Notes under the pieces: generated by a model
What the model was told of the DNA's origin: nothing
The model's input: the letters and a program-made list of their open reading frames with translations, nothing else
Database searches by the model: none
Assembly (NCBI RefSeq): GCF_000178835.2
Contig: NC_015275.1
Location: 2,563,001 to 2,627,000, forward strand
Length of the DNA: 64,000 nt
Source: Cellulosilyticum lentocellum DSM 5427
GTDB taxonomy: Bacteria; Bacillota; Clostridia; Lachnospirales; Cellulosilyticaceae
Reading direction: 5' to 3'
Shown here: in pieces, positions 1 to 64,000 of the stretch
Layout: the number at the start of each line of letters is the position of its first letter
Position numbering within the stretch: position 1 is the first letter of the stretch
Program-made: the position numbers and the translations under genes

Positions 1-1454
1 GGACGACGTACTGCTTTTTTCTGATTAAGAAGTTCTTCACCGTCTTCATTTATAATATTAGAAACTACATAGGGTTCCATAAGATACCCACCATTAACGA
101 CTGCTGAAAAAGCTGTAATAAGTTGCAACGGCGTAACTGTCAGGTTTTGCCCCATTGAATAAGTTGCTTTATCCACAACATTTAATTTCTTGCCTAGTAA
201 GCCAACTTCTTCTCCAGCTAACTCAATACCTGTCTCCTCGCCAAAACCAAAGCGCTTAATATACTCTAAGAAAACATCATTATCCATACCGCTAGTAAGC
301 TCCATCATTCCCACATTACAAGAGTTGGCTATTACCTCTTCCAAAGTTTGTACACCATGTCCACCAGTTTTCCAACAACTAATTCTTGTATCTGCTACAA
401 CCTTATATCCTGGACAATTGTAGGTTTCATCCCCTTTAATAACACCTTCTTCTAATGCCATTGCCATAATAATGGGTTTCATAGTAGAACCGGGTTCATA
501 CATATATTGCATGGTATGATTTTTCCACGCCTCTAAAAGCTTTTCTGTTTGTTTATCTAAAGACAACCCTTTCCAAGTACTGGCTCCTAATTGTTCACTT
601 AAATCATTATATGTATTCGGATTATAACTAGGATAGGAATACATACTATAAACCTCACCTGTATTAGGATTCATTATGATTGCAGATGCATTAATGGGAT
701 TATACTGCTCAATATATTTTTCCATAGTTGTAGTTACATATTGTTGAATCACTTCATCCAAAGTTAAGGTAATCGTACTTCCCGCTTCTGCATCTTGTAA
801 TTGTCTTGTGATAATTTTAGAACCTTCCATCTGTGAAAATTCTCTACCTGGCTTACCTGCCAAATAGGATTCATACTGTTGTTCTATACCGTATTTTCCT
901 TCTTCATTTTTATTAAAATAGCCTAATACTTGTGCAGCCAACTCACCTGCTGGATACTTTCTTACATAAGTTCTATCTAATGCTACTCCTCCCAAACCTT
1001 TAAGAGGCTCTGCTTTTTCAGTAGATATTCTTTTAGCTAGAATATAATATTTTGAATTAGATCTTTCATTAACGATGTTTCTTATTTCATCGACTGTTTT
1101 GTCTACCTGTTTAGCTAATGTAGCATATAATTTTTCTTGTTGTTCTTCTTTAAGCGTTAGAATATCTTTAGGGCTTAAAATAACATTATACGCCAAAACA
1201 CTTGTAGCCAATGTCTTATGATTTCGATCTACAATATCACCACGCTGAGCTGCTATAATAGATTCACTTCTGGTCATATTACTTAAAGCACCCTTGGTAT
1301 ATTCTTCCCCTTTAAAGATTTTAATACTTGTTACTTGCCAACCTAGAAATAAAAAAACACCAAAGAAGCATATATTCAAAATAACAATACGCCTGTTCAG
1401 GTGTTTTCTAGTCACTAGGTTATGCTTTTTCTTTGCTCTTGTCCGTTTTTTCAT
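1..1454 (-). CDS. Class B penicillin-binding protein (SpoVD/FtsI type), partial
   Basis: Septal or spore peptidoglycan transpeptidase. The reading frame starts at ATG 1454 and runs off the left edge, so about 484 N-terminal residues are present. The order seen is a Lys/Arg-rich cytoplasmic tail, one membrane segment (about residues 26-48), a PBP dimerisation domain, and the start of the transpeptidase domain. The active-site SxxK box reads STMK near residue 320 and the SxN box reads SCN near residue 375; the KTG box lies outside the window. The start is 17 bp after ftsL, in the usual mraZ-rsmH-ftsL-PBP order, so it is FtsI/PbpB or the sporulation paralogue SpoVD. The C-terminus, where a PASTA domain would decide between them, is missing. 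Confidence 0.9.
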   Translation of the reverse strand, partial: MKKRTRAKKKHNLVTRKHLNRRIVILNICFFGVFLFLGWQVTSIKIFKGEEYTKGALSNMTRSESIIAAQRGDIVDRNHKTLATSVLAYNVILSPKDILTLKEEQQEKLYATLAKQVDKTVDEIRNIVNERSNSKYYILAKRISTEKAEPLKGLGGVALDRTYVRKYPAGELAAQVLGYFNKNEEGKYGIEQQYESYLAGKPGREFSQMEGSKIITRQLQDAEAGSTITLTLDEVIQQYVTTTMEKYIEQYNPINASAIIMNPNTGEVYSMYSYPSYNPNTYNDLSEQLGASTWKGLSLDKQTEKLLEAWKNHTMQYMYEPGSTMKPIIMAMALEEGVIKGDETYNCPGYKVVADTRISCWKTGGHGVQTLEEVIANSCNVGMMELTSGMDNDVFLEYIKRFGFGEETGIELAGEEVGLLGKKLNVVDKATYSMGQNLTVTPLQLITAFSAVVNGGYLMEPYVVSNIINEDGEELLNQKKAVRR

Positions 1455-1470
1455 CTTTTTACCTACTTCT

Positions 1471-1905
1471 TTACTTCTCGTATGAGGTATAACTCTCTTC
1501 TGATAACTCAATATAAACGATTTGATGTGGTAAAGGCTCTCTCATACCAAGTTCATTTGCTGCACGTTCACGTATATAATCTAAGTTAAGCTTTTCTGAT
1601 ATCGTCGCTTGTGTTTCACTAATAGCACTTTTTACTGCTATCATATTATTTTTTAATTCAATCAGTTGACCTTGTTTGGCGCGAAGCGAAGCATAACTAT
1701 TAATATAAAGAAAGGCACTTGTAAATAAAACAACACCACAAAAAGAAAGTTGCATACCAAAAGCAATATCTAATTTTTTCTTTTGAGCTTTTCTTGGACG
1801 TTTTAATGGCTCAGTACTTGGTACAGGACTAATAATCGGCTGTTCATAAGCCCGTGCTGTACTATCATACTGGTAATTATACCCCTTCTTAAACTCCTTT
1901 GCCAT
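1471..1905 (-). CDS. ftsL: FtsL-like cell-division protein
   Basis: Small single-pass division protein of 144 residues. It has a basic cytoplasmic tail, one membrane helix at about residues 52-70, and an extracytoplasmic heptad-like coiled coil followed by a short tail. This is the FtsL/DivIC layout, in which the protein bridges the septal PBP and FtsW. Sequence conservation in the family is low, so the call rests mainly on topology and on position between rsmH (15 bp upstream) and the PBP gene. It is probably co-transcribed from the mraZ promoter. Confidence 0.85.
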   Translation of the reverse strand: MAKEFKKGYNYQYDSTARAYEQPIISPVPSTEPLKRPRKAQKKKLDIAFGMQLSFCGVVLFTSAFLYINSYASLRAKQGQLIELKNNMIAVKSAISETQATISEKLNLDYIRERAANELGMREPLPHQIVYIELSEESYTSYEK

Positions 1906-1920
1906 ACTTCACCCCTCCAA

Positions 1921-2856
1921 TTATAACTTCTCTATAATTCTTAATTTAGCACTTCGAGAACGTGGATTAATTTCTATCTCCTCATCTGAAGGTAAAATTG
2001 GTTTTCTTGTTATTACCTTTACAAGTGGTTTTTTCCCACATACACATATTGGAATATGTGGTGCACAAGTACAAGGGTTTTCCAAATTTCTAAAAGCATG
2101 CTTTACAATTCTGTCTTCTAAGGAGTGAAAAGTAATAATGCAAAGTCTTCCTCCACTATTGAGCTTATCCACTATCGCTTTAATAGTAGGTTCAATAATT
2201 TCTAGCTCTCTATTGACTGCAATACGTATAGCTTGAAAAGTACGCTTAGCAGGATGTGGCCCATCCTTCCTTGCCCCTTGAGGAATTGCCTTTTTAATCA
2301 CTTCTACTAATTCATAGGTTGTTTCAATAGGCTTTTGTTTTCTTTCTTCTACAATGAATTGAGCAATTCTTTTAGCCCATTTTTCTTCTCCATATTCTTT
2401 AATAATACGAAACAGCTCTTCTTCTGCCATATCATTAACAACTTCGTATGCTGTATAAGCCCCATCTTGATCCATGCGCATATCAAGTGGTGCATCATGC
2501 ATATAAGAAAAGCCTCTAGAAGGTTCATCCAATTGATGTGAAGAAACACCTAAATCAATAAGCATTCCATCTACTCCTTCTATTCCTAATACTTCTAACA
2601 CCTCTGCTACTTTTTCAAAATTGCTATTAACAATTGAAACTTTAGGCTTTACATCCTTTAGCCTTTCGGTAGAAACTGCTAAAGCATTTTTATCTTGGTC
2701 AATTCCAATAAAATGCCCTTCTTCTGTTAAATAGTTACATACTACTCTGGCATGTCCAGCCCCACCTAATGTACCATCTACATACGTCCCATTAGGCTTA
2801 ATGGCCAAACCTTCAATACATTCATTTAATAATACAGATACATGTTCAAATTTCAT
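1921..2856 (-). CDS. rsmH: 16S rRNA (cytosine1402-N4)-methyltransferase RsmH
   Basis: S-adenosylmethionine-dependent enzyme that methylates N4 of C1402 in 16S rRNA. The 311-residue length is normal for the family. The SAM-binding glycine loop [10 protein letters not shown] is at about residues 28-37, with the family segment [17 protein letters not shown] near residue 101 and [12 protein letters not shown] near residue 240. A helical insertion and a Cys-rich loop ([13 protein letters not shown]) lie near the C-terminus. The ATG has a good AAGGTGAT ribosome site. It sits 10 bp after mraZ, as in most Firmicutes. Confidence 0.97.
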
Positions 2857-2866
2857 TTTATCACCT

Positions 2867-3295
2867 TTATATTCCTAACTCTTCCATTTGCTCAGCTAGT
2901 AATTCTACATCCAAACTTTCATTATTATAAGCTTCCCATTTACTATTACTCCATACTTCAATTCGATTACTCATTCCAATAAATACTATGTCTTTTTCAA
3001 TCTCAGAATATACTCTTAAATGAGTTGGAATCAAAATTCTGCCTTGCTTATCCGTCGTACACTCCACTGCCCCCGATAAAAAGAAACGAACAAACTTTCT
3101 TGCATTTAAATTAGTAAGTGGTAACCCTTTTAGCTTTTGCTCAAAAAGCATCCATTCAGAAAGGGGATAAATAAATAAGCATCCATCAAGTCCTTTCGTT
3201 AGGATAAAACATTCTCCTAGCTTTTCCCTATATTTAGAAGGAACGATAACTCTGCCTTTTTCATCAAGACTATGCTTATATTCACCTATAAACAT
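2867..3295 (-). CDS. mraZ: Transcriptional regulator MraZ
   Basis: DNA-binding regulator of the division/cell-wall cluster, 142 residues. It has two tandem AbrB/SpoVT-like repeats, each with the family DxxxR motif: LDEKGR near residue 10 and TDKQGR near residue 81. Rings of MraZ bind short repeats upstream of their own gene and usually repress the operon. Four 10-bp spaced copies of such a repeat are present just ahead of this ATG, so autoregulation is likely. First gene of the mraZ-rsmH-ftsL-PBP operon. Confidence 0.96.
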
Positions 3296-3298
3296 TCA

Positions 3299-3333
3299 CC
3301 ACTCCCCCCCACTTCTCACCACTTACACCCATT
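3299..3333 (-). promoter_or_regulatory. MraZ box array (operator of mraZ)
   Basis: On the minus strand AGTGG occurs at 3299-3303, 3309-3313 and 3319-3323, exactly 10 bp apart, with a fourth degenerate copy (AATGG) at 3329-3333. MraZ is known to bind three or four such GTGG-type repeats at one helical turn spacing. The array lies between the -10 box and the ATG and overlaps the ribosome-binding site. Confidence 0.82.
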
Positions 3334-3340
3334 TTCTTAT

Positions 3341-3369
3341 ATTTTAGGCTGTTTTCATGAAAATTTCAA
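3341..3369 (-). promoter_or_regulatory. Promoter of the mraZ operon
   Basis: Reading leftwards, the -35 box TTGAAA (3364-3369) and the -10 box TAAAAT (3341-3346) are separated by 17 bp. The MraZ boxes begin about 8 bp downstream of the -10 box, so bound MraZ would cover the transcription start. Confidence 0.65.
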
Positions 3370-3436
3370 GTCAAATCTTAATAAATCATTAACTTTTTAT
3401 TAAATAGCAAATCTCTCTCAAGTTTATGACACACAA

Positions 3437-3466
3437 AAAGGGCTAACCCCATAGGGTTAGCCCTTT
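3437..3466 (-). terminator. Rho-independent terminator after the Spo0E-like gene
   Basis: A perfect 13-bp stem (AAAGGGCTAACCC with its complement) and a 4-nt loop, located 5 bp past the stop codon of the small minus-strand gene. It insulates the mraZ promoter. Confidence 0.8.
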
Positions 3467-3470
3467 ATTA

Positions 3471-3632
3471 CTAGTGATGACTTAATGATTTATAATACTT
3501 AACAATTTCTTTATCTAATTTAATACTTAGTGAGTAAATTCCCGGTGTTTTACATCCAGTTGGACCAGCAGTATGCAAGAGCTTGTTTAAATTATTTTGC
3601 ATAAATGTAATGCTCTTTTTCACTTCATTCAT
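3471..3632 (-). CDS. Spo0E-like small sporulation regulator (53 aa)
   Basis: A 53-residue open frame, ATG at 3632 with a strong GGGGGAT ribosome site 6 bp upstream. The C-terminal half contains YSLSIKLDKEIVKYY, which matches the Spo0E-family signature (S-x-x-x-D within an LSxxLDxxIxxY helix). The N-terminal half would be the first helix of the two-helix hairpin. Family members dephosphorylate Spo0A~P and so delay sporulation. An own promoter and terminator make it a monocistronic unit. The assignment is by motif only; the loop between helices is longer than usual. Confidence 0.68.
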   Translation of the reverse strand: MNEVKKSITFMQNNLNKLLHTAGPTGCKTPGIYSLSIKLDKEIVKYYKSLSHH

Positions 3633-3689
3633 ATTAATCCCCCTTAAACAAAAAAAACAAAAATTAAACCTTTTTTATCTATATAAGGT

Positions 3690-3718
3690 ATTATAATATA
3701 GTTTTTGGAAGAAAACAA
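3690..3718 (-). promoter_or_regulatory. Promoter of the Spo0E-like gene
   Basis: Minus strand: TTGTTT (3713-3718), 17-bp spacer, perfect TATAAT (3690-3695). Confidence 0.6.
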
Positions 3719-3753
3719 CAATTATTCTCTTTTTTTGGATAATTAATTCTATT

Positions 3754-4620
3754 TTATTGTTTAATAAATGATTTTCGACACATAATTATTCCAATTATTC
3801 CCAAAATTATGGATGATATGGCAACAGTTTGAGAAACTGGAATCCCAGTAAGGTGCAGTAATAACTGATCCGTACGTAATCCTTCTATCCAAAATCGTCC
3901 TATTCCGTAGCCAATTAAATATAAACAAAAGATTTCTCCATTACACTTTTTATGCTTTCTATAAAATAACAATAGGATAAGCAAAATGAAATTCCAAGTT
4001 GATTCATAGAAAAATGTAGGATGTACTTGAATATATTCGGCAGTTCCAAAAGTCTCAAATCGTACAATATGATTAAGTACTTCATCTGAAAGAGGCGGTT
4101 TTGCTTCTGATTTTAAAATAGCCATAGCTAAAGGATTGTTGGTATAACTACCAAAAGCTTCTTTATTCACAAAATTACCATACCTTCCAATCGCTTGACC
4201 CAAAATCAAACCATAGGTGGCAATATCGGCAAATTGGAAGAACTTAATCTTCTTATATCTTGTGTAAATAATAGCAACAAGAATAGACGCAATAATGGCA
4301 CCATAAATAGCAATCCCACCTTGTCTAATATTAAAAATTTCTCCTAAGTTTTCCTTATAATAATCCCACTTAAATGCTACAAAATAAATTCTAGCACCTA
4401 AAAGTGCAAAAAGGATATCATATAATACAAAATCCGTTATGATTTCTGGATTTATTCTTTCCTTCTTAGCAATATAGACGGCCAAAAGTGTACCTAAAAT
4501 AATACCTGTGGTTAAAATAATGCCGTACCAATAAACTGTTATACCAAAAACGCTAAAAGCCTCTGCTGATAAATGAAATGATAGTCCCAAATGAGGGAAA
4601 TAAATGTTTGGTATTTCCAT
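3754..4620 (-). CDS. lgt: Prolipoprotein diacylglyceryl transferase
   Basis: Integral membrane enzyme that transfers diacylglycerol from phosphatidylglycerol to the lipobox cysteine of prolipoproteins. About seven hydrophobic segments are visible. The family signature GRYGNFVNKEAFG, with its conserved Arg-Asn, lies in the middle, and GIGRFWIEGLRTD is near the C-terminus. ATG at 4620 (288 aa, begins MEIPNIYF) is chosen because AAGGAGG lies 6 bp ahead; an upstream in-frame ATG at 4662 would place that site inside the coding region. Monocistronic. Confidence 0.95.
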   Translation of the reverse strand: MEIPNIYFPHLGLSFHLSAEAFSVFGITVYWYGIILTTGIILGTLLAVYIAKKERINPEIITDFVLYDILFALLGARIYFVAFKWDYYKENLGEIFNIRQGGIAIYGAIIASILVAIIYTRYKKIKFFQFADIATYGLILGQAIGRYGNFVNKEAFGSYTNNPLAMAILKSEAKPPLSDEVLNHIVRFETFGTAEYIQVHPTFFYESTWNFILLILLLFYRKHKKCNGEIFCLYLIGYGIGRFWIEGLRTDQLLLHLTGIPVSQTVAISSIILGIIGIIMCRKSFIKQ

Positions 4621-4737
4621 AATACACCTCCTTCTAGGACTTATTATAGGAGATTTCATCAATCCTGTAAACGAGGTATAATTCTATTTCATTTTATTCA
4701 TACTAGCATTAAACTTAATTTAAAGGAGAATCTACCC

Positions 4738-4896
4738 ATGACATCCCAATTCCCACATTATCGTGTTGTAGCTAGACAAAAAGAAGGACAAGACGATTGT
4801 TCTTTACGTTCTATCCTCTCACTTCCATCTACTCTATTCTTTTTTGGCATTTTATTAGGTTTTTTCCTAAGTAAAAGTTGCTGTCATCGTAAATAA
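4738..4896 (+). CDS. Small membrane peptide (52 aa), unknown function
   Basis: ATG at 4738 with AAAGGAGA 7 bp upstream and a terminator hairpin right after the stop, so it is a convincing small gene. Residues 1-28 are polar, residues 31-46 form one hydrophobic segment, and the tail is CCHRK. Divergent from lgt, and its leader contains a TATAAT-like box near 4676. I do not recognise the family. Confidence 0.55.
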   Translation: MTSQFPHYRVVARQKEGQDDCSLRSILSLPSTLFFFGILLGFFLSKSCCHRK

Positions 4897-4918
4897 AACT
4901 GCATTTTATTGCAGTTTT
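4895..4918 (+). terminator. Terminator after the 52-aa peptide gene
   Basis: AAAACTGCA and TGCAGTTTT form a 9-bp stem with a 6-nt loop; the stem begins at the stop codon and ends in T-rich DNA. Confidence 0.7.
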
Positions 4919-5028
4919 ATTTATTATGCGATAAACTATACATGATAAAACATATCACTCTATTTATTTCACAGATTCCTCTTGATCAAAGAGGTGAGGA
5001 TAACTGAGTTTGAGGAAGGATGAAACAT

Positions 5029-6123
5029 ATGAAACTTGGAATAGTTGGACTACCTAACGTAGGAAAAAGTACACTATTTAATGCATTAACTAAAGCAGGT
5101 GCAGAATCTGCTAACTACCCATTTTGTACAATCGAACCTAACGTAGGGGTTGTAGCTGTACCTGATAAAAGATTAGAAGTATTAAAAAACATGTATAATT
5201 CACAACGCGTCTTACCTGCAGCTATCGAATTCGTAGATATCGCTGGGCTTATTAAGGGCGCTAGCAAAGGTGAAGGATTAGGAAATCAATTCCTTTCTCA
5301 TATCAGAGAAGTGGATGCTATTGTACAAGTTGTGCGTTGTTTTGAAGATGATAATATTGTTCATGTTGATAAGACCGTAGATCCTATTCGTGATATTGAA
5401 ACTATTAATTTAGAACTTGCTTTTGCTGATATGGAAGTCTTAGAAAGAAGAATTGCCAAATCTGCAAAAGTTGCCAAAACCGATAAAACAATAGCTGCAG
5501 AAGTTGCTATTTTACAAGAAATCTATAGTACTTTAGAATCTGGCAAAGCTGCACGCACACTTTTAGGTGAGGATGCTGACAAAGATGCCTTTATTGGTTC
5601 ATTAGGTCTTATTACCGCTAAACCTATGCTTTATGCCGCTAATATTTCTGAAGAAGATTTAATTGGTGATGTTGAAAATGACTATGTTAAACGCGTAAAA
5701 GACTTTTCTTCCGCAGAGGGTTCTGAGACTTTCGTTATTTGTGCTAGCATTGAACAAGAGCTTTCAGAATTAGATGATGAAGAAAAACAAGTATTTTTAC
5801 AAGATTTAGGGCTTGAGTCTACTGGCTTTGACCGCCTTGTTGCAGCTAGTTATAAATTACTTGGTTTAATTAGCTACTTAACTGCTGGTCCACAAGAAGT
5901 ACGTGCTTGGACAATTACTGTTGGAACCAAAGCCCCTGGTGCTGCTGGAAAAATCCACTCAGACTTTGAGCGTGGTTTTATTCGTGCAGAAATTGTTAAC
6001 TTTGATGATTTAGTTGCTTGTGGTTCCTACACCGCTGCTAAAGAAAAAGGTCTCGTACGCCTTGAAGGAAAAGAATACGTAGTACAAGATGGGGACATCA
6101 TATTATTTAGATTTAATGTATAG
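5029..6123 (+). CDS. ychF: Redox/ribosome-associated P-loop ATPase YchF (OLA1 family)
   Basis: Universally conserved OBG-family NTPase that prefers ATP and associates with ribosomes. The P-loop GLPNVGKST is near residue 7, followed by DIAGLIKGASKGEGLGNQFL (switch II), a coiled-coil insertion and a C-terminal TGS domain ending in DGDIILFRFNV. The start at 5029 (364 aa, the usual length) is chosen because GAGGAAGG sits about 9 bp ahead; ATG 5020 in the same frame would overlap the ribosome site. Confidence 0.96.
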   Translation: MKLGIVGLPNVGKSTLFNALTKAGAESANYPFCTIEPNVGVVAVPDKRLEVLKNMYNSQRVLPAAIEFVDIAGLIKGASKGEGLGNQFLSHIREVDAIVQVVRCFEDDNIVHVDKTVDPIRDIETINLELAFADMEVLERRIAKSAKVAKTDKTIAAEVAILQEIYSTLESGKAARTLLGEDADKDAFIGSLGLITAKPMLYAANISEEDLIGDVENDYVKRVKDFSSAEGSETFVICASIEQELSELDDEEKQVFLQDLGLESTGFDRLVAASYKLLGLISYLTAGPQEVRAWTITVGTKAPGAAGKIHSDFERGFIRAEIVNFDDLVACGSYTAAKEKGLVRLEGKEYVVQDGDIILFRFNV

Positions 6124-6140
6124 TTCTTATAGCATTAAAT

Positions 6141-6194
6141 CAATAGCAGAAAAGGGAACTAGGTTTGATGACCAAGTTCCCTTTTCTGCTATTG
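6141..6194. terminator. Bidirectional terminator between ychF and ytfJ
   Basis: A perfect 20-bp inverted repeat (6141-6160 with 6175-6194) and a 14-nt loop lie between two convergent genes. Confidence 0.85.
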
Positions 6195-6203
6195 ATTACT
6201 CGC

Positions 6204-6659
6204 TTATTTTTCTTTTTCTAAATCATGATAGTGATCACTATTTGCATCCATAACCTTTGTAGCTTCTTCACCAGTAAATTTTGCAATTAAATCAGGCACT
6301 TTTGCTACTAAACCAGGAATCATATCAATTAACTTAGTAATACTATCTTGATTACGTATATTAATTAATTGAGTAGTTCCGTTTTGAATAACAAGCATGG
6401 CACTAGGTGTTACTTTAGCACCTAAACCTCCTGCTCCTGCTCCTGTTCCTCCCTCTACTCTCTTTTCTCTTTCTTTACGACGCTCTGTATATTTATTACT
6501 AGCAGTAGAACCTGATGCTGCAGCAAAACTCACATCTATTAAAGGAACTAATATGGTATTATCAATATGAATAGGCTCACCCACTACTGTTTTAGTCGTA
6601 ATAAAATTTTCTAACTGTTCCATTAACCCATTTAATTCTTGATTTACTTTACTCTCCAT
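6204..6659 (-). CDS. ytfJ: Sporulation protein YtfJ (GerW family)
   Basis: 151-residue member of the YtfJ/GerW family, made in the forespore and needed for normal germination in Bacillus. The family core is visible: VGEPIHIDNTILVPLIDVSFAAAS (positions about 25-48), the Gly-rich GGTGAGAGGLGAKVTPSAMLVI, and the C-terminal IPGLVAKVPDLIAKF amphipathic stretch. It overlaps the upstream ytfI-like gene by about 11 bp, so the two are translationally coupled. In many Clostridia this pair follows scpAB; here it does not. Confidence 0.92.
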   Translation of the reverse strand: MESKVNQELNGLMEQLENFITTKTVVGEPIHIDNTILVPLIDVSFAAASGSTASNKYTERRKEREKRVEGGTGAGAGGLGAKVTPSAMLVIQNGTTQLINIRNQDSITKLIDMIPGLVAKVPDLIAKFTGEEATKVMDANSDHYHDLEKEK

Positions 6660-7539
6660 CTTCTTCTTCCTTTCTCTTTCTTAATATCAATTTTATAGAT
6701 TCCCTTACTGGTTTATACCATAAAAACGCTATGATACGCTTTAAAATACCACCTATACAGAACTTCCCTTCTGCCAAAAAGCCTCCCCATATACCTGGCG
6801 TTTCATAATTCCCTTTTATAATACCATGCTGATAATACCACGGATAAAGCATAATAAGCTTCGCCATAAGCTCGCCCGTTTCTGCTGGTTCTTCTTTTCC
6901 TACAACGAGTTCAAAAGACCACTCCTTAGGCCCAATATAAATAATAATGTCTTTTAATAATTTACAAATACTTTTTAATAACCTCCAAAAATAAGGAAGA
7001 GAAACTATTTCTCTTATTAAGCCTATATTTGAGTCAGTATGGTTTTCTTTTTGATCTGATTCTTCAGATGCCATGCGAGATGCTTGTGCTGTTTTTCCTG
7101 TACCTTTACTTTCTTTTATAGAAGAAACGGTCTTATAAGTAGCTTGTTGCTTTTTTGTCATTTGTTTTTGTACATCTACTTGATCATCTTTTAGCTGATC
7201 CTTTACGTGATCTTGCTCATATTTTGTTGTAGGATGAACTACTTTAGATATTACAGCTACTTCCTGCTCTTTTAAAGATAGCTCTTCTTTCTCAAAATAA
7301 AGTCTTTTACCAAATGCTTTTATTTCCTGATATTTGATACCATCTTGTAAATAAAAATGTCCCTTAACGCCTCTTAAATACCTTACCTTTACATCGTAAT
7401 TTAACTGATCGTATTTTTCAAGATAAGCTTCATAACGAACAGGAGCTACTAATGCAAGCATACATAAGAAAACAAACACACTGATGCATGCAAGTACAGT
7501 CCATAGGATTATTTTTATTATTAACCATATCATGCCCAT
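6649..7539 (-). CDS. DUF2953 protein (YtfI-like membrane-anchored sporulation protein)
   Basis: 296 residues with an N-terminal membrane helix (about 4-30), a charged Lys/Gln/Ser-rich middle of low complexity (about 100-165) and a C-terminal WSFELVVGKEEPAETGELMAKL block typical of DUF2953. Function of the family is unclear; it is nearly always paired with ytfJ, as here. The linker is longer than in most relatives. Confidence 0.8.
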   Translation of the reverse strand: MGMIWLIIKIILWTVLACISVFVFLCMLALVAPVRYEAYLEKYDQLNYDVKVRYLRGVKGHFYLQDGIKYQEIKAFGKRLYFEKEELSLKEQEVAVISKVVHPTTKYEQDHVKDQLKDDQVDVQKQMTKKQQATYKTVSSIKESKGTGKTAQASRMASEESDQKENHTDSNIGLIREIVSLPYFWRLLKSICKLLKDIIIYIGPKEWSFELVVGKEEPAETGELMAKLIMLYPWYYQHGIIKGNYETPGIWGGFLAEGKFCIGGILKRIIAFLWYKPVRESIKLILRKRKEEEDGE

Positions 7540-7553
7540 TATGCACCTCTTTC

Positions 7554-7847
7554 TTATGTGGTTAATACCTCATAACTCATAATCTGCTTGTTATAAATAT
7601 TATCTATAAGGCTTGCTATATACCTAATAGCACCTTCTCTTGTCTGCATAATCCCTATAACGTAGCACGCCTCATATCGTTTCGTTAAATGCTTTGCTTC
7701 AATCACTTCAAATAACCAGTGATCACAAGGTGAACTGCATACTAAATAAACACTTCCTTTATATTTATTTCTTTTTACTAACTGATTCTTCTTCCAAGTT
7801 GTCCACTTAACGCCATCTTCAACCCATAATTCCTTTGAAATTCTCAT
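7554..7847 (-). CDS. Hypothetical protein (97 aa)
   Basis: A soluble 97-residue protein rich in Trp, Tyr and Lys, with no signal peptide. It lies 14 bp upstream of the ytfI-like gene and is probably the first gene of that operon. The ATG has AAAAGGCG about 7 bp upstream. No recognised domain; the CSSPCDHWLF segment has two cysteines and a histidine. Confidence 0.65.
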   Translation of the reverse strand: MRISKELWVEDGVKWTTWKKNQLVKRNKYKGSVYLVCSSPCDHWLFEVIEAKHLTKRYEACYVIGIMQTREGAIRYIASLIDNIYNKQIMSYEVLTT

Positions 7848-8015
7848 TGATTACGCCTTTTCCTTATTCTTTTACTGTTAATACTATTGACTTGAACTTG
7901 TTATATTATACCATATTCTCTTGTATTTTGCCTAGAAATAGCTTTTATTTATTGCAATATCATTGTATAATAATACGTAAAATATAAGTATCAATATATC
8001 TAGAAAGGTTACACA

Positions 8016-9146
8016 ATGAATTTATTTACTACACTTATTAAAGATCCCTTTTATATAAGACTTATAGGTGCTGCTTTAGTCTTATTCATTTTTATTATTG
8101 CTAAACGCATTTTAAGCAAACTGGTTATTAAATTTTTATCCAAGATTCAGTTTAAACAAAAACGATTAGACATTGTTCTTTTTGATTGTTTGCAAAAACC
8201 TTTTAATTATCTGTTTCTATTTACAGGTATATACATGGCTCTCGCTATTTCACCGTTTATTTATTATCAAACACCTTCAGAGCAATCGTTTATTTTAGGA
8301 GAATTAACGATTCCAATTAGTATTATTTCCAAAGCTACATTAACTAAGTATTATAGTGTGATTATTATAGGGATCATAACTTGGGCTATTTACGATCTTG
8401 AACATATCTATGAACAGTTATTTAGTAACTTTAATATGCGCGTTGCTTTAATTGACAATACTTTATTTATTCGTTATATGGCACGTATTATTCGCTTTAT
8501 TACGGTAACTATTGGTGTTATGCTTATTTTAATTACTTTAGTACCTAATCTTTCAACCATTATTACTGGTGTTGGAATAGGTGGTGCTGCTGTTGCTATT
8601 ATCTCAAAAGATTCCATTGCCAACATTTTTTCAGGTATGATTTTACTTTTAGATAAGCCCTTTGTTATTGGTGATTGGGTCGAATTAGGTACTATTGAAG
8701 GTATCGTTGAAGACATTAGTTTTCGTAGTACACGTATTCGTACTTTTACTCAAGGATTAGTTGTTATTCCAAATGCCACTATAGGAAATTCTAATATTAC
8801 TAATTGGAGTCGCATGAGTAAAAGGCGTGTTAAATTTGATTTAGGTGTAGCTTATGCCACTTCCACCACTCAACTTAAAACCTGTATCACAAAGATCAAA
8901 AATTATTTAGAAACCCACCCCGATATTGAAGCAGATACTTCTCTTGTTGCTTTCGAAAACTTTGGGGATTATGCATTAAACATTCAAATCATTTACTATG
9001 TTTTAAAGACTGACTACCCTAGCTATCTAGCTATTAAAGAAGTTGTTAATTTGGAGCTTATTGCTATTTGTGATAGTCTTGACATTTCTATTGCATTTCC
9101 AACACAAACCCTTATGATTGAAGGGCAAAATATACAAAGTAAATAA
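8016..9146 (+). CDS. Small-conductance mechanosensitive channel (MscS family)
   Basis: 376-residue channel that opens when membrane tension rises after osmotic downshift. Several N-terminal membrane segments lead to the pore-lining TM3 (VGIGGAAVAIISKDSIANIFSG, about residues 188-209), then the beta domain (IGDWVELGTIEGIVEDISFRSTRIRT) and a C-terminal alpha/beta domain. Good ribosome site AGAAAGG. Divergent from the ytf operon, with a TATAAT-like box near 7966. Not clearly the closest MscS orthologue, so no symbol is given. Confidence 0.92.
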   Translation: MNLFTTLIKDPFYIRLIGAALVLFIFIIAKRILSKLVIKFLSKIQFKQKRLDIVLFDCLQKPFNYLFLFTGIYMALAISPFIYYQTPSEQSFILGELTIPISIISKATLTKYYSVIIIGIITWAIYDLEHIYEQLFSNFNMRVALIDNTLFIRYMARIIRFITVTIGVMLILITLVPNLSTIITGVGIGGAAVAIISKDSIANIFSGMILLLDKPFVIGDWVELGTIEGIVEDISFRSTRIRTFTQGLVVIPNATIGNSNITNWSRMSKRRVKFDLGVAYATSTTQLKTCITKIKNYLETHPDIEADTSLVAFENFGDYALNIQIIYYVLKTDYPSYLAIKEVVNLELIAICDSLDISIAFPTQTLMIEGQNIQSK

Positions 9147-9178
9147 AATAATAGGCATCTCATAGATGCCTATTATTT
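9146..9178. terminator. Bidirectional terminator between mscS and the FHA gene
   Basis: A 15-bp stem (AAATAATAGGCATCT with its complement) and a 3-nt loop, touching the stop codons of both convergent genes. Confidence 0.85.
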
Positions 9179-10653
9179 TATTCTACAAACATATATTCAA
9201 TACTATTTTTTGAAAAAGCAATTGCAAAAGCAATCTTGTCTCCTTCTTCAATCTGATAAGCTTTATTAGGTTCAATTTTTGTTCCATTTAAAAAAGTACC
9301 ATTGCTTGAACCCAAATCTTTTAAATAATATAAATCATCTTGTCTTTGAATTTCAGCATGCATACGGCTAATAGGTGTAATTTCAGCACCAAATTCATAA
9401 TGTGCTCCTGTTTCTTCTCCTGTTCGTGTTGCACGTCCTATAATAAACTGGTCATCTTCAAAATCTAAAGGAATAACTTTAGGTAAATCATATCGGGTAT
9501 GGGTGCTAATAGACTTAAGAACAGGCCCTCTTCTTCTTTCTGTAGAGCTATTACTAGTGCGTGTATTTTTCGTTGGCGCACTAAATACGTTATCAAATAA
9601 GTTCTTCTTCTTAGGTGATGATCCACTCATTGCCTCCTTAGATTTTGAACTATAAAATGATTCTTCTTCTTCATCTTCCTCTTCATTAAAACTATTGTTT
9701 CTTGCTATGCTACTACCCTTTGTACCATAAACAGAAGCTTCCTCTGCCACCTTCTTTTCAACAGGCTCTAACGGTTTAGAACTATAAATAGATTTAACCA
9801 TTTCCTCTATTTCTTCTTGTGATAGCTGTGAACGATTAGGCTGAGCTGCATAAACTGATCGTGGATTAGCTTCTTCCACCTCTACCGGTTTAGAAGTTTT
9901 TGCACTATAAGTTGCAACTGGTTCTTCCTTTTCTACCAATACTGCTTTTTCTATTGGCTTCTCTGGAACCTCTTCTGCAGGTTTCACTGCTGGTGTAGGC
10001 GCTACTTTCGTTTCTTTAGTCACCACTGGCGGTGTAGTTGGCTCTACTACCTTTTTCACTTCTACAGCTGGAGCCGCTTGCTGTTTATGCATGACATCTT
10101 CGTTAAATTTATCTACCATTTTTCGAAACTCTTCTAAAGAGAATTTAGGCTTGTAGAAATATTTATAAAGTTGAAGTTGAATATTGCCACCGCTTGTTTC
10201 ATTGCACTTCTCAAGCAAACTAATAAAAATAGATTTTATGCCCTGAACATCCAACTGTGTACGGTCATCTGGTATGTATGCAAAAACTAAACGTTCATGT
10301 TTTTCACTTATATATACATGACTTGTATCAAAACAAAAAGCCTCTGGCTTTAAATACCAATCTCCACACTCTTCTAAACTGTACATCGTCCATTGATACA
10401 ATTTTAAAACATCTTCAATCATAAGGCTGCCAGTAAACTCTTCTAAAGCCACATAATTCTCTGGAACTGAATAGCGAAGTGTTATAATGCCTGGACCCTT
10501 TTCAAACAGCACCGGCATGATAAAGTCAGGTGTTTCTAACTTCAAGGCGCCACACGCAATCTGGTCGTACTTCTTCATTGTATCTAAATCAAATGATAAA
10601 AATGACTTACCTTCTATTTTATTAATCCTAAAAAAAACACTATTATCTTTCAT
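9178..10653 (-). CDS. DUF6382-type N-domain protein with C-terminal FHA domain
   Basis: 491 residues. The N-terminal 190 residues form a globular domain of the type found in clostridial FHA proteins (DUF6382-like). A long Pro/Glu/Ser/Lys-rich linker (about 195-400) is predicted disordered and has repeated SxYxxK/AxYxxK motifs. The C-terminal FHA domain (about 405-491) keeps GRA, SRMHAEI and DLGSSNGTFLNG and should bind phosphothreonine. Start ATG 10653 is preferred because AGGAGGG is 9 bp ahead; an in-frame ATG at 10662 abuts it. Directly downstream of a MinD/CpaE-like ATPase. FHA plus such an ATPase recalls Tad-pilus clusters, but no other Tad genes are here. Confidence 0.8.
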   Translation of the reverse strand: MKDNSVFFRINKIEGKSFLSFDLDTMKKYDQIACGALKLETPDFIMPVLFEKGPGIITLRYSVPENYVALEEFTGSLMIEDVLKLYQWTMYSLEECGDWYLKPEAFCFDTSHVYISEKHERLVFAYIPDDRTQLDVQGIKSIFISLLEKCNETSGGNIQLQLYKYFYKPKFSLEEFRKMVDKFNEDVMHKQQAAPAVEVKKVVEPTTPPVVTKETKVAPTPAVKPAEEVPEKPIEKAVLVEKEEPVATYSAKTSKPVEVEEANPRSVYAAQPNRSQLSQEEIEEMVKSIYSSKPLEPVEKKVAEEASVYGTKGSSIARNNSFNEEEDEEEESFYSSKSKEAMSGSSPKKKNLFDNVFSAPTKNTRTSNSSTERRRGPVLKSISTHTRYDLPKVIPLDFEDDQFIIGRATRTGEETGAHYEFGAEITPISRMHAEIQRQDDLYYLKDLGSSNGTFLNGTKIEPNKAYQIEEGDKIAFAIAFSKNSIEYMFVE

Positions 10654-10683
10654 TTCATGCATCCCTCCTTTGATCTGAATACC

Positions 10684-11703
10684 TTACTGCTCATTTAAGC
10701 CATGAAGACTCAAAAAATGATTTTGTGCAATATACTCACATAATCCTAAAGGATTGGTTGCATAAAGCTTATCAATCCGTGCAATCACTTCAACATCTTG
10801 ATTAATACTGAATTCCTTACCTTGATTAATAACAAATTTAATCTTATTTCTTATTGGTTCTATAAGTTCATCTTGTGCCATAAAGCAGTTTGTTTTATAA
10901 GTTGATTGGGTGTTTTGGTTAACAACCATCATTAAATAATCTGCCATTTCAAATACTTGACGATTAAGGAAATTAAGTTCTGTACTCAAGTCAATAATAA
11001 CAATATTAGCCATACCACTTTCAATAAGTGTGTCAACAATGCGACTTACTTCCTCTGCACTAATGGCATAAGGATCTAGCGTTTGTACTTCTCTTGTAAA
11101 ATACATCACACCAGTACGCTTATCTTGTCCAATTCTCTTAGCTAACATTTGTTCATATGAATCTTTAGCTAAGTTGAGTAAGACTTCCATAGGTGGCACC
11201 TCAGCTTTTTCAAAAAACATCGGCGTGCTATCTAAGTCCTCAAGATTAAAGTATAGTACCTTCTTACCAGCTTGCGCATAAGCAATAGCTGCAGATAAAG
11301 CAATCGTTGTTTTTCCAACACCACCTGCAGGTGAATATACACCATATATAACAGGTTTATTCCTCTCCATTTCCTCGTATTCTTCTTCAACATAAAGCAT
11401 CAAAGATGTGATACGCGTATACTTATTAATTGATCTTTTAAATTTATCTGGATAAGGTAAAGGTGCCTCTTCATCAACTAAAATAATAGGTAACTCAATA
11501 TTTTTTATATTCATTTCTGGGTCATATAAATTTGGTGTTAATAATACAACCTGGCACTTTCCCTGTTTTATCCTCTCTTTAAGCTGGTATTTATCGTAAA
11601 TAAGTTCAATGATATATTGGTCTTGATACTTATTCAGAATATAATCCTTTAATCTTTCCACGTAATCTTGATTCGTATCGGCAATGATTAAATTCATAGA
11701 CAT
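10684..11703 (-). CDS. MinD/ParA-like ATPase with receiver-like N domain (CpaE/TadZ type)
   Basis: About 339 residues. The N-terminal 120 residues look like a degenerate receiver domain (NLIIADTNQDYVERL start). The ATPase domain has a deviant Walker A (SPAGGVGKTT, near residue 131), a Walker B-like VIIDLS and no obvious C-terminal membrane helix. This architecture is seen in CpaE/TadZ localisation ATPases. Two close ATGs (11703 and 11697) could start it; a GTG at 11715 is less likely because AAGGG lies between. Forms a two-gene operon with the FHA protein, 30 bp apart. Confidence 0.78.
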   Translation of the reverse strand: MSMNLIIADTNQDYVERLKDYILNKYQDQYIIELIYDKYQLKERIKQGKCQVVLLTPNLYDPEMNIKNIELPIILVDEEAPLPYPDKFKRSINKYTRITSLMLYVEEEYEEMERNKPVIYGVYSPAGGVGKTTIALSAAIAYAQAGKKVLYFNLEDLDSTPMFFEKAEVPPMEVLLNLAKDSYEQMLAKRIGQDKRTGVMYFTREVQTLDPYAISAEEVSRIVDTLIESGMANIVIIDLSTELNFLNRQVFEMADYLMMVVNQNTQSTYKTNCFMAQDELIEPIRNKIKFVINQGKEFSINQDVEVIARIDKLYATNPLGLCEYIAQNHFLSLHGLNEQ

Positions 11704-11743
11704 TTTACCCTTCACCCCTTATTCATCTTGTTTGCTTATTATA

Positions 11744-11772
11744 ATTCTATGATAATTGCCTATAATAGTCAA
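11744..11772 (-). promoter_or_regulatory. Promoter of the MinD-like/FHA operon
   Basis: Minus strand: TTGACT (11767-11772), 17-bp spacer, TAGAAT (11744-11749). Confidence 0.65.
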
Positions 11773-11942
11773 TTTTATATTTAATGAATATTTACAAAAA
11801 AATTATATAAATTACTTAATTATTAATTTTTTGTATTAAATGCGTTATTTGATTGTTCACTAATTACAAAAATCATTTTCACTTTAATCATTCCCTTGGT
11901 CATTCATCCCTCTCCTTAGAGAATGAATTATTCTTTTATACA

Positions 11943-11985
11943 CAAAAAAAGAGAACAAGCTCATTCTTCCTAAGCATGTTCTCTT
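11943..11985 (-). terminator. Terminator of rnpB
   Basis: AAGAGAACA (11977-11985 on the minus strand) pairs with TGTTCTCTT (11949-11957) and is followed by seven Ts. It lies 15 nt past the 3' end of the RNA. The rest of 11773-11942 is very AT-rich with no convincing gene. Confidence 0.8.
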
Positions 11986-11999
11986 CATATTCATATAAG

Positions 12000-12356
12000 G
12001 TTGTTAACCAAGTCTATAAGCCGGGTTCTGTATCAAACAGTCATCTATCTACGCCTATAGTTACCTATAAGCTCTAGCGACCTACCCAAAGACTAGCGAG
12101 CAGCTATTAACGTCTTTCTATACGGTCTTGCTCCAGGTGGGGTTTACATGGCTCCCTTAGTCACCTAAGGGACGGTGAGCTCTTACCTCGCCTTTCCACC
12201 CTTTCCTATCAAGTGATAGGTGGTTTATTTCTGTTGCACTTTCCTTAGAGTCGCCTCCACTGGGTATTACCCAGCACCTTGCTCTGTGGAGCCCGGACGT
12301 TCCTCAAGCACTACCTTTCGGCCATGTGCGTGCGACTGTCTGACTTACTTAACAAC
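12000..12356 (-). ncRNA. rnpB: RNase P RNA
   Basis: Catalytic RNA of RNase P, which matures tRNA 5' ends. On the minus strand the 5' universal core reads GAGGAACGTCCGGGCTCC, one base away from the usual GAGGAAAGTCCGGGC. The 3' partner reads CAGAACCCGGCTTATAGACT. The ends 12342-12356 and 12000-12014 pair to give a 15-bp P1 helix with one mismatch, which fixes both ends to within a few bases. Length is about 357 nt. Preceded by a near-consensus promoter and followed by a terminator. Confidence 0.96.
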
Positions 12357-12362
12357 TTGTTT

Positions 12363-12391
12363 ATTTTACACTACTTCCTTTTTCTTGTCAA
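12363..12391 (-). promoter_or_regulatory. Promoter of rnpB
   Basis: Minus strand: perfect TTGACA (12386-12391), 17-bp spacer, TAAAAT (12363-12368), 7 bp before the inferred 5' end of the RNA. It sits within 30 bp of the nucleoside kinase stop codon. Confidence 0.85.
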
Positions 12392-12416
12392 TTAACATCG
12401 ATTACTTTTTTTGATG

Positions 12417-14075
12417 TTATTGGAAGGAACTTCCTCCCAAGAATTCTCTAATAAGTGAGTTGCTTGGAATCTCAGAAGTATCCATTGGTAAAAAATATTC
12501 TAAGAACTTTAACATACGCTTAGCCTCTGCATAATAAGGTGATTGACGTGTAATTCTAAAAAGTAAAGGCTCTGCTTTTGATTTAAGAACTGCTAATTCA
12601 TAAATTAGCACTGTATTCAGCATAGCATCTGCTTCTTCCTGAAAAGGGAAAATGTTTTTATTTTCTCCACGTCTTACAGAAGCCCAAATGGCTAAAGTTT
12701 TTTCTGGGTCAATACCACGATATTGATTATCCCTTACCATACGTCTAATTAATCTTGTATCTGTAGTAGGAATGCGATTATGCTCATCAATATTAAGCTG
12801 TGTTAAACAACTCACATAAATTTTAAATTTATTTTCAGCTGGAATAGCATAGCTTAATTTCTCATTAAGTCCATGAATCCCTTCTACGATAAGTATTTCA
12901 TCTGGCGTTAATTTAATCTTATTCCCTTTGTATTCTCTTTTACCTGTTACAAAGTTAAAAGTAGGGACCTCTACTTCTTTGCCTTCAATCAGCGCTTTCA
13001 TATGCTCATTAAAAAGCTGAATATCAATTGCTTCTAAGGCTTCAAAATCATAATCACCTTTTTCATCTCTTGGCGTATGTTCTCTATCTACAAAATAGTC
13101 ATCAATGGACACAACATGTGGCTTCATACCATTTACCTTGAGCTGTATACCTAATCTTTTTGCACTAGTCGTTTTTCCAGAAGATGAAGGCCCTGCGATA
13201 AGAACAAGCTTGATATGCTTTTTCTCCACAATTTGATCCGCTATTTCTGCAATTCTCTTTTCATGAAGTGCCTCTGAAATCTTAATAAGTTCGTCTATTT
13301 CACCTTTTGCAATCACGTTATTAAGTGCACTTACCGTATCTACTCCTAAAATCCGTGCCCATCTCTCTGACTCTCTAAAGATATTAGACAACTTAGGTTG
13401 AGGTACAAAAGTCTTTAAATGACTGGGGTCTTTTTCATCTGGAAATTGTAAAATAAAGCCATGGGCATAAGGAATAAGCTTAAAAAGTTGAATAGCTTTT
13501 GTATTAGTAAGCATATAGCCATAAAAATAATCTTTTGCCTCATCTAGTCTATAGATATTAACGGTAGAAGTCCTTCTATATTTAAACAGTTCCTTTTTGT
13601 CTAACATTCCTTCTGCCTCAAAAAGTTCCATTGCTTGTTCTACACTTAAGACTTCCTTTCTTATAGGCAACTCTTCTCTTACCATCTGCCACATCATTTC
13701 TTCAAGCTTTTGGATATTTTCGTCGCTACATAAGCCATCATCTTTAAATTCACAAAAGTATCCCCCTGCTATATGATGATTGACAATAATATGACGACCT
13801 GGAAAAATACGCTTAGCAGCTGCTACAAGTAAAAAGGTTGCACTACGTTGATAAACGCGCATCCCATCTTTTTCATTTAAGTATATAAAACGCACAGCAG
13901 ATAAGTCGTGTAAAATAGGTGAAGCTAGCTCTTTATAGCTATTTTCAGTTTCAGCCAACATAATAGGATATTCTCCCTGCCCCTTTACTTTTTCAGCTAG
14001 TTCTTCAAATGTTGTTCCTTTTTCCACTTGTATCTCTTTACCATCTTTAAATAAAATACGAACCATTTTACTCAT
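12417..14075 (-). CDS. Nucleoside kinase with TGS domain (uridine kinase family)
   Basis: 552 residues. An N-terminal TGS-like domain (about 1-65) and a threonyl-tRNA-synthetase-like second domain (about 66-240) precede a P-loop kinase domain with GPSSSGKTT near residue 296, the DDYFVDRE substrate loop and a Lid region. This architecture is the Udk-type nucleoside kinase of Clostridia and Thermotoga, which phosphorylates uridine or cytidine in salvage. Exact substrate cannot be told. It follows nif3 by 12 bp and is probably the last gene of the trmK-nif3 transcript. Confidence 0.88.
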   Translation of the reverse strand: MSKMVRILFKDGKEIQVEKGTTFEELAEKVKGQGEYPIMLAETENSYKELASPILHDLSAVRFIYLNEKDGMRVYQRSATFLLVAAAKRIFPGRHIIVNHHIAGGYFCEFKDDGLCSDENIQKLEEMMWQMVREELPIRKEVLSVEQAMELFEAEGMLDKKELFKYRRTSTVNIYRLDEAKDYFYGYMLTNTKAIQLFKLIPYAHGFILQFPDEKDPSHLKTFVPQPKLSNIFRESERWARILGVDTVSALNNVIAKGEIDELIKISEALHEKRIAEIADQIVEKKHIKLVLIAGPSSSGKTTSAKRLGIQLKVNGMKPHVVSIDDYFVDREHTPRDEKGDYDFEALEAIDIQLFNEHMKALIEGKEVEVPTFNFVTGKREYKGNKIKLTPDEILIVEGIHGLNEKLSYAIPAENKFKIYVSCLTQLNIDEHNRIPTTDTRLIRRMVRDNQYRGIDPEKTLAIWASVRRGENKNIFPFQEEADAMLNTVLIYELAVLKSKAEPLLFRITRQSPYYAEAKRMLKFLEYFLPMDTSEIPSNSLIREFLGGSSFQ

Positions 14076-14087
14076 TCTTTATTCCCC

Positions 14088-15191
14088 CTATCTTATAAAT
14101 AGCATTTCTCCATCTACCTTAGAATAAACAACCTCACATTCAGGAAATTGTTTCATAATACAATCACCAATAGGCTTTAGTGCATTATTTTCCGAAGCAT
14201 AATGTCCCACATCAATGACTGGAATACCTAAATGATATGCCATTTGTGCCTCATGAAATTTCAAATCACCTGTAATATAAACATCCGCTTTCCTAGCTGC
14301 TACTGAAATATATTCAGAACCACTACCAGAACAAATGGCAACACGCTTAATAACTGGTTCTTCCTTTACTTTTGTAACACGTACATAAGACAAATTAAAA
14401 AATTGCTTAATGTTAGTTATAAAAGCTTCTAAACTTAAGGTTTGTGGTAATACCCCTACGCGACCTATACCATATTCTTTAGTGATATGTTTGAGCTCAA
14501 ATACATCAAAAGCTACTTCTTCGTAGGGGTGTATCTCTTGAATATGCTCCATCAAATTAGAAACCTCACTAGCCTCAACCATAAAGCTAATAACACATTC
14601 CTGAACCTTCTCTAAGCTTCCAGATGTTCCTATATAAGGATGAGCTTCCTCTAATGGTATAAAGGTCCCTTCTCCGTTGGCCATAAACGTGCATCCTAAA
14701 TAATCACCAATCTTACACTGATTATAGTTCACAATAACTTCTCTTACCCTTTCTGCATGGGTAATCGGTACATAAACTTGACACTTACATAACTTCTCTT
14801 GCTTTGTCATTTGAAGAACTTCAACTTCCTTTAATCCTAAGCCTGCACATAAATAATCATTTAATCCACCTTCAGCTATATCATAGTTCGTATGCATGGC
14901 ATAAACTGCTATATTGGCCTTAATCAGCTTAGCAATTATTTTACCTGTTTTAGAATCTAAATCAACAGACTTCAATGGTTTAAAAAAAAATGGATGATGA
15001 GTGATAATACAATCTGCCTGAATCTGAATGGCCTCTTCTACTACTTCTTCATTTAAGTCAAGTGCACATAAAACCTTACTAATTTCTTGCTGCCCGCTTC
15101 CTAGCATTAACCCTACTGCATCCCAAGACTCTGCTAATTCTATTGGTGCCAACTTTTCCAAAGTAATTATTATTTCTTTTAAAATAGGCAT
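14088..15191 (-). CDS. Nif3-like dinuclear metal-centre protein
   Basis: 367 residues, the long form of the Nif3/YqfO family. The N- and C-terminal halves of the metal-binding core are split by a PII-like insertion (about residues 120-225). Metal ligands are visible in ITHHPFFF (near residue 64), HTNYD (near 99) and the C-terminal GDLKFHEAQ and DVGHYASE motifs. Family members are often annotated GTP cyclohydrolase I type 2, but that activity is doubtful. It overlaps the end of trmK by 13 bp, the common Firmicutes pairing. Confidence 0.93.
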   Translation of the reverse strand: MPILKEIIITLEKLAPIELAESWDAVGLMLGSGQQEISKVLCALDLNEEVVEEAIQIQADCIITHHPFFFKPLKSVDLDSKTGKIIAKLIKANIAVYAMHTNYDIAEGGLNDYLCAGLGLKEVEVLQMTKQEKLCKCQVYVPITHAERVREVIVNYNQCKIGDYLGCTFMANGEGTFIPLEEAHPYIGTSGSLEKVQECVISFMVEASEVSNLMEHIQEIHPYEEVAFDVFELKHITKEYGIGRVGVLPQTLSLEAFITNIKQFFNLSYVRVTKVKEEPVIKRVAICSGSGSEYISVAARKADVYITGDLKFHEAQMAYHLGIPVIDVGHYASENNALKPIGDCIMKQFPECEVVYSKVDGEMLFIR

Positions 15192-15868
15192 GCCATCACC
15201 TCCCGATGCATTGCTAATTCCTTAGCTAATTCTTGCTTACGTTTAACAACACTCTCTGATTCTTTATCTTGAAGCGCCGCACTAATTTCTTCTAGCTTTT
15301 CTTCCTTCTTAACAAGCCATTCTTTAAACACAGGCAAACCTTTTTCAATTAAGCATTTTCCATAGACATACTCATATGTATGCGCATAATGTTCATTTCC
15401 TGGAACAGCCACAATAACAGTATAATACTTATCATCATCAATTACAAAATCTTCATCTTCTATACGAAAACCTATCTGATGTAAATATCTTCTCACCTCA
15501 TCAATATCCTGTTGGGGTTGAAGTATCAGCTTTCTTATACCACTTACAAGTTTCTTAGCTCGTTCTAAAATATCGATAATGAGATAACCACCCATACCAG
15601 AAATCATAATCACATCACCATCTTCTTCACAAACACCTTCTAACCCATTAGTTTGCTTTAAACGAATTTGATGAATATGATGTTGTTTTATATTATGAGC
15701 CGCTTTTTTTAATGGGCCTGCATTAATGTCTGTAGCTAAACAGCTTACCGCCCTATTATTTTTAATTAAATAAATAGGTATATAGGCATGGTCTGTTCCT
15801 ACATCTATAACTCTGCTCCCTTGTGGAACATATTGCACTAAAGCTGATAAACGCGTTGATAATTGCAC
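15179..15868 (-). CDS. trmK: tRNA (adenine22-N1)-methyltransferase TrmK
   Basis: 229-residue SAM-dependent enzyme methylating A22 in the D-loop of tRNAs such as tRNA-Ser and -Leu. SAM motif VIDVGTDHAYIPIYL is at about residues 20-34, and ISGMGGYLI (near residue 90) forms the catalytic region. A C-terminal coiled-coil pair follows, as in B. subtilis TrmK. Starts with GTG at 15868, with GAGGTG 5 bp upstream. Usual neighbour order rpoD-trmK-nif3. Confidence 0.93.
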   Translation of the reverse strand: MQLSTRLSALVQYVPQGSRVIDVGTDHAYIPIYLIKNNRAVSCLATDINAGPLKKAAHNIKQHHIHQIRLKQTNGLEGVCEEDGDVIMISGMGGYLIIDILERAKKLVSGIRKLILQPQQDIDEVRRYLHQIGFRIEDEDFVIDDDKYYTVIVAVPGNEHYAHTYEYVYGKCLIEKGLPVFKEWLVKKEEKLEEISAALQDKESESVVKRKQELAKELAMHREVMACLF

Positions 15869-15916
15869 TGTAACACCTCTTCAAATCTTTTACATTTTAA
15901 TTTTTAATAAGAAAAG

Positions 15917-15938
15917 AGAAGTTGACTAAGCAACTTCT
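15917..15938 (-). terminator. Terminator of dnaG-rpoD
   Basis: AGAAGTTG pairs with CAACTTCT around a 6-nt loop, followed on the minus strand by a pyrimidine-rich run; it lies 13 bp past the rpoD stop. Confidence 0.65.
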
Positions 15939-15950
15939 ACTTTTTAAGTT

Positions 15951-17033
15951 TTATTCGAGATAATCTTTTAATTTCTTACTTCTACTTGGATGACGAAGTT
16001 TTCTTAATGCCTTAGCTTCAATTTGACGAATACGTTCTCTTGTTACGCTAAATTCTTTACCAACTTCTTCAAGCGTTCTTGCACGCCCGTCATCTAATCC
16101 AAATCGTAAGCGAAGTACTTTTTGTTCTCTTTCTGTCAACGTATCTAATACTTCGATTAATTGTTCTTTTAATAAAGTAAAGGCCGCTGCTTCTGCTGGC
16201 ACCGGTATATCCTCATCAGGAATAAAGTCGCCTAAGTGGCTATCTTCCTCTTCACCAATAGGTGTTTCTAAAGAAACTGGTTCTTGCGAAATCTTCATAA
16301 TCTCACGTACTTTAGAAACTGGCATATCCATGCGCTTTGCAATTTCCTCAGGTTGAGGATCTCGACCTAGTTCTTGCAATAGTTGTCTTGATACACGCAT
16401 GAGTTTATTAATTGTTTCTACCATATGCACCGGAATACGAATAGTACGTGCTTGATCAGCAATAGCTCTTGTAATAGCTTGACGAATCCACCAAGTTGCA
16501 TAAGTACTAAATTTAAAACCTTTTGTATAATCAAATTTTTCTACCGCTTTAATAAGACCTAAATTTCCTTCTTGAATAAGGTCTAAGAAAAGCATACCAC
16601 GACCTACATAACGTTTTGCAATACTCACTACCAATCTTAAGTTGGCTTCTGCTAATTTCTTTTTAGCTTCTTGATCACCATCTTGCATTCTTTGTGCTAA
16701 GATAATTTCTTGTTCTGCTGAAAGGAGAGGGACTTTTCCGATTTCTTTAAGGTACATACGAACAGGGTCATCTATACTGATGCCATCAGGTAAGTTACTT
16801 AAATCAATATCAACATCATCTATTTCTGCGTCATTTAAATTGCCAATGACATCAATATTTTGTGCTTCTAGATATTCATATATTTGTTCTATTTTACTAG
16901 GTTCCAGATCCATGTCTGAAAATACATCGTTGATATCTTCTTGGTCAAGCATTCCTTTTTTGTCTTTTGCAATGTTTATAAGCTGGTCTAACTTTGCCTT
17001 AAAAGCTAGTTTCTGTTCTGCCACATCTTTCAC
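15951..17033 (-). CDS. rpoD: Principal sigma factor RpoD (SigA)
   Basis: Primary sigma-70 factor, about 360 residues. Region 1.1 is short (residues 1-80), then [16 protein letters not shown] (region 1.2), region 2 with [19 protein letters not shown] and WWIRQAI, region 3, and region 4 with the helix-turn-helix [20 protein letters not shown]. Start chosen as GTG 17033, 9 bp after AAAGGA; a TTG at 17042 would abut that site. Follows dnaG by about 30 bp, the classical dnaG-rpoD operon. Confidence 0.97.
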
Positions 17034-17063
17034 TATTATCAATCCTTTCTCCTGTCTACTATT

Positions 17064-18827
17064 CTAACCATTTATATAATCAATATTCAATTTGTCAAGT
17101 TCCTTTTTTTGAAATAGTAGATTTTGTACTTCTTTTATATCTGTTGTTTGTTTTAAACGCTTTTCAATATACGTTTTATTAAGACGTTTGACATTTTCCG
17201 TCATCATCTTTTGTAAGATTTCCATATCCTCGTAACGCTGGTCTTTATAAATAAGTACATGAGAAATAATGTTTTGTTCATTTACTTCTGGATACTTAGT
17301 TGTAAAGTAATTTAAATCTACTTCATCTCCCATCTCTAAGTTCTCCATAATGGCCTTTGCTAGGTCATATAAGAGCTCCTCTTGAAACATCTCAGGTTTA
17401 ATATATTTTAGAATATGCCTACCTAGCTGTGGATAATGATATAACGTAGCTAAAAAAATAACTTCATTATTAAAAAGTTGCTGTTTTTGCATCATTGAAG
17501 GCGGTTCTTTTGCTTTTTCCCTCACCCTTTTTAATATTTGCCCTTGGTGCTGGTTCATTTCTGCTTTAAAAGCTGCTTCATCTATTTGATATTTACTACA
17601 AATTTCTCCAATATATATGGCTTGTTCAATACTGCTACTTGATTCTGCCAAAATAGTGGCTATCTCTTGTAAAAACTTCACCTTTTCTTCTGGATTACTA
17701 AGCTGATACTTTTTTTCAACATGAAGTACTTGAAACCATATGTCTACAGGTGCTTCTTCTATAAGCTTCTTCATAGCTTCATAGCCATGAGTCTTTAAAA
17801 ATTCATCGGGATCTTTTCCTTCTTTTAATTGAAGTACCTTGACCTTAATCCCTTCATTTCTTAAAATAGGAATAGCTCTTAAAGCTGCTTTTTGCCCTGC
17901 ACCATCGCTATCATATAAAATGACTACCTCTTTAACATGACGCTTGATAAGCTTTGCATGCCCTGGTGTAAAAGCTGTTCCTAGGGACGCTATGGTTTGA
18001 TTAAAGCCAGCTTGATGCATGGCAATAACATCCATATACCCCTCTACCAAGATAAAATATGAACTAGAAGATGTCTTGGCTAAATGAAGGCCATATAATA
18101 CCCTACTTTTATTAAAAAGTAGGTTCTCCGGCGAGTTTAAATATTTAGGTAAGCTACCGTCTAAAACACGTCCACCAAAAGCAATGACTTTTTTGCTCAA
18201 ATCAAAAATTGGGAAAATAATACGGTCAGCAAAACGATCATACGGCATCTGACTATTTTTACTACTTAAAAATAATCCAGACTCCAACAAAAGCTCATCT
18301 GAATAACCTTTTTGCTTTAAATATTCATAAAGCTCGTTAAATTGTGGTGAAGCATACCCTAAACCAAATTGCTTGATGGTTTCCAAGGATAAACCTCTAT
18401 CCGTTAAATAAGTTAATGCACTTTTATGTTGTTCTTGTCTTAATTGATAATGGAAAAAACGAGCACTTTCTTTTAAAATTTCTAAAAGATGCTGCCTTTT
18501 TTTATTCTTTTCCACTTCTTCTTCAGATAAATAAGTTTCATCTAACTTAATATTTTCTCTTTCTGCCAAATACTTAATGGTTTCTATAAAAGTCATACTT
18601 TCTTTTTGCATAAGAAATGTAATGACATTTCCTCCTGCACCACAACCAAAACAATAATAAAGCTGTTTATCTTCACTTACAGAAAATGAAGGTGTCTTTT
18701 CACTATGAAAAGGACATAACCCTGTATAGGAGTGTCCTTTTTTAGTAAGTGCTGTGTATTCGGAGATAATAGAGACAATATCACTTTTTTCTCGTACTTC
18801 TTCAATTACATGCTCTGGATACCTCAT
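17064..18827 (-). CDS. dnaG: DNA primase
   Basis: 587-residue primase that makes RNA primers for replication. The N-terminal CHC2 zinc finger (CPFHSEKTPSF near residue 38, YCFGCGAGGN near 58) is followed by the RNA-polymerase core with the TOPRIM motif FILVEGYMDVIAM near residue 257 and DSDGAGQKA. The C-terminal third is the DnaB-helicase-binding region. ATG with GGAAGGAG. First gene of the dnaG-rpoD pair. Confidence 0.97.
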   Translation of the reverse strand: MRYPEHVIEEVREKSDIVSIISEYTALTKKGHSYTGLCPFHSEKTPSFSVSEDKQLYYCFGCGAGGNVITFLMQKESMTFIETIKYLAERENIKLDETYLSEEEVEKNKKRQHLLEILKESARFFHYQLRQEQHKSALTYLTDRGLSLETIKQFGLGYASPQFNELYEYLKQKGYSDELLLESGLFLSSKNSQMPYDRFADRIIFPIFDLSKKVIAFGGRVLDGSLPKYLNSPENLLFNKSRVLYGLHLAKTSSSSYFILVEGYMDVIAMHQAGFNQTIASLGTAFTPGHAKLIKRHVKEVVILYDSDGAGQKAALRAIPILRNEGIKVKVLQLKEGKDPDEFLKTHGYEAMKKLIEEAPVDIWFQVLHVEKKYQLSNPEEKVKFLQEIATILAESSSSIEQAIYIGEICSKYQIDEAAFKAEMNQHQGQILKRVREKAKEPPSMMQKQQLFNNEVIFLATLYHYPQLGRHILKYIKPEMFQEELLYDLAKAIMENLEMGDEVDLNYFTTKYPEVNEQNIISHVLIYKDQRYEDMEILQKMMTENVKRLNKTYIEKRLKQTTDIKEVQNLLFQKKELDKLNIDYING

Positions 18828-18856
18828 CTATTCTCCTTCCTTTCTAAAGTTTAAGA

Positions 18857-19864
18857 TTAGTAAATATTCCATGATTTTGGGAAAAACAAGTCCATATAAG
18901 CATGAATAGCAAATCGGTCCGTCATACCGGCAATGTAATCACATACTATTTGCTTTTCAGAATCCCCCATTTTAAGCCTTTCTATGTATGACATAGGTAA
19001 CTTTTCTAAATCACTAATATAATACTCATATAGCTCTGTCACAATATGTTTCGCTTTATCTTCCTGCTCTTTAGCTGAAGAACCTATATAAACATTTTGA
19101 AAAAGGAATTGACGTAGTTTAGAAAATGCTTCTTTGATTTCTAAACTCATAGCTACTGTATTTTTTCCCGCACTTTCTTTAATAATGTCGGTAATTAAAG
19201 TACTAATTCTTTCACTTGATGTATTGCCTAAAATAGAAGTATATGCAATAGGCAAGTCTTCCTGCCTAAGTACCTTCCCTCTGAGCGCATCATCTATATC
19301 ATGATTGATGTATGCAATTTTATCTGAAATTTGGACAACTTTACCTTCTAAGGTCGCTGGTTTACCACTGGTTGGGTGATTTAAAATACCATCTTTTACT
19401 TCAAAAGTCAAGTTCAGACCTTTTCCATTATTTTCTAACACTTCTACAACACGTAAGCTATGCTTATTATGCGAAAAGTCACCTCCAGTTAGTTTTTGTA
19501 AACTATGCTCCCCTGTATGTCCAAATGGCGTATGTCCTAAGTCATGCCCTAGTGCAATAGCCTCTGTTAGATCTTCATTTAATTTGAGTGCTCTTGCGAT
19601 AGTTCTTGCGATTTGAGAAACTTCCAAGGTATGGGTAAGACGTGTGCGATAATGATCACCTTCTGGTGAAATAAACACCTGTGTCTTATGAGCTAATCGT
19701 CTAAAAGCTTTAGAATGCAAAATGCGATCGCGGTCTCTTTGAAAAAGCGTTCTAACCTCACACTCTTCTTCTAAGCGCTCTCTTCCTCTTGATAACATGC
19801 TTTTTGTCGCAAATTCACTAAGCTGCATACATTCAAACTTTTCTTGTTGCTCTCTGTAACACAT
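18857..19864 (-). CDS. dgt: dGTPase-like HD-domain phosphohydrolase
   Basis: 335-residue member of the deoxyguanosinetriphosphate triphosphohydrolase-like family. The HD-type metal site is complete: H in HTLEVSQIA (near residue 80), HD in LGHDLGHTPFGH (near 107) and D in HDIDDALRG. Start MCYREQQ at 19864 is preferred since GGGGTGAT lies just ahead; the three preceding codons (GTG ATG AGA) overlap it. Often found upstream of dnaG in Clostridia, as here. Substrate range of this subgroup is not certain. Confidence 0.9.
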   Translation of the reverse strand: MCYREQQEKFECMQLSEFATKSMLSRGRERLEEECEVRTLFQRDRDRILHSKAFRRLAHKTQVFISPEGDHYRTRLTHTLEVSQIARTIARALKLNEDLTEAIALGHDLGHTPFGHTGEHSLQKLTGGDFSHNKHSLRVVEVLENNGKGLNLTFEVKDGILNHPTSGKPATLEGKVVQISDKIAYINHDIDDALRGKVLRQEDLPIAYTSILGNTSSERISTLITDIIKESAGKNTVAMSLEIKEAFSKLRQFLFQNVYIGSSAKEQEDKAKHIVTELYEYYISDLEKLPMSYIERLKMGDSEKQIVCDYIAGMTDRFAIHAYMDLFFPKSWNIY

Positions 19865-19940
19865 TCTCATCACCCCATATACTTATTAAATACGACACTT
19901 TATACGTATTTCCTTTTTTTAAAATAATTTTTGTTAAAAT

Positions 19941-19980
19941 CAAACAAAGACCCACCTGCTTCCAAGTACGCCTTTGTTTG
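19941..19980 (-). terminator. Terminator after the lipase gene
   Basis: CAAACAAAG (19941-19949) pairs with CTTTGTTTG (19972-19980) around a 22-nt loop; on the minus strand an ATTTTAAC tract follows. 55 bp past the stop of the hydrolase. Confidence 0.55.
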
Positions 19981-20035
19981 GTTTTTATGGATTAATAAAG
20001 ATTATATGAGGCACTTTCTTAAAAAGCAATACCTT

Positions 20036-20962
20036 TTACCACTTATTTAAATAAGTATATATCATTTCATAAACCTCATACCTATTCGTTTCATTAAGTG
20101 GTTCATGTCTAGCACCATCATATAATTTGAGTGTGATGTTTTTCACCCCATGCTGCTGATAAGTTTCAAATACCTTTTTAACACCCTTCCCATAATTACC
20201 TACGGGATCCTCTCTTCCTGATACCATAAGTATAGGAATCTTTTTGGGAAAGCATTGTATATTTTCTTTTGCTTGGATAAAACTCAAGGTAGATAATAAG
20301 GTTTCTATTCCATTAATTGTGAACAAAAAGGAACAAGCCGGGTCATTCCTATAGCACTGAACCTCTTTTTCATCTCGAGTAAGCCACTCTTTTCCTTTTT
20401 TATTTGTACTAAATCGTTTATTATAGCTTCCAAACATGACTTGTTCTAAAAAAACACTACGATGCTTTTCTCCATAAAACATTTTAACAACTTTTAAAAT
20501 TAATTTCCCTAAGGCTAACTTCATAAAGGGTTGCATACCTGTTCCCATAATAATAGCTCCATCAACTTCTTTACCATAAGTCATTAAGTAGCGCCTAATC
20601 ATAAAGGAACCCATGCTATGGCCTAAAACAAAATATTTCACTCCTGGATATTTAGATTTCATCTTTAACGTTAAAGCATGTAGGTCTTCTACTACTTTCT
20701 TGCTGCTATCTTCTTTAGCAAAATAACCCCATTCTTCTGAATTACTAACAGATTGACCATGCCCCATATGATCATTTCCCACTACCAAAAAACCTCTGCT
20801 AGCTAAAAAAACCGCAAATTCATCATAACGTTCAATATGCTCAATCATACCATGAGAAATTTGTAATATACCTTTAATAGGTTCTTTTTCTGGTTTCCAT
20901 AGCTTGACATAAATTTGGTTTTTTCCATTAGCAGATGGAAAGGTGAATGTCTCTTTTGTCAT
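20036..20962 (-). CDS. Alpha/beta hydrolase, monoacylglycerol lipase / lysophospholipase type
   Basis: 308 residues of a Hydrolase_4 (serine aminopeptidase S33-like) fold. Oxyanion-hole HGMIEHIERYD near residue 38, nucleophile elbow GHSMGS (Ser near 116), acid in GREDPVGN and catalytic His in GARHEPLNE. No signal peptide, so probably cytoplasmic. Substrate is likely a monoacyl lipid but cannot be fixed from sequence. Monocistronic. Confidence 0.9.
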   Translation of the reverse strand: MTKETFTFPSANGKNQIYVKLWKPEKEPIKGILQISHGMIEHIERYDEFAVFLASRGFLVVGNDHMGHGQSVSNSEEWGYFAKEDSSKKVVEDLHALTLKMKSKYPGVKYFVLGHSMGSFMIRRYLMTYGKEVDGAIIMGTGMQPFMKLALGKLILKVVKMFYGEKHRSVFLEQVMFGSYNKRFSTNKKGKEWLTRDEKEVQCYRNDPACSFLFTINGIETLLSTLSFIQAKENIQCFPKKIPILMVSGREDPVGNYGKGVKKVFETYQQHGVKNITLKLYDGARHEPLNETNRYEVYEMIYTYLNKW

Positions 20963-21095
20963 TATCTAAAGACTCCTTTGTGTCATTTTATAGTATTTTG
21001 ATTTATTCCACTGTAACATATTTAAATACTTTTTCTCAATAGTAAATCCATTTGTTTACTACACAAAAAGGGGATGTAAAAAAACTCCCCTAACG

Positions 21096-21133
21096 AAAAA
21101 ATCGCTGAGGTCGTAAGACTTCAGCGATTTTTT
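21096..21133. terminator. IS1182 left inner hairpin
   Basis: AAAAAATCGCTGA pairs perfectly with TCAGCGATTTTTT around a 12-nt loop. It would stop outside transcription from entering the transposase gene. Confidence 0.75.
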
Positions 21134-21148
21134 TGGTATAATTTATTT

Positions 21149-22735
21149 ATGCTACTAAACAAAAATACCAATGATAATTTTACACCAAGACAGCTAAAAT
21201 TACCATTGGATATCGAAAAAATAATTGATATTTCAGATCCAGTATATACTTTATGCGAAGTAATGGATCACATTGACCTAACACGATATTTTGTAGAGAA
21301 GGACTGCAAAACAGGTCGTCCAAGATGTGATTCAGATAAAATGCTTAAGATTATACTTTTCACTTTTATGGAGCATGGCATTAGTTCTTTAAGAAATATT
21401 GAAAAACTCTGTCGTACAGACATCAGATATATGTATCTTCTTGACGGAATGAAAGCTCCATCTTTTGCTACTTTCGGCAACTTTATTCGTAATGAATTAA
21501 CGACTTCAATTGAACAAATCTTCATTGATATCAATTCTTATATTTTTAATCAAGAGCATGTGGATTTACATCACACTTACATCGATGGAACAAAGATTGA
21601 AGCTAATGCTAATCGCTATACCTGGGTATGGAAGAAATCTTGCATCAAAAATAGAAACAAAGTGTTCGAAAAGATCTCATTACTCATCGATACAATGAAT
21701 TCAGAGGTTCTTAGTTTTCTTAATGTGAAGTTAGAAAAAAGAGATGAATATGCGATTGATTACGTTGAGGCATTGCTTGAAAATTATCAGAAGGCAATAA
21801 ATCTAGAGGTTTCAAAATTTGTTTCCGGAGCGGGGCATAAGAAAAGTATCCATCAAAAACAGTATCAGGAAATGCAGGGGTATCTAGAACGCCTCAAGAA
21901 ATATGCAAAGCACCTCGAAGTATGTGGTGAGCGAAGAAATAGTTATTCAAAAACTGATCACGATGCAACTTTTATGAGAATCAAACGTGATTATATGGGA
22001 AATGACCAGCTCCTTCCTGCTTACAACATGCAGGCTTCCATATGTGATGAATATATAGCTGTAATAGACGCAAAACCTTATGCTTCAGACATGGAATGTT
22101 TTCAACCTTTAATGGAAAAGTTTAATGCTACTTATGGTCATTATCCAACGTATCCTGTTGCTGACGCAGGATATGGTTCTTATAATAATTATCTTTATTG
22201 TGAGGAACATGGCATGGAAAAATATATGAAATTTACTATGTTTGAGAGGGAAACTAAGAATGAAAAATATCATTATGATCCATATCGTGCAGTAAATTTC
22301 AAAAGAGATGAACAAGGAAACCTGATCTGTCCTAATAATAAAAAGTTTATATATAAATGTGATAGGCATATATATAAAAATCAATATGGTAGAACAGAAG
22401 AAATATATGAATGTGAAGACTGTGCAGGATGTCCATATCGTAGTGAATGTTGCAAAAGATCACATGGAAATAGAACAGTACGCCTTAATCGAGAATTAAC
22501 AGAAATACATAAGGAAGTAATAAATAATCTAGAATCAATTCATGGTGCCTTATTGTGTATGAACAGAAGTATTCAATCAGAGGGGACATTTGGGATAATT
22601 AAGTGGGATAGATCTTATAAAAGATTATTTCGGCGAGGTGAAAAAGCTGTCATTTTAGAATTCACGTTAATCTCTTGTGGATACAACCTCTATAAGTATC
22701 ATAACAAGAAACATCGGACATCCATAGCTGCATAA
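21149..22735 (+). CDS. IS1182-family transposase
   Basis: 528-residue DDE transposase, full length. The N-terminal DUF772-like segment has FTFMEHGISSLRNIEKL (about residues 66-82), and the first acidic residue lies in HTYIDGTKIEANAN (near 150). VADAGYGSYNN (near 337) has the second, and the C-terminal ISxxSEGTFG-type motif reads RSIQSEGTFGIIKWD near residue 476. The zinc-ribbon-like CEDCAGCPYRSECC segment is also family-typical. No frameshift, so the element may be active. Confidence 0.95.
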   Translation: MLLNKNTNDNFTPRQLKLPLDIEKIIDISDPVYTLCEVMDHIDLTRYFVEKDCKTGRPRCDSDKMLKIILFTFMEHGISSLRNIEKLCRTDIRYMYLLDGMKAPSFATFGNFIRNELTTSIEQIFIDINSYIFNQEHVDLHHTYIDGTKIEANANRYTWVWKKSCIKNRNKVFEKISLLIDTMNSEVLSFLNVKLEKRDEYAIDYVEALLENYQKAINLEVSKFVSGAGHKKSIHQKQYQEMQGYLERLKKYAKHLEVCGERRNSYSKTDHDATFMRIKRDYMGNDQLLPAYNMQASICDEYIAVIDAKPYASDMECFQPLMEKFNATYGHYPTYPVADAGYGSYNNYLYCEEHGMEKYMKFTMFERETKNEKYHYDPYRAVNFKRDEQGNLICPNNKKFIYKCDRHIYKNQYGRTEEIYECEDCAGCPYRSECCKRSHGNRTVRLNRELTEIHKEVINNLESIHGALLCMNRSIQSEGTFGIIKWDRSYKRLFRRGEKAVILEFTLISCGYNLYKYHNKKHRTSIAA

Positions 22736-22830
22736 AAAACGGATATAATATCATCATTTAAAGCCTATAAAACCATAGGCTTAATAAGTGACTTCTAATT
22801 TTGTGATAATGATAATAAATCTATTAAAAA

Positions 22831-22867
22831 ACAAGGAGCAGGTCGCTACAGGCGACCTGCTCCTTGT
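22831..22867. terminator. IS1182 right inner hairpin
   Basis: A 16-bp perfect stem (ACAAGGAGCAGGTCGC and its complement) with a 5-nt loop and A/T tracts on both sides. It can end transposase transcripts and, from the other side, read-through from ppdK. Confidence 0.8.
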
Positions 22868-22925
22868 TTCGAGGCTGTTTTTTTACAGCCCCTTTTTGTG
22901 CTATATGATTTTTGCTCGAAATGAA

Positions 22926-25550
22926 TTAACGATTTTTAATAGCTGCTTGTGCTGCAGCAAGTCTTGCAATTGGTACACGGAATGGAGAACAAGATACATA
23001 GTTAAGTCCTACTTTATGGCAGAATTCAACTGATGATGGATCACCACCATGTTCACCACAAATACCAAGTTTAATATTTGGACGTGTTTTACGGCCTTTT
23101 TCAGCTGCCATTTGTACCAATTGACCTACACCTGTTTGGTCAAGTCTAGCAAATGGATCGCTTTCATAAATACCTTTTCCATAGTAATCTTCTAAGAATT
23201 TACCAGCATCATCACGAGAGAAACCAAATGTCATTTGTGTTAAGTCGTTTGTACCAAATGAGAAGAATTCAGCTTCCTCAGCAATAGCATCTGCTGTAAG
23301 TGCAGCACGTGGGATTTCAATCATTGTACCTACATGGTATTCCATTTCGATACCAGCTTCTTTGATAACTTCATCTGCTGTTTTAACAACGATATCTTTA
23401 ACAAATTTAAGTTCTTTCTTTTCACCTACAAGTGGAATCATGATTTCTGGTACAACATCATATCCCTTCTCTTGTTTCACTTGTACAGCAGCTTCAATGA
23501 TAGCGCGTGCTTGCATTTCTGCAATTTCTGGATAAGAAACAGCAAGACGACAACCACGGTGACCCATCATTGGGTTGAATTCATGAAGTCCTTCTACAGT
23601 TGCTTTAAGGTCTTCAAATGTAAGACCCATTTCTTTTGCAAGATCTGCAATATCCTCATCTGTATGTGGAACGAATTCATGAAGTGGTGGATCAAGAAGA
23701 CGGATGGTTACTGGTCTACCTTCCATTGCCTCATAAATACCTGCAAAGTCACCTCTTTGAAGTGGAAGAAGGCCTTTAAGTGCTTCTCTTCTTTCTGCTT
23801 CTGTTTTAGATACAATCATTTTACGAATCTTCATAATACGATCTTCTTCAAAGAACATATGCTCTGTACGGCAAAGACCGATACCTTCTGCACCAAATTT
23901 AACAGCATTTCTTGCATCTCTTGGTGTGTCAGCATTTGTACGTACTTTAAGTACTCTTGCTTTATCTGCCCAAGCCATAAGTGTTTCAAAATCACCTGTG
24001 ATTTCTGGTTCAATAGTTGCTACATCTTCACCATAGATATTACCTGTTGAACCATCTAAAGAGATATAATCTCCTTCTTTATATGTATTGCCACCTAATG
24101 CAAAGGTTTTAGCTTCTTCATCAATTTTAATCTCACCACATCCAGATACACAGCATGTACCCATACCACGAGCAACTACTGCTGCATGTGAAGTCATACC
24201 GCCACGTACAGTTAAGATACCACGAGCTGCTGCCATACCCTCAATATCTTCTGGAGATGTTTCAAGACGAACTAAGATAACTCTTTCACCAGCTGCTGCT
24301 GCATTCTTAGCATCTTCTGCTGTGAAATAAACTTTACCTGCTGCTGCTCCTGGAGATGCTGGAAGCGCACTACCGATTACTGTTGCAGCTTTAAGTGCTT
24401 TTGGATCAAAGTTAGGGTGAAGTAATTGATCAAGTTGTTTTGGTTCTACACGGCAAACAGCTGTTTCTTCTGTAATCTTGCCTTCTGCAACTAAATCAAC
24501 TGCAATTTTTAGAGCAGCCCCAGCTGTTCTTTTACCATTACGTGTTTGAAGGAAGAACAATTTGCCTTCTTCAACTGTGAATTCCATATCTTGCATATCA
24601 CGATAATGATTTTCAAGCTTAGTATAAATCTCTGTGAACTCTTGATATACATCTGGCATATCTTGTTCAAGTTGTGTAATTGGGTTTGGTGTACGAATAC
24701 CAGCAACAACGTCTTCACCTTGTGCATTAATGAGGTATTCACCATAAATTTTATTTTCACCTGTAGAAGGGTTTCTTGTGAAAGCAACACCTGTACCAGA
24801 TGTGTTACCCATATTACCAAATACCATCATTTGTACGTTTACTGCTGTACCCCAATCAGATGGGTAATCATTCATTCTTCTGTAAACAATAGCACGAGGA
24901 TTCATCCAAGAACGGAATACTGCTTTAATAGCTTCCATCAATTGATGTTCTGGTTCTTGTGGGAATTCCACACCTTTTTCTTCTTTGTAAAGTGCTTTGA
25001 AACGAACAACCATTTCTTTAAGGTCGTCTGCATTAAGCTCAGTGTCCATTTGAACACCTTTTTCTTCTTTCATTCTATCTATAATTTTTTCAAAACGAGG
25101 TTTTGGAATTTCCATAACAACATCTGAGAACATTTGAATAAAACGGCGATAAGAGTCATATGCAAATCTTGTATTTCCTGTTTTCTTTGCAAGACCTTCT
25201 ACTGCCACATCATTAAGACCCAAGTTAAGAACAGTGTCCATCATACCAGGCATTGATACACGCGCACCTGAACGTACTGATACAAGTAATGGATTCTCTG
25301 TGTCTCCAAATTTCTTACCAGCTAAATCTTCAAGTTTAGCAAGCGCCTCTTTGATTTGAACCATAATAGCATCTGTAAGAGAACCACCGTTTGCATAATA
25401 CTCTGTACATGCTTCAGTTGTTACTATAAAACCATGTGGAATAGGCAATCCAAGCTGTGTCATCTCTGCAAGGTTAGCACCTTTTCCTCCTAATAGATTC
25501 TTATTACCTGCTTCTCCTTCTTGAAACATATAAACCCATTGTTGACTCAT
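22926..25550 (-). CDS. ppdK: Pyruvate, phosphate dikinase
   Basis: 874-residue PPDK, the reversible conversion of pyruvate, ATP and phosphate to PEP, AMP and PPi, common in anaerobic glycolysis of Clostridia. N-terminal ATP-grasp domain (GGKGANLAEM start, SGARVSMPGMMDTVLNLG), a swivelling His domain with the phosphorylated histidine in GGMTSHAAVVARGMG near residue 455, and the C-terminal PEP/pyruvate barrel with KLGICGEHGGDP carrying the catalytic cysteine. Full length. The gene is codon-optimised (many GCT/GAA/AAA codons), which suggests high expression and gives long antisense frames. Confidence 0.98.
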   Translation of the reverse strand: MSQQWVYMFQEGEAGNKNLLGGKGANLAEMTQLGLPIPHGFIVTTEACTEYYANGGSLTDAIMVQIKEALAKLEDLAGKKFGDTENPLLVSVRSGARVSMPGMMDTVLNLGLNDVAVEGLAKKTGNTRFAYDSYRRFIQMFSDVVMEIPKPRFEKIIDRMKEEKGVQMDTELNADDLKEMVVRFKALYKEEKGVEFPQEPEHQLMEAIKAVFRSWMNPRAIVYRRMNDYPSDWGTAVNVQMMVFGNMGNTSGTGVAFTRNPSTGENKIYGEYLINAQGEDVVAGIRTPNPITQLEQDMPDVYQEFTEIYTKLENHYRDMQDMEFTVEEGKLFFLQTRNGKRTAGAALKIAVDLVAEGKITEETAVCRVEPKQLDQLLHPNFDPKALKAATVIGSALPASPGAAAGKVYFTAEDAKNAAAAGERVILVRLETSPEDIEGMAAARGILTVRGGMTSHAAVVARGMGTCCVSGCGEIKIDEEAKTFALGGNTYKEGDYISLDGSTGNIYGEDVATIEPEITGDFETLMAWADKARVLKVRTNADTPRDARNAVKFGAEGIGLCRTEHMFFEEDRIMKIRKMIVSKTEAERREALKGLLPLQRGDFAGIYEAMEGRPVTIRLLDPPLHEFVPHTDEDIADLAKEMGLTFEDLKATVEGLHEFNPMMGHRGCRLAVSYPEIAEMQARAIIEAAVQVKQEKGYDVVPEIMIPLVGEKKELKFVKDIVVKTADEVIKEAGIEMEYHVGTMIEIPRAALTADAIAEEAEFFSFGTNDLTQMTFGFSRDDAGKFLEDYYGKGIYESDPFARLDQTGVGQLVQMAAEKGRKTRPNIKLGICGEHGGDPSSVEFCHKVGLNYVSCSPFRVPIARLAAAQAAIKNR

Positions 25551-25644
25551 TTGTTTCCCTCCTAAATTTTATGCGTCATAAAAAACTTCAAGCTTTAGTT
25601 GACTTGGCGGAATCATACTCGCTTGTATTTCTTATTTCTCGTTC

Positions 25645-25665
25645 ATTATAACACAACATTCTGTA
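25645..25665 (-). promoter_or_regulatory. Extended -10 promoter of ppdK
   Basis: Minus strand: TGTTATAAT, i.e. an extended TGn motif joined to a perfect -10 hexamer (25645-25650). The -35 region is poor. About 95 bp of leader precede the ATG. Confidence 0.5.
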
Positions 25666-25681
25666 TTGAATAAAGTATTTT

Positions 25682-25912
25682 ATGTTATATATTTATTTTT
25701 ATATTTTTCTAATAATTTTTTCATTACTATCAGCTAAAGCTTTTGTGAATTATTTACTTATTTCTTTAGTATCTCACAATTTCTATTTAAAAGAACTTAT
25801 AAAACAAACCTCATTCAACTTAAGAAATGCCATGGTTTGTCTTATTTTTCTTCTTTTTGCTTTAATTATTTATACACAAATTGCACAAGATAATAAAAAA
25901 TCAAAAACCTAA
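25682..25912 (+). CDS. Possible small membrane protein (76 aa), doubtful
   Basis: Open frame of 76 residues with two strongly hydrophobic stretches (about 1-22 and 52-67), starting in the ppdK promoter region. There is no visible ribosome-binding site and the DNA is very AT-rich, which by itself favours Phe/Ile/Leu frames. Listed only as a possibility. The rest of 25551-26038 holds the ppdK promoter and the glyQS terminator. Confidence 0.22.
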   Translation: MLYIYFYIFLIIFSLLSAKAFVNYLLISLVSHNFYLKELIKQTSFNLRNAMVCLIFLLFALIIYTQIAQDNKKSKT

Positions 25913-25975
25913 TTACATCAAAGTGAACGATTCGACTATGATGCTTTGTCATATAGGAGAGATCTGTTTTTCTGA

Positions 25976-26019
25976 TAAAAAAATAGAGAACCTATAAGTC
26001 TTGCCCATAAGTTCTCTAT
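25976..26019 (-). terminator. Terminator of glyQS
   Basis: ATAGAGAAC pairs with GTTCTCTAT across a 19-nt loop and is followed on the minus strand by seven Ts, 20 bp past the stop. Confidence 0.8.
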
Positions 26020-26038
26020 CGTTATTCATTATTTTTAA

Positions 26039-27424
26039 TTAAAATGCCATTCTTTCACGGATATATTCTACTAAATCCTCAATAGCTATACGTTCTTGAG
26101 CCATAGAGTCACGATCACGTACTGTTACTTTTTGATCCTCCAAAGAATCAAAGTCAAAGGTAATACAGAAAGGTGTACCAATCTCATCTTGTCTTCTATA
26201 ACGTTTACCAATTGAACCTGCTTCGTCAAATTCCACATTGAATTCTTTTGCAAGAATATCAAATACTTTAACGGCATCCTCAGAAAGTTTCTTAGATAGT
26301 GGTAATACTGCTGCTTTAACTGGCGCGAGTGCAGGATGGAATCTAAAGATCGTTCTTGTATCACCATCTTCTAATGTTTCTTCATCATACGCTTCACATA
26401 AAAATGCAAGTGTTACACGATCTGCCCCAAGAGATGGCTCAATAACATATGGTAAATACTTTTCATTTGTTGTTGGGTCAAAGTAAGTCATATCTTGTTT
26501 TGAGTGTTCTTGATGTTGTTTAAGGTCAAAGTCTGTACGGCTTGCAATACCCCAAAGTTCTCCCCAACCAAATGGGAATTTAAATTCAATATCTGTTGTG
26601 GCATTACTATAGTGAGAAAGTTCTTCTGCTGAGTGATCACGAAGTCTCATATTGTTTTCATCTACACCAAGGCTAAGAAGGAAGTTTTTACAGTAGCTTC
26701 TCCAGTAATCAAACCATTCAAGTTCTGTACCTGGCTTACAGAAGAATTCCAGTTCCATTTGTTCAAATTCTCTTGTTCTAAAAATGAAGTTACCTGGTGT
26801 AATTTCATTTCTAAAAGATTTACCAACTTGGCCAATACCAAATGGTACTTTTTTACGGCTAGTTCTTTGAACATTTTTAAAGTTAACAAAGATTCCTTGT
26901 GCTGTCTCTGGTCTTAAGTAAACCACATTTTTAGAGTCTTCTGTTACACCTTGGAATGTCTTAAACATTAGGTTAAATTGACGTATATCTGTGAAGTCAT
27001 GCGCACCACAACTTGGACATTTAATAGCTTTTTCTTTAATGAAGTTCTGCATTTGTTCATTTGACCAACCATCCACTACTTCTGGTGTACCTTGTTCGTC
27101 AAGATAATCTTCAATAATTTTATCTGCTCTAAAACGCTCTTTACAAGCTTTGCAGTCCATAAGAGGATCATTAAATCCACCAACATGACCTGAAGCCACC
27201 CATACTTGTGGATTCATAAGAAGTGCACAATCTACCCCTACATTATATGGGCTTTCTTGAATAAACTTCTTCCACCATGCTTTTTTAACATTATTTTTAA
27301 ATTCAACACCTAGTGGGCCATAATCCCAAGTATTAGCAAGTCCTCCATAAATTTCAGAACCTGGATAAACAAAACCTCTTGATTTTGCTACTGCTACAAT
27401 TTGTTGCATGTTTTTTTCTACCAT
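26039..27424 (-). CDS. glyS: Glycyl-tRNA synthetase (single-chain, class II)
   Basis: 461-residue alpha2-type glycyl-tRNA synthetase. Class II motif 2 appears as [25 protein letters not shown] near residues 205-230 and motif 3 as [14 protein letters not shown] near 332. A Cys-containing insertion ([17 protein letters not shown]) could bind zinc. The C-terminal anticodon-binding domain is short but present ([11 protein letters not shown] to the end). Start ATG 27424 has GGAGGT. Expression is controlled by an upstream Gly T-box. Confidence 0.97.
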
Positions 27425-27466
27425 GACATTTACCTCCTTAAATGATTCAATCTAGGAATGGACAAT

Positions 27467-27680
27467 ATAAAAAACCTTCCATCCCTTAAGCAAGGGACGA
27501 AAGGTTATCTTCCGCGGTTCCACCCTTATTGAATGCTTACGCATTCCTCTTTCAAAGTTATCACTCCAAAGCGCCCTTCATAAAAACAGAAACAATTGGC
27601 TTCCACTCTCCCAATCTCGCTAAAGCTCTTATTTTTACTACTCCTCTTTTTCATTGTAATAATTGGTATCTACTTTATGT
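27467..27680 (-). promoter_or_regulatory. Glycine T-box riboswitch upstream of glyS
   Basis: The leader senses uncharged tRNA-Gly. The T-box core AGGGTGGAACCGCGG lies at 27512-27526 (minus strand), just before a terminator stem (27471-27507) with a T run, giving the terminator/antiterminator choice. Stem I contains the AG-bulge-like GAGAGTGGAAGCC, and a GGC glycine triplet at 27573-27575 is the likely specifier. The exact specifier loop was not folded by computer. Confidence 0.92.
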
Positions 27681-27682
27681 TA

Positions 27683-27711
27683 AATTTATCAAAAAGCCTC
27701 TTAACTGTCAA
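27683..27711 (-). promoter_or_regulatory. Promoter of the glyS T-box leader
   Basis: Minus strand: TTGACA (27706-27711), 17-bp spacer, TAAATT (27683-27688); places the transcript start near 27676. Confidence 0.72.
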
Positions 27712-27753
27712 GTCTATTGCTCTGATATTTTGTAGCTTTTTACTTGTATGACT

Positions 27754-28524
27754 TTATTCATGATAGATTAGCTTTAAATCGCTACCTGTATCATGAGTAA
27801 TGATAATCTGTTTCACTTCAGTTTGTACCTGTATCCACTCCCAAAGTGCTGTATAATCACCTGTACTTGTAATAAGCAAATAACCCTCTTCCTCCGTATA
27901 AGTTAATTGCTGTGCTTTTAGATACTCTTCTATTGCCTTCAAAAAAGCAGGTTTATCTTTAATCGTAGCTTCCCATACCACTGAGTCTGCTTGACCATCA
28001 AGTGCAGCTGATTTAAGGCTCTTTTCTTCTTCTTGAATACCACTGCTTGCTTCATTAGAAACTACTGAAGGCGCAGCTTCAGCCGGTGCTGCTTGCTTTT
28101 CAATGCCTCTTGCCATGTCTTCTGCGGCACTTTCCTCTGTACTTTCTGGCATACTATAAGCAGTCATAGGCGCTTCAGAAGTTGTACTACTTTTATTTCC
28201 TGTAAAGTGACCTCCAAATGCCATAAATCCTACTAATAATGTAGCTACTAAACCAGCTGGATATTCCCATTTAAAACGCTTCGTTTTAATAGGTATTACT
28301 TTTTGTTCCTGTTTCATACGTCTTATTAAATTTTCGTGAAAACCTTTTGGTAACTCAACTTCTTTAGATGATTTAAGTAAGCTTATTATTCCTGTTAATG
28401 TTTTATACTCCTCATGGCACGTCTCACATAGGTCAAGGTGTGCCACTATAGCTTTTTCTTCTTCTTCACTTAGCATTCCATCTATATAAAGCGATAATTT
28501 TTCCTTACATTCATCACAATTCAT
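27754..28524 (-). CDS. Zinc-finger anti-sigma factor (zf-HC2) with DUF-type extracytoplasmic tail
   Basis: 256 residues. The N-terminus has the anti-sigma zinc motif: C near residue 3, then H...C..C in AHLDLCETC (about 29-37). One membrane helix (about 88-107) separates this from an extracytoplasmic, Ala/Glu/Ser-rich part ending in a small folded domain. Start ATG 28524 has GGGAG 8 bp ahead; an upstream GTG at 28533 is less likely. The gene follows the sigma factor by about 16 bp, so it should hold that sigma factor inactive until a surface signal arrives. Confidence 0.87.
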   Translation of the reverse strand: MNCDECKEKLSLYIDGMLSEEEEKAIVAHLDLCETCHEEYKTLTGIISLLKSSKEVELPKGFHENLIRRMKQEQKVIPIKTKRFKWEYPAGLVATLLVGFMAFGGHFTGNKSSTTSEAPMTAYSMPESTEESAAEDMARGIEKQAAPAEAAPSVVSNEASSGIQEEEKSLKSAALDGQADSVVWEATIKDKPAFLKAIEEYLKAQQLTYTEEEGYLLITSTGDYTALWEWIQVQTEVKQIIITHDTGSDLKLIYHE

Positions 28525-28540
28525 GCCGCACACTCCCTTC

Positions 28541-29149
28541 CTATTTGATATGACGAAAAAATGATTGGTACGGTTCCTTATTTTGCTGTAAAACTTTTTT
28601 TAATGCTTGCCTTGCTCTAGCTAATCTAGATTTTACTGTACCTAAGGAAATCTCTAATACTTCTGCTATTTCCTCATAAGAATGTTCTTCTATATCTCTT
28701 AACGTAATAATGACCTGATAATCTTCTTTTAATTCCTTTAGACCCAATTGAACAACTTCTTGTAAGGCCTTTTTTTCTACTTTTTCTTCTACACCTTCTT
28801 CTTGCTTGGGTGACTCGATCATCCATTCTTCTTCACTAGCTTCATCTTTTTGAAAAAGTGAAATATCTTGACTTCTCTTTTTATTTTTTCTTATTAAATC
28901 TAGACATTGATTTGTTCCTATACGATAAAGCCAAGTACTGAATTTGGCTTGTCCTTCAAAATTGGCAATTTGTCTCCATACTTTAATACATACTTCTTGT
29001 GCTGCATCATAGGCTTCTTCAGGGTCCTTCAAAAGGTGCAAGCATAAAGCATAGATTTTCTTTTCATATTGGCCAATAAGCATTTCAAAGGCTTCCATAT
29101 CACCTTTAGCAGCTACTTTAATAAGCTGTTCTTCATTCATATTTTTCAC
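28541..29149 (-). CDS. ECF-type RNA polymerase sigma factor
   Basis: 202 residues with sigma region 2 (DAAQEVCIKVWRQIANFEGQAKFSTWLYRIGTNQ, about 48-80, shortened here) and region 4 (LRDIEEHSYEEIAEVLEISLGTVKSRLARARQ near 150-180), separated by a charged linker. No region 1 or 3, so a group IV sigma factor like SigW/RpoE. Starts with GTG 29149 (GGGGGA 8 bp upstream) or the ATG three codons on. A TTGTAT-17-TAGAAT promoter lies upstream on the minus strand. Partner anti-sigma gene follows. Confidence 0.92.
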   Translation of the reverse strand: MKNMNEEQLIKVAAKGDMEAFEMLIGQYEKKIYALCLHLLKDPEEAYDAAQEVCIKVWRQIANFEGQAKFSTWLYRIGTNQCLDLIRKNKKRSQDISLFQKDEASEEEWMIESPKQEEGVEEKVEKKALQEVVQLGLKELKEDYQVIITLRDIEEHSYEEIAEVLEISLGTVKSRLARARQALKKVLQQNKEPYQSFFRHIK

Positions 29150-29280
29150 GCTGCAATTCCCCCTTTCATTAATCCTATAACTTCCTACTTATTCTAAAGG
29201 ATAATCAGAAATGATACAATGTTTTTATTATAACTAGTACTTCCCCTAATACTGTTTCTAAAAAAGTCTTATAAAGTCTC

Positions 29281-29312
29281 TTGTCAGCATGAGTAAAATA
29301 TGGTAATATAAT
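29281..29312 (+). promoter_or_regulatory. Promoter of tRNA-Leu
   Basis: TTGTCA (29281-29286) with TAATAT at 17 bp (29304-29309) or TATAAT slightly further (29307-29312). The displaced right-hand tRNA copy lacks this region. Confidence 0.6.
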
Positions 29313-29341
29313 TTTTGTCATTGCTTAACATAATGACTTAA

Positions 29342-29422
29342 GCCGCTGTGGCGAAATGGCAGACGCACCTGACTCAAAATCAGGCGTAGAAATACATGCC
29401 GGTTCGAGTCCGGCCAGCGGTA
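29342..29422 (+). tRNA. tRNA-Leu (anticodon CAA), rebuilt copy at left element end
   Basis: Acceptor stem GCCGCTG pairs with CAGCGGT (one G-U at the end), anticodon arm CCTGA-CTCAAAA-TCAGG gives CAA for UUG codons, a long variable arm follows as expected for Leu, and the T arm GCCGG-TTCGAGT-CCGGC is perfect. Discriminator A; CCA not encoded. All but the first 3 nt belong to an 80-bp repeat also found at 43027, so the element supplied the 3' part when it integrated. No terminator is seen between it and the integrase gene. Confidence 0.95.
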
Positions 29423-29424
29423 TT
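29345..29424 (+). repeat. Attachment-site direct repeat, left (att)
   Basis: 80 bp identical to 43027-43106; covers the tRNA from position 4 to two bases past its end. Confidence 0.95.
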
Positions 29425-29534
29425 AATAATGTAGTATAATCAAGGCTTTGAGTTATTTAAATGACACCCTTTTTACACACATGACTATTTGATGTAAATC
29501 TAATGAGTCAAGCGTAGTAGAAAGGGGTTTTTTT

Positions 29535-30464
29535 ATGCCTAAAATTGAAATGAGGAAACACGAAATAACCACATTTGAAGAACTATTTTTACACTTTATC
29601 AAACATTGTAAAATCAAAAATGTATCTCCAAAAACTATTATTTATTACGAAACCAGCTATAACTCCATCTGTAAATTTAACCCTAACATCCAGTTAGATG
29701 AAATCGACTCTCTATTAATACAAGATTATATACTTTATTTAAAACAAACTAACAATCTTAATAGTGTTAATACGAGACTAAAAGGACTACGAACAATGTT
29801 AAACTATGGGTATTCTATTAATGCCCTACCCAAAATTAAAGTCCAGTTAATACGTGTTGATAAAGAGGTCAAAGAAACCTATTCAACAGAACAGATTTTA
29901 ACTCTAATTAAAAAGCCTAATGTAAAAAAGTGTAGCTTTGCCGAATATAGAAACTGGATGATAGTACATTATTTAGTCTCTACTGGTAATAGACTATCTA
30001 CATTAACCAACATCAAAATAGGCGATTTAGACATAGACAATAAACTTGTGACATTGAGACATACAAAAAATAGGCATCAACAAATTATTCCTTTGTCATC
30101 CATGTTGTGTAAGCACCTTGTCGAATACCTTACTTATCGTGAAGGAACAAGTGAAGATTATCTTTTTCCTACAGTAGAAAATAAACAACTCACTAAAGAC
30201 ACCCTTATAACTGCAATAAAAAACTACAATCGGTCAAGAGGAGTAAATATAACATCTATTCATGCTTTTAGAAGATATTTTGCTAAACAATGTGTATTGA
30301 ATGGAATAGACACCTTCACCTTACAAAAATTAGGCGGATGGAAAGATTTGACCGTTGTTAAAAATTATATAGAAATTTATGCTACTGATATTAAAGATTA
30401 TGACATGATAAATCCTTTAGATACTATTTATTCAGAAAAAATCAAGAATAAGACAAAGAGATAG
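29535..30464 (+). CDS. Tyrosine recombinase (integrase) of the tRNA-Leu element
   Basis: 309 residues: SAM-like N-terminal DNA-binding domain (about 10-95) and a catalytic domain with the first Arg in TGNRLSTL (near residue 154), a Lys-containing beta-hairpin (RHTKNRHQQI), HxxR as HAFRRYF (near 236), Trp in LGGWKD and the nucleophilic Tyr in VVKNYIEIY (near 275). ATG with AAAGGGG 8 bp upstream. It begins 112 bp past the tRNA; a TATAAT at about 29436 may be its own promoter, but read-through from the tRNA is also possible. Confidence 0.94.
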   Translation: MPKIEMRKHEITTFEELFLHFIKHCKIKNVSPKTIIYYETSYNSICKFNPNIQLDEIDSLLIQDYILYLKQTNNLNSVNTRLKGLRTMLNYGYSINALPKIKVQLIRVDKEVKETYSTEQILTLIKKPNVKKCSFAEYRNWMIVHYLVSTGNRLSTLTNIKIGDLDIDNKLVTLRHTKNRHQQIIPLSSMLCKHLVEYLTYREGTSEDYLFPTVENKQLTKDTLITAIKNYNRSRGVNITSIHAFRRYFAKQCVLNGIDTFTLQKLGGWKDLTVVKNYIEIYATDIKDYDMINPLDTIYSEKIKNKTKR

Positions 30465-30495
30465 TAAACTGCTATAAATAATTATTTCATAATAA

Positions 30496-30525
30496 AAAAG
30501 ACTTAGAAATTAATCTAAGTCTTTT
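30496..30525. terminator. Bidirectional terminator between integrase and apeA operon
   Basis: AAAAGACTTAGA pairs perfectly with TCTAAGTCTTTT around a 6-nt loop, between convergent genes. Confidence 0.85.
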
Positions 30526-30547
30526 ATTTATATACTATCACCTTTAC

Positions 30548-30592
30548 TCATACGCCTACTCTTGTTGCTATGTTCCTTGCTGGACGAGCCAT
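30548..30592 (-). CDS. 14-aa micro-ORF behind apeA (or recombinase start remnant)
   Basis: ATG at 30592 with a strong AAAGGAGGGTGAC ribosome site, coding for MARPARNIATRVGV, then stop. It lies 54 bp downstream of apeA on the same strand and before the shared terminator. The sequence resembles the first residues of many large serine recombinases (basic MAR start followed by a VGVY strand), so it may be a decayed start of such a gene and not a working peptide. Confidence 0.35.
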   Translation of the reverse strand: MARPARNIATRVGV

Positions 30593-31288
30593 GATGTCAC
30601 CCTCCTTTTATATATATGTAAGTTATTACAAGTATCAATATCCATCTTATTCTATTGATGTACTTACCTTACAAGCAATAAATTTGTTCGTAATTCCTAA
30701 TTCACCCATTGCAATATGGATCTCGCTATCCTTTAAGATATTTTCACTAATATATTCATCATTGAAACTCAATTCACGCATAATAAGTATCCGAAGTACA
30801 TATCTCATTAATACTGTACTATAATACAGATCAGTATCAGATAAAATATTCTCCTTTAAAGATTCATTAAAGTGTGTATAGTAATTTCGACTAGTCACGA
30901 TTCTATAACTTAAGGTTTTAATCTTACTATTTGAAACGTTTAATATACCTGAAATTTCTTTAAACAAAGTGGTAATGCGTTGTTGACAACTTGGTTCATT
31001 AATTATTGGTGTACTTAGTACCTTTCTTAACCATTCTTGGTTATTTGCATCTTCAATTGATTCTAATATTTCGCTAATCCTTTTTTCATGTTCCTCAGGA
31101 GGTATCAATGTACATTTTCTACATCTTCTTGAGTACGATTCTAATGCTTGAACCATTCTTAAAAAACCTGAAACTATACTTGTAGGTTCATTATGTGCCT
31201 CAACAAAATAATTAACTACAGGTGAAATAATTTTTATTTTATCATTCCAAACATTCATACATTCATTAAAGTTATAGATAAACCATTT

Positions 31289-32480
31289 TAAATACTGTTA
31301 TATGTTTGTATGATTTCTGTTATTTTTCATATCCTAAGTAAAAAAGGATTAGGAGATGACATTTATGAGCAGAACAACTTCCGTAACAGCTGAACTTCAT
31401 GGATACTCGTTAGAAGAACTAAAAAATTAAGAAGATCTTATTCTACAGAGATAGGTAGGAATGTTCTTACGACAGTTGTTATGCTTATAGAAGGCAATTC
31501 AGTTAAACAAATTGCAGATTTTCTTGCAGTACGTTTAATTACTGTTTATACCTATATAAATCGTTGGAATGAGCTTGGTATTTCTTCTTTAGAAGACTAT
31601 AGAGGTAGAACCCCTTCTAATTGCAAAATGACAGCTGAAATGGAACATGATCTTTTAGAAGTGGTTCAGCATAATATCCCTAATGATTTTGAGTTTCTAG
31701 GCAATGTTTGGACTGCCAAGCTTTTATCAGATTATCTTAATCAAAACTACGGGATAAGGCTATGCCCACAATGTATTAGAGATACACTTCATAAAAACAA
31801 CTATAGCTTCAAACGAGCTCAAAAAAGACCAAGTAAAGGTGTAAAATCTGAGCAAGAATCGTTTAAAAAAATGATAGAAACTACGAGTACTGTAGAAAAC
31901 GATTCTGATAGTGTTTTGTATGTTATGGACGAAACTGCCCTAAGAACAGAATCTGATAACAGGAGAACTTGGAGTCCAGTTGGGGTGTCCCCTATCTTAG
32001 AAAGCAATGGTTCTCATCAAGGGGTTAATATTATTGGTGCAACAGAAATAACCAAAAACTTTGATACAATAGCCGATATATATGATGCAGCACATACTAT
32101 CAAAGGTAAAGAAATAAAAGAATTTTTAAGTGAACTATTAGAACGTAATCTTGGAAAGAAGGTGTATGTTGTTTTAGATAATGCTAAAACACATAATAAT
32201 CATGAGATTCAAGAGTTCTGGAGTCAAAATACTAATAGGTTAGTACTTATTAATACCCCCGTTTATTCACCACAACTTAATCCACAAGAAAACATTTGGA
32301 ACTTGCTTAAGAATAAAGTGTATACAGTAGGTGCTAAAGAGAGTACTGATGCACTCTTTGAAGAAGTTAATCATCTATATAATCAATTCAATGATGATAA
32401 AGGGCTAATTAAAAACATCGTTAATCCCAGAAATTACTACTTCAAGTCCAGAATATAAGTAGGTATTTTAGTCCTACTTA
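31289..32480 (+). mobile_element. IS630-type insertion within apeA
   Basis: About 1.16-1.19 kb with one frameshifted transposase gene. IS630 elements duplicate TA. Two pairs of TA give an uninterrupted host frame when joined: 31293/32456 or 31289/32479. Terminal inverted repeats are weak: both ends share an ATTTCTG block about 20 bp inside. Short palindromes lie near each end (31331-31354 and 32456-32480). Exact ends remain open between these two solutions. Confidence 0.8.
31364..32458 (+). CDS. IS630-family transposase with -1 frameshift
   Basis: ATG 31364 has an AGGAGAT ribosome site and gives a 21-residue frame that stops at TAA 31427. The main frame continues in -1 through a run of six As (near 31420) and reads KLRRSYSTE, then a helix-turn-helix (IEGNSVKQIADFL) and the DDE catalytic domain: D in VMDETALR, D in VLDNAKTHNN, E in NPQENIWNLL. 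Total about 364 residues. IS630 relatives often use A6 -1 slippage, so this can be programmed and not a mutation. The stop codon TAA is formed with the target TA if the inner junction is right. Confidence 0.85.
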
Positions 32481-33404
32481 TTTCCTGAAATATTACAACA
32501 TTATTTAGTTTTATAAATGGTTTATCTATATCTTTTATATCATTAAAATATATAAAAAACCAATTTTTCAACTTGATATTTGAATTAATATTTGTGTTAT
32601 AAAACACATCAAACTTTTGATTATCCCCATCTTTTGCACTAATGGAATCTATTTGTATTTCCGTTCCTAAACATAATGTTACAAAAGTCTTAAAATTACA
32701 AACTGCATCCATAGCTTGCTTCCATGATGAGGTTTCCTTAAACTCAAATTTCACACCTGCCTTATGAACAGCACTTAACTCTTTAAATTTATCACAATGG
32801 ATGTTAAAGTTATAATCAAACTTTATATAATACTCACCCATATCAGCTTCACACGAAGATGGCATTGAATAGTTCATATTAAAATTATTATTTTGTGGAT
32901 CTTTAGCTATTGAAAAAATTCCATGCGCTAACCATTCTTCGAGACCGATAAAGTGAATTGTTATTGAGTTTAAAGAAATATCTTCTATACTACTAAATTC
33001 ATTTCCTATTATTACTATTGAAGGACTATACTCGAATAGACACATTCCTGGTATAGATAACTGTTGTCTAGGTTTAGAGCATGATAATAATGAGATTGAT
33101 TTTCCATTAAATAAATATCCACAAATTGATAAATATTCATTTGCCTCTAAATCTCTCAAGCCTTTAAAATACCCAATTGTTCGTAATTTAATTTTTCCAT
33201 CACTAAATTCTAATATGCCATTTATATTATTATCTTTGTTACTCGGTAAATACCAATGCCCCATCCATCCATTAATATCAGATAATTGCACTATTCATCA
33301 CCTCTCACTAGTACTTATTAAAATATCTCTGCATATTTTTCATTTTAGACATTTTGTATCTCTTGTTTGGGCACGTGGTTTGTAGTATAGGTTTACATTA
33401 TAGT

Positions 33405-34022
33405 TTAATTAGTAGGGTGGGGAGCAAATATAACTTCACAAAGCTTGCAATTTTGTACACTTCTATAAGCCATACTTAACTCTTTATTTTCTTCTTTTAT
33501 TAAATCCACCCTTTCTTTAATACATATCTTAATAATCTCTTCTACTACTTCCAAGCATTTATTTATATCTTGGTCAAAAATATAAGACGAACTCGTCGGC
33601 AAATCAACCTCAACAAATTCTCTACCAACTTGATTCATCTTGTCAAAAATTTTCTTTGCCTTTTTAGGCTGAATACCAGCAATATATCCTTTTGTCTCCT
33701 TCCTTTTATCACGTCCTTGTTCATTCATTCTTACCCAAAAAAGAATCTTATCTTCATCATCAATCTTCCGCTCTGAAAAATTTAATAAAACCAGACCTTC
33801 TATTCCCCATGTAACCAGTATATCTGGTGAAAGTTCATCTTTTCTTACTTCAATTCCTATCCCTAATTCAGGATATTCACTTCTTTGTAATTCTCTTAAA
33901 ACATCTAAAACTATCTGCGTCAACTCGTCTTTAGTATTATTATGTCTCAAGTCACTAACTCTCTCATACATATAATCAATAAATTCTTTTGCAGTTTCTA
34001 TACCTAAACTCATTTTAAACAC
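33405..34022 (-). CDS. Hypothetical protein (205 aa) between apeA and abiH
   Basis: Soluble, charged protein with no signal peptide or membrane segment. Helical N-terminus (about 1-60), then a mixed region with SPDILVTWGIEGLVLLNFS (about 68-86), a Lys/Arg-rich segment (KILFWVRMNEQGRDKRKE) and a C-terminal helical stretch ending in a CKLCE motif. No catalytic motif recognised. Same strand as apeA and abiH, 113 and 99 bp from them, with ordinary codon use for the element. Could be a partner or an independent gene. Confidence 0.65.
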   Translation of the reverse strand: MFKMSLGIETAKEFIDYMYERVSDLRHNNTKDELTQIVLDVLRELQRSEYPELGIGIEVRKDELSPDILVTWGIEGLVLLNFSERKIDDEDKILFWVRMNEQGRDKRKETKGYIAGIQPKKAKKIFDKMNQVGREFVEVDLPTSSSYIFDQDINKCLEVVEEIIKICIKERVDLIKEENKELSMAYRSVQNCKLCEVIFAPHPTN

Positions 34023-34121
34023 TCCTTCTAAAAATAAAGTTTTTTTCTTCCTAATTCGTTTTATAAACTAAAATAAATTTATTTCTACCAATCCTTCACA
34101 CTACTATCACCAGTCTTCAAG

Positions 34122-35366
34122 TTACTCTATAGGTATCATATCTTGTTGCTTTTTAAATATAATAGTTTTATTAGGTCCACTTACTCGTTTAATTAACTCA
34201 TCTTGGCCTATTACTTTCACTAAGTTTGCTATTTGTTGAGCATAGACTTGCTTATTCAGATAGAATATTGTTGTTATTACATTTTCATTCAATATTAGTT
34301 CTTTTAATATATCTTTATCTGTAACATCAAGCGAATGCCCAAATATATAAAGATTATGACGTAAACATAGTTTTCTTGTCATTTCCTTATCTGCTTTAGG
34401 TTGTATCGATATGATTTCATTATATTTCTTCTCGTCATCCTCTTGCATTTCTTTAATCCACATCTTATATTTACAGCCTGTTTCCTTGTGAATACGTTGA
34501 AAATACTTTTTAAATTGAATATAATCAACATCTATATTTTTTCTACTATCATCAAGATATTCATCTATTCCTAAAACCATATTATTATCTTGGATGTTAA
34601 AACTAAATTTATCTTTATCGCCCACTTTTCCATGAATAAAGTCATATTCTATACTGTTAATGTTAGTAGCATATAATAACCTAAATGTATCTGTATAATT
34701 AAAACTTACCACCTTATCAATGGATAACTCTGCAATATCTGTGGTTCTTTCTTCAATGGACTTAGAATCCATACAATAAACTAAATATATTTCTAAACAT
34801 TTTATAAGCCGGAGTAAGTCACCTTGTAGATATTTAATAATATTGTTATAGTATTCTTGCTCGTTTAAGTTATTAACATCTATCTTTATTCGCTTTCCTT
34901 CTAATGATATATTGCTATATAGGTTAGCATTCTCGATTATACGAATTAGCTTCTTTTCTAACTCATATTTCTTTAGATCATGATGGTTTAACTCTTTTTT
35001 TCCTCTTATCCTCTTCATATAATCTAAGCTTTTAATTACCTCTAATATTTCTCCTTCAAAGTCAACCCATCTGTCTCCATCATCTGCTACTTTATCCAAA
35101 AAATACTCTACCCAAATATTATTACTAACTAGCTCTTGCATTCTTTGTAAATCGTAACGACTCTCTGATGTTGTATTCTTTTCTGCAAACCATCTTCTTA
35201 TTAATGGATTAAGATTGGGATAACTTTCAGCCATAGCCATATCAACTATTTGCATTACACTATCTTTTTTTATATATATAACTTTTATAAAGTCCAAAAA
35301 ATCTGTATATTTAGTAGGTAACTTATGTGCTAGATCAAATCCATTTCCTATCAATAATATATTCAA
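34122..35366 (-). CDS. abiH: AbiH family abortive-infection protein
   Basis: 414 residues starting with NILLIGNGFDLAHKLPTKYTDFL, the defining N-terminal motif of AbiH proteins, which resembles a nucleotide-binding glycine loop. Also typical are FNYTDTFRLLY (near residue 223), IHGKV and the C-terminal NLYIFGHSLDVTDKDIL block. AbiH was first described as a lactococcal phage-exclusion gene; the mechanism is not well known. Intact and full-length. Neighbour of apeA and the 205-aa gene in the defence island. Confidence 0.9.
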   Translation of the reverse strand: MNILLIGNGFDLAHKLPTKYTDFLDFIKVIYIKKDSVMQIVDMAMAESYPNLNPLIRRWFAEKNTTSESRYDLQRMQELVSNNIWVEYFLDKVADDGDRWVDFEGEILEVIKSLDYMKRIRGKKELNHHDLKKYELEKKLIRIIENANLYSNISLEGKRIKIDVNNLNEQEYYNNIIKYLQGDLLRLIKCLEIYLVYCMDSKSIEERTTDIAELSIDKVVSFNYTDTFRLLYATNINSIEYDFIHGKVGDKDKFSFNIQDNNMVLGIDEYLDDSRKNIDVDYIQFKKYFQRIHKETGCKYKMWIKEMQEDDEKKYNEIISIQPKADKEMTRKLCLRHNLYIFGHSLDVTDKDILKELILNENVITTIFYLNKQVYAQQIANLVKVIGQDELIKRVSGPNKTIIFKKQQDMIPIE

Positions 35367-35979
35367 AATATCACCTTCTACATTTAATTATTTAGCTAAT
35401 ATCTCTCTTTCCAATCCACCAAACTACTATCACCACCTACAAATCACATCTACATTATCCTCATAAAATCTCAACCTTGAATAGTCCTAAATGCCCTATG
35501 TAAATCCTTTCAAAATTAAAGTAGTTCATATTTAAACTATTATATCAATTTATGTATGAACTTTTTGTCAAAATCAGTCATGATAATATATTATCCCAAT
35601 AAAAAAAGAACTTAACTTTATTTGCTAAGTCCTATCTTTTAGTACAATATTCTCATTTGAATATAAACAAATAATCCTGATCTCATTGAAAAAGTGTTTT
35701 TTTGCAATGACACGCACATCTTTAAAGGTGTGCGTGTGTGTTGCCGCAGCGTAGCGTAAGGCTTACTAATACGTAATGAATAGTCTTTTAAAGATAAACA
35801 TAGATACTATTTTTCGCCTAACTTTATACCCCTCATATATTATCTGCTACTACTTAGAACGTCCATTATATAAAATATAAACGTTAATATTGTTATTTAG
35901 TGTAAATTTAAAAAGGGGACAAATTTTAAGGGTATTCTATAATAAATAGACTTCCTATATTTTTTGTCCAGTTATTCTA
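35367..35979. other. Non-coding region with palindromes
   Basis: About 610 bp without a gene. It has a terminator (35601-35630), a 26-bp near-perfect palindrome (CACGCACATCTTT with AAAGGTGTGCGTG, 35711-35736), a smaller one GTAAGGCTTAC (35756-35766) and an adjoining GC-richer stretch. The rest is AT-rich with nothing recognised. Confidence 0.7.
35601..35630 (-). terminator. Terminator downstream of the helicase-like gene
   Basis: Minus strand: ACTTAGC pairs with GTTAAGT, followed by a run of seven Ts. 350 bp past the helicase stop. Confidence 0.55.
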
Positions 35980-37577
35980 TCATTCTGTTAAACCATTAAT
36001 TTCTGCTTCACATTCTACGATAGTATAAATTGTAGTTTTTTTCCCTTTTATCATTTTCCTATTTTGTACTATCATATAAGGAATACTATTTTGTTGTAAA
36101 TAAGTATTTAATGTACTTACACCACTAATTAATTGACCTTTTTTATCCTTTAAACCAATGATTTCTGCTATATCTTTTTTGCCTTTTGCGCCAATAAATG
36201 GTTTATCTACAATGCAACTAAGCTTATTTGAAATTTCCTGTTCTAATGTAGATGCTTTAATATCAATCAATGAATATTCATGTAAGTGCAGAATTGCCTG
36301 TGCTTCATTAATGTAGCCACTTATCCAATCTGTAGAAACAACTAAACCATGCTCCATTTCTGATACAACTTCGACATTATGTTGATACATTTGTAAATTT
36401 TTTAACTGTATATTCACATATCGCTCATAAAGTACGTTTAAATGCAACTCGCCATTGTAAAAGTAAAATCCATTTACAAGCTTGTTTATGCGCCTATAAC
36501 TATTATATTTTTTTTGATATTCCACCAAATTGTTTAGCTCGTTTCTTTTACCATTTATCAAACCTTGTACTATACTTCTGTTCCAGTTTCTAATATAAAC
36601 ATTTACACTTTTTTCACCATTTATTAAGCGCTTACGGCCTAAACATTGTATTGCAGTAGTTAAATCCCAAATATCTACTACAATATGCTTTAGTGTATCA
36701 TCTTTTATATCAATACCATTATCTAAGCATGAGGTTGTAATCGATAATATTTTTAGGCATTTATTGTCTTTAAAAGCATCTTCTGTATTTTCAAAGGATT
36801 TTCTGTTATATTCAGATGCAGTTATGGAGGCAATATCTTTGTAACGTTCATAAAGCACTTTTGCTTTTGACTTGTTGCTACTAAAATAAAGAATTTTGTT
36901 TTCTGTATTAATGTCTTCATGAAGCAGTAGATATTCAACCATTTCTGTACCATCTACATTGAAATAATGTACATTCATGTAGTCGTAGTCAGGTTCAATA
37001 TAATAGTTCTTAGTATCAACTTCACAAATTTCAAACATTTTAAACACTTCTTTTCCAGTTGCAGACATAAATATTCTTGTTGCATTGTGTTGTGCTTCAA
37101 TCCACCTAAAACTAACATCAGTAGTACAGTTCCATGCATCTGTTAAAAAGTAATGACATTCGTCACATATGATAAAATCATAGTGTTGTACAGTTTTACC
37201 TTGACATATATTATCTTCTAAAGTCTGATAACACATATTATCGATAGTATTACCATTAACAATATTACTACTAATTATTTCATTATCATCAATTTCTATA
37301 TTCAGATATTTTCTATATTGCAATCTTAGTTTTCTCCTATTGGATAATATAAGAATTTTTTTATTAGTAATACTAGGAATTAATACCTTATATATGAAGT
37401 AGGACTTTCCACTCCCCATCGGTGCTGAAAGTAATATTTGTTCACCTGCTTTCCAGTTCTGCCAATGAAATTCAAACAACTCAGTTACATATGTTCCTCT
37501 TGGTGCATCAAAGTAATTTTCAATCTTAGTTTCTTTTAATACTTCAATGTGATGCTTTTCATATTTTTATTTGCCAT
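35980..37577 (-). pseudogene. DExH helicase-like ATPase with early frameshift
   Basis: Superfamily 2 helicase-like protein. Walker A APMGSGKS, Walker B/DExH box DECH, motif III SATG and motif VI QCLGRKR are all intact. The open frame begins at TTG 37479, but frame and homology-like sequence continue upstream for 33 codons without a start. ATG 37577, with AAAGGA 8 bp ahead, gives MANKN and then a stop after 13 codons. One extra A in the five-A run at 37564-37568 would join both into one 532-residue frame. So either a one-base deletion, a sequencing error, phase variation, or use of the internal TTG. The C-terminal part (helical, about 170 residues) is not recognised. Confidence 0.75.
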
Positions 37578-38280
37578 TAAATCAATCCTTTCATTCATAT
37601 TATTTTAAATTAAAAATAGTAGTAATATCTTCACCCCACTTTGAAACTGTTTGTGGTTACTTTACTTGATACTTTATCTACTATTGTACTATTTTTATGT
37701 AATATTATCAAAATTTAGATTGATTTAATATTTGATAATTAAACCCTTTAAAATATTAATACTTATACCCAAATCATAACTACTAATAATATCAAAATCA
37801 TTCAATTTCATAAATATTTTTTTGCACCGCTCGACATTCTTAAATAAATATAAGGTATTTCGTGTATGTATAGTTTGAAGCGGTAAACAGTAAGTTCTTC
37901 GACAAACAATAATTATATAAATCAATTTGAGCAGTAGCTTTCAAACCAAAACATTCTAGTATGTATGTAGAATAACTATAAAGATATGTATGTGTCTAAA
38001 TATACGTTTAGTGGAAATATACGCCTCTCTATGCATTGATTTTACGTACCAAAAACACCATATTTTTTATCTAGCTATGTACTTATGGACATTTATACCT
38101 TTCAAGATAATTAAAGCAACGGAGATTAGTTTTATAAATAATTCATAACATTAGCTCGGTATAAGATGGTTTTACTTTCACTAAAAATAATATCAGTAAA
38201 CCTATAAAGCTATGTTTTTCAATAGATTAACTGACTTACTAGGTAGATCTATATTATACTCTTAAATAAAAAAACAAGGC
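37578..38280. other. Gene-poor stretch upstream of the helicase-like gene
   Basis: 700 bp, very AT-rich. A 66-codon minus-strand frame at 37725-37925 has no ribosome site and no recognisable content, so I do not call it. Probably holds the promoter of the helicase gene (near 37640-37700). Nothing else seen. Confidence 0.5.
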
Positions 38281-38979
38281 TTATTTATTGCCTTGTTTTT
38301 CTACTATCTCCCTTTTATATTTGTAATAAGTATTTCTTGCTATGCCTACTAACTTCATAACCGCTATATCGTTTAATGTTCCTTTAAAGTCCTTTGAATA
38401 CTTTATAATTTGCTCTTTGGCTTGAATTGACTTCTTAGTAACCAACTTAGCTCCTTGCTCCTGCCCAATTTGTTTACCGTTCCTTCTTGCTGTTTCAATC
38501 CCTTGACTTGTTCTTTCCCTTAAATCATCAACCTCTTTTTGTGCTTGTCCAAAAGCTATTATGATTTGCTCTTTAGCCAATAACATTAATACCTGTTCTG
38601 TTGTTTTTAAATACATATTAGCTATTTCACTATCTGTTGTAGGAAGGTTTATATCCAGCTTACTTCTGTATACATCTGTATTAATGTATCCCTCTTTAAG
38701 AAATACTAAGTTAATATTCCTATTGAATAGTTCCATGTAAAGATTCACACCATCTTCTGCATTTCTACTCATACGACTCACACTGTCAAATACGATTGTA
38801 TCACCTGCTTTAACTGCTTTTAGTAGTTTAGTAAATTCTTTTCTACCCTCTACCTTTGTACCTGTGTATGCTTCTTTTACAATAATTGCATCTTCATAGG
38901 CTAATTGAATGTTTCTCACTTGTCTTTCTATGTTCTGTTGCTTTGTACTTATTCTGCAATATCCGTAGGTTTTGCTCAT
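38281..38979 (-). CDS. Serine recombinase (resolvase/invertase)
   Basis: 232-residue small serine recombinase. The N-terminal catalytic domain starts TYGYCRISTKQQNIERQ with the nucleophile Ser near residue 9, and has the SRMSRN motif with its conserved Arg residues near residue 66. The C-terminus has a helix-turn-helix (LNDIAVMKLVGIARNTYYKYKRE). Start ATG 38979 has AGGAG 8 bp upstream; the GTG at 38988 abuts it. A 17-bp inverted repeat upstream could be its res site. Confidence 0.9.
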   Translation of the reverse strand: MSKTYGYCRISTKQQNIERQVRNIQLAYEDAIIVKEAYTGTKVEGRKEFTKLLKAVKAGDTIVFDSVSRMSRNAEDGVNLYMELFNRNINLVFLKEGYINTDVYRSKLDINLPTTDSEIANMYLKTTEQVLMLLAKEQIIIAFGQAQKEVDDLRERTSQGIETARRNGKQIGQEQGAKLVTKKSIQAKEQIIKYSKDFKGTLNDIAVMKLVGIARNTYYKYKREIVEKQGNK

Positions 38980-38996
38980 GTATATCACTCCTGTAT

Positions 38997-39103
38997 AGTA
39001 TTAAATCTAACGTTTATCAGTTTCTATACACCATATAATATGCCTATTCGTCATATATGTCAATACTTTTAATACTTTTTTATTATACGTTAAATTTAAT
39101 ACT
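38997..39103. repeat. Inverted repeats upstream of the resolvase, likely res site
   Basis: AGTATTAAATCTAACGT (38997-39013) is the inverse of ACGTTAAATTTAATACT (39087-39103), 16 of 17 positions, 73 bp apart and starting 17 bp from the resolvase ATG. Confidence 0.6.
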
Positions 39104-39162
39104 TAAGAATTGATACTGTCTCCTAGTAAAACAAAATAAATTAATTTCTGTTCTCTTACATA

Positions 39163-39312
39163 TCACAACATATTCCAATATTTATAGATACAGTTCTTAC
39201 ACTTTATAGAATGCATAGTATGATTAGTACTATTTAGTGGCTTAGGTTGGATTTGTTTAATAAGTTGCTTTATTTGATCTTGTAGTTGCTGTTCTGATTT
39301 ATTTTGTTGCAT
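39163..39312 (-). CDS. Small protein with CxxC motif (49 aa)
   Basis: ATG 39312 has a near-perfect AGGAGGTGG ribosome site 8 bp upstream. Residues 1-25 are Gln/Lys-rich and likely helical, followed by HSIKCKNCIYKYW with a CxxC pair. It follows the Mrr-like gene by 47 bp on the same strand. No family recognised; the CxxC and the His could bind a metal. Confidence 0.5.
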   Translation of the reverse strand: MQQNKSEQQLQDQIKQLIKQIQPKPLNSTNHTMHSIKCKNCIYKYWNML

Positions 39313-39359
39313 AAAGAAAGACCACCTCCTAGTTGGGAGTATGGTCAAAACAATATTTT

Positions 39360-40106
39360 CTATTCTAAAAACATATATAAATATGCATCACTTTCTTCAA
39401 ATTTATATTCTGGGATAGAAATATTTGAACTATCAAGTATTGTTTCAAATTCTCTTAATGCACACTTAACTTCACATAAAAGGTACTCTAGATACTTATC
39501 AATTGCACTAAACTCCTTAAATCTGCAATAGTTATTATCTTCATCATTTATTAAATCAGACTTCTTTACCATCCAACAGGTACTTCTTAATTCACTATAC
39601 GTATTACATGCATTCAGATACCTTTCCTTATCTTCTTCTCTTAACCGTTCAAAAGGGAAATCTAGTGGATCTAAATATACAGATAATGGTGCAGATATTT
39701 TTTTTATTTTTTTCAGCTGAGTAGTTAACCACTTGTCACTTAAGGTATTTATAAATTCTTCCCATGTCAATAGTATTACATTAGAGCATTTTGCAGCATC
39801 AATTGCACCTGATTGAAAACCATTCTTTGATATTAGCATACCTAATGTAGCCCCTGAATCATACACTACTGTTCTAAATGCATGTACTTTTTCTTTTGGG
39901 ACAGGGGTATTCCAATATTTGCACTCACATATAATTTTTTTAGCAATTTCATTTGGAGCTTCTACGTAAACATCAACTTCAACTTTTCCTCTAACAGTTT
40001 CAATGTTATAAGGAGTCATTGCAACATAGCCTGCCTCATTAAAAAACTTTGATACACAGTCCTGTAAATCCTTCCAAGATTCAGGAATTATCCCCGTATA
40101 TTTCAT
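39360..40106 (-). CDS. Mrr-type restriction endonuclease-like protein
   Basis: 248 residues. The N-terminal 130 form an Mrr_cat PD-(D/E)xK domain: Asp45 in KVEVDVYVEA, then Glu61-x-Lys63 in ICECKYW, followed by VHAFRTVVYDSGATLGMLISKNGFQSGA, characteristic of the family. The C-terminal half is helical and not recognised. Such enzymes cut modified DNA (type IV) or act in other defence complexes. Likely active from the intact motif. The gmrSD-like gene lies upstream, behind a terminator. Confidence 0.86.
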   Translation of the reverse strand: MKYTGIIPESWKDLQDCVSKFFNEAGYVAMTPYNIETVRGKVEVDVYVEAPNEIAKKIICECKYWNTPVPKEKVHAFRTVVYDSGATLGMLISKNGFQSGAIDAAKCSNVILLTWEEFINTLSDKWLTTQLKKIKKISAPLSVYLDPLDFPFERLREEDKERYLNACNTYSELRSTCWMVKKSDLINDEDNNYCRFKEFSAIDKYLEYLLCEVKCALREFETILDSSNISIPEYKFEESDAYLYMFLE

Positions 40107-40462
40107 TTTTCTTTCCTCCTGAATATTTTCATTACTATCATATTCCCAATTATTTATGTATATTTATCTTGTGTCTAATTGTAACGCCTACCACAAGGAT
40201 TATATCCTTTGGTTGTAGTCACTTCTACACTATTAGCATCATATCATTATCTAAATATTACTACTTAATCACTTTTTCTCTGATAAAAAAGACTCGCCAT
40301 GTTTCGACAAGTCCTTAATATTATTCTAGTCAAATTAGTAAGATGATTATCTTTTAGTCTCGCTATTTTATCATCAACTTTACTATTTCTTATAGCAATT
40401 ATAGTGGGTTAAACATTACATCTAAGTAATCAATAACCTTTTTCATAATTAATTATTCTAAT
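40107..40462. other. Intergenic region between Mrr-like and GmrSD-like genes
   Basis: 355 bp, AT-rich. Contains the terminator of the upstream gene (40285-40313) and presumably the promoter of the Mrr-like gene. No further gene seen. Confidence 0.5.
40285..40313 (-). terminator. Terminator of the GmrSD-like gene
   Basis: Minus strand: GACTTGTC pairs with GGCGAGTC (two G-U) around a 7-nt loop, followed by six Ts. Confidence 0.7.
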
Positions 40463-42496
40463 TTAATTGTTTAGTATGTTATCTCTTTTAGTGGTATATG
40501 CCTCTATAAATACTTCTTTTCTTTCATCAAACATTTGCTGATAATTATTCACGTTAGAATACTCCAAAAACTTATCTTCCAAAATAAACTCATATTTTAC
40601 GATCTGATCTTTAAGCCATTGACTATCTATTAATATCAATTTCTTATTACTCTTCGATATATTTTCGTCTTTAGGAAGTAACCCTAAATTTAAAAGGTTA
40701 TCTTGTATTACCTCTTTTTTCGGAATAGAAGATTGATTGAATAAAGTCTGTGGAATAATATGGTCAACTTCTATATCATAGTTTGTATCTGGTCCCTGTA
40801 TACTCTTTAAACAATAAAAATGATAAAGAAGTGGTTTCATAGTACCAATTGAAACATCCGTTGATTCAATAGAATTTTCGGCAAAAATTTGGTCTTCTAA
40901 AATTGTTTTCCATTTCCATCCAGGTATTGAAGCAAAATCCTCATCTTCACTTCCAACATTAATAATATTATTTGCTATCTTAGAGTCACTTGATCCCCTC
41001 CATTGCCTATTAATATATTCATAAATTAATCTGTCCCATAAAATAAAACAATTTTTTTGAAAACGCTTAGCTTTAGAATCGCCTAAAGGCTTTCCTTTTC
41101 TACACCAATCAAAATATGCTACTATAATAAAGTTTAATGCAATTGCGTCACTAGTAAGTTCCATCATCGAAATATTCCATGACTTAAAATACTTAAAATA
41201 GTCAAATGATGAAATTAGTTTAAACATATTTTTAAGATCATAGATTAATCCCTCTATATCAGTTCCCCAATTCAAACTTTTAATTTTACTTAGTTTCTCA
41301 ATATCTTCTTTCTTAACTCCTTTAGCATAAATGCCTGAAAGTATTTTAAATCCACAAGTAAGTTCTTTTTCGAAATCAGCTTTCGTATCAGAAAACCTTT
41401 TTAAAATAAAATTGTCACCTATCCTCCTTACTAGAGTAGCCGGAAAATCCCATCTAACTACGTTAGTTTGCATAGTTCCTATTCTCTTATACAATTCTTT
41501 AACAGTTTCTACGGCTAATTGAGATGGCATTTCTATAACTATGTTCCAATGTGGCTTAGCTGATAAAATCTCAACTGCTGTGAGTTTTTCTCCCTCAGAA
41601 TTTATGATATTAAATATTTTTTGTGAATCAGAAGGTGATAAATTTTTCACCTCAATCATCCCGATCTTACTGTTAGTTAATAATGTGTCGATTTTCTCAA
41701 CAATAAGGATTCTTTCTTTTATTGCCTCCCATTTATCTTTTATTAATACCTTTACTTTAGGTTCATTTCGGATATCACACCTAATGTTGATAAATTGATA
41801 AAAAGATTTTTCATCCTCATAGCTTATACATTCATCATCGCAATATCTCCTATATTCATCTATAAATGTTTTAACTCTACGTGATGATAGTTTTACTCCC
41901 CCTTCTTCACTTTCTATATACGGCAACCTGTTTACATATTTTGTAAAATCGAAAGGCTTTGTAAATCCCGTATTTTTCTTTTGCTTATTATGGATTATCT
42001 TAATAATCTCTAATAATAGATCAAGCCCATATGCATTAGAAGTAATTTGTTCATCATCGCATTCTTCAGTTGCTTCACTATTATCTTCACTATCATCTTC
42101 ATTTTTAGTGCTTTGCATCATTTCAGTTTCTTCATCAATATCAGCTTCTATATATTCTCTAATTTTCTTTAAGAATTTATCTTCAATATCACTAGGTTGA
42201 TCTGAATTTTTAAAGCCAATAAACTTTTTAGCCCAAATATATATATTTTCAGGATCATCATACATCATAGTTAATGCATTTTTACGTTGCCTCCCATCTA
42301 AAAGCCATCTAACTAACTTACCTTTACTTTCATCTACGCTTAAAATACATACACCTATTGGATATTCCTTAAATAAGCTGATACACAACTGAAAATTCTT
42401 TTTTTCATCCCATGTTTGCTTTCTCTGGAACCTTGGCAATTTAACATTTCTATCTGTAATAAATGTCTTAATTGATTCTGGTCTTATTTCGTACAT
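40463..42496 (-). CDS. DUF262/DUF1524 (GmrSD-like) defence protein
   Basis: 677 residues with two domains of the GmrSD type IV restriction system fused in one chain. N-terminal DUF262 (ParB/sulfiredoxin-like) keeps LPRFQRKQTW near residue 20 and the nucleotide-binding DGRQR at 67-71. The C-terminal DUF1524 HNH nuclease keeps EVDHIIPQ (Asp578-His579) and a trailing NLGLLP...SNK. A highly acidic stretch (about 125-150) sits between. GmrSD cuts glucosylated hydroxymethylcytosine DNA using NTP; related BrxU and SspE share this plan. Intact. Which modification is recognised cannot be told. Confidence 0.88.
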   Translation of the reverse strand: MYEIRPESIKTFITDRNVKLPRFQRKQTWDEKKNFQLCISLFKEYPIGVCILSVDESKGKLVRWLLDGRQRKNALTMMYDDPENIYIWAKKFIGFKNSDQPSDIEDKFLKKIREYIEADIDEETEMMQSTKNEDDSEDNSEATEECDDEQITSNAYGLDLLLEIIKIIHNKQKKNTGFTKPFDFTKYVNRLPYIESEEGGVKLSSRRVKTFIDEYRRYCDDECISYEDEKSFYQFINIRCDIRNEPKVKVLIKDKWEAIKERILIVEKIDTLLTNSKIGMIEVKNLSPSDSQKIFNIINSEGEKLTAVEILSAKPHWNIVIEMPSQLAVETVKELYKRIGTMQTNVVRWDFPATLVRRIGDNFILKRFSDTKADFEKELTCGFKILSGIYAKGVKKEDIEKLSKIKSLNWGTDIEGLIYDLKNMFKLISSFDYFKYFKSWNISMMELTSDAIALNFIIVAYFDWCRKGKPLGDSKAKRFQKNCFILWDRLIYEYINRQWRGSSDSKIANNIINVGSEDEDFASIPGWKWKTILEDQIFAENSIESTDVSIGTMKPLLYHFYCLKSIQGPDTNYDIEVDHIIPQTLFNQSSIPKKEVIQDNLLNLGLLPKDENISKSNKKLILIDSQWLKDQIVKYEFILEDKFLEYSNVNNYQQMFDERKEVFIEAYTTKRDNILNN

Positions 42497-43026
42497 TATA
42501 GTCCTCCTACATATCGATTATACTTTTATATAATATTACCAATATTTCAAAATCAATTCAATAACAATACTACTCTATTCAGAAATAACTATATACTTTT
42601 ATGTTTAAAAATATAAAAACATCCAATCCTATTGCAAAGATCAGATGCTCCAACATAAATTATCATCCTATCAAGTACCCCATGCAATTACCATATCACC
42701 TCATCTCACATGGCACTTCAACATTACTTCTTACCTTTCCCCCTACAGCCTTTAATAACTTCTCACTTCCCCACCAGTAAACACCTTGTCATGCAATACT
42801 GTATTCCCAAGTTTATTTTCAATATCTCTCATAATCTCCTTACACACACCAATTATATCATTGACTTAGGGGTATACTTACTTCTACCTATTGGATTGTA
42901 TCGTTTAAATATGGCTTCAAATTCGCTTGAAAATAATACATAAATACATTACAATATATATCATACTTTCACATAGTCATGTGTGTTAAAATCAAATAAT
43001 CCAAGTGTAGTTCTTGATAGTCAAAG
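42497..43026. other. Right end of the element, no intact gene
   Basis: About 530 bp. On the minus strand an AAGGAGATT site precedes a 26-codon frame at 42828 (MRDIENKLGN...) that continues in another frame after a stop, so it looks like a decayed gene. A terminator hairpin lies at 42620-42647 (minus). Nothing else recognised. Confidence 0.5.
42620..42647 (-). terminator. Terminator-like hairpin at right end of element
   Basis: Minus strand: CATCTGATC pairs with GATTGGATG, including two G-U pairs, followed by TTTTTAT. Confidence 0.45.
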
Positions 43027-43106
43027 GCTGTGGCGAAATGGCAGACGCACCTGACTCAAAATCAGGCGTAGAAATACATGCCGGTTCGAGTCCGGCCAGC
43101 GGTATT
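43027..43106 (+). repeat. Attachment-site direct repeat, right (tRNA-Leu remnant)
   Basis: 80 bp identical to 29345-29424. The first three tRNA bases (GCC) are replaced by AAG, which breaks three acceptor pairs and removes the tRNA promoter, so this copy is not expected to give a working tRNA. Confidence 0.93.
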
Positions 43107-43121
43107 GTTAATTACGATACC

Positions 43122-43162
43122 AAATAAAACACACCTGATTTTGAGTCAGGTGTGTTTTATTT
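43122..43162. terminator. Original tRNA-Leu terminator containing an inverted anticodon arm
   Basis: Perfect 17-bp stem with a 7-nt TTTTGAG loop. Positions 43134-43150 read CCTGATTTTGAGTCAGG, the exact reverse complement of the tRNA anticodon stem-loop. A/T tracts on both sides allow termination in either direction. Confidence 0.85.
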
Positions 43163-43509
43163 TACATGTAGTATAAGAATACTATTTTATACTTCATTAA
43201 TTTACTTTTGCCAAATAGTTTCCTCACTACAGTTTCAACGTGTCTTTGGACAAAATAAGAAAATTATTTGGCGTTAATATTCACCGTATACATAGAGGGC
43301 TAATAGTTTTACCCCCTCTACCCCTAAATAAACACTAACTACTATCATCACTAGTATGAATTCTTGTTGTTTAGCTTATTAATAAGTACAGATTATCTGT
43401 GGTGCATCAAAAACAGATAACCTAGATATCTACACATCCATGGTTACCCTTGAAGTCTATGATAAAGCTTTAATCTTCTCCTAAAATGCTCCTTGATTAA
43501 TAATCTAAA
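43163..43509. other. Gene-free stretch
   Basis: About 350 bp, AT-rich, with a weak hairpin near 43293-43321 (AGAGGG with CCCTCT). No gene or RNA recognised. Confidence 0.5.
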
Positions 43510-43668
43510 TTAATCGATCATTCCTGCAGAGGCATTGTATCCATCTTTAAATCCAGCTATAAAACTATTTGATGCATAAAAAATTGCATATCCAATCGCA
43601 AATACTATACATGTCAAACCCACAAAGTAAATAAATTTATTAATAAAATACTTGATTCTATCTTTCAT
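43510..43668 (-). CDS. Small membrane peptide (52 aa)
   Basis: ATG 43668 has AGGGGGG 6 bp upstream. Basic N-terminus (MKDRIKYFINK) followed by a single hydrophobic segment (about 12-36) and a polar tail ending GYNASAGMID. The single helix with basic start recalls small regulatory or toxin-like membrane peptides, but nothing else supports that. It lies between the tRNA terminator and the putative ncRNA. Not recognised. Confidence 0.55.
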   Translation of the reverse strand: MKDRIKYFINKFIYFVGLTCIVFAIGYAIFYASNSFIAGFKDGYNASAGMID

Positions 43669-43914
43669 ATAACCCCCCTATATTTACAAGAATATATCTT
43701 ATATAAATTATAAACTTTGTTTTTAAAATATTCAAATAAATTATTACTTTTAGGTCTTCTTAAAAAACTCAAGTGAAAACGTTGCCTGATTTTTATTCTT
43801 GTTAGTATAGTTAAATCTCCTGTATCTTACGAACTTATAAATAAATCTTTAACTTTTTATTAGGGAATTGTTTTTCTCCTAACATATATATAAGAGTAAA
43901 GGTAAATCAAATAA

Positions 43915-44333
43915 CTTCCCACGGCAAATCACCACAGCATTAACCTGAGGAACTGACCGGGTCGACCAAGTCTCAATCTATTGTTATAGGTACCTCTGGC
44001 TCTAAGGAAAAGGTTCACTTGTGCGCTGTACGGGAGGCGCCATCCTATAAGTTGTCAAAAAAGCTTTTACATCTTTTATATCTAAAGAAAGTCTTAAACC
44101 AGAGTCTTAAAGCCTTAGCTTCCTCATACATAAGGGTGCACCGGCTAAGACTATTAAGAGCTCCTCACTCCTTGGTTTAACTTTTATCTACTTACCTTGC
44201 AGCCATAAAGAAGTATTATGTGCTGAGGAGCCATATGACGCCCTTTCGGAGGCTTGGTAAGCATGGAAAAGTTATTCATAGGTGGCTGGATCAAAAAATG
44301 CAACCTTGCATCAATCGCAAGGTTGCATTTTTT
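43915..44333 (+). ncRNA. Putative structured non-coding RNA, family unknown
   Basis: About 400 nt with no protein frame but several complementary segments: TTATAGG (43984) with CCTATAA (44044), TTAAACCA (44094) with TGGTTTAA (44173), AGTCTTAAAGCC (44103) with GGCTAAGACT (44143), and GCTCCTCA (44160) with TGAGGAGC (44224). The last crosses the second and would be a pseudoknot. It ends in a strong terminator, and a TTGTTT/TATAAG promoter-like region lies near 43869-43895. GC content is well above the flanks. It is not RNase P, SRP, tmRNA or a T-box. The strand is inferred from promoter and terminator; the ends are approximate. Confidence 0.5.
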
Positions 44334-44334
44334 T
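44293..44334. terminator. Strong terminator between the putative ncRNA and the VOC gene
   Basis: AAAAAATGCAACCTTGC pairs perfectly with its complement across a 7-nt loop, with A and T runs on both sides; works for either strand. Confidence 0.85.
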
Positions 44335-44391
44335 GTATTATTTTATTATATAAAGATATGGACCTCATCTTACCTTATTTACTAAAGCCAG

Positions 44392-44772
44392 TTACTTGTC
44401 TTCTCTTAGTAGATAAGTATTGCCTTCTATATCCTTGAAAGAAAACATACTTCCATAAGGCATTTGCATTAATGGACCTACTTCAACACCTTTGCTTTTC
44501 ATTTTTTCATAAGCAGTAGCTATATCTGTCGTACTTAAAATAATGCTAGGATGGCTCACATTAGCATCTGCTTTTTGAGCTAACATCGCCTTCTTATCAT
44601 AAAGTACAAAAGTTGTCTCTGCCCCTATTCTAGGCGCTACCTCTATCCATTTAAGTTCTGGGCCCATTTGCTGTTCAAAAGTTACAACAAACTCTAATTG
44701 GTCACACCAAAATCGTTTAGCCTCTTCTTGATTATTCACATATATTGTTATTTTACCTATTTTATGAATCAT
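44392..44772 (-). CDS. VOC family (glyoxalase-like) protein
   Basis: 126 residues, one vicinal-oxygen-chelate domain made of two beta-alpha-beta3 units: HKIGKITIYVNNQEEAKRFW start, and PSIILSTTDIATAYEKMKSKGVEVGP in the second half, ending FKDIEGNTYLLRE. Conserved His and Glu positions suggest a metal site. These act in resistance, isomerase or dioxygenase roles, and the substrate is not predictable. Monocistronic and close to the flavoenzyme gene. Confidence 0.85.
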   Translation of the reverse strand: MIHKIGKITIYVNNQEEAKRFWCDQLEFVVTFEQQMGPELKWIEVAPRIGAETTFVLYDKKAMLAQKADANVSHPSIILSTTDIATAYEKMKSKGVEVGPLMQMPYGSMFSFKDIEGNTYLLREDK

Positions 44773-44862
44773 TAATTGACCTCCATGTTGTTTTATTCTA
44801 CTGTCTTAGTAGTGTAACTCAAAGCACCTTTTGTTGCAAAGGATACTTCCTTTCTACTGTGA

Positions 44863-46212
44863 CTATTTTCTAATACTTTGAGGAAAAGAAAAGCAATTTT
44901 CTGGGTCATACTTTTCCTTGATCTTTCTAAGCTGGTTAGTATGAGTGCCAAAATAAGCTGTTTCATAATCAGCTATTTCTGCTAGTGGAAAATTCACAAA
45001 AGCACCTTCTGTATAACCTCCTACTTGTTCCAGCTGATTAAGTACCCACTTTCTATTAACAGGTGCTGCTTCTTGATCTTCCCAGACAGCTTGTAAGCCA
45101 ATAATAGCTTTTGCATCACGATAATAAAAGGCTGCCTTTTCTTTAGGCACCTGTGCTATTTTGCCTCCCATACCATAGAACGAAAGTGCGGCGTAATAAG
45201 CGCCTTCAGGTTTTACCTCTACCAAATTAATCAACGCTTCTATTTCTTCGTCTTGTAAACGCCTCATTAAAAAACGCCCATTGGATTTATACTTTTCATA
45301 AGGTGGATGACTATCTTGAATGATTTGATTCACTTTTAAAATAGATGCCTCTTCTAATTTTAAAACCATAGAACATGCTATACTCTTAAATGGCATTAAT
45401 AATTCATGCGCCAATGAAGCATCTCCATAACAAATACCCGTCATAAAGATACCCTTGCCTCTTTCATCCGAATGATAAATGCTCATTTTTAAATTCAAAC
45501 GCGAATCCAAGGTTTCAAAGGTTTCTTGCCAAGTGGCTATGATTTGCTTTTTTTCTACTAGTGTACTATTAGGAAAGTCTAAATAAATCCAAGTCGCTAA
45601 GTCTACCTTTGCTGGGAGCTTATAAACAAGCTTGGTAACTACACCAAACTGCCCTCCACCTGCACCTTTACATGCCCAAAATAATTCTGGATTTACCTTT
45701 TCATTGGCTACAAGTATTTTTCCATAAGCATCTACTAATTCTAATTCTAAAAGTGAATCTGCTGCTAGTCCTAAAAACCTAGCTGAATAGCCCCAGCCTC
45801 CACCAAGTGTTAATCCTGCTACTCCTACAGTCGGACAACCTCCCCCTGGAAAAGGATAGCCTTTTTCTCCTAAAGCCTTATACAAGGCTTCATTTCTAAC
45901 ACCACCTTGAATCGTCACCGTTTGCCTATTTTCATTGACTTCAATAGCGTTCATTTCACTGACATCAATGACTATAACCTCATTTCCATTAGAATATCCC
46001 TCATAGTGATGTCCCCCTGAACGAATACGCAAATCATAATGATGCTTTTTGGCATAAGCAATGGTTGCTTGTATTTCTTCTTCCTTTTGGCAATAAACAA
46101 TAGCTAAAGGATACTGTTCTATTCCTCTATTCCAGCCTTGTCTACAAACCTCATATTCAAAATCATCTTTTGTGATTACTTTTTTAGCTAAAGCTTTCAT
46201 CTCTTGATTCAT
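44863..46212 (-). CDS. BBE-like FAD-linked oxidoreductase
   Basis: 449 residues of the berberine-bridge/glucooligosaccharide oxidase type. FAD_binding_4 domain with SGGHHYEG (His for covalent 8alpha attachment, near residue 67) and GGCPTVGVAGLTLGGGWG, where the Cys near residue 123 is the second covalent site, then AGGGQFGVVT. C-terminal BBE motif appears as NPxNxFxFPQSI-like YDPENCFSFPQSI. Both covalent residues seem present, so bicovalent FAD is likely. Substrate unknown; sugar or alcohol oxidation is typical. No signal peptide. Confidence 0.9.
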   Translation of the reverse strand: MNQEMKALAKKVITKDDFEYEVCRQGWNRGIEQYPLAIVYCQKEEEIQATIAYAKKHHYDLRIRSGGHHYEGYSNGNEVIVIDVSEMNAIEVNENRQTVTIQGGVRNEALYKALGEKGYPFPGGGCPTVGVAGLTLGGGWGYSARFLGLAADSLLELELVDAYGKILVANEKVNPELFWACKGAGGGQFGVVTKLVYKLPAKVDLATWIYLDFPNSTLVEKKQIIATWQETFETLDSRLNLKMSIYHSDERGKGIFMTGICYGDASLAHELLMPFKSIACSMVLKLEEASILKVNQIIQDSHPPYEKYKSNGRFLMRRLQDEEIEALINLVEVKPEGAYYAALSFYGMGGKIAQVPKEKAAFYYRDAKAIIGLQAVWEDQEAAPVNRKWVLNQLEQVGGYTEGAFVNFPLAEIADYETAYFGTHTNQLRKIKEKYDPENCFSFPQSIRK

Positions 46213-46267
46213 GATAATCTCCTTTCCATTCTTCAGCCTATGAACAGTTTACCTGTAGGACTTTTAA

Positions 46268-48511
46268 TTACCACTGGCTTTTTGGAATAAATCCAAGTAG
46301 TACCGGTGCAGAAGAGCCATTTGGTAACATATACTCAAGTACTCTTGTTTCTCCTTTTTTAATAACACCTAGTAAAACTGCTTTTTTGTTTTGTCCCATA
46401 AAATATCCTGCATTTGGCGCCAGGTAAGTGTCTGTATCTACCCATTTAATTGCACCTCTAAAAACATCAGCCCTTGGATTTAAAATAATCCCTGTATCTT
46501 CCTGAGCCGTTAAGGTAAGTCTATAAGTCACACCAAAGTTTCCTTTATTTTGAATCCATTCTCCTGTAATTGCATCAGCTCCTGATACCCATTCTTCTGG
46601 TGTTTCACCTAATACAATTTGTGTTGATTTACCTTTTTCTATATCTAAATCATAATAACGTACAGTTCCTTCAAAGGTACCTCTTACGTGAATACTCTTA
46701 TCTAAAAGAGGCAATGTATCTAATTGATTTAGATCATCTGTTCTATCCATAACAGCGGTTGTTAATTGAACTGTACCATTAGTCTCTAAATTCATAATTC
46801 CTGAAATACATTGTTCCTTAAGCCAAGTCTTATTTTTTGAATCATATAAAGCTACTTTTTGCCCCGGGGCAAGTGTAATGGTTCTTGATGAGTTACTTTT
46901 CCAATAATCATACAGTACCTGCTGGCCTAAGTAAAGTACATCTTCTACTGGTCCTTTTATTACCTCTTGGCTAATACGTATGGTAATAGGCTCTTCTTCA
47001 TTATTTTCTGCAACTAAAACAAAACGTTTTTCGGAAGCTACATTTTCATTAAACCCATTAATATGGTGTAAAAGCACTCTTCCTTCACCGGTAAAATCAC
47101 CTTTATATAAAATACCATTTGTCGTTACAACCTCTGGCGAATCACTCATCCATAAAGTATCTTTATTTTGCAACTGACTTTTAATGGTTGCTGTCTTATA
47201 ATTTCTGTAGTTAATTCCTTGATAATTATCAATAGTATCTCCTATTTTACCTTGAGTAAAATGATAAGCCCATTCTGTTTGCTTTACTTCTTTTGTAATA
47301 TGTACAGTTGTTTGCATCTCTTCACTTACTTTACCAGCTATATCTGTAAGCTCCAGCGTAACGATATACTCACCAGGAGCAAAGAAGGCATATGGCTTTG
47401 TAATAACAGCTTGATTAGATGCTTCATTTACACTACGATAAGTCCATCTTTCCTTAGAAATACCTTCCCCTTCTTCATTGTCATAAGTATAATCAAAACT
47501 TAAAGCTTCCCCTTGAGCATAGCTAGTTTTTTGTGTGCTAAAAGTCGTTATAACAGGTGGCTTATTCGGTATAATAACTAAGCTTTGTGCATAAGCACTA
47601 CTCCATAACCCTTTTTCATCCTTTACTTTTAATGTGAGTTCATAAGTACCTGCTTTAAGATTTTTAAGTAAGCTACTCACATCTTGGCTACTACCTTTAC
47701 CGCTTAATTCCCAATTTCTAGCTACAATCCGATCACCATCTTCATCATAACTATCTTCTATCAGTTCTATGGTTTCACCTTCTGAGTAACTTTCCTTTTT
47801 AAAACTAAAATGTGCTGTAGGCGCTTTATTAGATGTGGTTATTTCTTGCTTTTTACTCAGTATCACTTGCTTTTGAGTATGATGATAATCTACTTGTAAA
47901 CCAAAGGTCTCACCTAAAAACCTAAGTGGTACTAAAGTCGTACTTGCCTCAATGACTGGTGCACCATCTAAATCAACTTTTTCACCATTAACAATAGCTG
48001 TATTTTTGCCTACTTCTAATATAACACGCATTCCCACTTTATGAATAACGATCTGTTTCTGCGAATGATTAAAGTCCACTTGTGCTTTCAATATATTTTC
48101 AGCTACAAAGCGCAGGGGTAAATAAGTTCTTTCTTTAATAATCTTCGGTGCCGTTTGCAATGTATAAGTTGTTCCATCTAATATAGCTTGTTTTTTTCCA
48201 ATAGTCATGATGAGCTTAGATATAGTTTCATCCTCATTGACATGAAATGTCTCACCTATATCAGAAGCAGAAGTAGATTCCTCTTGTACCTGCTCTTCTT
48301 CATCTATCATAGGTTCTTTGCTGCTTTCCTCTTCCTGTTTAACACGATCTTCTTGCACTGTATCTGCTTCTTCTTTTATTTCATTATCTTCTTTTATCTC
48401 CTTATCTTCTTGCTGGACTGCATTTACTTCCTCGGCATATATAGTCGATTGTATCGGCATACTAAAAGCCATTGTCATCCCTAGTAAAAGACTTGTCATT
48501 TTCTTGTTCAT
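46268..48511 (-). CDS. Secreted protein with copper amine oxidase N-domains and PKD-like repeats
   Basis: 747 residues. A signal peptide (cleaved about residue 26) is followed by a Glu/Lys-rich spacer (about 30-85), two CuAmineOx_N-type repeats (PKIIKERTYLPLRFVAENI and PVIEASTTLVPLRFLGETFG), and two PKD-like domains (YSEGETIELIEDSYDEDGDRI and YAQGEALSFDYTYDNEEGEGI). The C-terminal 330 residues are beta-rich and not recognised. No cell-wall anchor seen. Likely a surface or extracellular protein of unknown role. The CuAmineOx_N domain does not imply amine oxidase activity. Confidence 0.87.
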   Translation of the reverse strand: MNKKMTSLLLGMTMAFSMPIQSTIYAEEVNAVQQEDKEIKEDNEIKEEADTVQEDRVKQEEESSKEPMIDEEEQVQEESTSASDIGETFHVNEDETISKLIMTIGKKQAILDGTTYTLQTAPKIIKERTYLPLRFVAENILKAQVDFNHSQKQIVIHKVGMRVILEVGKNTAIVNGEKVDLDGAPVIEASTTLVPLRFLGETFGLQVDYHHTQKQVILSKKQEITTSNKAPTAHFSFKKESYSEGETIELIEDSYDEDGDRIVARNWELSGKGSSQDVSSLLKNLKAGTYELTLKVKDEKGLWSSAYAQSLVIIPNKPPVITTFSTQKTSYAQGEALSFDYTYDNEEGEGISKERWTYRSVNEASNQAVITKPYAFFAPGEYIVTLELTDIAGKVSEEMQTTVHITKEVKQTEWAYHFTQGKIGDTIDNYQGINYRNYKTATIKSQLQNKDTLWMSDSPEVVTTNGILYKGDFTGEGRVLLHHINGFNENVASEKRFVLVAENNEEEPITIRISQEVIKGPVEDVLYLGQQVLYDYWKSNSSRTITLAPGQKVALYDSKNKTWLKEQCISGIMNLETNGTVQLTTAVMDRTDDLNQLDTLPLLDKSIHVRGTFEGTVRYYDLDIEKGKSTQIVLGETPEEWVSGADAITGEWIQNKGNFGVTYRLTLTAQEDTGIILNPRADVFRGAIKWVDTDTYLAPNAGYFMGQNKKAVLLGVIKKGETRVLEYMLPNGSSAPVLLGFIPKSQW

Positions 48512-48632
48512 ACCATGTTCTCCTAGCTGTCTATGTATAGTATCTGTAATATTATGTCATTTCATTATAGCATATCCGTTTATGAGCTGGCCATTTTTTC
48601 ATGATATGCTATTTTTTACCAATTTATTTTTA

Positions 48633-48673
48633 AAAAACAGGTGTTATTGTTTTTAGCAATAACACCTGTTTTT
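48633..48673 (-). terminator. Terminator after the RodA/PBP operon
   Basis: AAAAACAGGTGTTATTG pairs with its exact complement around a 7-nt loop; it touches the PBP stop codon, with a run of Ts on the minus strand. Confidence 0.85.
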
Positions 48674-50211
48674 CATTCTTCACTATTACGATAAGCTTGT
48701 AAAATCTGGTCACATACTTTTAAAGCTTGTGCTCCTTTACCTCCACCTTCTACAACAACAGCAAAGGCAATAGGTGCTTTATTACCATTAGGGTCTTTGG
48801 CATATCCCATAAACCAAGAATGATCATCTTCTGTTTCATTTTGAGCTGTTCCTGTTTTTCCTCCAACAATAAGTCCTTTTTCAGGTAGGGAAACAGCTGT
48901 TCCATGGTCCACTACATTTTCCATAAGCTCTTGTAGCATTTTAGCCTGTTCCTCTGTCATTAGTGCGCCTGTTTGTTTAGGTCTATTATTAAGCTTTATA
49001 GTACCTGTTTTAGTCATAGAATACTCAATTAAATAAGGTTTCATACTTACACCATCATTGATAATAGCAGATGCCAATATTGCCATATGAAGAGGCGATG
49101 TTAGCGTTTTTCCTTGTCCAATAGCAGTAGCTGCTTTTTCAAAATCTGAGCTAATCACATCTGAAGTATTCGTAGCTCCTGCTTTATCTTGACTAGTAGC
49201 TAACGTGCTGCCTTTTTCATTTAAACTAAAACGGCTCATTGAATAATCCATATCAAAATTTAAAGGCCCATTATAGCCAACCGACTCTGCTGCTGCTTTT
49301 AAAGCACCTGCTGGCAAACTTTCTGCTAATGCAATAAAATAGGTATTACAAGACTTTGCAAAAGCTTCTGTTAAACCCAACTTACCATGTACTGCTTGGT
49401 TATAACACTTAATGGTATAATCAGTTCCACTAATACTTCCTGTACAATCATGGGTAAAATCTAACGTTTCCCCTGGATGTGTTTGCATATACGCTAAGGT
49501 AGTTACAATCTTGAAAATAGATCCTGGTGGGTATAGTCCTTTTGTTGCACGATTCACTAAAGGTGTATCTTCCGTATCTGTATTAAGCTTGGACCAGTTT
49601 TCTACTATTTTATTGGGATCAAAATGAGGTGTACTATACATGGCACGAATTTTTCCTGTTGTAGCTTCCATGACAACAACACCTCCCCTTTTGCCCTCCA
49701 TGCCTCTTGCTACTGCTTCTTGGTAGCGGTGATCTAAAGTAAGTACGACATCTCTTCCTTCAAATTTCTTATTCATAAAGGCTGCTTTAAAAAGCGAGAT
49801 AATATCATAACTTGGATAAAGTAATTGCTGATTTGCTAGTGCCTCAACGCCTGTTTTACCACTTTGTGCATAGCCAATAGGATGGGCATACAGGCTTTTA
49901 TAAGGATAATAGCGTTCACCATCCTCTGTCGTTGTTGCTAATAATTCTTTAGTTGTCGTATCATAAATATTTCCCCTTATCACTTCAGATTCCAAACTAT
50001 TTAACCTGGTATTTTGGGGATGAACAGCCATCTGTTTTTGTTTAAAAATTGTAAAATATACCATATAACCAATAAGCAGCGCAAATAGCATAATAAAAAT
50101 TGCTGCTATGGTGTAAATCATTTTTCTATCTTGATTATTTTTTTTGCCTTGTTTCATTCTTTTATCTTCATTTGTATTTTTATTCTTATCTTTATTTTTA
50201 CGCTTGTTCAT
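48673..50211 (-). CDS. Class B penicillin-binding transpeptidase (PbpA type)
   Basis: 512 residues. A long Lys/Asn-rich cytoplasmic tail, one TM helix (about 31-54), a short dimerisation domain and a transpeptidase domain with SxxK as SIFK (PPGSIFKIVTT, near residue 232), SxN as SCN (AKSCNTYF, near 287) and KTG as GGKTGTAQ (near 455). Overlaps the FtsW/RodA-like gene by 14 bp, so together they form a transglycosylase/transpeptidase pair like RodA-PbpA of Actinobacteria and Clostridia. Confidence 0.93.
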   Translation of the reverse strand: MNKRKNKDKNKNTNEDKRMKQGKKNNQDRKMIYTIAAIFIMLFALLIGYMVYFTIFKQKQMAVHPQNTRLNSLESEVIRGNIYDTTTKELLATTTEDGERYYPYKSLYAHPIGYAQSGKTGVEALANQQLLYPSYDIISLFKAAFMNKKFEGRDVVLTLDHRYQEAVARGMEGKRGGVVVMEATTGKIRAMYSTPHFDPNKIVENWSKLNTDTEDTPLVNRATKGLYPPGSIFKIVTTLAYMQTHPGETLDFTHDCTGSISGTDYTIKCYNQAVHGKLGLTEAFAKSCNTYFIALAESLPAGALKAAAESVGYNGPLNFDMDYSMSRFSLNEKGSTLATSQDKAGATNTSDVISSDFEKAATAIGQGKTLTSPLHMAILASAIINDGVSMKPYLIEYSMTKTGTIKLNNRPKQTGALMTEEQAKMLQELMENVVDHGTAVSLPEKGLIVGGKTGTAQNETEDDHSWFMGYAKDPNGNKAPIAFAVVVEGGGKGAQALKVCDQILQAYRNSEE

Positions 50212-51568
50212 CCTTTATCTCCTCCTTACTTTCATTCATTCGTCCTTTATAGGAGAAGTAGGTAATTAACCCAATCATACCCATACTTACCACCATTGAA
50301 CTACCTCCTGCACTCATAAAAGGTGTGGTGATCCCTGTAAGTGGAATCAACTTAAGTACACCCCCTATAATAATAAAGGTTTGCATGGTGAAAATAGTGG
50401 CAATTCCAATGATAACAAGTCGGTAAAAAGCATGACTATAACGAAAAGCTACTTGCAAGCAAAGTAAAATAATGCCTAAATAAGCAAATAAAATGACAAC
50501 ACCTATGATATTTCCAAACTCCTCACAAGCTGCTGCAAATATATAATCTGATACGGCATAAGGAATTTTCCCCGGATTACCTCGTGTTAAACCACTGCCT
50601 AGCCATCCCCAAGTACCCATAGCAAATAAACCTTGTACTACTTGATAGCCATTACCAGTGATATCTGCCCAAGGATTGAGCCAAGCTGCTACACGCACTC
50701 TGACATGACCAAACAAAAAATAAGCCACCACGCTCCCTAGCCCTCCTGCTAAAAGGCCAATGCCAGGGAGTAAAAAGCTTTGTGTTGCTACAAATAACAT
50801 CATTAAACTCGTCAGATAATACAAAAGTACTGCTCCTAAATCTTTCTGAAGCACTAAACAGCCTAACGACCCTAATACCACTAGCCCCGGAAAGATTAAC
50901 CCTCGATAACCTTGCTTTTGCCGTTCACCATCACTTAAAGTTGATGCTAAAAAGAGAACTAATGCAACCTTTCCAATTTCTGAAGGTTGAAAAGAAAATC
51001 CTCCAATACTCACCCAATTCGTTGCACCTAATATTTTCGTACCGGCCACAAAGGGTAAGAACATTGTGATTCCCAGTACACCTAGATAAATATATTTATT
51101 ATTAGGTTTAATCACAATGGAAAATAAACTTGGAAAAATGAGTGCAATAACTACTCCTATTATATAAGCTGCTATTTGCTTGGTAGCAATCTCATGATCT
51201 AGGCGCTCTAGTATCAAAAATCCGATATCTATTAAAAGGAACATGAGCTGCCATAATACCAGTTCATGATGTCTTTTCATTAATCGTAAAATCCATAAAC
51301 ATATAATGAATAAAACCAGTACCACTACTCCATTAATCCCAATGGCAATTTTCATAGCAGAGTCAGTTTGTTTACCCATAAGTATACTTACTCCAGCTAA
51401 ATGAAAGCAATATAAACAAAGAGATAGGAATTTATTTTTCTCTTTTCTTGTTCCTAACGAATAATTGACAAAGGGTTTCATAAAACTAAAGGCTACTAGC
51501 ATAAACAAAATACCAAAGCCAGCAAAAATATAGCGACTCAGTAATATCATTAAATTAAAGTACCCCAA
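50198..51568 (-). CDS. FtsW/RodA/SpoVE-family glycosyltransferase
   Basis: 456 residues with about ten membrane segments. Conserved SEDS features are seen: IGGFSFQPSEIGKVALVLFLASTL with the catalytic-loop FQPSE near residue 190, VVLQKDLGAVLLYYLTSLMMLF with the KDLG motif near residue 240, and near the C-terminus GVLKLIPLTGITTPFMSAGGSSM. Polymerises lipid II together with the paired class B PBP. TTG start at 51568 has AAGGAGGG 6 bp ahead. Whether it is elongation or a spore-related paralogue is not clear. Confidence 0.93.
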   Translation of the reverse strand: MGYFNLMILLSRYIFAGFGILFMLVAFSFMKPFVNYSLGTRKEKNKFLSLCLYCFHLAGVSILMGKQTDSAMKIAIGINGVVVLVLFIICLWILRLMKRHHELVLWQLMFLLIDIGFLILERLDHEIATKQIAAYIIGVVIALIFPSLFSIVIKPNNKYIYLGVLGITMFLPFVAGTKILGATNWVSIGGFSFQPSEIGKVALVLFLASTLSDGERQKQGYRGLIFPGLVVLGSLGCLVLQKDLGAVLLYYLTSLMMLFVATQSFLLPGIGLLAGGLGSVVAYFLFGHVRVRVAAWLNPWADITGNGYQVVQGLFAMGTWGWLGSGLTRGNPGKIPYAVSDYIFAAACEEFGNIIGVVILFAYLGIILLCLQVAFRYSHAFYRLVIIGIATIFTMQTFIIIGGVLKLIPLTGITTPFMSAGGSSMVVSMGMIGLITYFSYKGRMNESKEEIKDEQA

Positions 51569-51580
51569 AATGTTCCCTCC

Positions 51581-53908
51581 TTAAAGAACTGTTTTAAATC
51601 CTGTGCCTTTTAATGGCTCCTTAGTTCCAGTTCCAAAATATGCTGCTAATACAGCTTTTGTTTCCTCCACCGTTTCATTAGTAAATTGTAAGCGTATACT
51701 AAAACTTTGCTTTAGTCTTTGAACCTCACTATTTTTTATGACTAATGGCTCATAGCTTAGTATTTGCATATAACAAGCCTTGCAGTCTGTTTGAATACGC
51801 CAAGAAGTTTGCTTACGATCTTCGATTTCAAATAAATGTTTTTCTTTTACTCCTTTTTGGCACTGTGGTGTTCCTCTTAGGACACATTGAGCGGATGTCA
51901 TCATCGGCAATGTACCATAAACAATCTTTTCTTTATCACCAATAAGACCGTCTAGTTCTTCTCCTACTAACTCTACTGAAACGGTTACACGTGTAGCACC
52001 TCTCTCTTGCCATAAAGCAATCGTTTCGTTATTAGCCACATTCATATTATAATCAATAATAACTGCTTTTCCCAATCCATTAACGACCTCATATTCACCC
52101 ATGTTTCGCACGACATAGCCTTCTATGTCTGACTCTGCCCAAGCTTTAATGACTTGATTATAAGCTTTATGACTCGTATCTTTCATAATAGCTGGCAAAT
52201 TCAAGTAAAAAGCCTTCCCATAAGCCTTACAGCGCTCTAAGGCTATTCTACTTGTCACATCATCATAATGCCATTCCCAGTAAATCGCTGTTACTTCTTC
52301 TACCTGTAAGCAAGCTTCTAACTGTTCTAGACTCGTTACATGGCAGATAGCTATGGGGACTATGGCTGCTTTTCTAGATATCTCTTCATAAGCCTTATAG
52401 GGATGATTAACTTCATGACTAAGTAACGCTGCTTCCAGCTGATTAATACCTTCTCTTCTTATATGATTTAATTGACTGATCCCTATATAAGCATCTTCTG
52501 GCCACTGGATTGATACTTCCTCTACAAAAAAAGAAGTACTTCCTAATTTAGTAAGTTGCTTTAAGGCTTGCTCTTTGGTTACAGGATTATTTTCTGCTAT
52601 TTGTAATACGTCTCCTTTGTAAACCACTCGATGATTCTCACAATTCAAATTGACTTCTAAAGGCTCACCTATATGGCCTATAATACTCAAATGAATAGGC
52701 AATTTCTTTTGTGGCCTTTGATAAGTTGCTTTTAGCTGTTTAAGGAGCTGATGATTTTTAGTCAGATAAACCTCACTGCCAGGTTCTACATAATAGTCAA
52801 AATGACATTTAATTTGACTTCCTGCGCTGCAGTCTTTTGTAATACCTGTTCCTACACTTTCTTTACCTTTTCTAATAATCTCAAGTCCATCTCCTGGGTG
52901 TAAATCTCTTTCCAAACTGATAGTAGCCATTCCTGTTTTAGGTGCAAAATAAGTCACTTTTCCTGCTTTAAGCCCTATATGCCTTGGACTATTAGGTGTA
53001 AGCATTTTTGCATTCCCACGATTATAATAATAACCTTTTGAAAATCCTCCTCGATTAAAGACACCTTTCATGATTTCCATATCTGCCTCAGTTACCTCAT
53101 AAACTTCATTTCTAAGGGCTAAGTCCATATATTTACGATAGGTACCTACAACAGAAGCCACATATTCAGGTGACTTCATACGCCCTTCAATCTTAAACGA
53201 ATGAATGCCTGCTTCCAAAAGCTGTGGTAAAAACTCCACACTACATATATCTTTTAAACTGAGCAAGTAACTCTCTTTTGTTAAAGCATTACCATCTTCT
53301 TTCAAAGTATACTTCATGCGGCAAGGTTGTGCACATCGACCTCTATTGCCACTTCTTCCTCCTATTAAGCTACTCATTAAGCACTGTCCTGAATAGCTAT
53401 AACACAAAGCTCCATGAACAAAGGTCTCTACTTCTATATCACAAGTCTTAATAATCTCCTGAATTTCTTGAAGCTGCAGTTCTCTAGCTAAAACCACACG
53501 TTTAAATCCAAGAGATTTTAAAAACAAGACATCTTCTATACTATGAGCTGACATTTGAGTACTAGCATGCATACGTAATTGGGGAAAATAGCGCTTCACC
53601 ATATGTGCTATCCCTAAATCCTGAATAATAATGGCATGAACCCCTACTTCTTCTAAATAAGTGAGGTAATCAAATAACTCTTTCATTTCTTTTTGTTTCA
53701 CTAAAATATTAACCGTTACATAAACACGGACTCCTCTTAGCTTTGCATAGTTTACGATGTCTTGTAGTTCATCTGTAGTAAAATTATCTGCTGCTTGTCT
53801 TGCATTAAAGCCTTTGCCTCCAACAAATAAGGCATCTGCTCCATTTTCTATAGCTGCTATAGCATTTTCCATTTTACCTACAGGTGCTAGTAGTTCTGCT
53901 TTCTTCAA
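51581..53908 (-). CDS. U32 family peptidase with DUF3656 domain
   Basis: 775 residues. The N-terminal U32 catalytic barrel (ELLAPVGKMENAIAAIENGADALFVGG, VETFVHGALCYSYSGQCLMSSLIGGRSGNRGRCAQPCR near 165-205, with the family cysteines, and SLKDICSVEFLP) is followed by an intermediate region (about 330-470) and a C-terminal part (about 490-775) typical of the long U32 form. Relatives act in collagenase-like proteolysis or 23S rRNA hydroxylation (RlhA), so the activity is open. TTG start at 53908 with GGAG. Follows zapA, the usual order in Firmicutes. Confidence 0.9.
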   Translation of the reverse strand: MKKAELLAPVGKMENAIAAIENGADALFVGGKGFNARQAADNFTTDELQDIVNYAKLRGVRVYVTVNILVKQKEMKELFDYLTYLEEVGVHAIIIQDLGIAHMVKRYFPQLRMHASTQMSAHSIEDVLFLKSLGFKRVVLARELQLQEIQEIIKTCDIEVETFVHGALCYSYSGQCLMSSLIGGRSGNRGRCAQPCRMKYTLKEDGNALTKESYLLSLKDICSVEFLPQLLEAGIHSFKIEGRMKSPEYVASVVGTYRKYMDLALRNEVYEVTEADMEIMKGVFNRGGFSKGYYYNRGNAKMLTPNSPRHIGLKAGKVTYFAPKTGMATISLERDLHPGDGLEIIRKGKESVGTGITKDCSAGSQIKCHFDYYVEPGSEVYLTKNHQLLKQLKATYQRPQKKLPIHLSIIGHIGEPLEVNLNCENHRVVYKGDVLQIAENNPVTKEQALKQLTKLGSTSFFVEEVSIQWPEDAYIGISQLNHIRREGINQLEAALLSHEVNHPYKAYEEISRKAAIVPIAICHVTSLEQLEACLQVEEVTAIYWEWHYDDVTSRIALERCKAYGKAFYLNLPAIMKDTSHKAYNQVIKAWAESDIEGYVVRNMGEYEVVNGLGKAVIIDYNMNVANNETIALWQERGATRVTVSVELVGEELDGLIGDKEKIVYGTLPMMTSAQCVLRGTPQCQKGVKEKHLFEIEDRKQTSWRIQTDCKACYMQILSYEPLVIKNSEVQRLKQSFSIRLQFTNETVEETKAVLAAYFGTGTKEPLKGTGFKTVL

Positions 53909-53946
53909 CTTGGTTCTCCTTTTCTATAAGCACAACAGGGGAAGTT

Positions 53947-54321
53947 TTATCTCCCCCTGTTTGTATGTTCTTTTTTCTTAAATTGTTCTGTAGCAGCTAA
54001 TTGCTGCTTACTTTCTGTTAACTCTAAAGACAGTTCTTTCACCTTATCTTTTAGAGCTAGGTTCTCCCGATTGCATTTCTCTAATTCAGCCATATAACGT
54101 TCTAATTCTTGTTTACTTTTCACACACTCATCTGCTATATTAAGCGTCACCAACATATTCATACGTCCAGGATTAACGCGTTGTTTATGATATACTGACT
54201 GCACCTCATGTGTCTTTTCATTAATGAGCTTAGCCACTTTTTGCATGTGTTCCTCAGACTCTTCACCTTGAAGGGCATAAATGAGTCCACCAATCACCAC
54301 TTCTACTTTGTTTTTTGACAT
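53947..54321 (-). CDS. zapA: Cell-division protein ZapA
   Basis: 124 residues. N-terminal FtsZ-interacting domain (KVEVVIGGLIYALQGEESEEHMQKVAKLINEK) and a C-terminal coiled coil (about 60-115), longer than in E. coli as is usual in Clostridia. It stabilises the Z-ring. Start ATG 54321 is preferred since GGGGTG lies 6 bp ahead; a GTG at 54330 would overlap it. Confidence 0.92.
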   Translation of the reverse strand: MSKNKVEVVIGGLIYALQGEESEEHMQKVAKLINEKTHEVQSVYHKQRVNPGRMNMLVTLNIADECVKSKQELERYMAELEKCNRENLALKDKVKELSLELTESKQQLAATEQFKKKEHTNRGR

Positions 54322-54384
54322 GCATTTCACCCCATTACATGCAATTATTCTTGTCCCAATTATAGCATAACCTATCCAAAAATA

Positions 54385-55380
54385 CTATAAGGTTTTTAAC
54401 TCAAAGGTTTCATACGCTTTTGGTGCTAACATACGGCCTCTTGGTGTACGCTGCATATACCCTTGTTGAATGAGATATGGTTCATAAACATCCTCCAAGG
54501 TATCTCTTTCTTCACCAATAGCCGCTGCTAAAGTATCTAATCCTACAGGTCCTCCTTTAAACTGCAAAGCAATTGCCTGAATAATACGTCTGTCAATATC
54601 ATCAAGACCATTACGGTCAATACTAAGTAATTCTAATGCTTTGGTACATACTTCCTCATCGATATGATTGTCGTATTTAATGAGTGCAATGTCTCTTACA
54701 CGTTTTAATAACCTATTGGCTACCCTAGGTGTGCCACGACTACATTTAGCTAACTCTAAAGCCGCCTCCTCTGTAATAGGTGTTTGCAATATGGCAGCTG
54801 TACGCTTAAGAATACACCCTAATTCTTGCATGGTATAATACTCTAATCTCTGAATAATACCAAAGCGGTCACGTAGTGGTGAGCTCAGCATCCCTGCTCT
54901 TGTGGTAGCGCCAATTAAGGTAAACTTAGGCAAGGTTAAACGAATTGACTTTGCTGCTGGTCCTTTGCCTACTACAATATCAATACAATAATCCTCCATA
55001 GCTGAATAAAGGACTTCCTCAACATGGCGGCTCATACGATGAATTTCATCAATAAACAAAATGTCTCCATGCTGCAAATTATTTAAAATAGCAGCAATAT
55101 CTCCTGGCTTTTCGATAGCAGGACCCGAGGTTACTTTAAACTTAACGCCCATCTCACTAGCAATTACACCCGCCATAGTCGTTTTACCAAGTCCTGGAGG
55201 TCCATAAAGGAGTACATGGTCTAAAGCTTCCCCCCGCTGCTTAGCAGCTTCGATAAAAATCTTAATGTTTTCTTTAATAGCCGTTTGTCCTATATAATCA
55301 CTTAAGGTAAGGGGTCTAATATTACTCTCTATCTCGTTATCTTCTAGTTGTAAATCACTAGACATGATGCGTTTTTCCAC
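54385..55380 (-). CDS. ruvB: Holliday junction branch migration ATPase RuvB
   Basis: 331 residues with Walker [10 protein letters not shown] (near residue 61), Walker B LFIDEIHR, sensor [21 protein letters not shown], and the C-terminal winged helix. Full length. Likely GTG start at 55380 with GGGGGAT upstream. Follows ruvA by 13 bp; no ruvC, as in Firmicutes, which use RecU or other resolvases. Confidence 0.97.
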
Positions 55381-55393
55381 GTTTCATCCCCCT

Positions 55394-55987
55394 TTACATT
55401 CCTAATAAGCTTAAAGCTTTTTTAATAAGTTCTTCACTATTTGCTTTATAATCATAAATAGCTTCTACCGCTTTTCTCGCTTCTTGAGCCGCATAACCTA
55501 AAGCCTCAAGCGCTTCTATAGCTTCTGCTTTGGCCGATTCATCCTTTAATCCTGTTTCAAGTAAGCTTAAATCTGGTACAAATAATTTACCAATACTATC
55601 TTTGAGCTCTAAAATAATACGCTGTGCTGTTTTAGGCCCAATACCACTCACTTTACTTAGCGCCTTACTATCCTGATTTAAAATAATCTCTATGACTTCT
55701 TGGCTGCTATAAGTATTGAAAACTTGCATACCACCTTTAGGCCCAATACCACTCACACTAATGAGCTTTCTAAATAATTCTCTATCTTCCATATGGTAAA
55801 AGCCATATAGGTCATGACCATCTTCTTTAATATGCTCATGAATATATATTTTCACTTTTTCACGGGTGCCATTTAATTCACTTAAAGTACGACTACTACA
55901 AAATACTTCGTAGCCCACGCCATAAACTTCTATAACTAATGTATTCTCCCCAATATGCTCTAAGGTTCCAACTAAATAGGTGATCAT
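55394..55987 (-). CDS. ruvA: Holliday junction protein RuvA
   Basis: 197 residues: N-terminal OB fold (MITYLVGTLEHIGENTLVIEVYGVGYEV), two helix-hairpin-helix motifs (VSGIGPKGG and VSGIGPKTA), and the RuvB-binding C-terminal UBA-like domain (EALGYAAQEARKAVEAI). Binds the four-way junction as a tetramer and loads RuvB. Confidence 0.97.
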   Translation of the reverse strand: MITYLVGTLEHIGENTLVIEVYGVGYEVFCSSRTLSELNGTREKVKIYIHEHIKEDGHDLYGFYHMEDRELFRKLISVSGIGPKGGMQVFNTYSSQEVIEIILNQDSKALSKVSGIGPKTAQRIILELKDSIGKLFVPDLSLLETGLKDESAKAEAIEALEALGYAAQEARKAVEAIYDYKANSEELIKKALSLLGM

Positions 55988-56147
55988 GGGTTACTCCTTT
56001 TCCTTATCTATGTAGGTTCTCTACTTTTATTTTCTGGATAATACCTCTTTATTTTTCATTCTTTATTTCTTATTCATACTTCTTCCTCTATTATTGTATA
56101 CTACAATACCTTAATTAGCAATTACGTTTCTTCAAGTGCTTAGGCGT

Positions 56148-56182
56148 AAAATAGCGATGGGATACGTGCCCATCGCTATTTT
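56148..56182 (-). terminator. Terminator after proB-DUF896
   Basis: AAATAGCGATGGG pairs with CCCATCGCTATTT around a short loop, 20 bp past the DUF896 stop. Confidence 0.8.
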
Positions 56183-56202
56183 TCATCTTATTTCTTTTGC
56201 TA

Positions 56203-56427
56203 CTAATGAGGTTTTTTATCACTTGGCATATATTTTAAAGGATGTAATTTGCCATCTGGCGTTTTAATCTTTGTATGCTCTAATTGACTTTTAAAATTAC
56301 CTCTAAAAATGGCTAAATATTGCTGACGTAAGTGATCTTGTCTAATCTGTTCTTCAGCTGTTAAGCCTTCTTTTTTCTTTTTATGAGCTAGGGCATTAAT
56401 TTCCTTAATTAATTCATCCATCTCCAT
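56203..56427 (-). CDS. DUF896 family protein (YnzC-like)
   Basis: 74 residues, start ATG 56427 (MEMDELIKEI) chosen because AAGGAAT lies 8 bp ahead; upstream in-frame starts overlap the proB end. The typical family pattern is seen: INALAHKKKKEGLTAEEQIRQDHLRQQYLAIFRGNFK. In Bacillus relatives this helical protein is controlled by LexA, but no SOS box is apparent here. Function not known. Confidence 0.92.
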   Translation of the reverse strand: MEMDELIKEINALAHKKKKEGLTAEEQIRQDHLRQQYLAIFRGNFKSQLEHTKIKTPDGKLHPLKYMPSDKKPH

Positions 56428-56447
56428 AGATTTAATTCCTTTCTTCA

Positions 56448-57242
56448 TTAAGCAGTAAACCACGTTCCTATGGCTTCACCACGTAGTATCTCTCTTAAGA
56501 TTTCTATTTCTTCACCAGAAGCCACAATCGTTTCAGTACCACAAGCCTTCGCTATTTCAGCTGCTATAATTTTAGTAATCATGCCACCTGTTCCTAGATG
56601 AGAACCTGAACCTCCAGCCAATGCTTTGACATCCTCAGTAATATCATCCACCTGTGGAATAAGCGTAGCCTCTGCATCCTCTTTAGGATTAGCAGTATAT
56701 AGTCCCTCAATATCTGTAAGTAAAATTAAAAGGTCCGCATGAATGAGCTCTGCAACTGTAGCTGATAAGGTATCATTATCTCCAAAACGATAACCTTCAA
56801 TTTGAGCTGTAGATATACAGTCATTTTCATTAATAATAGGGATGACACCTAAATCCAATAACGTTTCAAATGTATTTTTAGCATTGTTACTTTTAATAGG
56901 GTCTTCAATAACATCTTTTGTCAGTAGTATTTGTGCAATGACTTGATTATATTCATCAAAGAACTTTTGATACATTTTCATCAAGATAGCTTGTCCAATG
57001 GCTGCTGTAGCTTGTTTTAAAGGTAAGTCTTCTGGTCTTTTATTGCGACCAATACGCTGCATTCCAGCGCCAATAGCTCCTGAAGAAACTAAAACGATTT
57101 CTTTTCCGGAGTTATTTAAATCTGTTAAAACACGTGCTAGCTTTTCCATTTTATCTAAGTTAACTTTCCCATTTTCATGGGTTAAAGACGATGTACCTAT
57201 TTTAATAATTATACGTTTTGCAGCTTTTACACTTGCTCTCAT
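56448..57242 (-). CDS. proB: Glutamate 5-kinase
   Basis: 264 residues, the short form with only the amino-acid-kinase domain and no C-terminal PUA domain. Motifs: IIIKIGTSSLTHE (near 11-23), VSSGAIGAGMQRIG (near 53), NENDCIS (near 139), FGDNDTLSATVA (near 153) and LGTGGMITKI (near 215). Catalyses the first step of proline synthesis; proA is not in the window. Followed by the DUF896 gene. Confidence 0.95.
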   Translation of the reverse strand: MRASVKAAKRIIIKIGTSSLTHENGKVNLDKMEKLARVLTDLNNSGKEIVLVSSGAIGAGMQRIGRNKRPEDLPLKQATAAIGQAILMKMYQKFFDEYNQVIAQILLTKDVIEDPIKSNNAKNTFETLLDLGVIPIINENDCISTAQIEGYRFGDNDTLSATVAELIHADLLILLTDIEGLYTANPKEDAEATLIPQVDDITEDVKALAGGSGSHLGTGGMITKIIAAEIAKACGTETIVASGEEIEILREILRGEAIGTWFTA

Positions 57243-57297
57243 TCAATTCCCCTCATTTCATCTTCATGAATAACTTTATCTATTAATGATAGATTTT

Positions 57298-59442
57298 CTA
57301 TTTGTTCTCTAGTGATTTAGCAGTTGCTGGCAATTCTTTTGCTAATCGCGCTATCATTTCTTCTGTGAGTTCACTTGCTTTTACAAGTTTCTTCATACCA
57401 ATCTTCTTAGTAATGCTTAAGGCTTGAACACCATTAGCATCACGTTTTTGTTTTTCTTCTAAAAGTACTACAGGTACAACGCCTACTTTATCATCTTCTC
57501 TTGTTAAAAGAAGTATGTCTTCTTCTTCCACAAAAGCAATGCCCACGCAAGGTGATTTACCATAAAAAGCTTTGATGAGTTTTTTACGATTCGTCTTGGT
57601 TTCATAGGCAGCTACCGGTACTTTAGCTACTTTACCTGTACTAAATCCAAAAGCTATATAGCCCGTGTAATCTGTTGTACTGTGAATCGCTAAAATTTGT
57701 TCACCCTCTTCAAGATCCAATAAATTAGGTAAGTACACGCCAAATTGGCTAGCTTTTGTATCTTCTATTTCGTGGAGCTTTAATTTATAAACATTACTTT
57801 TATTGGTAAAGAGTAAGAGATCACTACGATTACTCGCCTCTATTTCTTGAATAATCGTATCATCTTCTTTTAGCTTTTGTTCACCACTACTTCTTAAAGA
57901 AACTAGTGTGATTTTCTTTAAGTATTGATGATCTGTAAAAAATAGCTTCACATTATAATCTTCAATAAGCTCTTCATGCTTCACTTTCACAACTTCTGTA
58001 TGCTTAATCACTTCTGTTTGGCGTTCAGTTCCAAATTTCTTTTGAATGACCTTAAGTTCATCACTAATCACTTTTTTAACTTTTTTTGGGTTTTCAATAA
58101 TATCTTTTAACTCAGCGATTTTCTTTTCTAACTCATCTAATTCCTTTAAGGTTTCTAGAATATACTGTTTATTTAAATGACGTAATTTGATCTCTGCTAC
58201 GTAATCAGCCTGCATTTCACTAATTTCAAAATGCGCCATTAAGCGTGGTACAACATCTTTTTCTTTTTCTGTATGGCGAACAATCTCAATAGCTTTATCA
58301 ATATCTAAAAGAATTTGCTTAAGACCTATTAAAAGATGATAACGCTTCTCCATTTTTTCAATAGCAAAACGATACTTACGTACAACACATTGTTGTCTAA
58401 ATTCGCACCACTCTTTAATAATTTCCTTAAAGCCTAATACTTTAGGCATCCCATTAATCAATAAGTTAAAATTACAGCTAAAGCTATCTTCTAGTGGCGT
58501 TGACTTAAAGAGCTTTTGCATCAACATTTCAGGATCTGTACTACGCTTTAAATCAATCGTTAATTTTAGCCCAGATAAATCCGTCTCATCTCTTACATCA
58601 GTGATTTCTTTAATTTTCCCAGCTTTAACGAGTTCTTCAATTTTATCAATGATTGCTTCTACTGTTGTGGTATAAGGAATCTCTATAATCTCAATACAAT
58701 TTTCTTTTTTAATATAATGATATTTAGCACGTACCTTAAAGCTTCCCTTACCGGTTTCTAGTACCTCTCTCATTTCAGTTTCATCTAAAATAATCTGTCC
58801 ACCTGTGGGAAAATCAGGTGCTATAATATGTTCAAGTACATCAGCATCTTCATTTTTAAGGTAAGCAATCGTTGCATTACAGACTTCTTTTAAATTAAAA
58901 GAACAAAAGTTACTAGCCATTCCAACAGCTATCCCTTGATTAGGATTCACTAAAATGTTAGGAAAACGTGTTGGAAGTAGAACAGGCTCTTTCAATGTTC
59001 CATCATAGTTATCTACGAAGTCTACTGCATCCTCTTCAATGTCATTAAACACCTCTGTACAAATCTCACTGAGTTTAGCTTCAGTATAACGGGCTGCAGC
59101 ATAAGCCATATCTCTAGAGTAAACTTTACCAAAGTTACCTTTAGAGTCTACAAAAGGTGTTATTAAAGCACTGTAGCCTTTTGTTAAACGTACCATAGTT
59201 TCATAAATAGCCCCATCACCGTGAGGATTGAGCTTCATCGTTTGTCCTACAATATTAGCTGATTTCGTACGTAAGCCTTTTATTAAATTCATTTTATACA
59301 TCGTATAAAGTAATTTACGATGGGAAGGCTTAAAGCCATCGATTTCTGGTAATGCCCTAGACACGATAACACTCATGGCATAAGGCATATAATTACTTTC
59401 TAATGTTTCCGTGATATTTTGCTTGATAACAAATTGGTCCAC
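57298..59442 (-). CDS. Type IIA topoisomerase subunit A (ParC/GyrA-like)
   Basis: 714 residues, shorter than GyrA. The breakage-reunion domain has the catalytic Tyr in YAAARYTEAKL (near residue 120), the coiled coil spans about 340-480, and a shortened C-terminal beta domain follows. GTG start (59442) has GGATGACG upstream. Paired with the B subunit, 18 bp apart. The pair resembles the second type IIA enzyme (topoisomerase IV-like) found in many Clostridia besides gyrase. Not called parC outright because gyrase cannot be compared here. Confidence 0.9.
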   Translation of the reverse strand: MDQFVIKQNITETLESNYMPYAMSVIVSRALPEIDGFKPSHRKLLYTMYKMNLIKGLRTKSANIVGQTMKLNPHGDGAIYETMVRLTKGYSALITPFVDSKGNFGKVYSRDMAYAAARYTEAKLSEICTEVFNDIEEDAVDFVDNYDGTLKEPVLLPTRFPNILVNPNQGIAVGMASNFCSFNLKEVCNATIAYLKNEDADVLEHIIAPDFPTGGQIILDETEMREVLETGKGSFKVRAKYHYIKKENCIEIIEIPYTTTVEAIIDKIEELVKAGKIKEITDVRDETDLSGLKLTIDLKRSTDPEMLMQKLFKSTPLEDSFSCNFNLLINGMPKVLGFKEIIKEWCEFRQQCVVRKYRFAIEKMEKRYHLLIGLKQILLDIDKAIEIVRHTEKEKDVVPRLMAHFEISEMQADYVAEIKLRHLNKQYILETLKELDELEKKIAELKDIIENPKKVKKVISDELKVIQKKFGTERQTEVIKHTEVVKVKHEELIEDYNVKLFFTDHQYLKKITLVSLRSSGEQKLKEDDTIIQEIEASNRSDLLLFTNKSNVYKLKLHEIEDTKASQFGVYLPNLLDLEEGEQILAIHSTTDYTGYIAFGFSTGKVAKVPVAAYETKTNRKKLIKAFYGKSPCVGIAFVEEEDILLLTREDDKVGVVPVVLLEEKQKRDANGVQALSITKKIGMKKLVKASELTEEMIARLAKELPATAKSLENK

Positions 59443-59460
59443 TACGCGTCATCCTTTCTT

Positions 59461-61428
59461 TTAACTCATATCCGCTAAGTCTAAATAGCGATAACCTTCA
59501 TCTGCTATAAACTGCTTACGTCCTTTTAAATCATCTCCCAAAAGGACATCAAACATCGTTTGAGTGTCTTCCATATTGTCTGGCATGACTTGGATTAAAC
59601 GACGACTTTCAGGACACATGGTTGTTTCCCACATCATATCAGGATCATTTTCACCTAGTCCTTTGGAACGTTGAATGGTATATTTCGTTTTAATCTTGCT
59701 TAGAATTTCTGTTTTTTCATATTCTGAATAAGCAAAATAAACTTTATCCTTCGTATTAATTTCATAAAGTGGTGTTTCTGCAATAAAAACACGTCCTTCT
59801 TTAATTAAAGTAGGTACTAAAGCATAGAGCATCGTTAAAATCAAGGTACGAATTTGATAACCGTCTACATCGGCATCTGTACAAATAATGACTTTATTCC
59901 AACGTAAATTATCAAGCTCAAAGGTATGAAGGTCTTTATTGTGTTTAGAAGTAATTTCAATACCACAGCCTAAAACCTTCAATAAATCTATGATAATATC
60001 ACTTTTAAAAATCTTATCATAATCTGCTTTTAAGCAGTTAAGAATTTTCCCTCTTACTGGCATAATACCTTGGAACTCTGAATCTCTTCCTAACTTACAA
60101 GAACCTAAAGCCGAATCCCCTTCTACAATATAAAGTTCTCGTCTTGTTACATCTTTTGTACGACAATCCACGAACTTTTTAATACGATTACCTATATCGA
60201 TACTACCACTTAACTGTTTACGCACATTAATACGTGTACGTTCAGCTTTTTCACGGCTACGTTTATTCACAAGTACTTGCTTGGCAATAAGCATAGCGGC
60301 ATCTTTATTCTCAATGAAATAAATATAAAGGAATTCCTTTAAGTATTCCTGAATGGCTTCTTGTATAAATTTATTAGTAATTGCTTTTTTCGTTTGATTT
60401 TCATAGCTAGTTACCGTTGAGAATGAATTAGAGATCAATATAAGGCTATCTTGTATATCTACAAAAGTAATTTTCTTTTCATCTTTATTATAAAGATTTT
60501 CGTTTTTAAGATATTGATCAATGGCATAAACAAAAGCATTCTTAATCGCCTTATCTGGTGAACCACCGTACTCTAAATAACTTGAGTTATGATAGTACTC
60601 AAGCATATTTTTCTCGTTACAAAAACAAAAAGCAACTTGGAACTTTAATTTATATTCAGGTCTATCTTCACGGTCTTTTCCCTTTGTTTCTTGCTCTGTA
60701 AAAACCACGTCTGTAAAATTCTTCTCTTCAGCAACTTCTTTTGCATAGCCTAAGATACCATCTTCATAAAGGTAGACATGTTTTTCATTACTTATTTCAT
60801 CTGTAAAAATGAATTCCAGATTTTTATTAACAACTGCTTGTCTTTTTAAGACATCATAAAAATACTCAGAAGAAACATTCACATCTGTAAAAACATCGTG
60901 ATCAGGTTTCCAATGAATTTTACTACCCGTTTGCTTATACTCTGCTTTTGTTTTTCTAAGTCCCCCAATATTTTCACCTTTTTCAAAGTGAAGATTATAA
61001 ATATAACCGTCGCGTTTCACTTCTACATCCATGAATTCCGAACTATACTGTGTTGCACAACTACCAAGTCCGTTAAGACCTAAACTAAATTCATAGTTGT
61101 CGCCTTCATTATTATTATATTTTCCCCCTGCATAAAGCTCGCAAAAAACAAGTTCCCAGTTATAACGTGCTTCTGCTTCATTATAATCAACAGGAATACC
61201 TCTACCAAAATCCTCAATTGTGATAGAATGATCAGCGTGCAAGGTCACCTTAATAGTATGTCCATAGCCTTCTTTAAATTCATCGATAGAGTTTGCTAGA
61301 ATCTCAAATACAGAATGTTGACACCCCTCTATACCATCTGAACCAAAAATAACACCCGGACGTAATCTAACACGATCTGCACCTTTAAGTGCAGATATGC
61401 TTTGGTTATCATATGTTTTTTCTCTCAT
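59461..61428 (-). CDS. Type IIA topoisomerase subunit B (ParE/GyrB-like)
   Basis: 655 residues. GHKL ATPase with ILANSIDEF, EDFGRGIPV, and GLNGLGS; transducer domain; TOPRIM with YIVEGDSALGSCKLG and CTDADVDGYQIR. Start ATG 61428 is chosen because AGGTGATT lies 4 bp ahead and the GTG at 61437 is within it. The divergence from usual GyrB motifs fits a second type IIA enzyme. Confidence 0.9.
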   Translation of the reverse strand: MREKTYDNQSISALKGADRVRLRPGVIFGSDGIEGCQHSVFEILANSIDEFKEGYGHTIKVTLHADHSITIEDFGRGIPVDYNEAEARYNWELVFCELYAGGKYNNNEGDNYEFSLGLNGLGSCATQYSSEFMDVEVKRDGYIYNLHFEKGENIGGLRKTKAEYKQTGSKIHWKPDHDVFTDVNVSSEYFYDVLKRQAVVNKNLEFIFTDEISNEKHVYLYEDGILGYAKEVAEEKNFTDVVFTEQETKGKDREDRPEYKLKFQVAFCFCNEKNMLEYYHNSSYLEYGGSPDKAIKNAFVYAIDQYLKNENLYNKDEKKITFVDIQDSLILISNSFSTVTSYENQTKKAITNKFIQEAIQEYLKEFLYIYFIENKDAAMLIAKQVLVNKRSREKAERTRINVRKQLSGSIDIGNRIKKFVDCRTKDVTRRELYIVEGDSALGSCKLGRDSEFQGIMPVRGKILNCLKADYDKIFKSDIIIDLLKVLGCGIEITSKHNKDLHTFELDNLRWNKVIICTDADVDGYQIRTLILTMLYALVPTLIKEGRVFIAETPLYEINTKDKVYFAYSEYEKTEILSKIKTKYTIQRSKGLGENDPDMMWETTMCPESRRLIQVMPDNMEDTQTMFDVLLGDDLKGRKQFIADEGYRYLDLADMS

Positions 61429-61533
61429 TTTAATCACCTATATACATAATCTCATCTTATAACTGTAAATAAAAGCTGACCTATTGTCAAGATTTAAATA
61501 ATACCCTACTCTTTGAGTGTACTCTGAAATCAT

Positions 61534-62178
61534 TTATTTTAGCTCACGTACTTCAGCTAATGAAAGTACTTGTGGCTCTCCATAATATTTTCCAAAGGTA
61601 TTCACTTCTATACGACTTACTTGGAGTCCTTCTTCTCGTTGCATCGACTCATTTGGTGCCATTTTACTCATTTCTTTTAAGCAGTCTAATCCTTCAATGA
61701 CTTTCCCAAAGGCTGCATAAGTCCCTTCTAAATCCTTTCTAGGACTTAATAAAATAAAAAATTGCGACCCTTCCGTATTATACTTTTGTCCGCGGGACAT
61801 ACAAACAACGCCTTCTTCTAAAGGCACATCATTCTTATAACCATTGTCACTACATTCACTTCGAATAAAATAACCCGGAAATCCTGTCCCATCCCCTATT
61901 TTATCACCTGTTTGCAGTAAATAATCTGGTAAAATTTTATTGAACGTTAAGTCACTATAATAATTTCCTTTTACAAGTGCAATAAAGTTATTAACTGTAT
62001 TAGGCGCTTCTTCAGGATAAAGTTCTACTTTAAATTGTTGTCCATTGCCTAATGTCACTGTTGCTATCGGGTGAAGCGTTATCCTTGCCTCTCTTTGGTC
62101 CTTACTGCTTCCTTGAAGCCCATAAAAAAATCCACCTGCAACCACTATACCTATCAAAAATAAAATCACCTTTTTCAT
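61534..62178 (-). CDS. Membrane-anchored cyclophilin-type peptidyl-prolyl isomerase
   Basis: 214 residues. An uncleaved-looking N-terminal hydrophobic segment (about 3-20) with no lipobox, then a cyclophilin domain (VELYPEEAPNTVNNFIALVKGNYYSDLTFNKIL, with EGSQFFILLS). The catalytic Arg of the canonical FHRxI motif is replaced (FNKILPDY), so activity may be low. Probably acts outside the membrane. Paralogue of the cytoplasmic cyclophilin at 62854. Confidence 0.88.
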   Translation of the reverse strand: MKKVILFLIGIVVAGGFFYGLQGSSKDQREARITLHPIATVTLGNGQQFKVELYPEEAPNTVNNFIALVKGNYYSDLTFNKILPDYLLQTGDKIGDGTGFPGYFIRSECSDNGYKNDVPLEEGVVCMSRGQKYNTEGSQFFILLSPRKDLEGTYAAFGKVIEGLDCLKEMSKMAPNESMQREEGLQVSRIEVNTFGKYYGEPQVLSLAEVRELK

Positions 62179-62353
62179 TGGTTCACTTCCTTATTTTATT
62201 TTTTATAAGTATGTATGTTTTCTTCCTTTTTTATGCTATTATTCAAGACTTAAACGATCTTAGAGATGTTGCAGGTCATTATGTCCCTAACGAAAACATG
62301 ATGTGAACTTCATTATTTCTCCCTCTCACTATCCATTAGGAAATAGCAATAAA

Positions 62354-62375
62354 AAACAGGGCCAGCGCCCTGTTT
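62354..62375 (-). terminator. Terminator of the DUF1292 gene
   Basis: AAACAGGGC pairs with GCCCTGTTT around a 4-nt loop; minus-strand T run follows. Confidence 0.8.
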
Positions 62376-62376
62376 C

Positions 62377-62745
62377 TTATTCTTCTTCGTCATCAAATGG
62401 TCCGAAGAATTCTTCATCAAATACTGATGCTACTTTATCCCATTCTTCATCTGTTTCAATATCATCAAGTTGAACATCGTCTCCATCTTCTGAAAAACGA
62501 TAGAAAAGAACTTCTGCTTCATCCGCATTTTCTACTTCTTCTTTTGGTGCAAGGGCAATATATTCTCTACCGTCACATTCAAAAATACTAAGTACACTGC
62601 AAGCTACTTCTTGATCTTCGTCTTCAAAAGTAACATAGATGAGTGTTTCTTCTTCATCATGATCGTGACCACAGCCACATCCGCTTGTATTTTCCTCTTC
62701 ATGTCCGCAGCCACAGCCACATCCACAGTTTTTGTTATCTTCCAT
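62377..62745 (-). CDS. DUF1292 protein with Cys/Gly/His-rich N-terminus
   Basis: 122 residues. The C-terminal 85 residues are a normal DUF1292 domain (TLIYVTFEDEDQEVACSVLSIFE, YIALAPKEE, FYRFSEDGDDVQLDDIE). The N-terminal 32 residues contain repeated Cys-Gly pairs (NCGCGCGCGHEEE, SGCGCGHDHDEE) with six Cys-Gly and several Cys-Gly-His steps, which would bind soft metals. DUF1292 is usually about 90 residues, so the head is an extension. Function unknown. Own promoter and terminator. Confidence 0.88.
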   Translation of the reverse strand: MEDNKNCGCGCGCGHEEENTSGCGCGHDHDEEETLIYVTFEDEDQEVACSVLSIFECDGREYIALAPKEEVENADEAEVLFYRFSEDGDDVQLDDIETDEEWDKVASVFDEEFFGPFDDEEE

Positions 62746-62853
62746 TTTATAGTTCCTCCTTAGGAATAATTACTTGTTTTATTATAGCATAGCCATCAAA
62801 TATTTACCAACAACTCTTTTTCATTGTGTCCATTTATTTGGCTTCTATTCTTT

Positions 62854-63378
62854 TTAAAGCCTGTTAGGTGCCTCGTAAGTTTCACCTTTTGTATCCACTG
62901 TTACTGTTTTCATTCTTACTGGTACAACAGGTCTATCACTAAAGTCTGTACCAACATTAGCGATATAATCTACTGTATCCATTCCTTCAGTCACTTTACC
63001 AAATGCAGCATATTGTCCATCTAAATGAGGTGCATCTGCATGCATAATAAAGAATTGTGACCCAGCTGAATCTGGCATCATACTACGCGCCATAGAAAGT
63101 ACACCACGTGCATGTTTTAAATCATTTTTCACACCATTTTGTGCGAATTCACCTTTAATACGGTAACCAGGTCCACCTGTACCTGTTCCTTCAGGACATC
63201 CACCTTGAATCATAAATCCTGGGATAATACGGTGGAATGTTAGGCCATTGTAAAAACCTTTTTCTACAAGAGAAATAAAGTTTTTAACAGACTCTGGTGC
63301 TACCTCTGGGTAAAGTTCTAAGATGATTTGACTATCATCATCCATAGTAATCGTTACGATTGGATTTTTATTTTCCAT
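62854..63378 (-). CDS. Cyclophilin-type peptidyl-prolyl cis-trans isomerase
   Basis: 174 residues, cytoplasmic, with canonical FHRIIPGFMIQGG catalytic region (Arg near residue 51), SAGSQFFIMHADAPHLDGQYAAFGKVTEGMD. Accelerates proline isomerisation in protein folding. Complete active site, unlike the upstream-lying paralogue at 61534. Follows the aminopeptidase gene by 12 bp. Confidence 0.95.
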   Translation of the reverse strand: MENKNPIVTITMDDDSQIILELYPEVAPESVKNFISLVEKGFYNGLTFHRIIPGFMIQGGCPEGTGTGGPGYRIKGEFAQNGVKNDLKHARGVLSMARSMMPDSAGSQFFIMHADAPHLDGQYAAFGKVTEGMDTVDYIANVGTDFSDRPVVPVRMKTVTVDTKGETYEAPNRL

Positions 63379-63390
63379 CTTCTATCTCCT

Positions 63391-64000
63391 TTATGCATTT
63401 TTAAGGAAAGCTACATAAGCTTTTCTCATTTCATATAAATCGGCTTTACTTGTAATTTCCCATGGTGCATGCATACTGTGAACTGGTACACCACAATCAA
63501 TCACATCCATACCATAATGAGCAAGGATATAGGCGATTGTACCACCACCACCAAGGTCAATACGACCAAGTTCTGCTGTTTGCCAACTTACTTGGTTTTC
63601 TTCCATTATACGGCGTAGCTCTGCTACAAACTCTGCATTAGCTTCGTTAGAACCTGATTTTCCTCTTGAACCTGTATATTTCATGAAAACAACACCTTTA
63701 CCAAAGTAGGCAGCATTATTTTTTTCTAATACACTTGCATAGTTAGGATCATAACCTGCTGTCACGTCAGAAGAAAGCATTTTTGAACTCGCTAATGTTC
63801 TCTTTAAAAGTAAACTAGAGTATTCACCGGTTAAATTAAGTAGTTCTGCTACCATATTTTCAAAGAAGTGAGATTGCATACCTGAGGCACCTACACTACC
63901 AATTTCTTCTTTATCTACAAGAACAGTAGCTGTTGTTTTCACAGGTTTTTCTACTTCTAGTTGTGCTTCAAAAGAAGCATAACCACAAACACGGTCATCT
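63391..64000 (-). CDS. M18-family aminopeptidase, C-terminal part
   Basis: Minus-strand frame open to the right window edge, so the N-terminus is missing; about 203 residues are present. The metal-binding DDRVCGY (near the edge) and DKEEIGSVGASGMQ, with the Glu-Glu catalytic pair, are typical of the M18 aspartyl/leucyl aminopeptidase family, as are GGGGTIAYILAHYGMDVIDCGVP and the final MHAPWEITSKADLYEMRKAYVAFL. Zinc enzyme, cytoplasmic dodecamer in relatives. Confidence 0.93.
   Translation of the reverse strand, partial: DDRVCGYASFEAQLEVEKPVKTTATVLVDKEEIGSVGASGMQSHFFENMVAELLNLTGEYSSLLLKRTLASSKMLSSDVTAGYDPNYASVLEKNNAAYFGKGVVFMKYTGSRGKSGSNEANAEFVAELRRIMEENQVSWQTAELGRIDLGGGGTIAYILAHYGMDVIDCGVPVHSMHAPWEITSKADLYEMRKAYVAFLKNA

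What the first reader, a model, noticed from the sequence alone, without database searches (positions are those of the whole stretch)
29342..43110. 13.7-kb integrated element in tRNA-Leu(CAA) that is mostly a defence island
Seen: 80-bp perfect direct repeats of the tRNA at both ends, an intact tyrosine integrase at the left, and in between genes recognisable as ApeA (HEPN RNase, split), AbiH, DExH helicase-like, serine resolvase, Mrr-like nuclease and GmrSD-like DUF262/DUF1524. Known: each of these families is a phage-defence or DNA-turnover family. Inference: a small mobile carrier of stacked defence modules, without structural or conjugation genes.
Basis: partly seen in the sequence, partly recalled or inferred. 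Interest (0 to 1): 0.75.

Follow-up and report, generated by a model that had tools for sequence, protein, structure and literature searches.

The report
Mobile defence island in tRNA-Leu gene
A 13.7-kb piece of acquired DNA sits in a leucine tRNA gene of this bacterium, with its own integrase and four kinds of anti-phage gene (one broken by an insertion sequence); ten relatives have the same site empty, so it is a defence island of mobile-element type, one case of a wider group of small integrase-driven elements with different cargo.

Summary
Observation confirmed. The left tRNA-Leu(CAA) is intact, the right copy has a broken acceptor stem, and 80 bp are identical. Ten of 23 family relatives were fetched: each has one tRNA-Leu(CAA) in the stretch, 9 of 10 the same upstream gene and 10 of 10 the same downstream gene, without the element. 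Cargo: ApeA (cut by a six-copy IS630), AbiH, Mrr_cat and DUF262/GmrSD genes (about 39% of the DNA, my sum), an orphan ORF, an SF2 helicase and a serine resolvase; no structural or conjugation gene among the ten main ORFs. Helicase and resolvase look like mobile-element genes. A sister integrase (53-54%) in the same chromosome belongs to a 17.1-kb element with phage head genes in tRNA-Leu(CAG). Surveys found 13 bracketed elements including these two, 2.6-25.9 kb, seven in tRNA-Leu, with cargo from phage genes to a second defence island (R-M, PDC-M33, Tmn). Inverted short repeats inside both ends suggest attP arm sites. Excision, transfer and phage resistance are untested. New member of a known kind. 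Noticed nearby: an unnamed, covarying RNA repeat with 25 further long genomic matches.

The parts
29342..29422 (+). tRNA-Leu(CAA), intact copy; attL
   Evidence: ARAGORN; Rfam 58 bits; full acceptor stem, my reading
29345..29424 (+). 80-bp exact direct repeat, left copy
29470..29492 (+). left arm of the inverted repeat that flanks the att core
   Evidence: score reached in 0 of 400 simulated flank pairs
29535..30464 (+). tyrosine integrase, 309 aa
   Evidence: PF00589 4.9e-28; R153, K178, H243, R246, Y278 among the invariant columns of six integrases; that these are the catalytic residues is recalled
30647..31258 (-). ApeA, C-terminal HEPN piece (R-NYYT-H visible)
   Evidence: PF18739 3.5e-27; PDC-S58 and Cas13-ApeA
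31272..32531 (+). IS630-family insertion sequence (transposase 31481-32458) inside the ApeA gene
   Evidence: NF033545 2.5e-56; six full copies; boundaries by comparison with one other copy
32437..33291 (-). ApeA, N-terminal piece (ORF as called; its last bases lie in the IS)
   Evidence: PF18862 2.7e-37
33405..34022 (-). orphan ORF, 205 aa, function unknown
   Evidence: no family match; no plasmid or viral-contig hit
34122..35366 (-). AbiH-family gene
   Evidence: PF14253 1.6e-41
35980..37479 (-). SF2 (DExH) helicase, TTG start as called, start uncertain; probably an element backbone gene
   Evidence: ResIII/DEAD; homologues near related integrases in L077 and L155
38281..38988 (-). serine resolvase/invertase, 235 aa
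   Evidence: PF00239 3e-23; 50% identical to that of L104; relatives in 33 viral contigs
39360..40106 (-). Mrr_cat nuclease (type IV-like restriction)
   Evidence: PF04471 1.3e-13
40463..42496 (-). DUF262/GmrSD-like endonuclease (DGRQR and DHIIP visible in the translation)
   Evidence: PF03235 2.2e-15; PF07510 1.9e-4, below its cut-off; PADLOC HEC-05 3.7e-11
42969..42991 (+). right arm of the inverted repeat that flanks the att core
43024..43106 (+). second tRNA-Leu copy with broken acceptor stem; attR (exact repeat 43027-43106)

Best explanation
It is an integrative element that entered the chromosomal tRNA-Leu(CAA) gene by site-specific recombination, catalysed by its own small tyrosine integrase. 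The circular form would carry a nearly full-length tRNA copy (attP core) between two inverted arm repeats; at the left junction a whole tRNA stands, so the host keeps its gene (seen in the sequence). Inside it has a small mobile-element backbone (integrase; SF2 helicase, perhaps for replication of the circle; serine resolvase: inferred) and a stack of unrelated defence genes that would restrict modified DNA (Mrr, GmrSD type) and abort infection (AbiH; ApeA before the IS hit it) (inferred from the families). Transfer between cells probably depends on a helper phage, a conjugative element or uptake, since no such genes were found (inferred).
For: Matched 80-bp ends and open integrase; empty site in the ten relatives fetched; inverted arm pair inside both ends, 0 of 400 simulations, with pairs above 60 shuffles in 5 of 11 other bracketed elements tested; lower G+C; a sister integrase in the same genome sits the same way in tRNA-Leu(CAG) (tree); of 17 surveyed loci with an intact tRNA just upstream of the integrase, 13 are tRNA-Leu; two further loci with related integrases carry other defence-type genes.
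Against: No excisionase recognised (short ORFs were not scanned); no circle, excision or transfer data. ApeA is broken, and long non-coding stretches (35367-35979, 37480-38280) suggest some decay. No near-identical DNA in phage or plasmid records, so recent movement is not shown. In 6 of 12 bracketed elements no arm pair stands out from shuffles. The helicase also occurs without this integrase: 0 of 6 other genomes had it in the stretch fetched, some stretches being cut by contig ends.
Confidence: 0.85

Rival explanations
1. It is the remnant of a small prophage or phage satellite that lost its head genes and collected defence genes; the helicase is the relic of its replication module.
For: The sister integrase in the same genome belongs to a 17.1-kb element with scaffold, capsid, portal and terminase matches. 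A helicase homologue lies in L077, a viral contig with a related integrase and terminase-like ORFs (by eye). Resolvase relatives occur in 33 viral contigs.
Against: No structural or packaging gene among the main ORFs of the window element. Several small elements of the group (L097, L101, L116, L140) show no phage structural gene by eye; only a few of their proteins were scanned and none with PHROGs, so this is weak.
Confidence: 0.3
2. Immobile old island: the element is fixed, its integrase no longer works, and the defence genes persist only by selection.
For: IS630 in ApeA, non-coding gaps, no recognised excisionase.
Against: Integrase open with the invariant columns kept; both ends and arm repeats preserved, 80 bp exact; site empty in the relatives fetched. 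The IS copies are near-identical, so the hit in ApeA looks recent (inference).
Confidence: 0.2
3. Integrative mobilisable element with an unrecognised origin of transfer, moved by a co-resident conjugative element.
For: One element of the survey (L146, tRNA-Phe) has relaxase-like and coupling-protein-like ORFs by eye; a hairpin with a 12-bp stem at 35710-35737 could be such an origin.
Against: No relaxase among the ten main ORFs; the hairpin region has no plasmid match.
Confidence: 0.15

Closest known systems
dusA-associated integrase islands (PMC4482086; abstract and section list seen)
   Same: One integrase family serves prophages and genomic islands with one main target; very diverse cargo, the integrase being the only common feature
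   Different: Here the target is tRNA (mostly Leu) or the 3' end of a few protein genes, not dusA; the integrases were not compared
Tycheposons (passages of PMC10872708, and PMC11389934, which lists them among phage satellites)
   Same: tRNA at the border, tyrosine recombinase, variable cargo, 4-200 kb in the passage seen
   Different: Described there for Prochlorococcus and Methylophilaceae with metabolic cargo; recombinases not compared here
P4-like satellites and P2-like prophages with antiviral hotspots (PMC9122126; abstract and section list seen)
   Same: Integrated elements carrying exchangeable anti-phage systems
   Different: No capsid or packaging gene found here; helper control not testable
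Defence islands of the E. coli pan-genome (PMC10121019; search listing and start of abstract)
   Same: Defence genes clustered, integrases mentioned in the text by the term counts
   Different: Here the whole island lies between two att repeats and its empty site is seen in relatives

Membership tests
Integrase-driven genomic island in a tRNA gene | Matched direct repeats at both ends that include the tRNA 3' end | tested here: met
   80 bp exact
Integrase-driven genomic island in a tRNA gene | Open integrase next to one end | tested here: met
Integrase-driven genomic island in a tRNA gene | Empty site in relatives | tested here: met
   10 of 10 relatives fetched (of 23 in the family search) have one tRNA-Leu(CAA) and the downstream gene; 9 of 10 also the upstream gene, the tenth contig begins near the tRNA
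Integrase-driven genomic island in a tRNA gene | Excises as a circle | not testable with these tools
   needs reads or PCR
Defence island | Several unrelated known defence families together | tested here: met
   ApeA, AbiH, Mrr_cat, GmrSD
Defence island | Protects against phage | not testable with these tools
   plaque assays needed; ApeA is IS-broken
Phage satellite | Capsid or packaging genes (some satellites, such as PICMIs, lack capsid-remodelling genes: abstract start) | tested here: not met
   none among ten ORFs by Pfam and eight by PHROGs
Phage satellite | Induced and packaged by a helper phage | not testable with these tools
   experiment
ICE / IME | Relaxase or mating-pair genes | tested here: not met
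   none among ten ORFs
ICE / IME | oriT only | tested here: inconclusive
   hairpin 35710-35737, no plasmid match
Tycheposon | tRNA border plus tyrosine recombinase plus cargo | tested here: met
   definition as in the passages
Tycheposon | Recombinase of the tycheposon lineage | not tested
   no tycheposon sequence was compared

The most novel reading that the evidence does not exclude
The integrase defines an undescribed group of elements whose attP carries an essentially whole tRNA (mostly tRNA-Leu isoacceptors) between inverted arm sites, and whose interior is exchangeable: sister elements in one chromosome are a phage-head element and a defence island, so one recombination platform alternates between parasite and defender.
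Probability: 0.35. Interest if true: 0.65.

Novelty: new member of a known kind. Interest (0 to 1): 0.42.

Why it matters
It is a cleanly bounded defence island with an observed empty site, tied to a broad integrase group whose members carry R-M, PDC-M33 and Tmn genes (L104), HEC-01 genes (L155), phage head genes (L053) or a VapC-like toxin ORF by eye (L101). That makes the question of how defence islands without transfer genes move directly testable (one integrase, one short att site, a sister element in the same cell), and it points at unexplored cargo such as the orphan 205-aa gene between AbiH and ApeA.

Tried and rejected
Six-row integrase alignment in genome contigs had no conserved stretch; a three-row alignment worked. 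Helicase as a defence gene: rejected, PADLOC gives only a weak Cas3-like match (6e-4) and homologues sit in mobile elements. Helicase as a marker confined to this integrase group: rejected (0 of 6 other genomes). Resolvase as a special link between the window and L104: weakened, since 33 viral contigs carry relatives up to 65% identical. Orphan ORF: no family; of 392 genomes of the order only the own genome and one very weak hit (5e-4); of 398 of the phylum only the own genome (limit 1e-5); none in plasmids or viral contigs; single-sequence fold uninformative (mean pLDDT 37), so no fold search was made. Solved-structure searches of GmrSD, Mrr and the orphan gave nothing usable. Element DNA against phage and plasmid records: no match. 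The near-identical pairs L080/L081 and L086/L087 were left in the row count.
Full report
What is there. The window lies in a one-contig genome of 4,714,237 bases; the size is the one I recall for Cellulosilyticum lentocellum DSM 5427, which no call confirms. Two tRNA-Leu(CAA) copies lie at 29342-29422 and 43024-43104, exact over 80 bp. The left copy has a complete acceptor stem; in the right one the first bases differ (my reading), and its Rfam score is 44 against 58 bits. They are the only two matches of the 89-bp query in the genome at 1e-3. The DNA between them has G+C of 26-32% per kb, against 31-39% in the rest of the window.

Cargo. From left to right: integrase; ApeA in two pieces around an IS630; a 205-aa orphan; AbiH; an SF2 helicase; a serine resolvase; an Mrr_cat nuclease; a DUF262/GmrSD protein. 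The IS630 is present in six full copies shown as 100% identical, so ApeA was probably hit recently by a resident IS; its two pieces cover positions 6-255 and 262-446 of one PDC-S58 profile. Four of these eight loci (IS aside) are defence families, about 39% of the element's bases (my sum). No capsid, packaging, tail, relaxase or mating gene was found among the ten main ORFs (Pfam) or eight of them (PHROGs); the shorter ORFs (61-89 aa) were not scanned.

Empty site. The tRNA was searched in 24 genomes of the family, own included; 10 of the 23 relatives were fetched around their best match, the other 13 not. Each of the ten has exactly one tRNA gene of type Leu(CAA) in the stretch. In 9 of 10 the sigma-factor gene stands upstream as in the window, and in 10 of 10 the penicillin-binding-protein gene downstream; the tenth contig begins near the tRNA. 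In G004, same genus, about 120 bp separate the tRNA from that gene. G005, same genus, has about 7 kb of other genes there but no second tRNA. In the window a further 5.5 kb lies between the right tRNA and that gene, outside the repeats; its three proteins had no match in the ten stretches.

Ends. Just inside both ends lie 23-nt arms, 91% complementary and inverted (29470-29492, 42969-42991), 45 and 35 nt from the core; none of 400 simulated flank pairs reached the score. Of 12 bracketed elements tested (L115 was not), six (window, L053, L055, L097, L106, L146) had a pair that none of 60 shuffles reached; in the other six 4 to 46 of 60 did. This fits paired binding sites around the attP core, but what binds them is unknown; the core-binding domain starts at residue 13 of the integrase, which leaves little room for a separate arm-binding domain (inference).

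Relatives by integrase. Among 59 genomes, own included, the closest other match is in the own genome, 54%. It lies downstream of a tRNA-Leu(CAG) and is bracketed by a 119-bp, 98% repeat 17.1 kb apart. Ten of its proteins were scanned: scaffold, capsid, portal and terminase families matched, no tail family; of the terminase I see only a C-terminal open frame. The two integrases are sisters (100/99; tree of 57 rows). Further scans: 25 loci in genome contigs, 20 in viral contigs, 18 of 392 genomes of the order, own included, at 1e-40. Of 63 rows examined, 61 had an integrase match, one of them a duplicate contig; 17 of the remaining 60 have an intact tRNA just upstream, 13 of these tRNA-Leu, the others Ala, Pro, Gln and Phe. 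Many of the rest begin or end near a contig end, and nine viral ones match only weakly. Thirteen elements are bracketed by long repeats or paired tRNAs (window, L053, L055, L097, L101, L104, L106, L107, L110, L115, L116, L140, L146), about 2.6 to 25.9 kb. Seven of the 13 are in tRNA-Leu, one in tRNA-Pro, one in tRNA-Phe, and four (L104, L107, L110, L115) seem to use the 3' end of a protein gene (by eye; L107 a ribosomal protein L31-like end). L097 has an extra tRNA fragment upstream.

Cargo of relatives. L104/L152 is a 15.3-kb element with an integrase 39% identical, PDC-M33A/B/C, a C5 methyltransferase, an N4/N6 methyltransferase, an ICEA-family protein, Tmn and a resolvase 50% identical to the window's: a second defence island. 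L155 (record MT836340, human faecal sample; it also bears chromosome-like genes by eye) has integrase, helicase, HEC-01A/B and a resolvase; its ends were not found and its integrase branch is long. L053 is phage-like, L055 and L077 by eye. L097 has a weak VapE-like match below its cut-off, and L116 an ORF that resembles it (by eye); L101 has a VapC-like ORF by eye, without a PADLOC match; L146 has relaxase-like ORFs by eye. So the integrase travels with different cargo. The helicase is not tied to it: 7 of 392 genomes have it, own included, and none of the other six had the integrase in the stretch fetched.

Mechanism. Seen: matched ends, open integrase, whole tRNA at the left junction, empty sites, related elements. 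Inferred: integration by the integrase, helicase for replication of the circle, defence by the named families, transfer by a helper. Not shown: excision, transfer, resistance to phage.

Known and new. Defence islands, tRNA-integrated islands and integrase families shared by prophages and islands are known (PMC10121019, PMC9122126, PMC4482086; what I saw of each is under Closest known systems). In the held library, searches listed no paper whose title or shown abstract start concerns this integrase group or this element; several of these lists were capped (for example 25 of 37, 15 of 83, 10 of 12,572), and I read no further. I therefore file it as a new member of a known kind, with the exchangeable-cargo group as the bolder reading.

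Noticed in passing
window 43855-44294 (+); R1 model match 43910-44057: One copy of a dispersed, roughly 430-nt structured RNA repeat: 25 other long matches at 79-87% identity in the chromosome (26 of 106 first-look candidates scored); as DNA, 2 of 23 family relatives show only partial hits (G007, G015) and 21 none. No Rfam match. Fold z -2.8 and -3.4 on the two strands. On 13 copies the + strand fold has 21 of 102 pairs with compensatory changes, 49 such cells against 17.2 in shuffles, 0 of 500 (one further measure was reached by 36 of 500, and the structure came from the same alignment); the opposite strand 1 of 68 pairs. A model of its core matches 2 of 295 genomes, own and G007, with 10 candidates scored per genome. 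Function unknown.
   Followed up: partly
window 43131-43155: The terminator-like hairpin just after the right tRNA is a 92% reverse-complement copy (25 nt) of the tRNA-Leu(CAA) anticodon arm; the nine relatives printed have other hairpins there by eye.
   Followed up: partly
L053 8207 to L072 5463 (G000:C1 about 1346206-1363462): 17.1-kb element in tRNA-Leu(CAG) of the same chromosome with head and packaging matches but no tail match in ten proteins scanned; could be a capsid-bearing satellite or a decayed prophage.
   Followed up: partly
window 35710-35737: Hairpin with a 12-bp stem in a 613-bp non-coding gap; DNA fold z -2.6 for 35680-35790; no plasmid match. Possible origin.
   Followed up: partly
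window 43105-48672: 5.5 kb between the right tRNA and the penicillin-binding-protein gene; its three proteins had no match in the ten relative stretches: perhaps another insertion.
   Followed up: no
window 27490-27663 (-) and 12001-12351 (-): T-box leader and RNase P RNA, ordinary.
   Followed up: no
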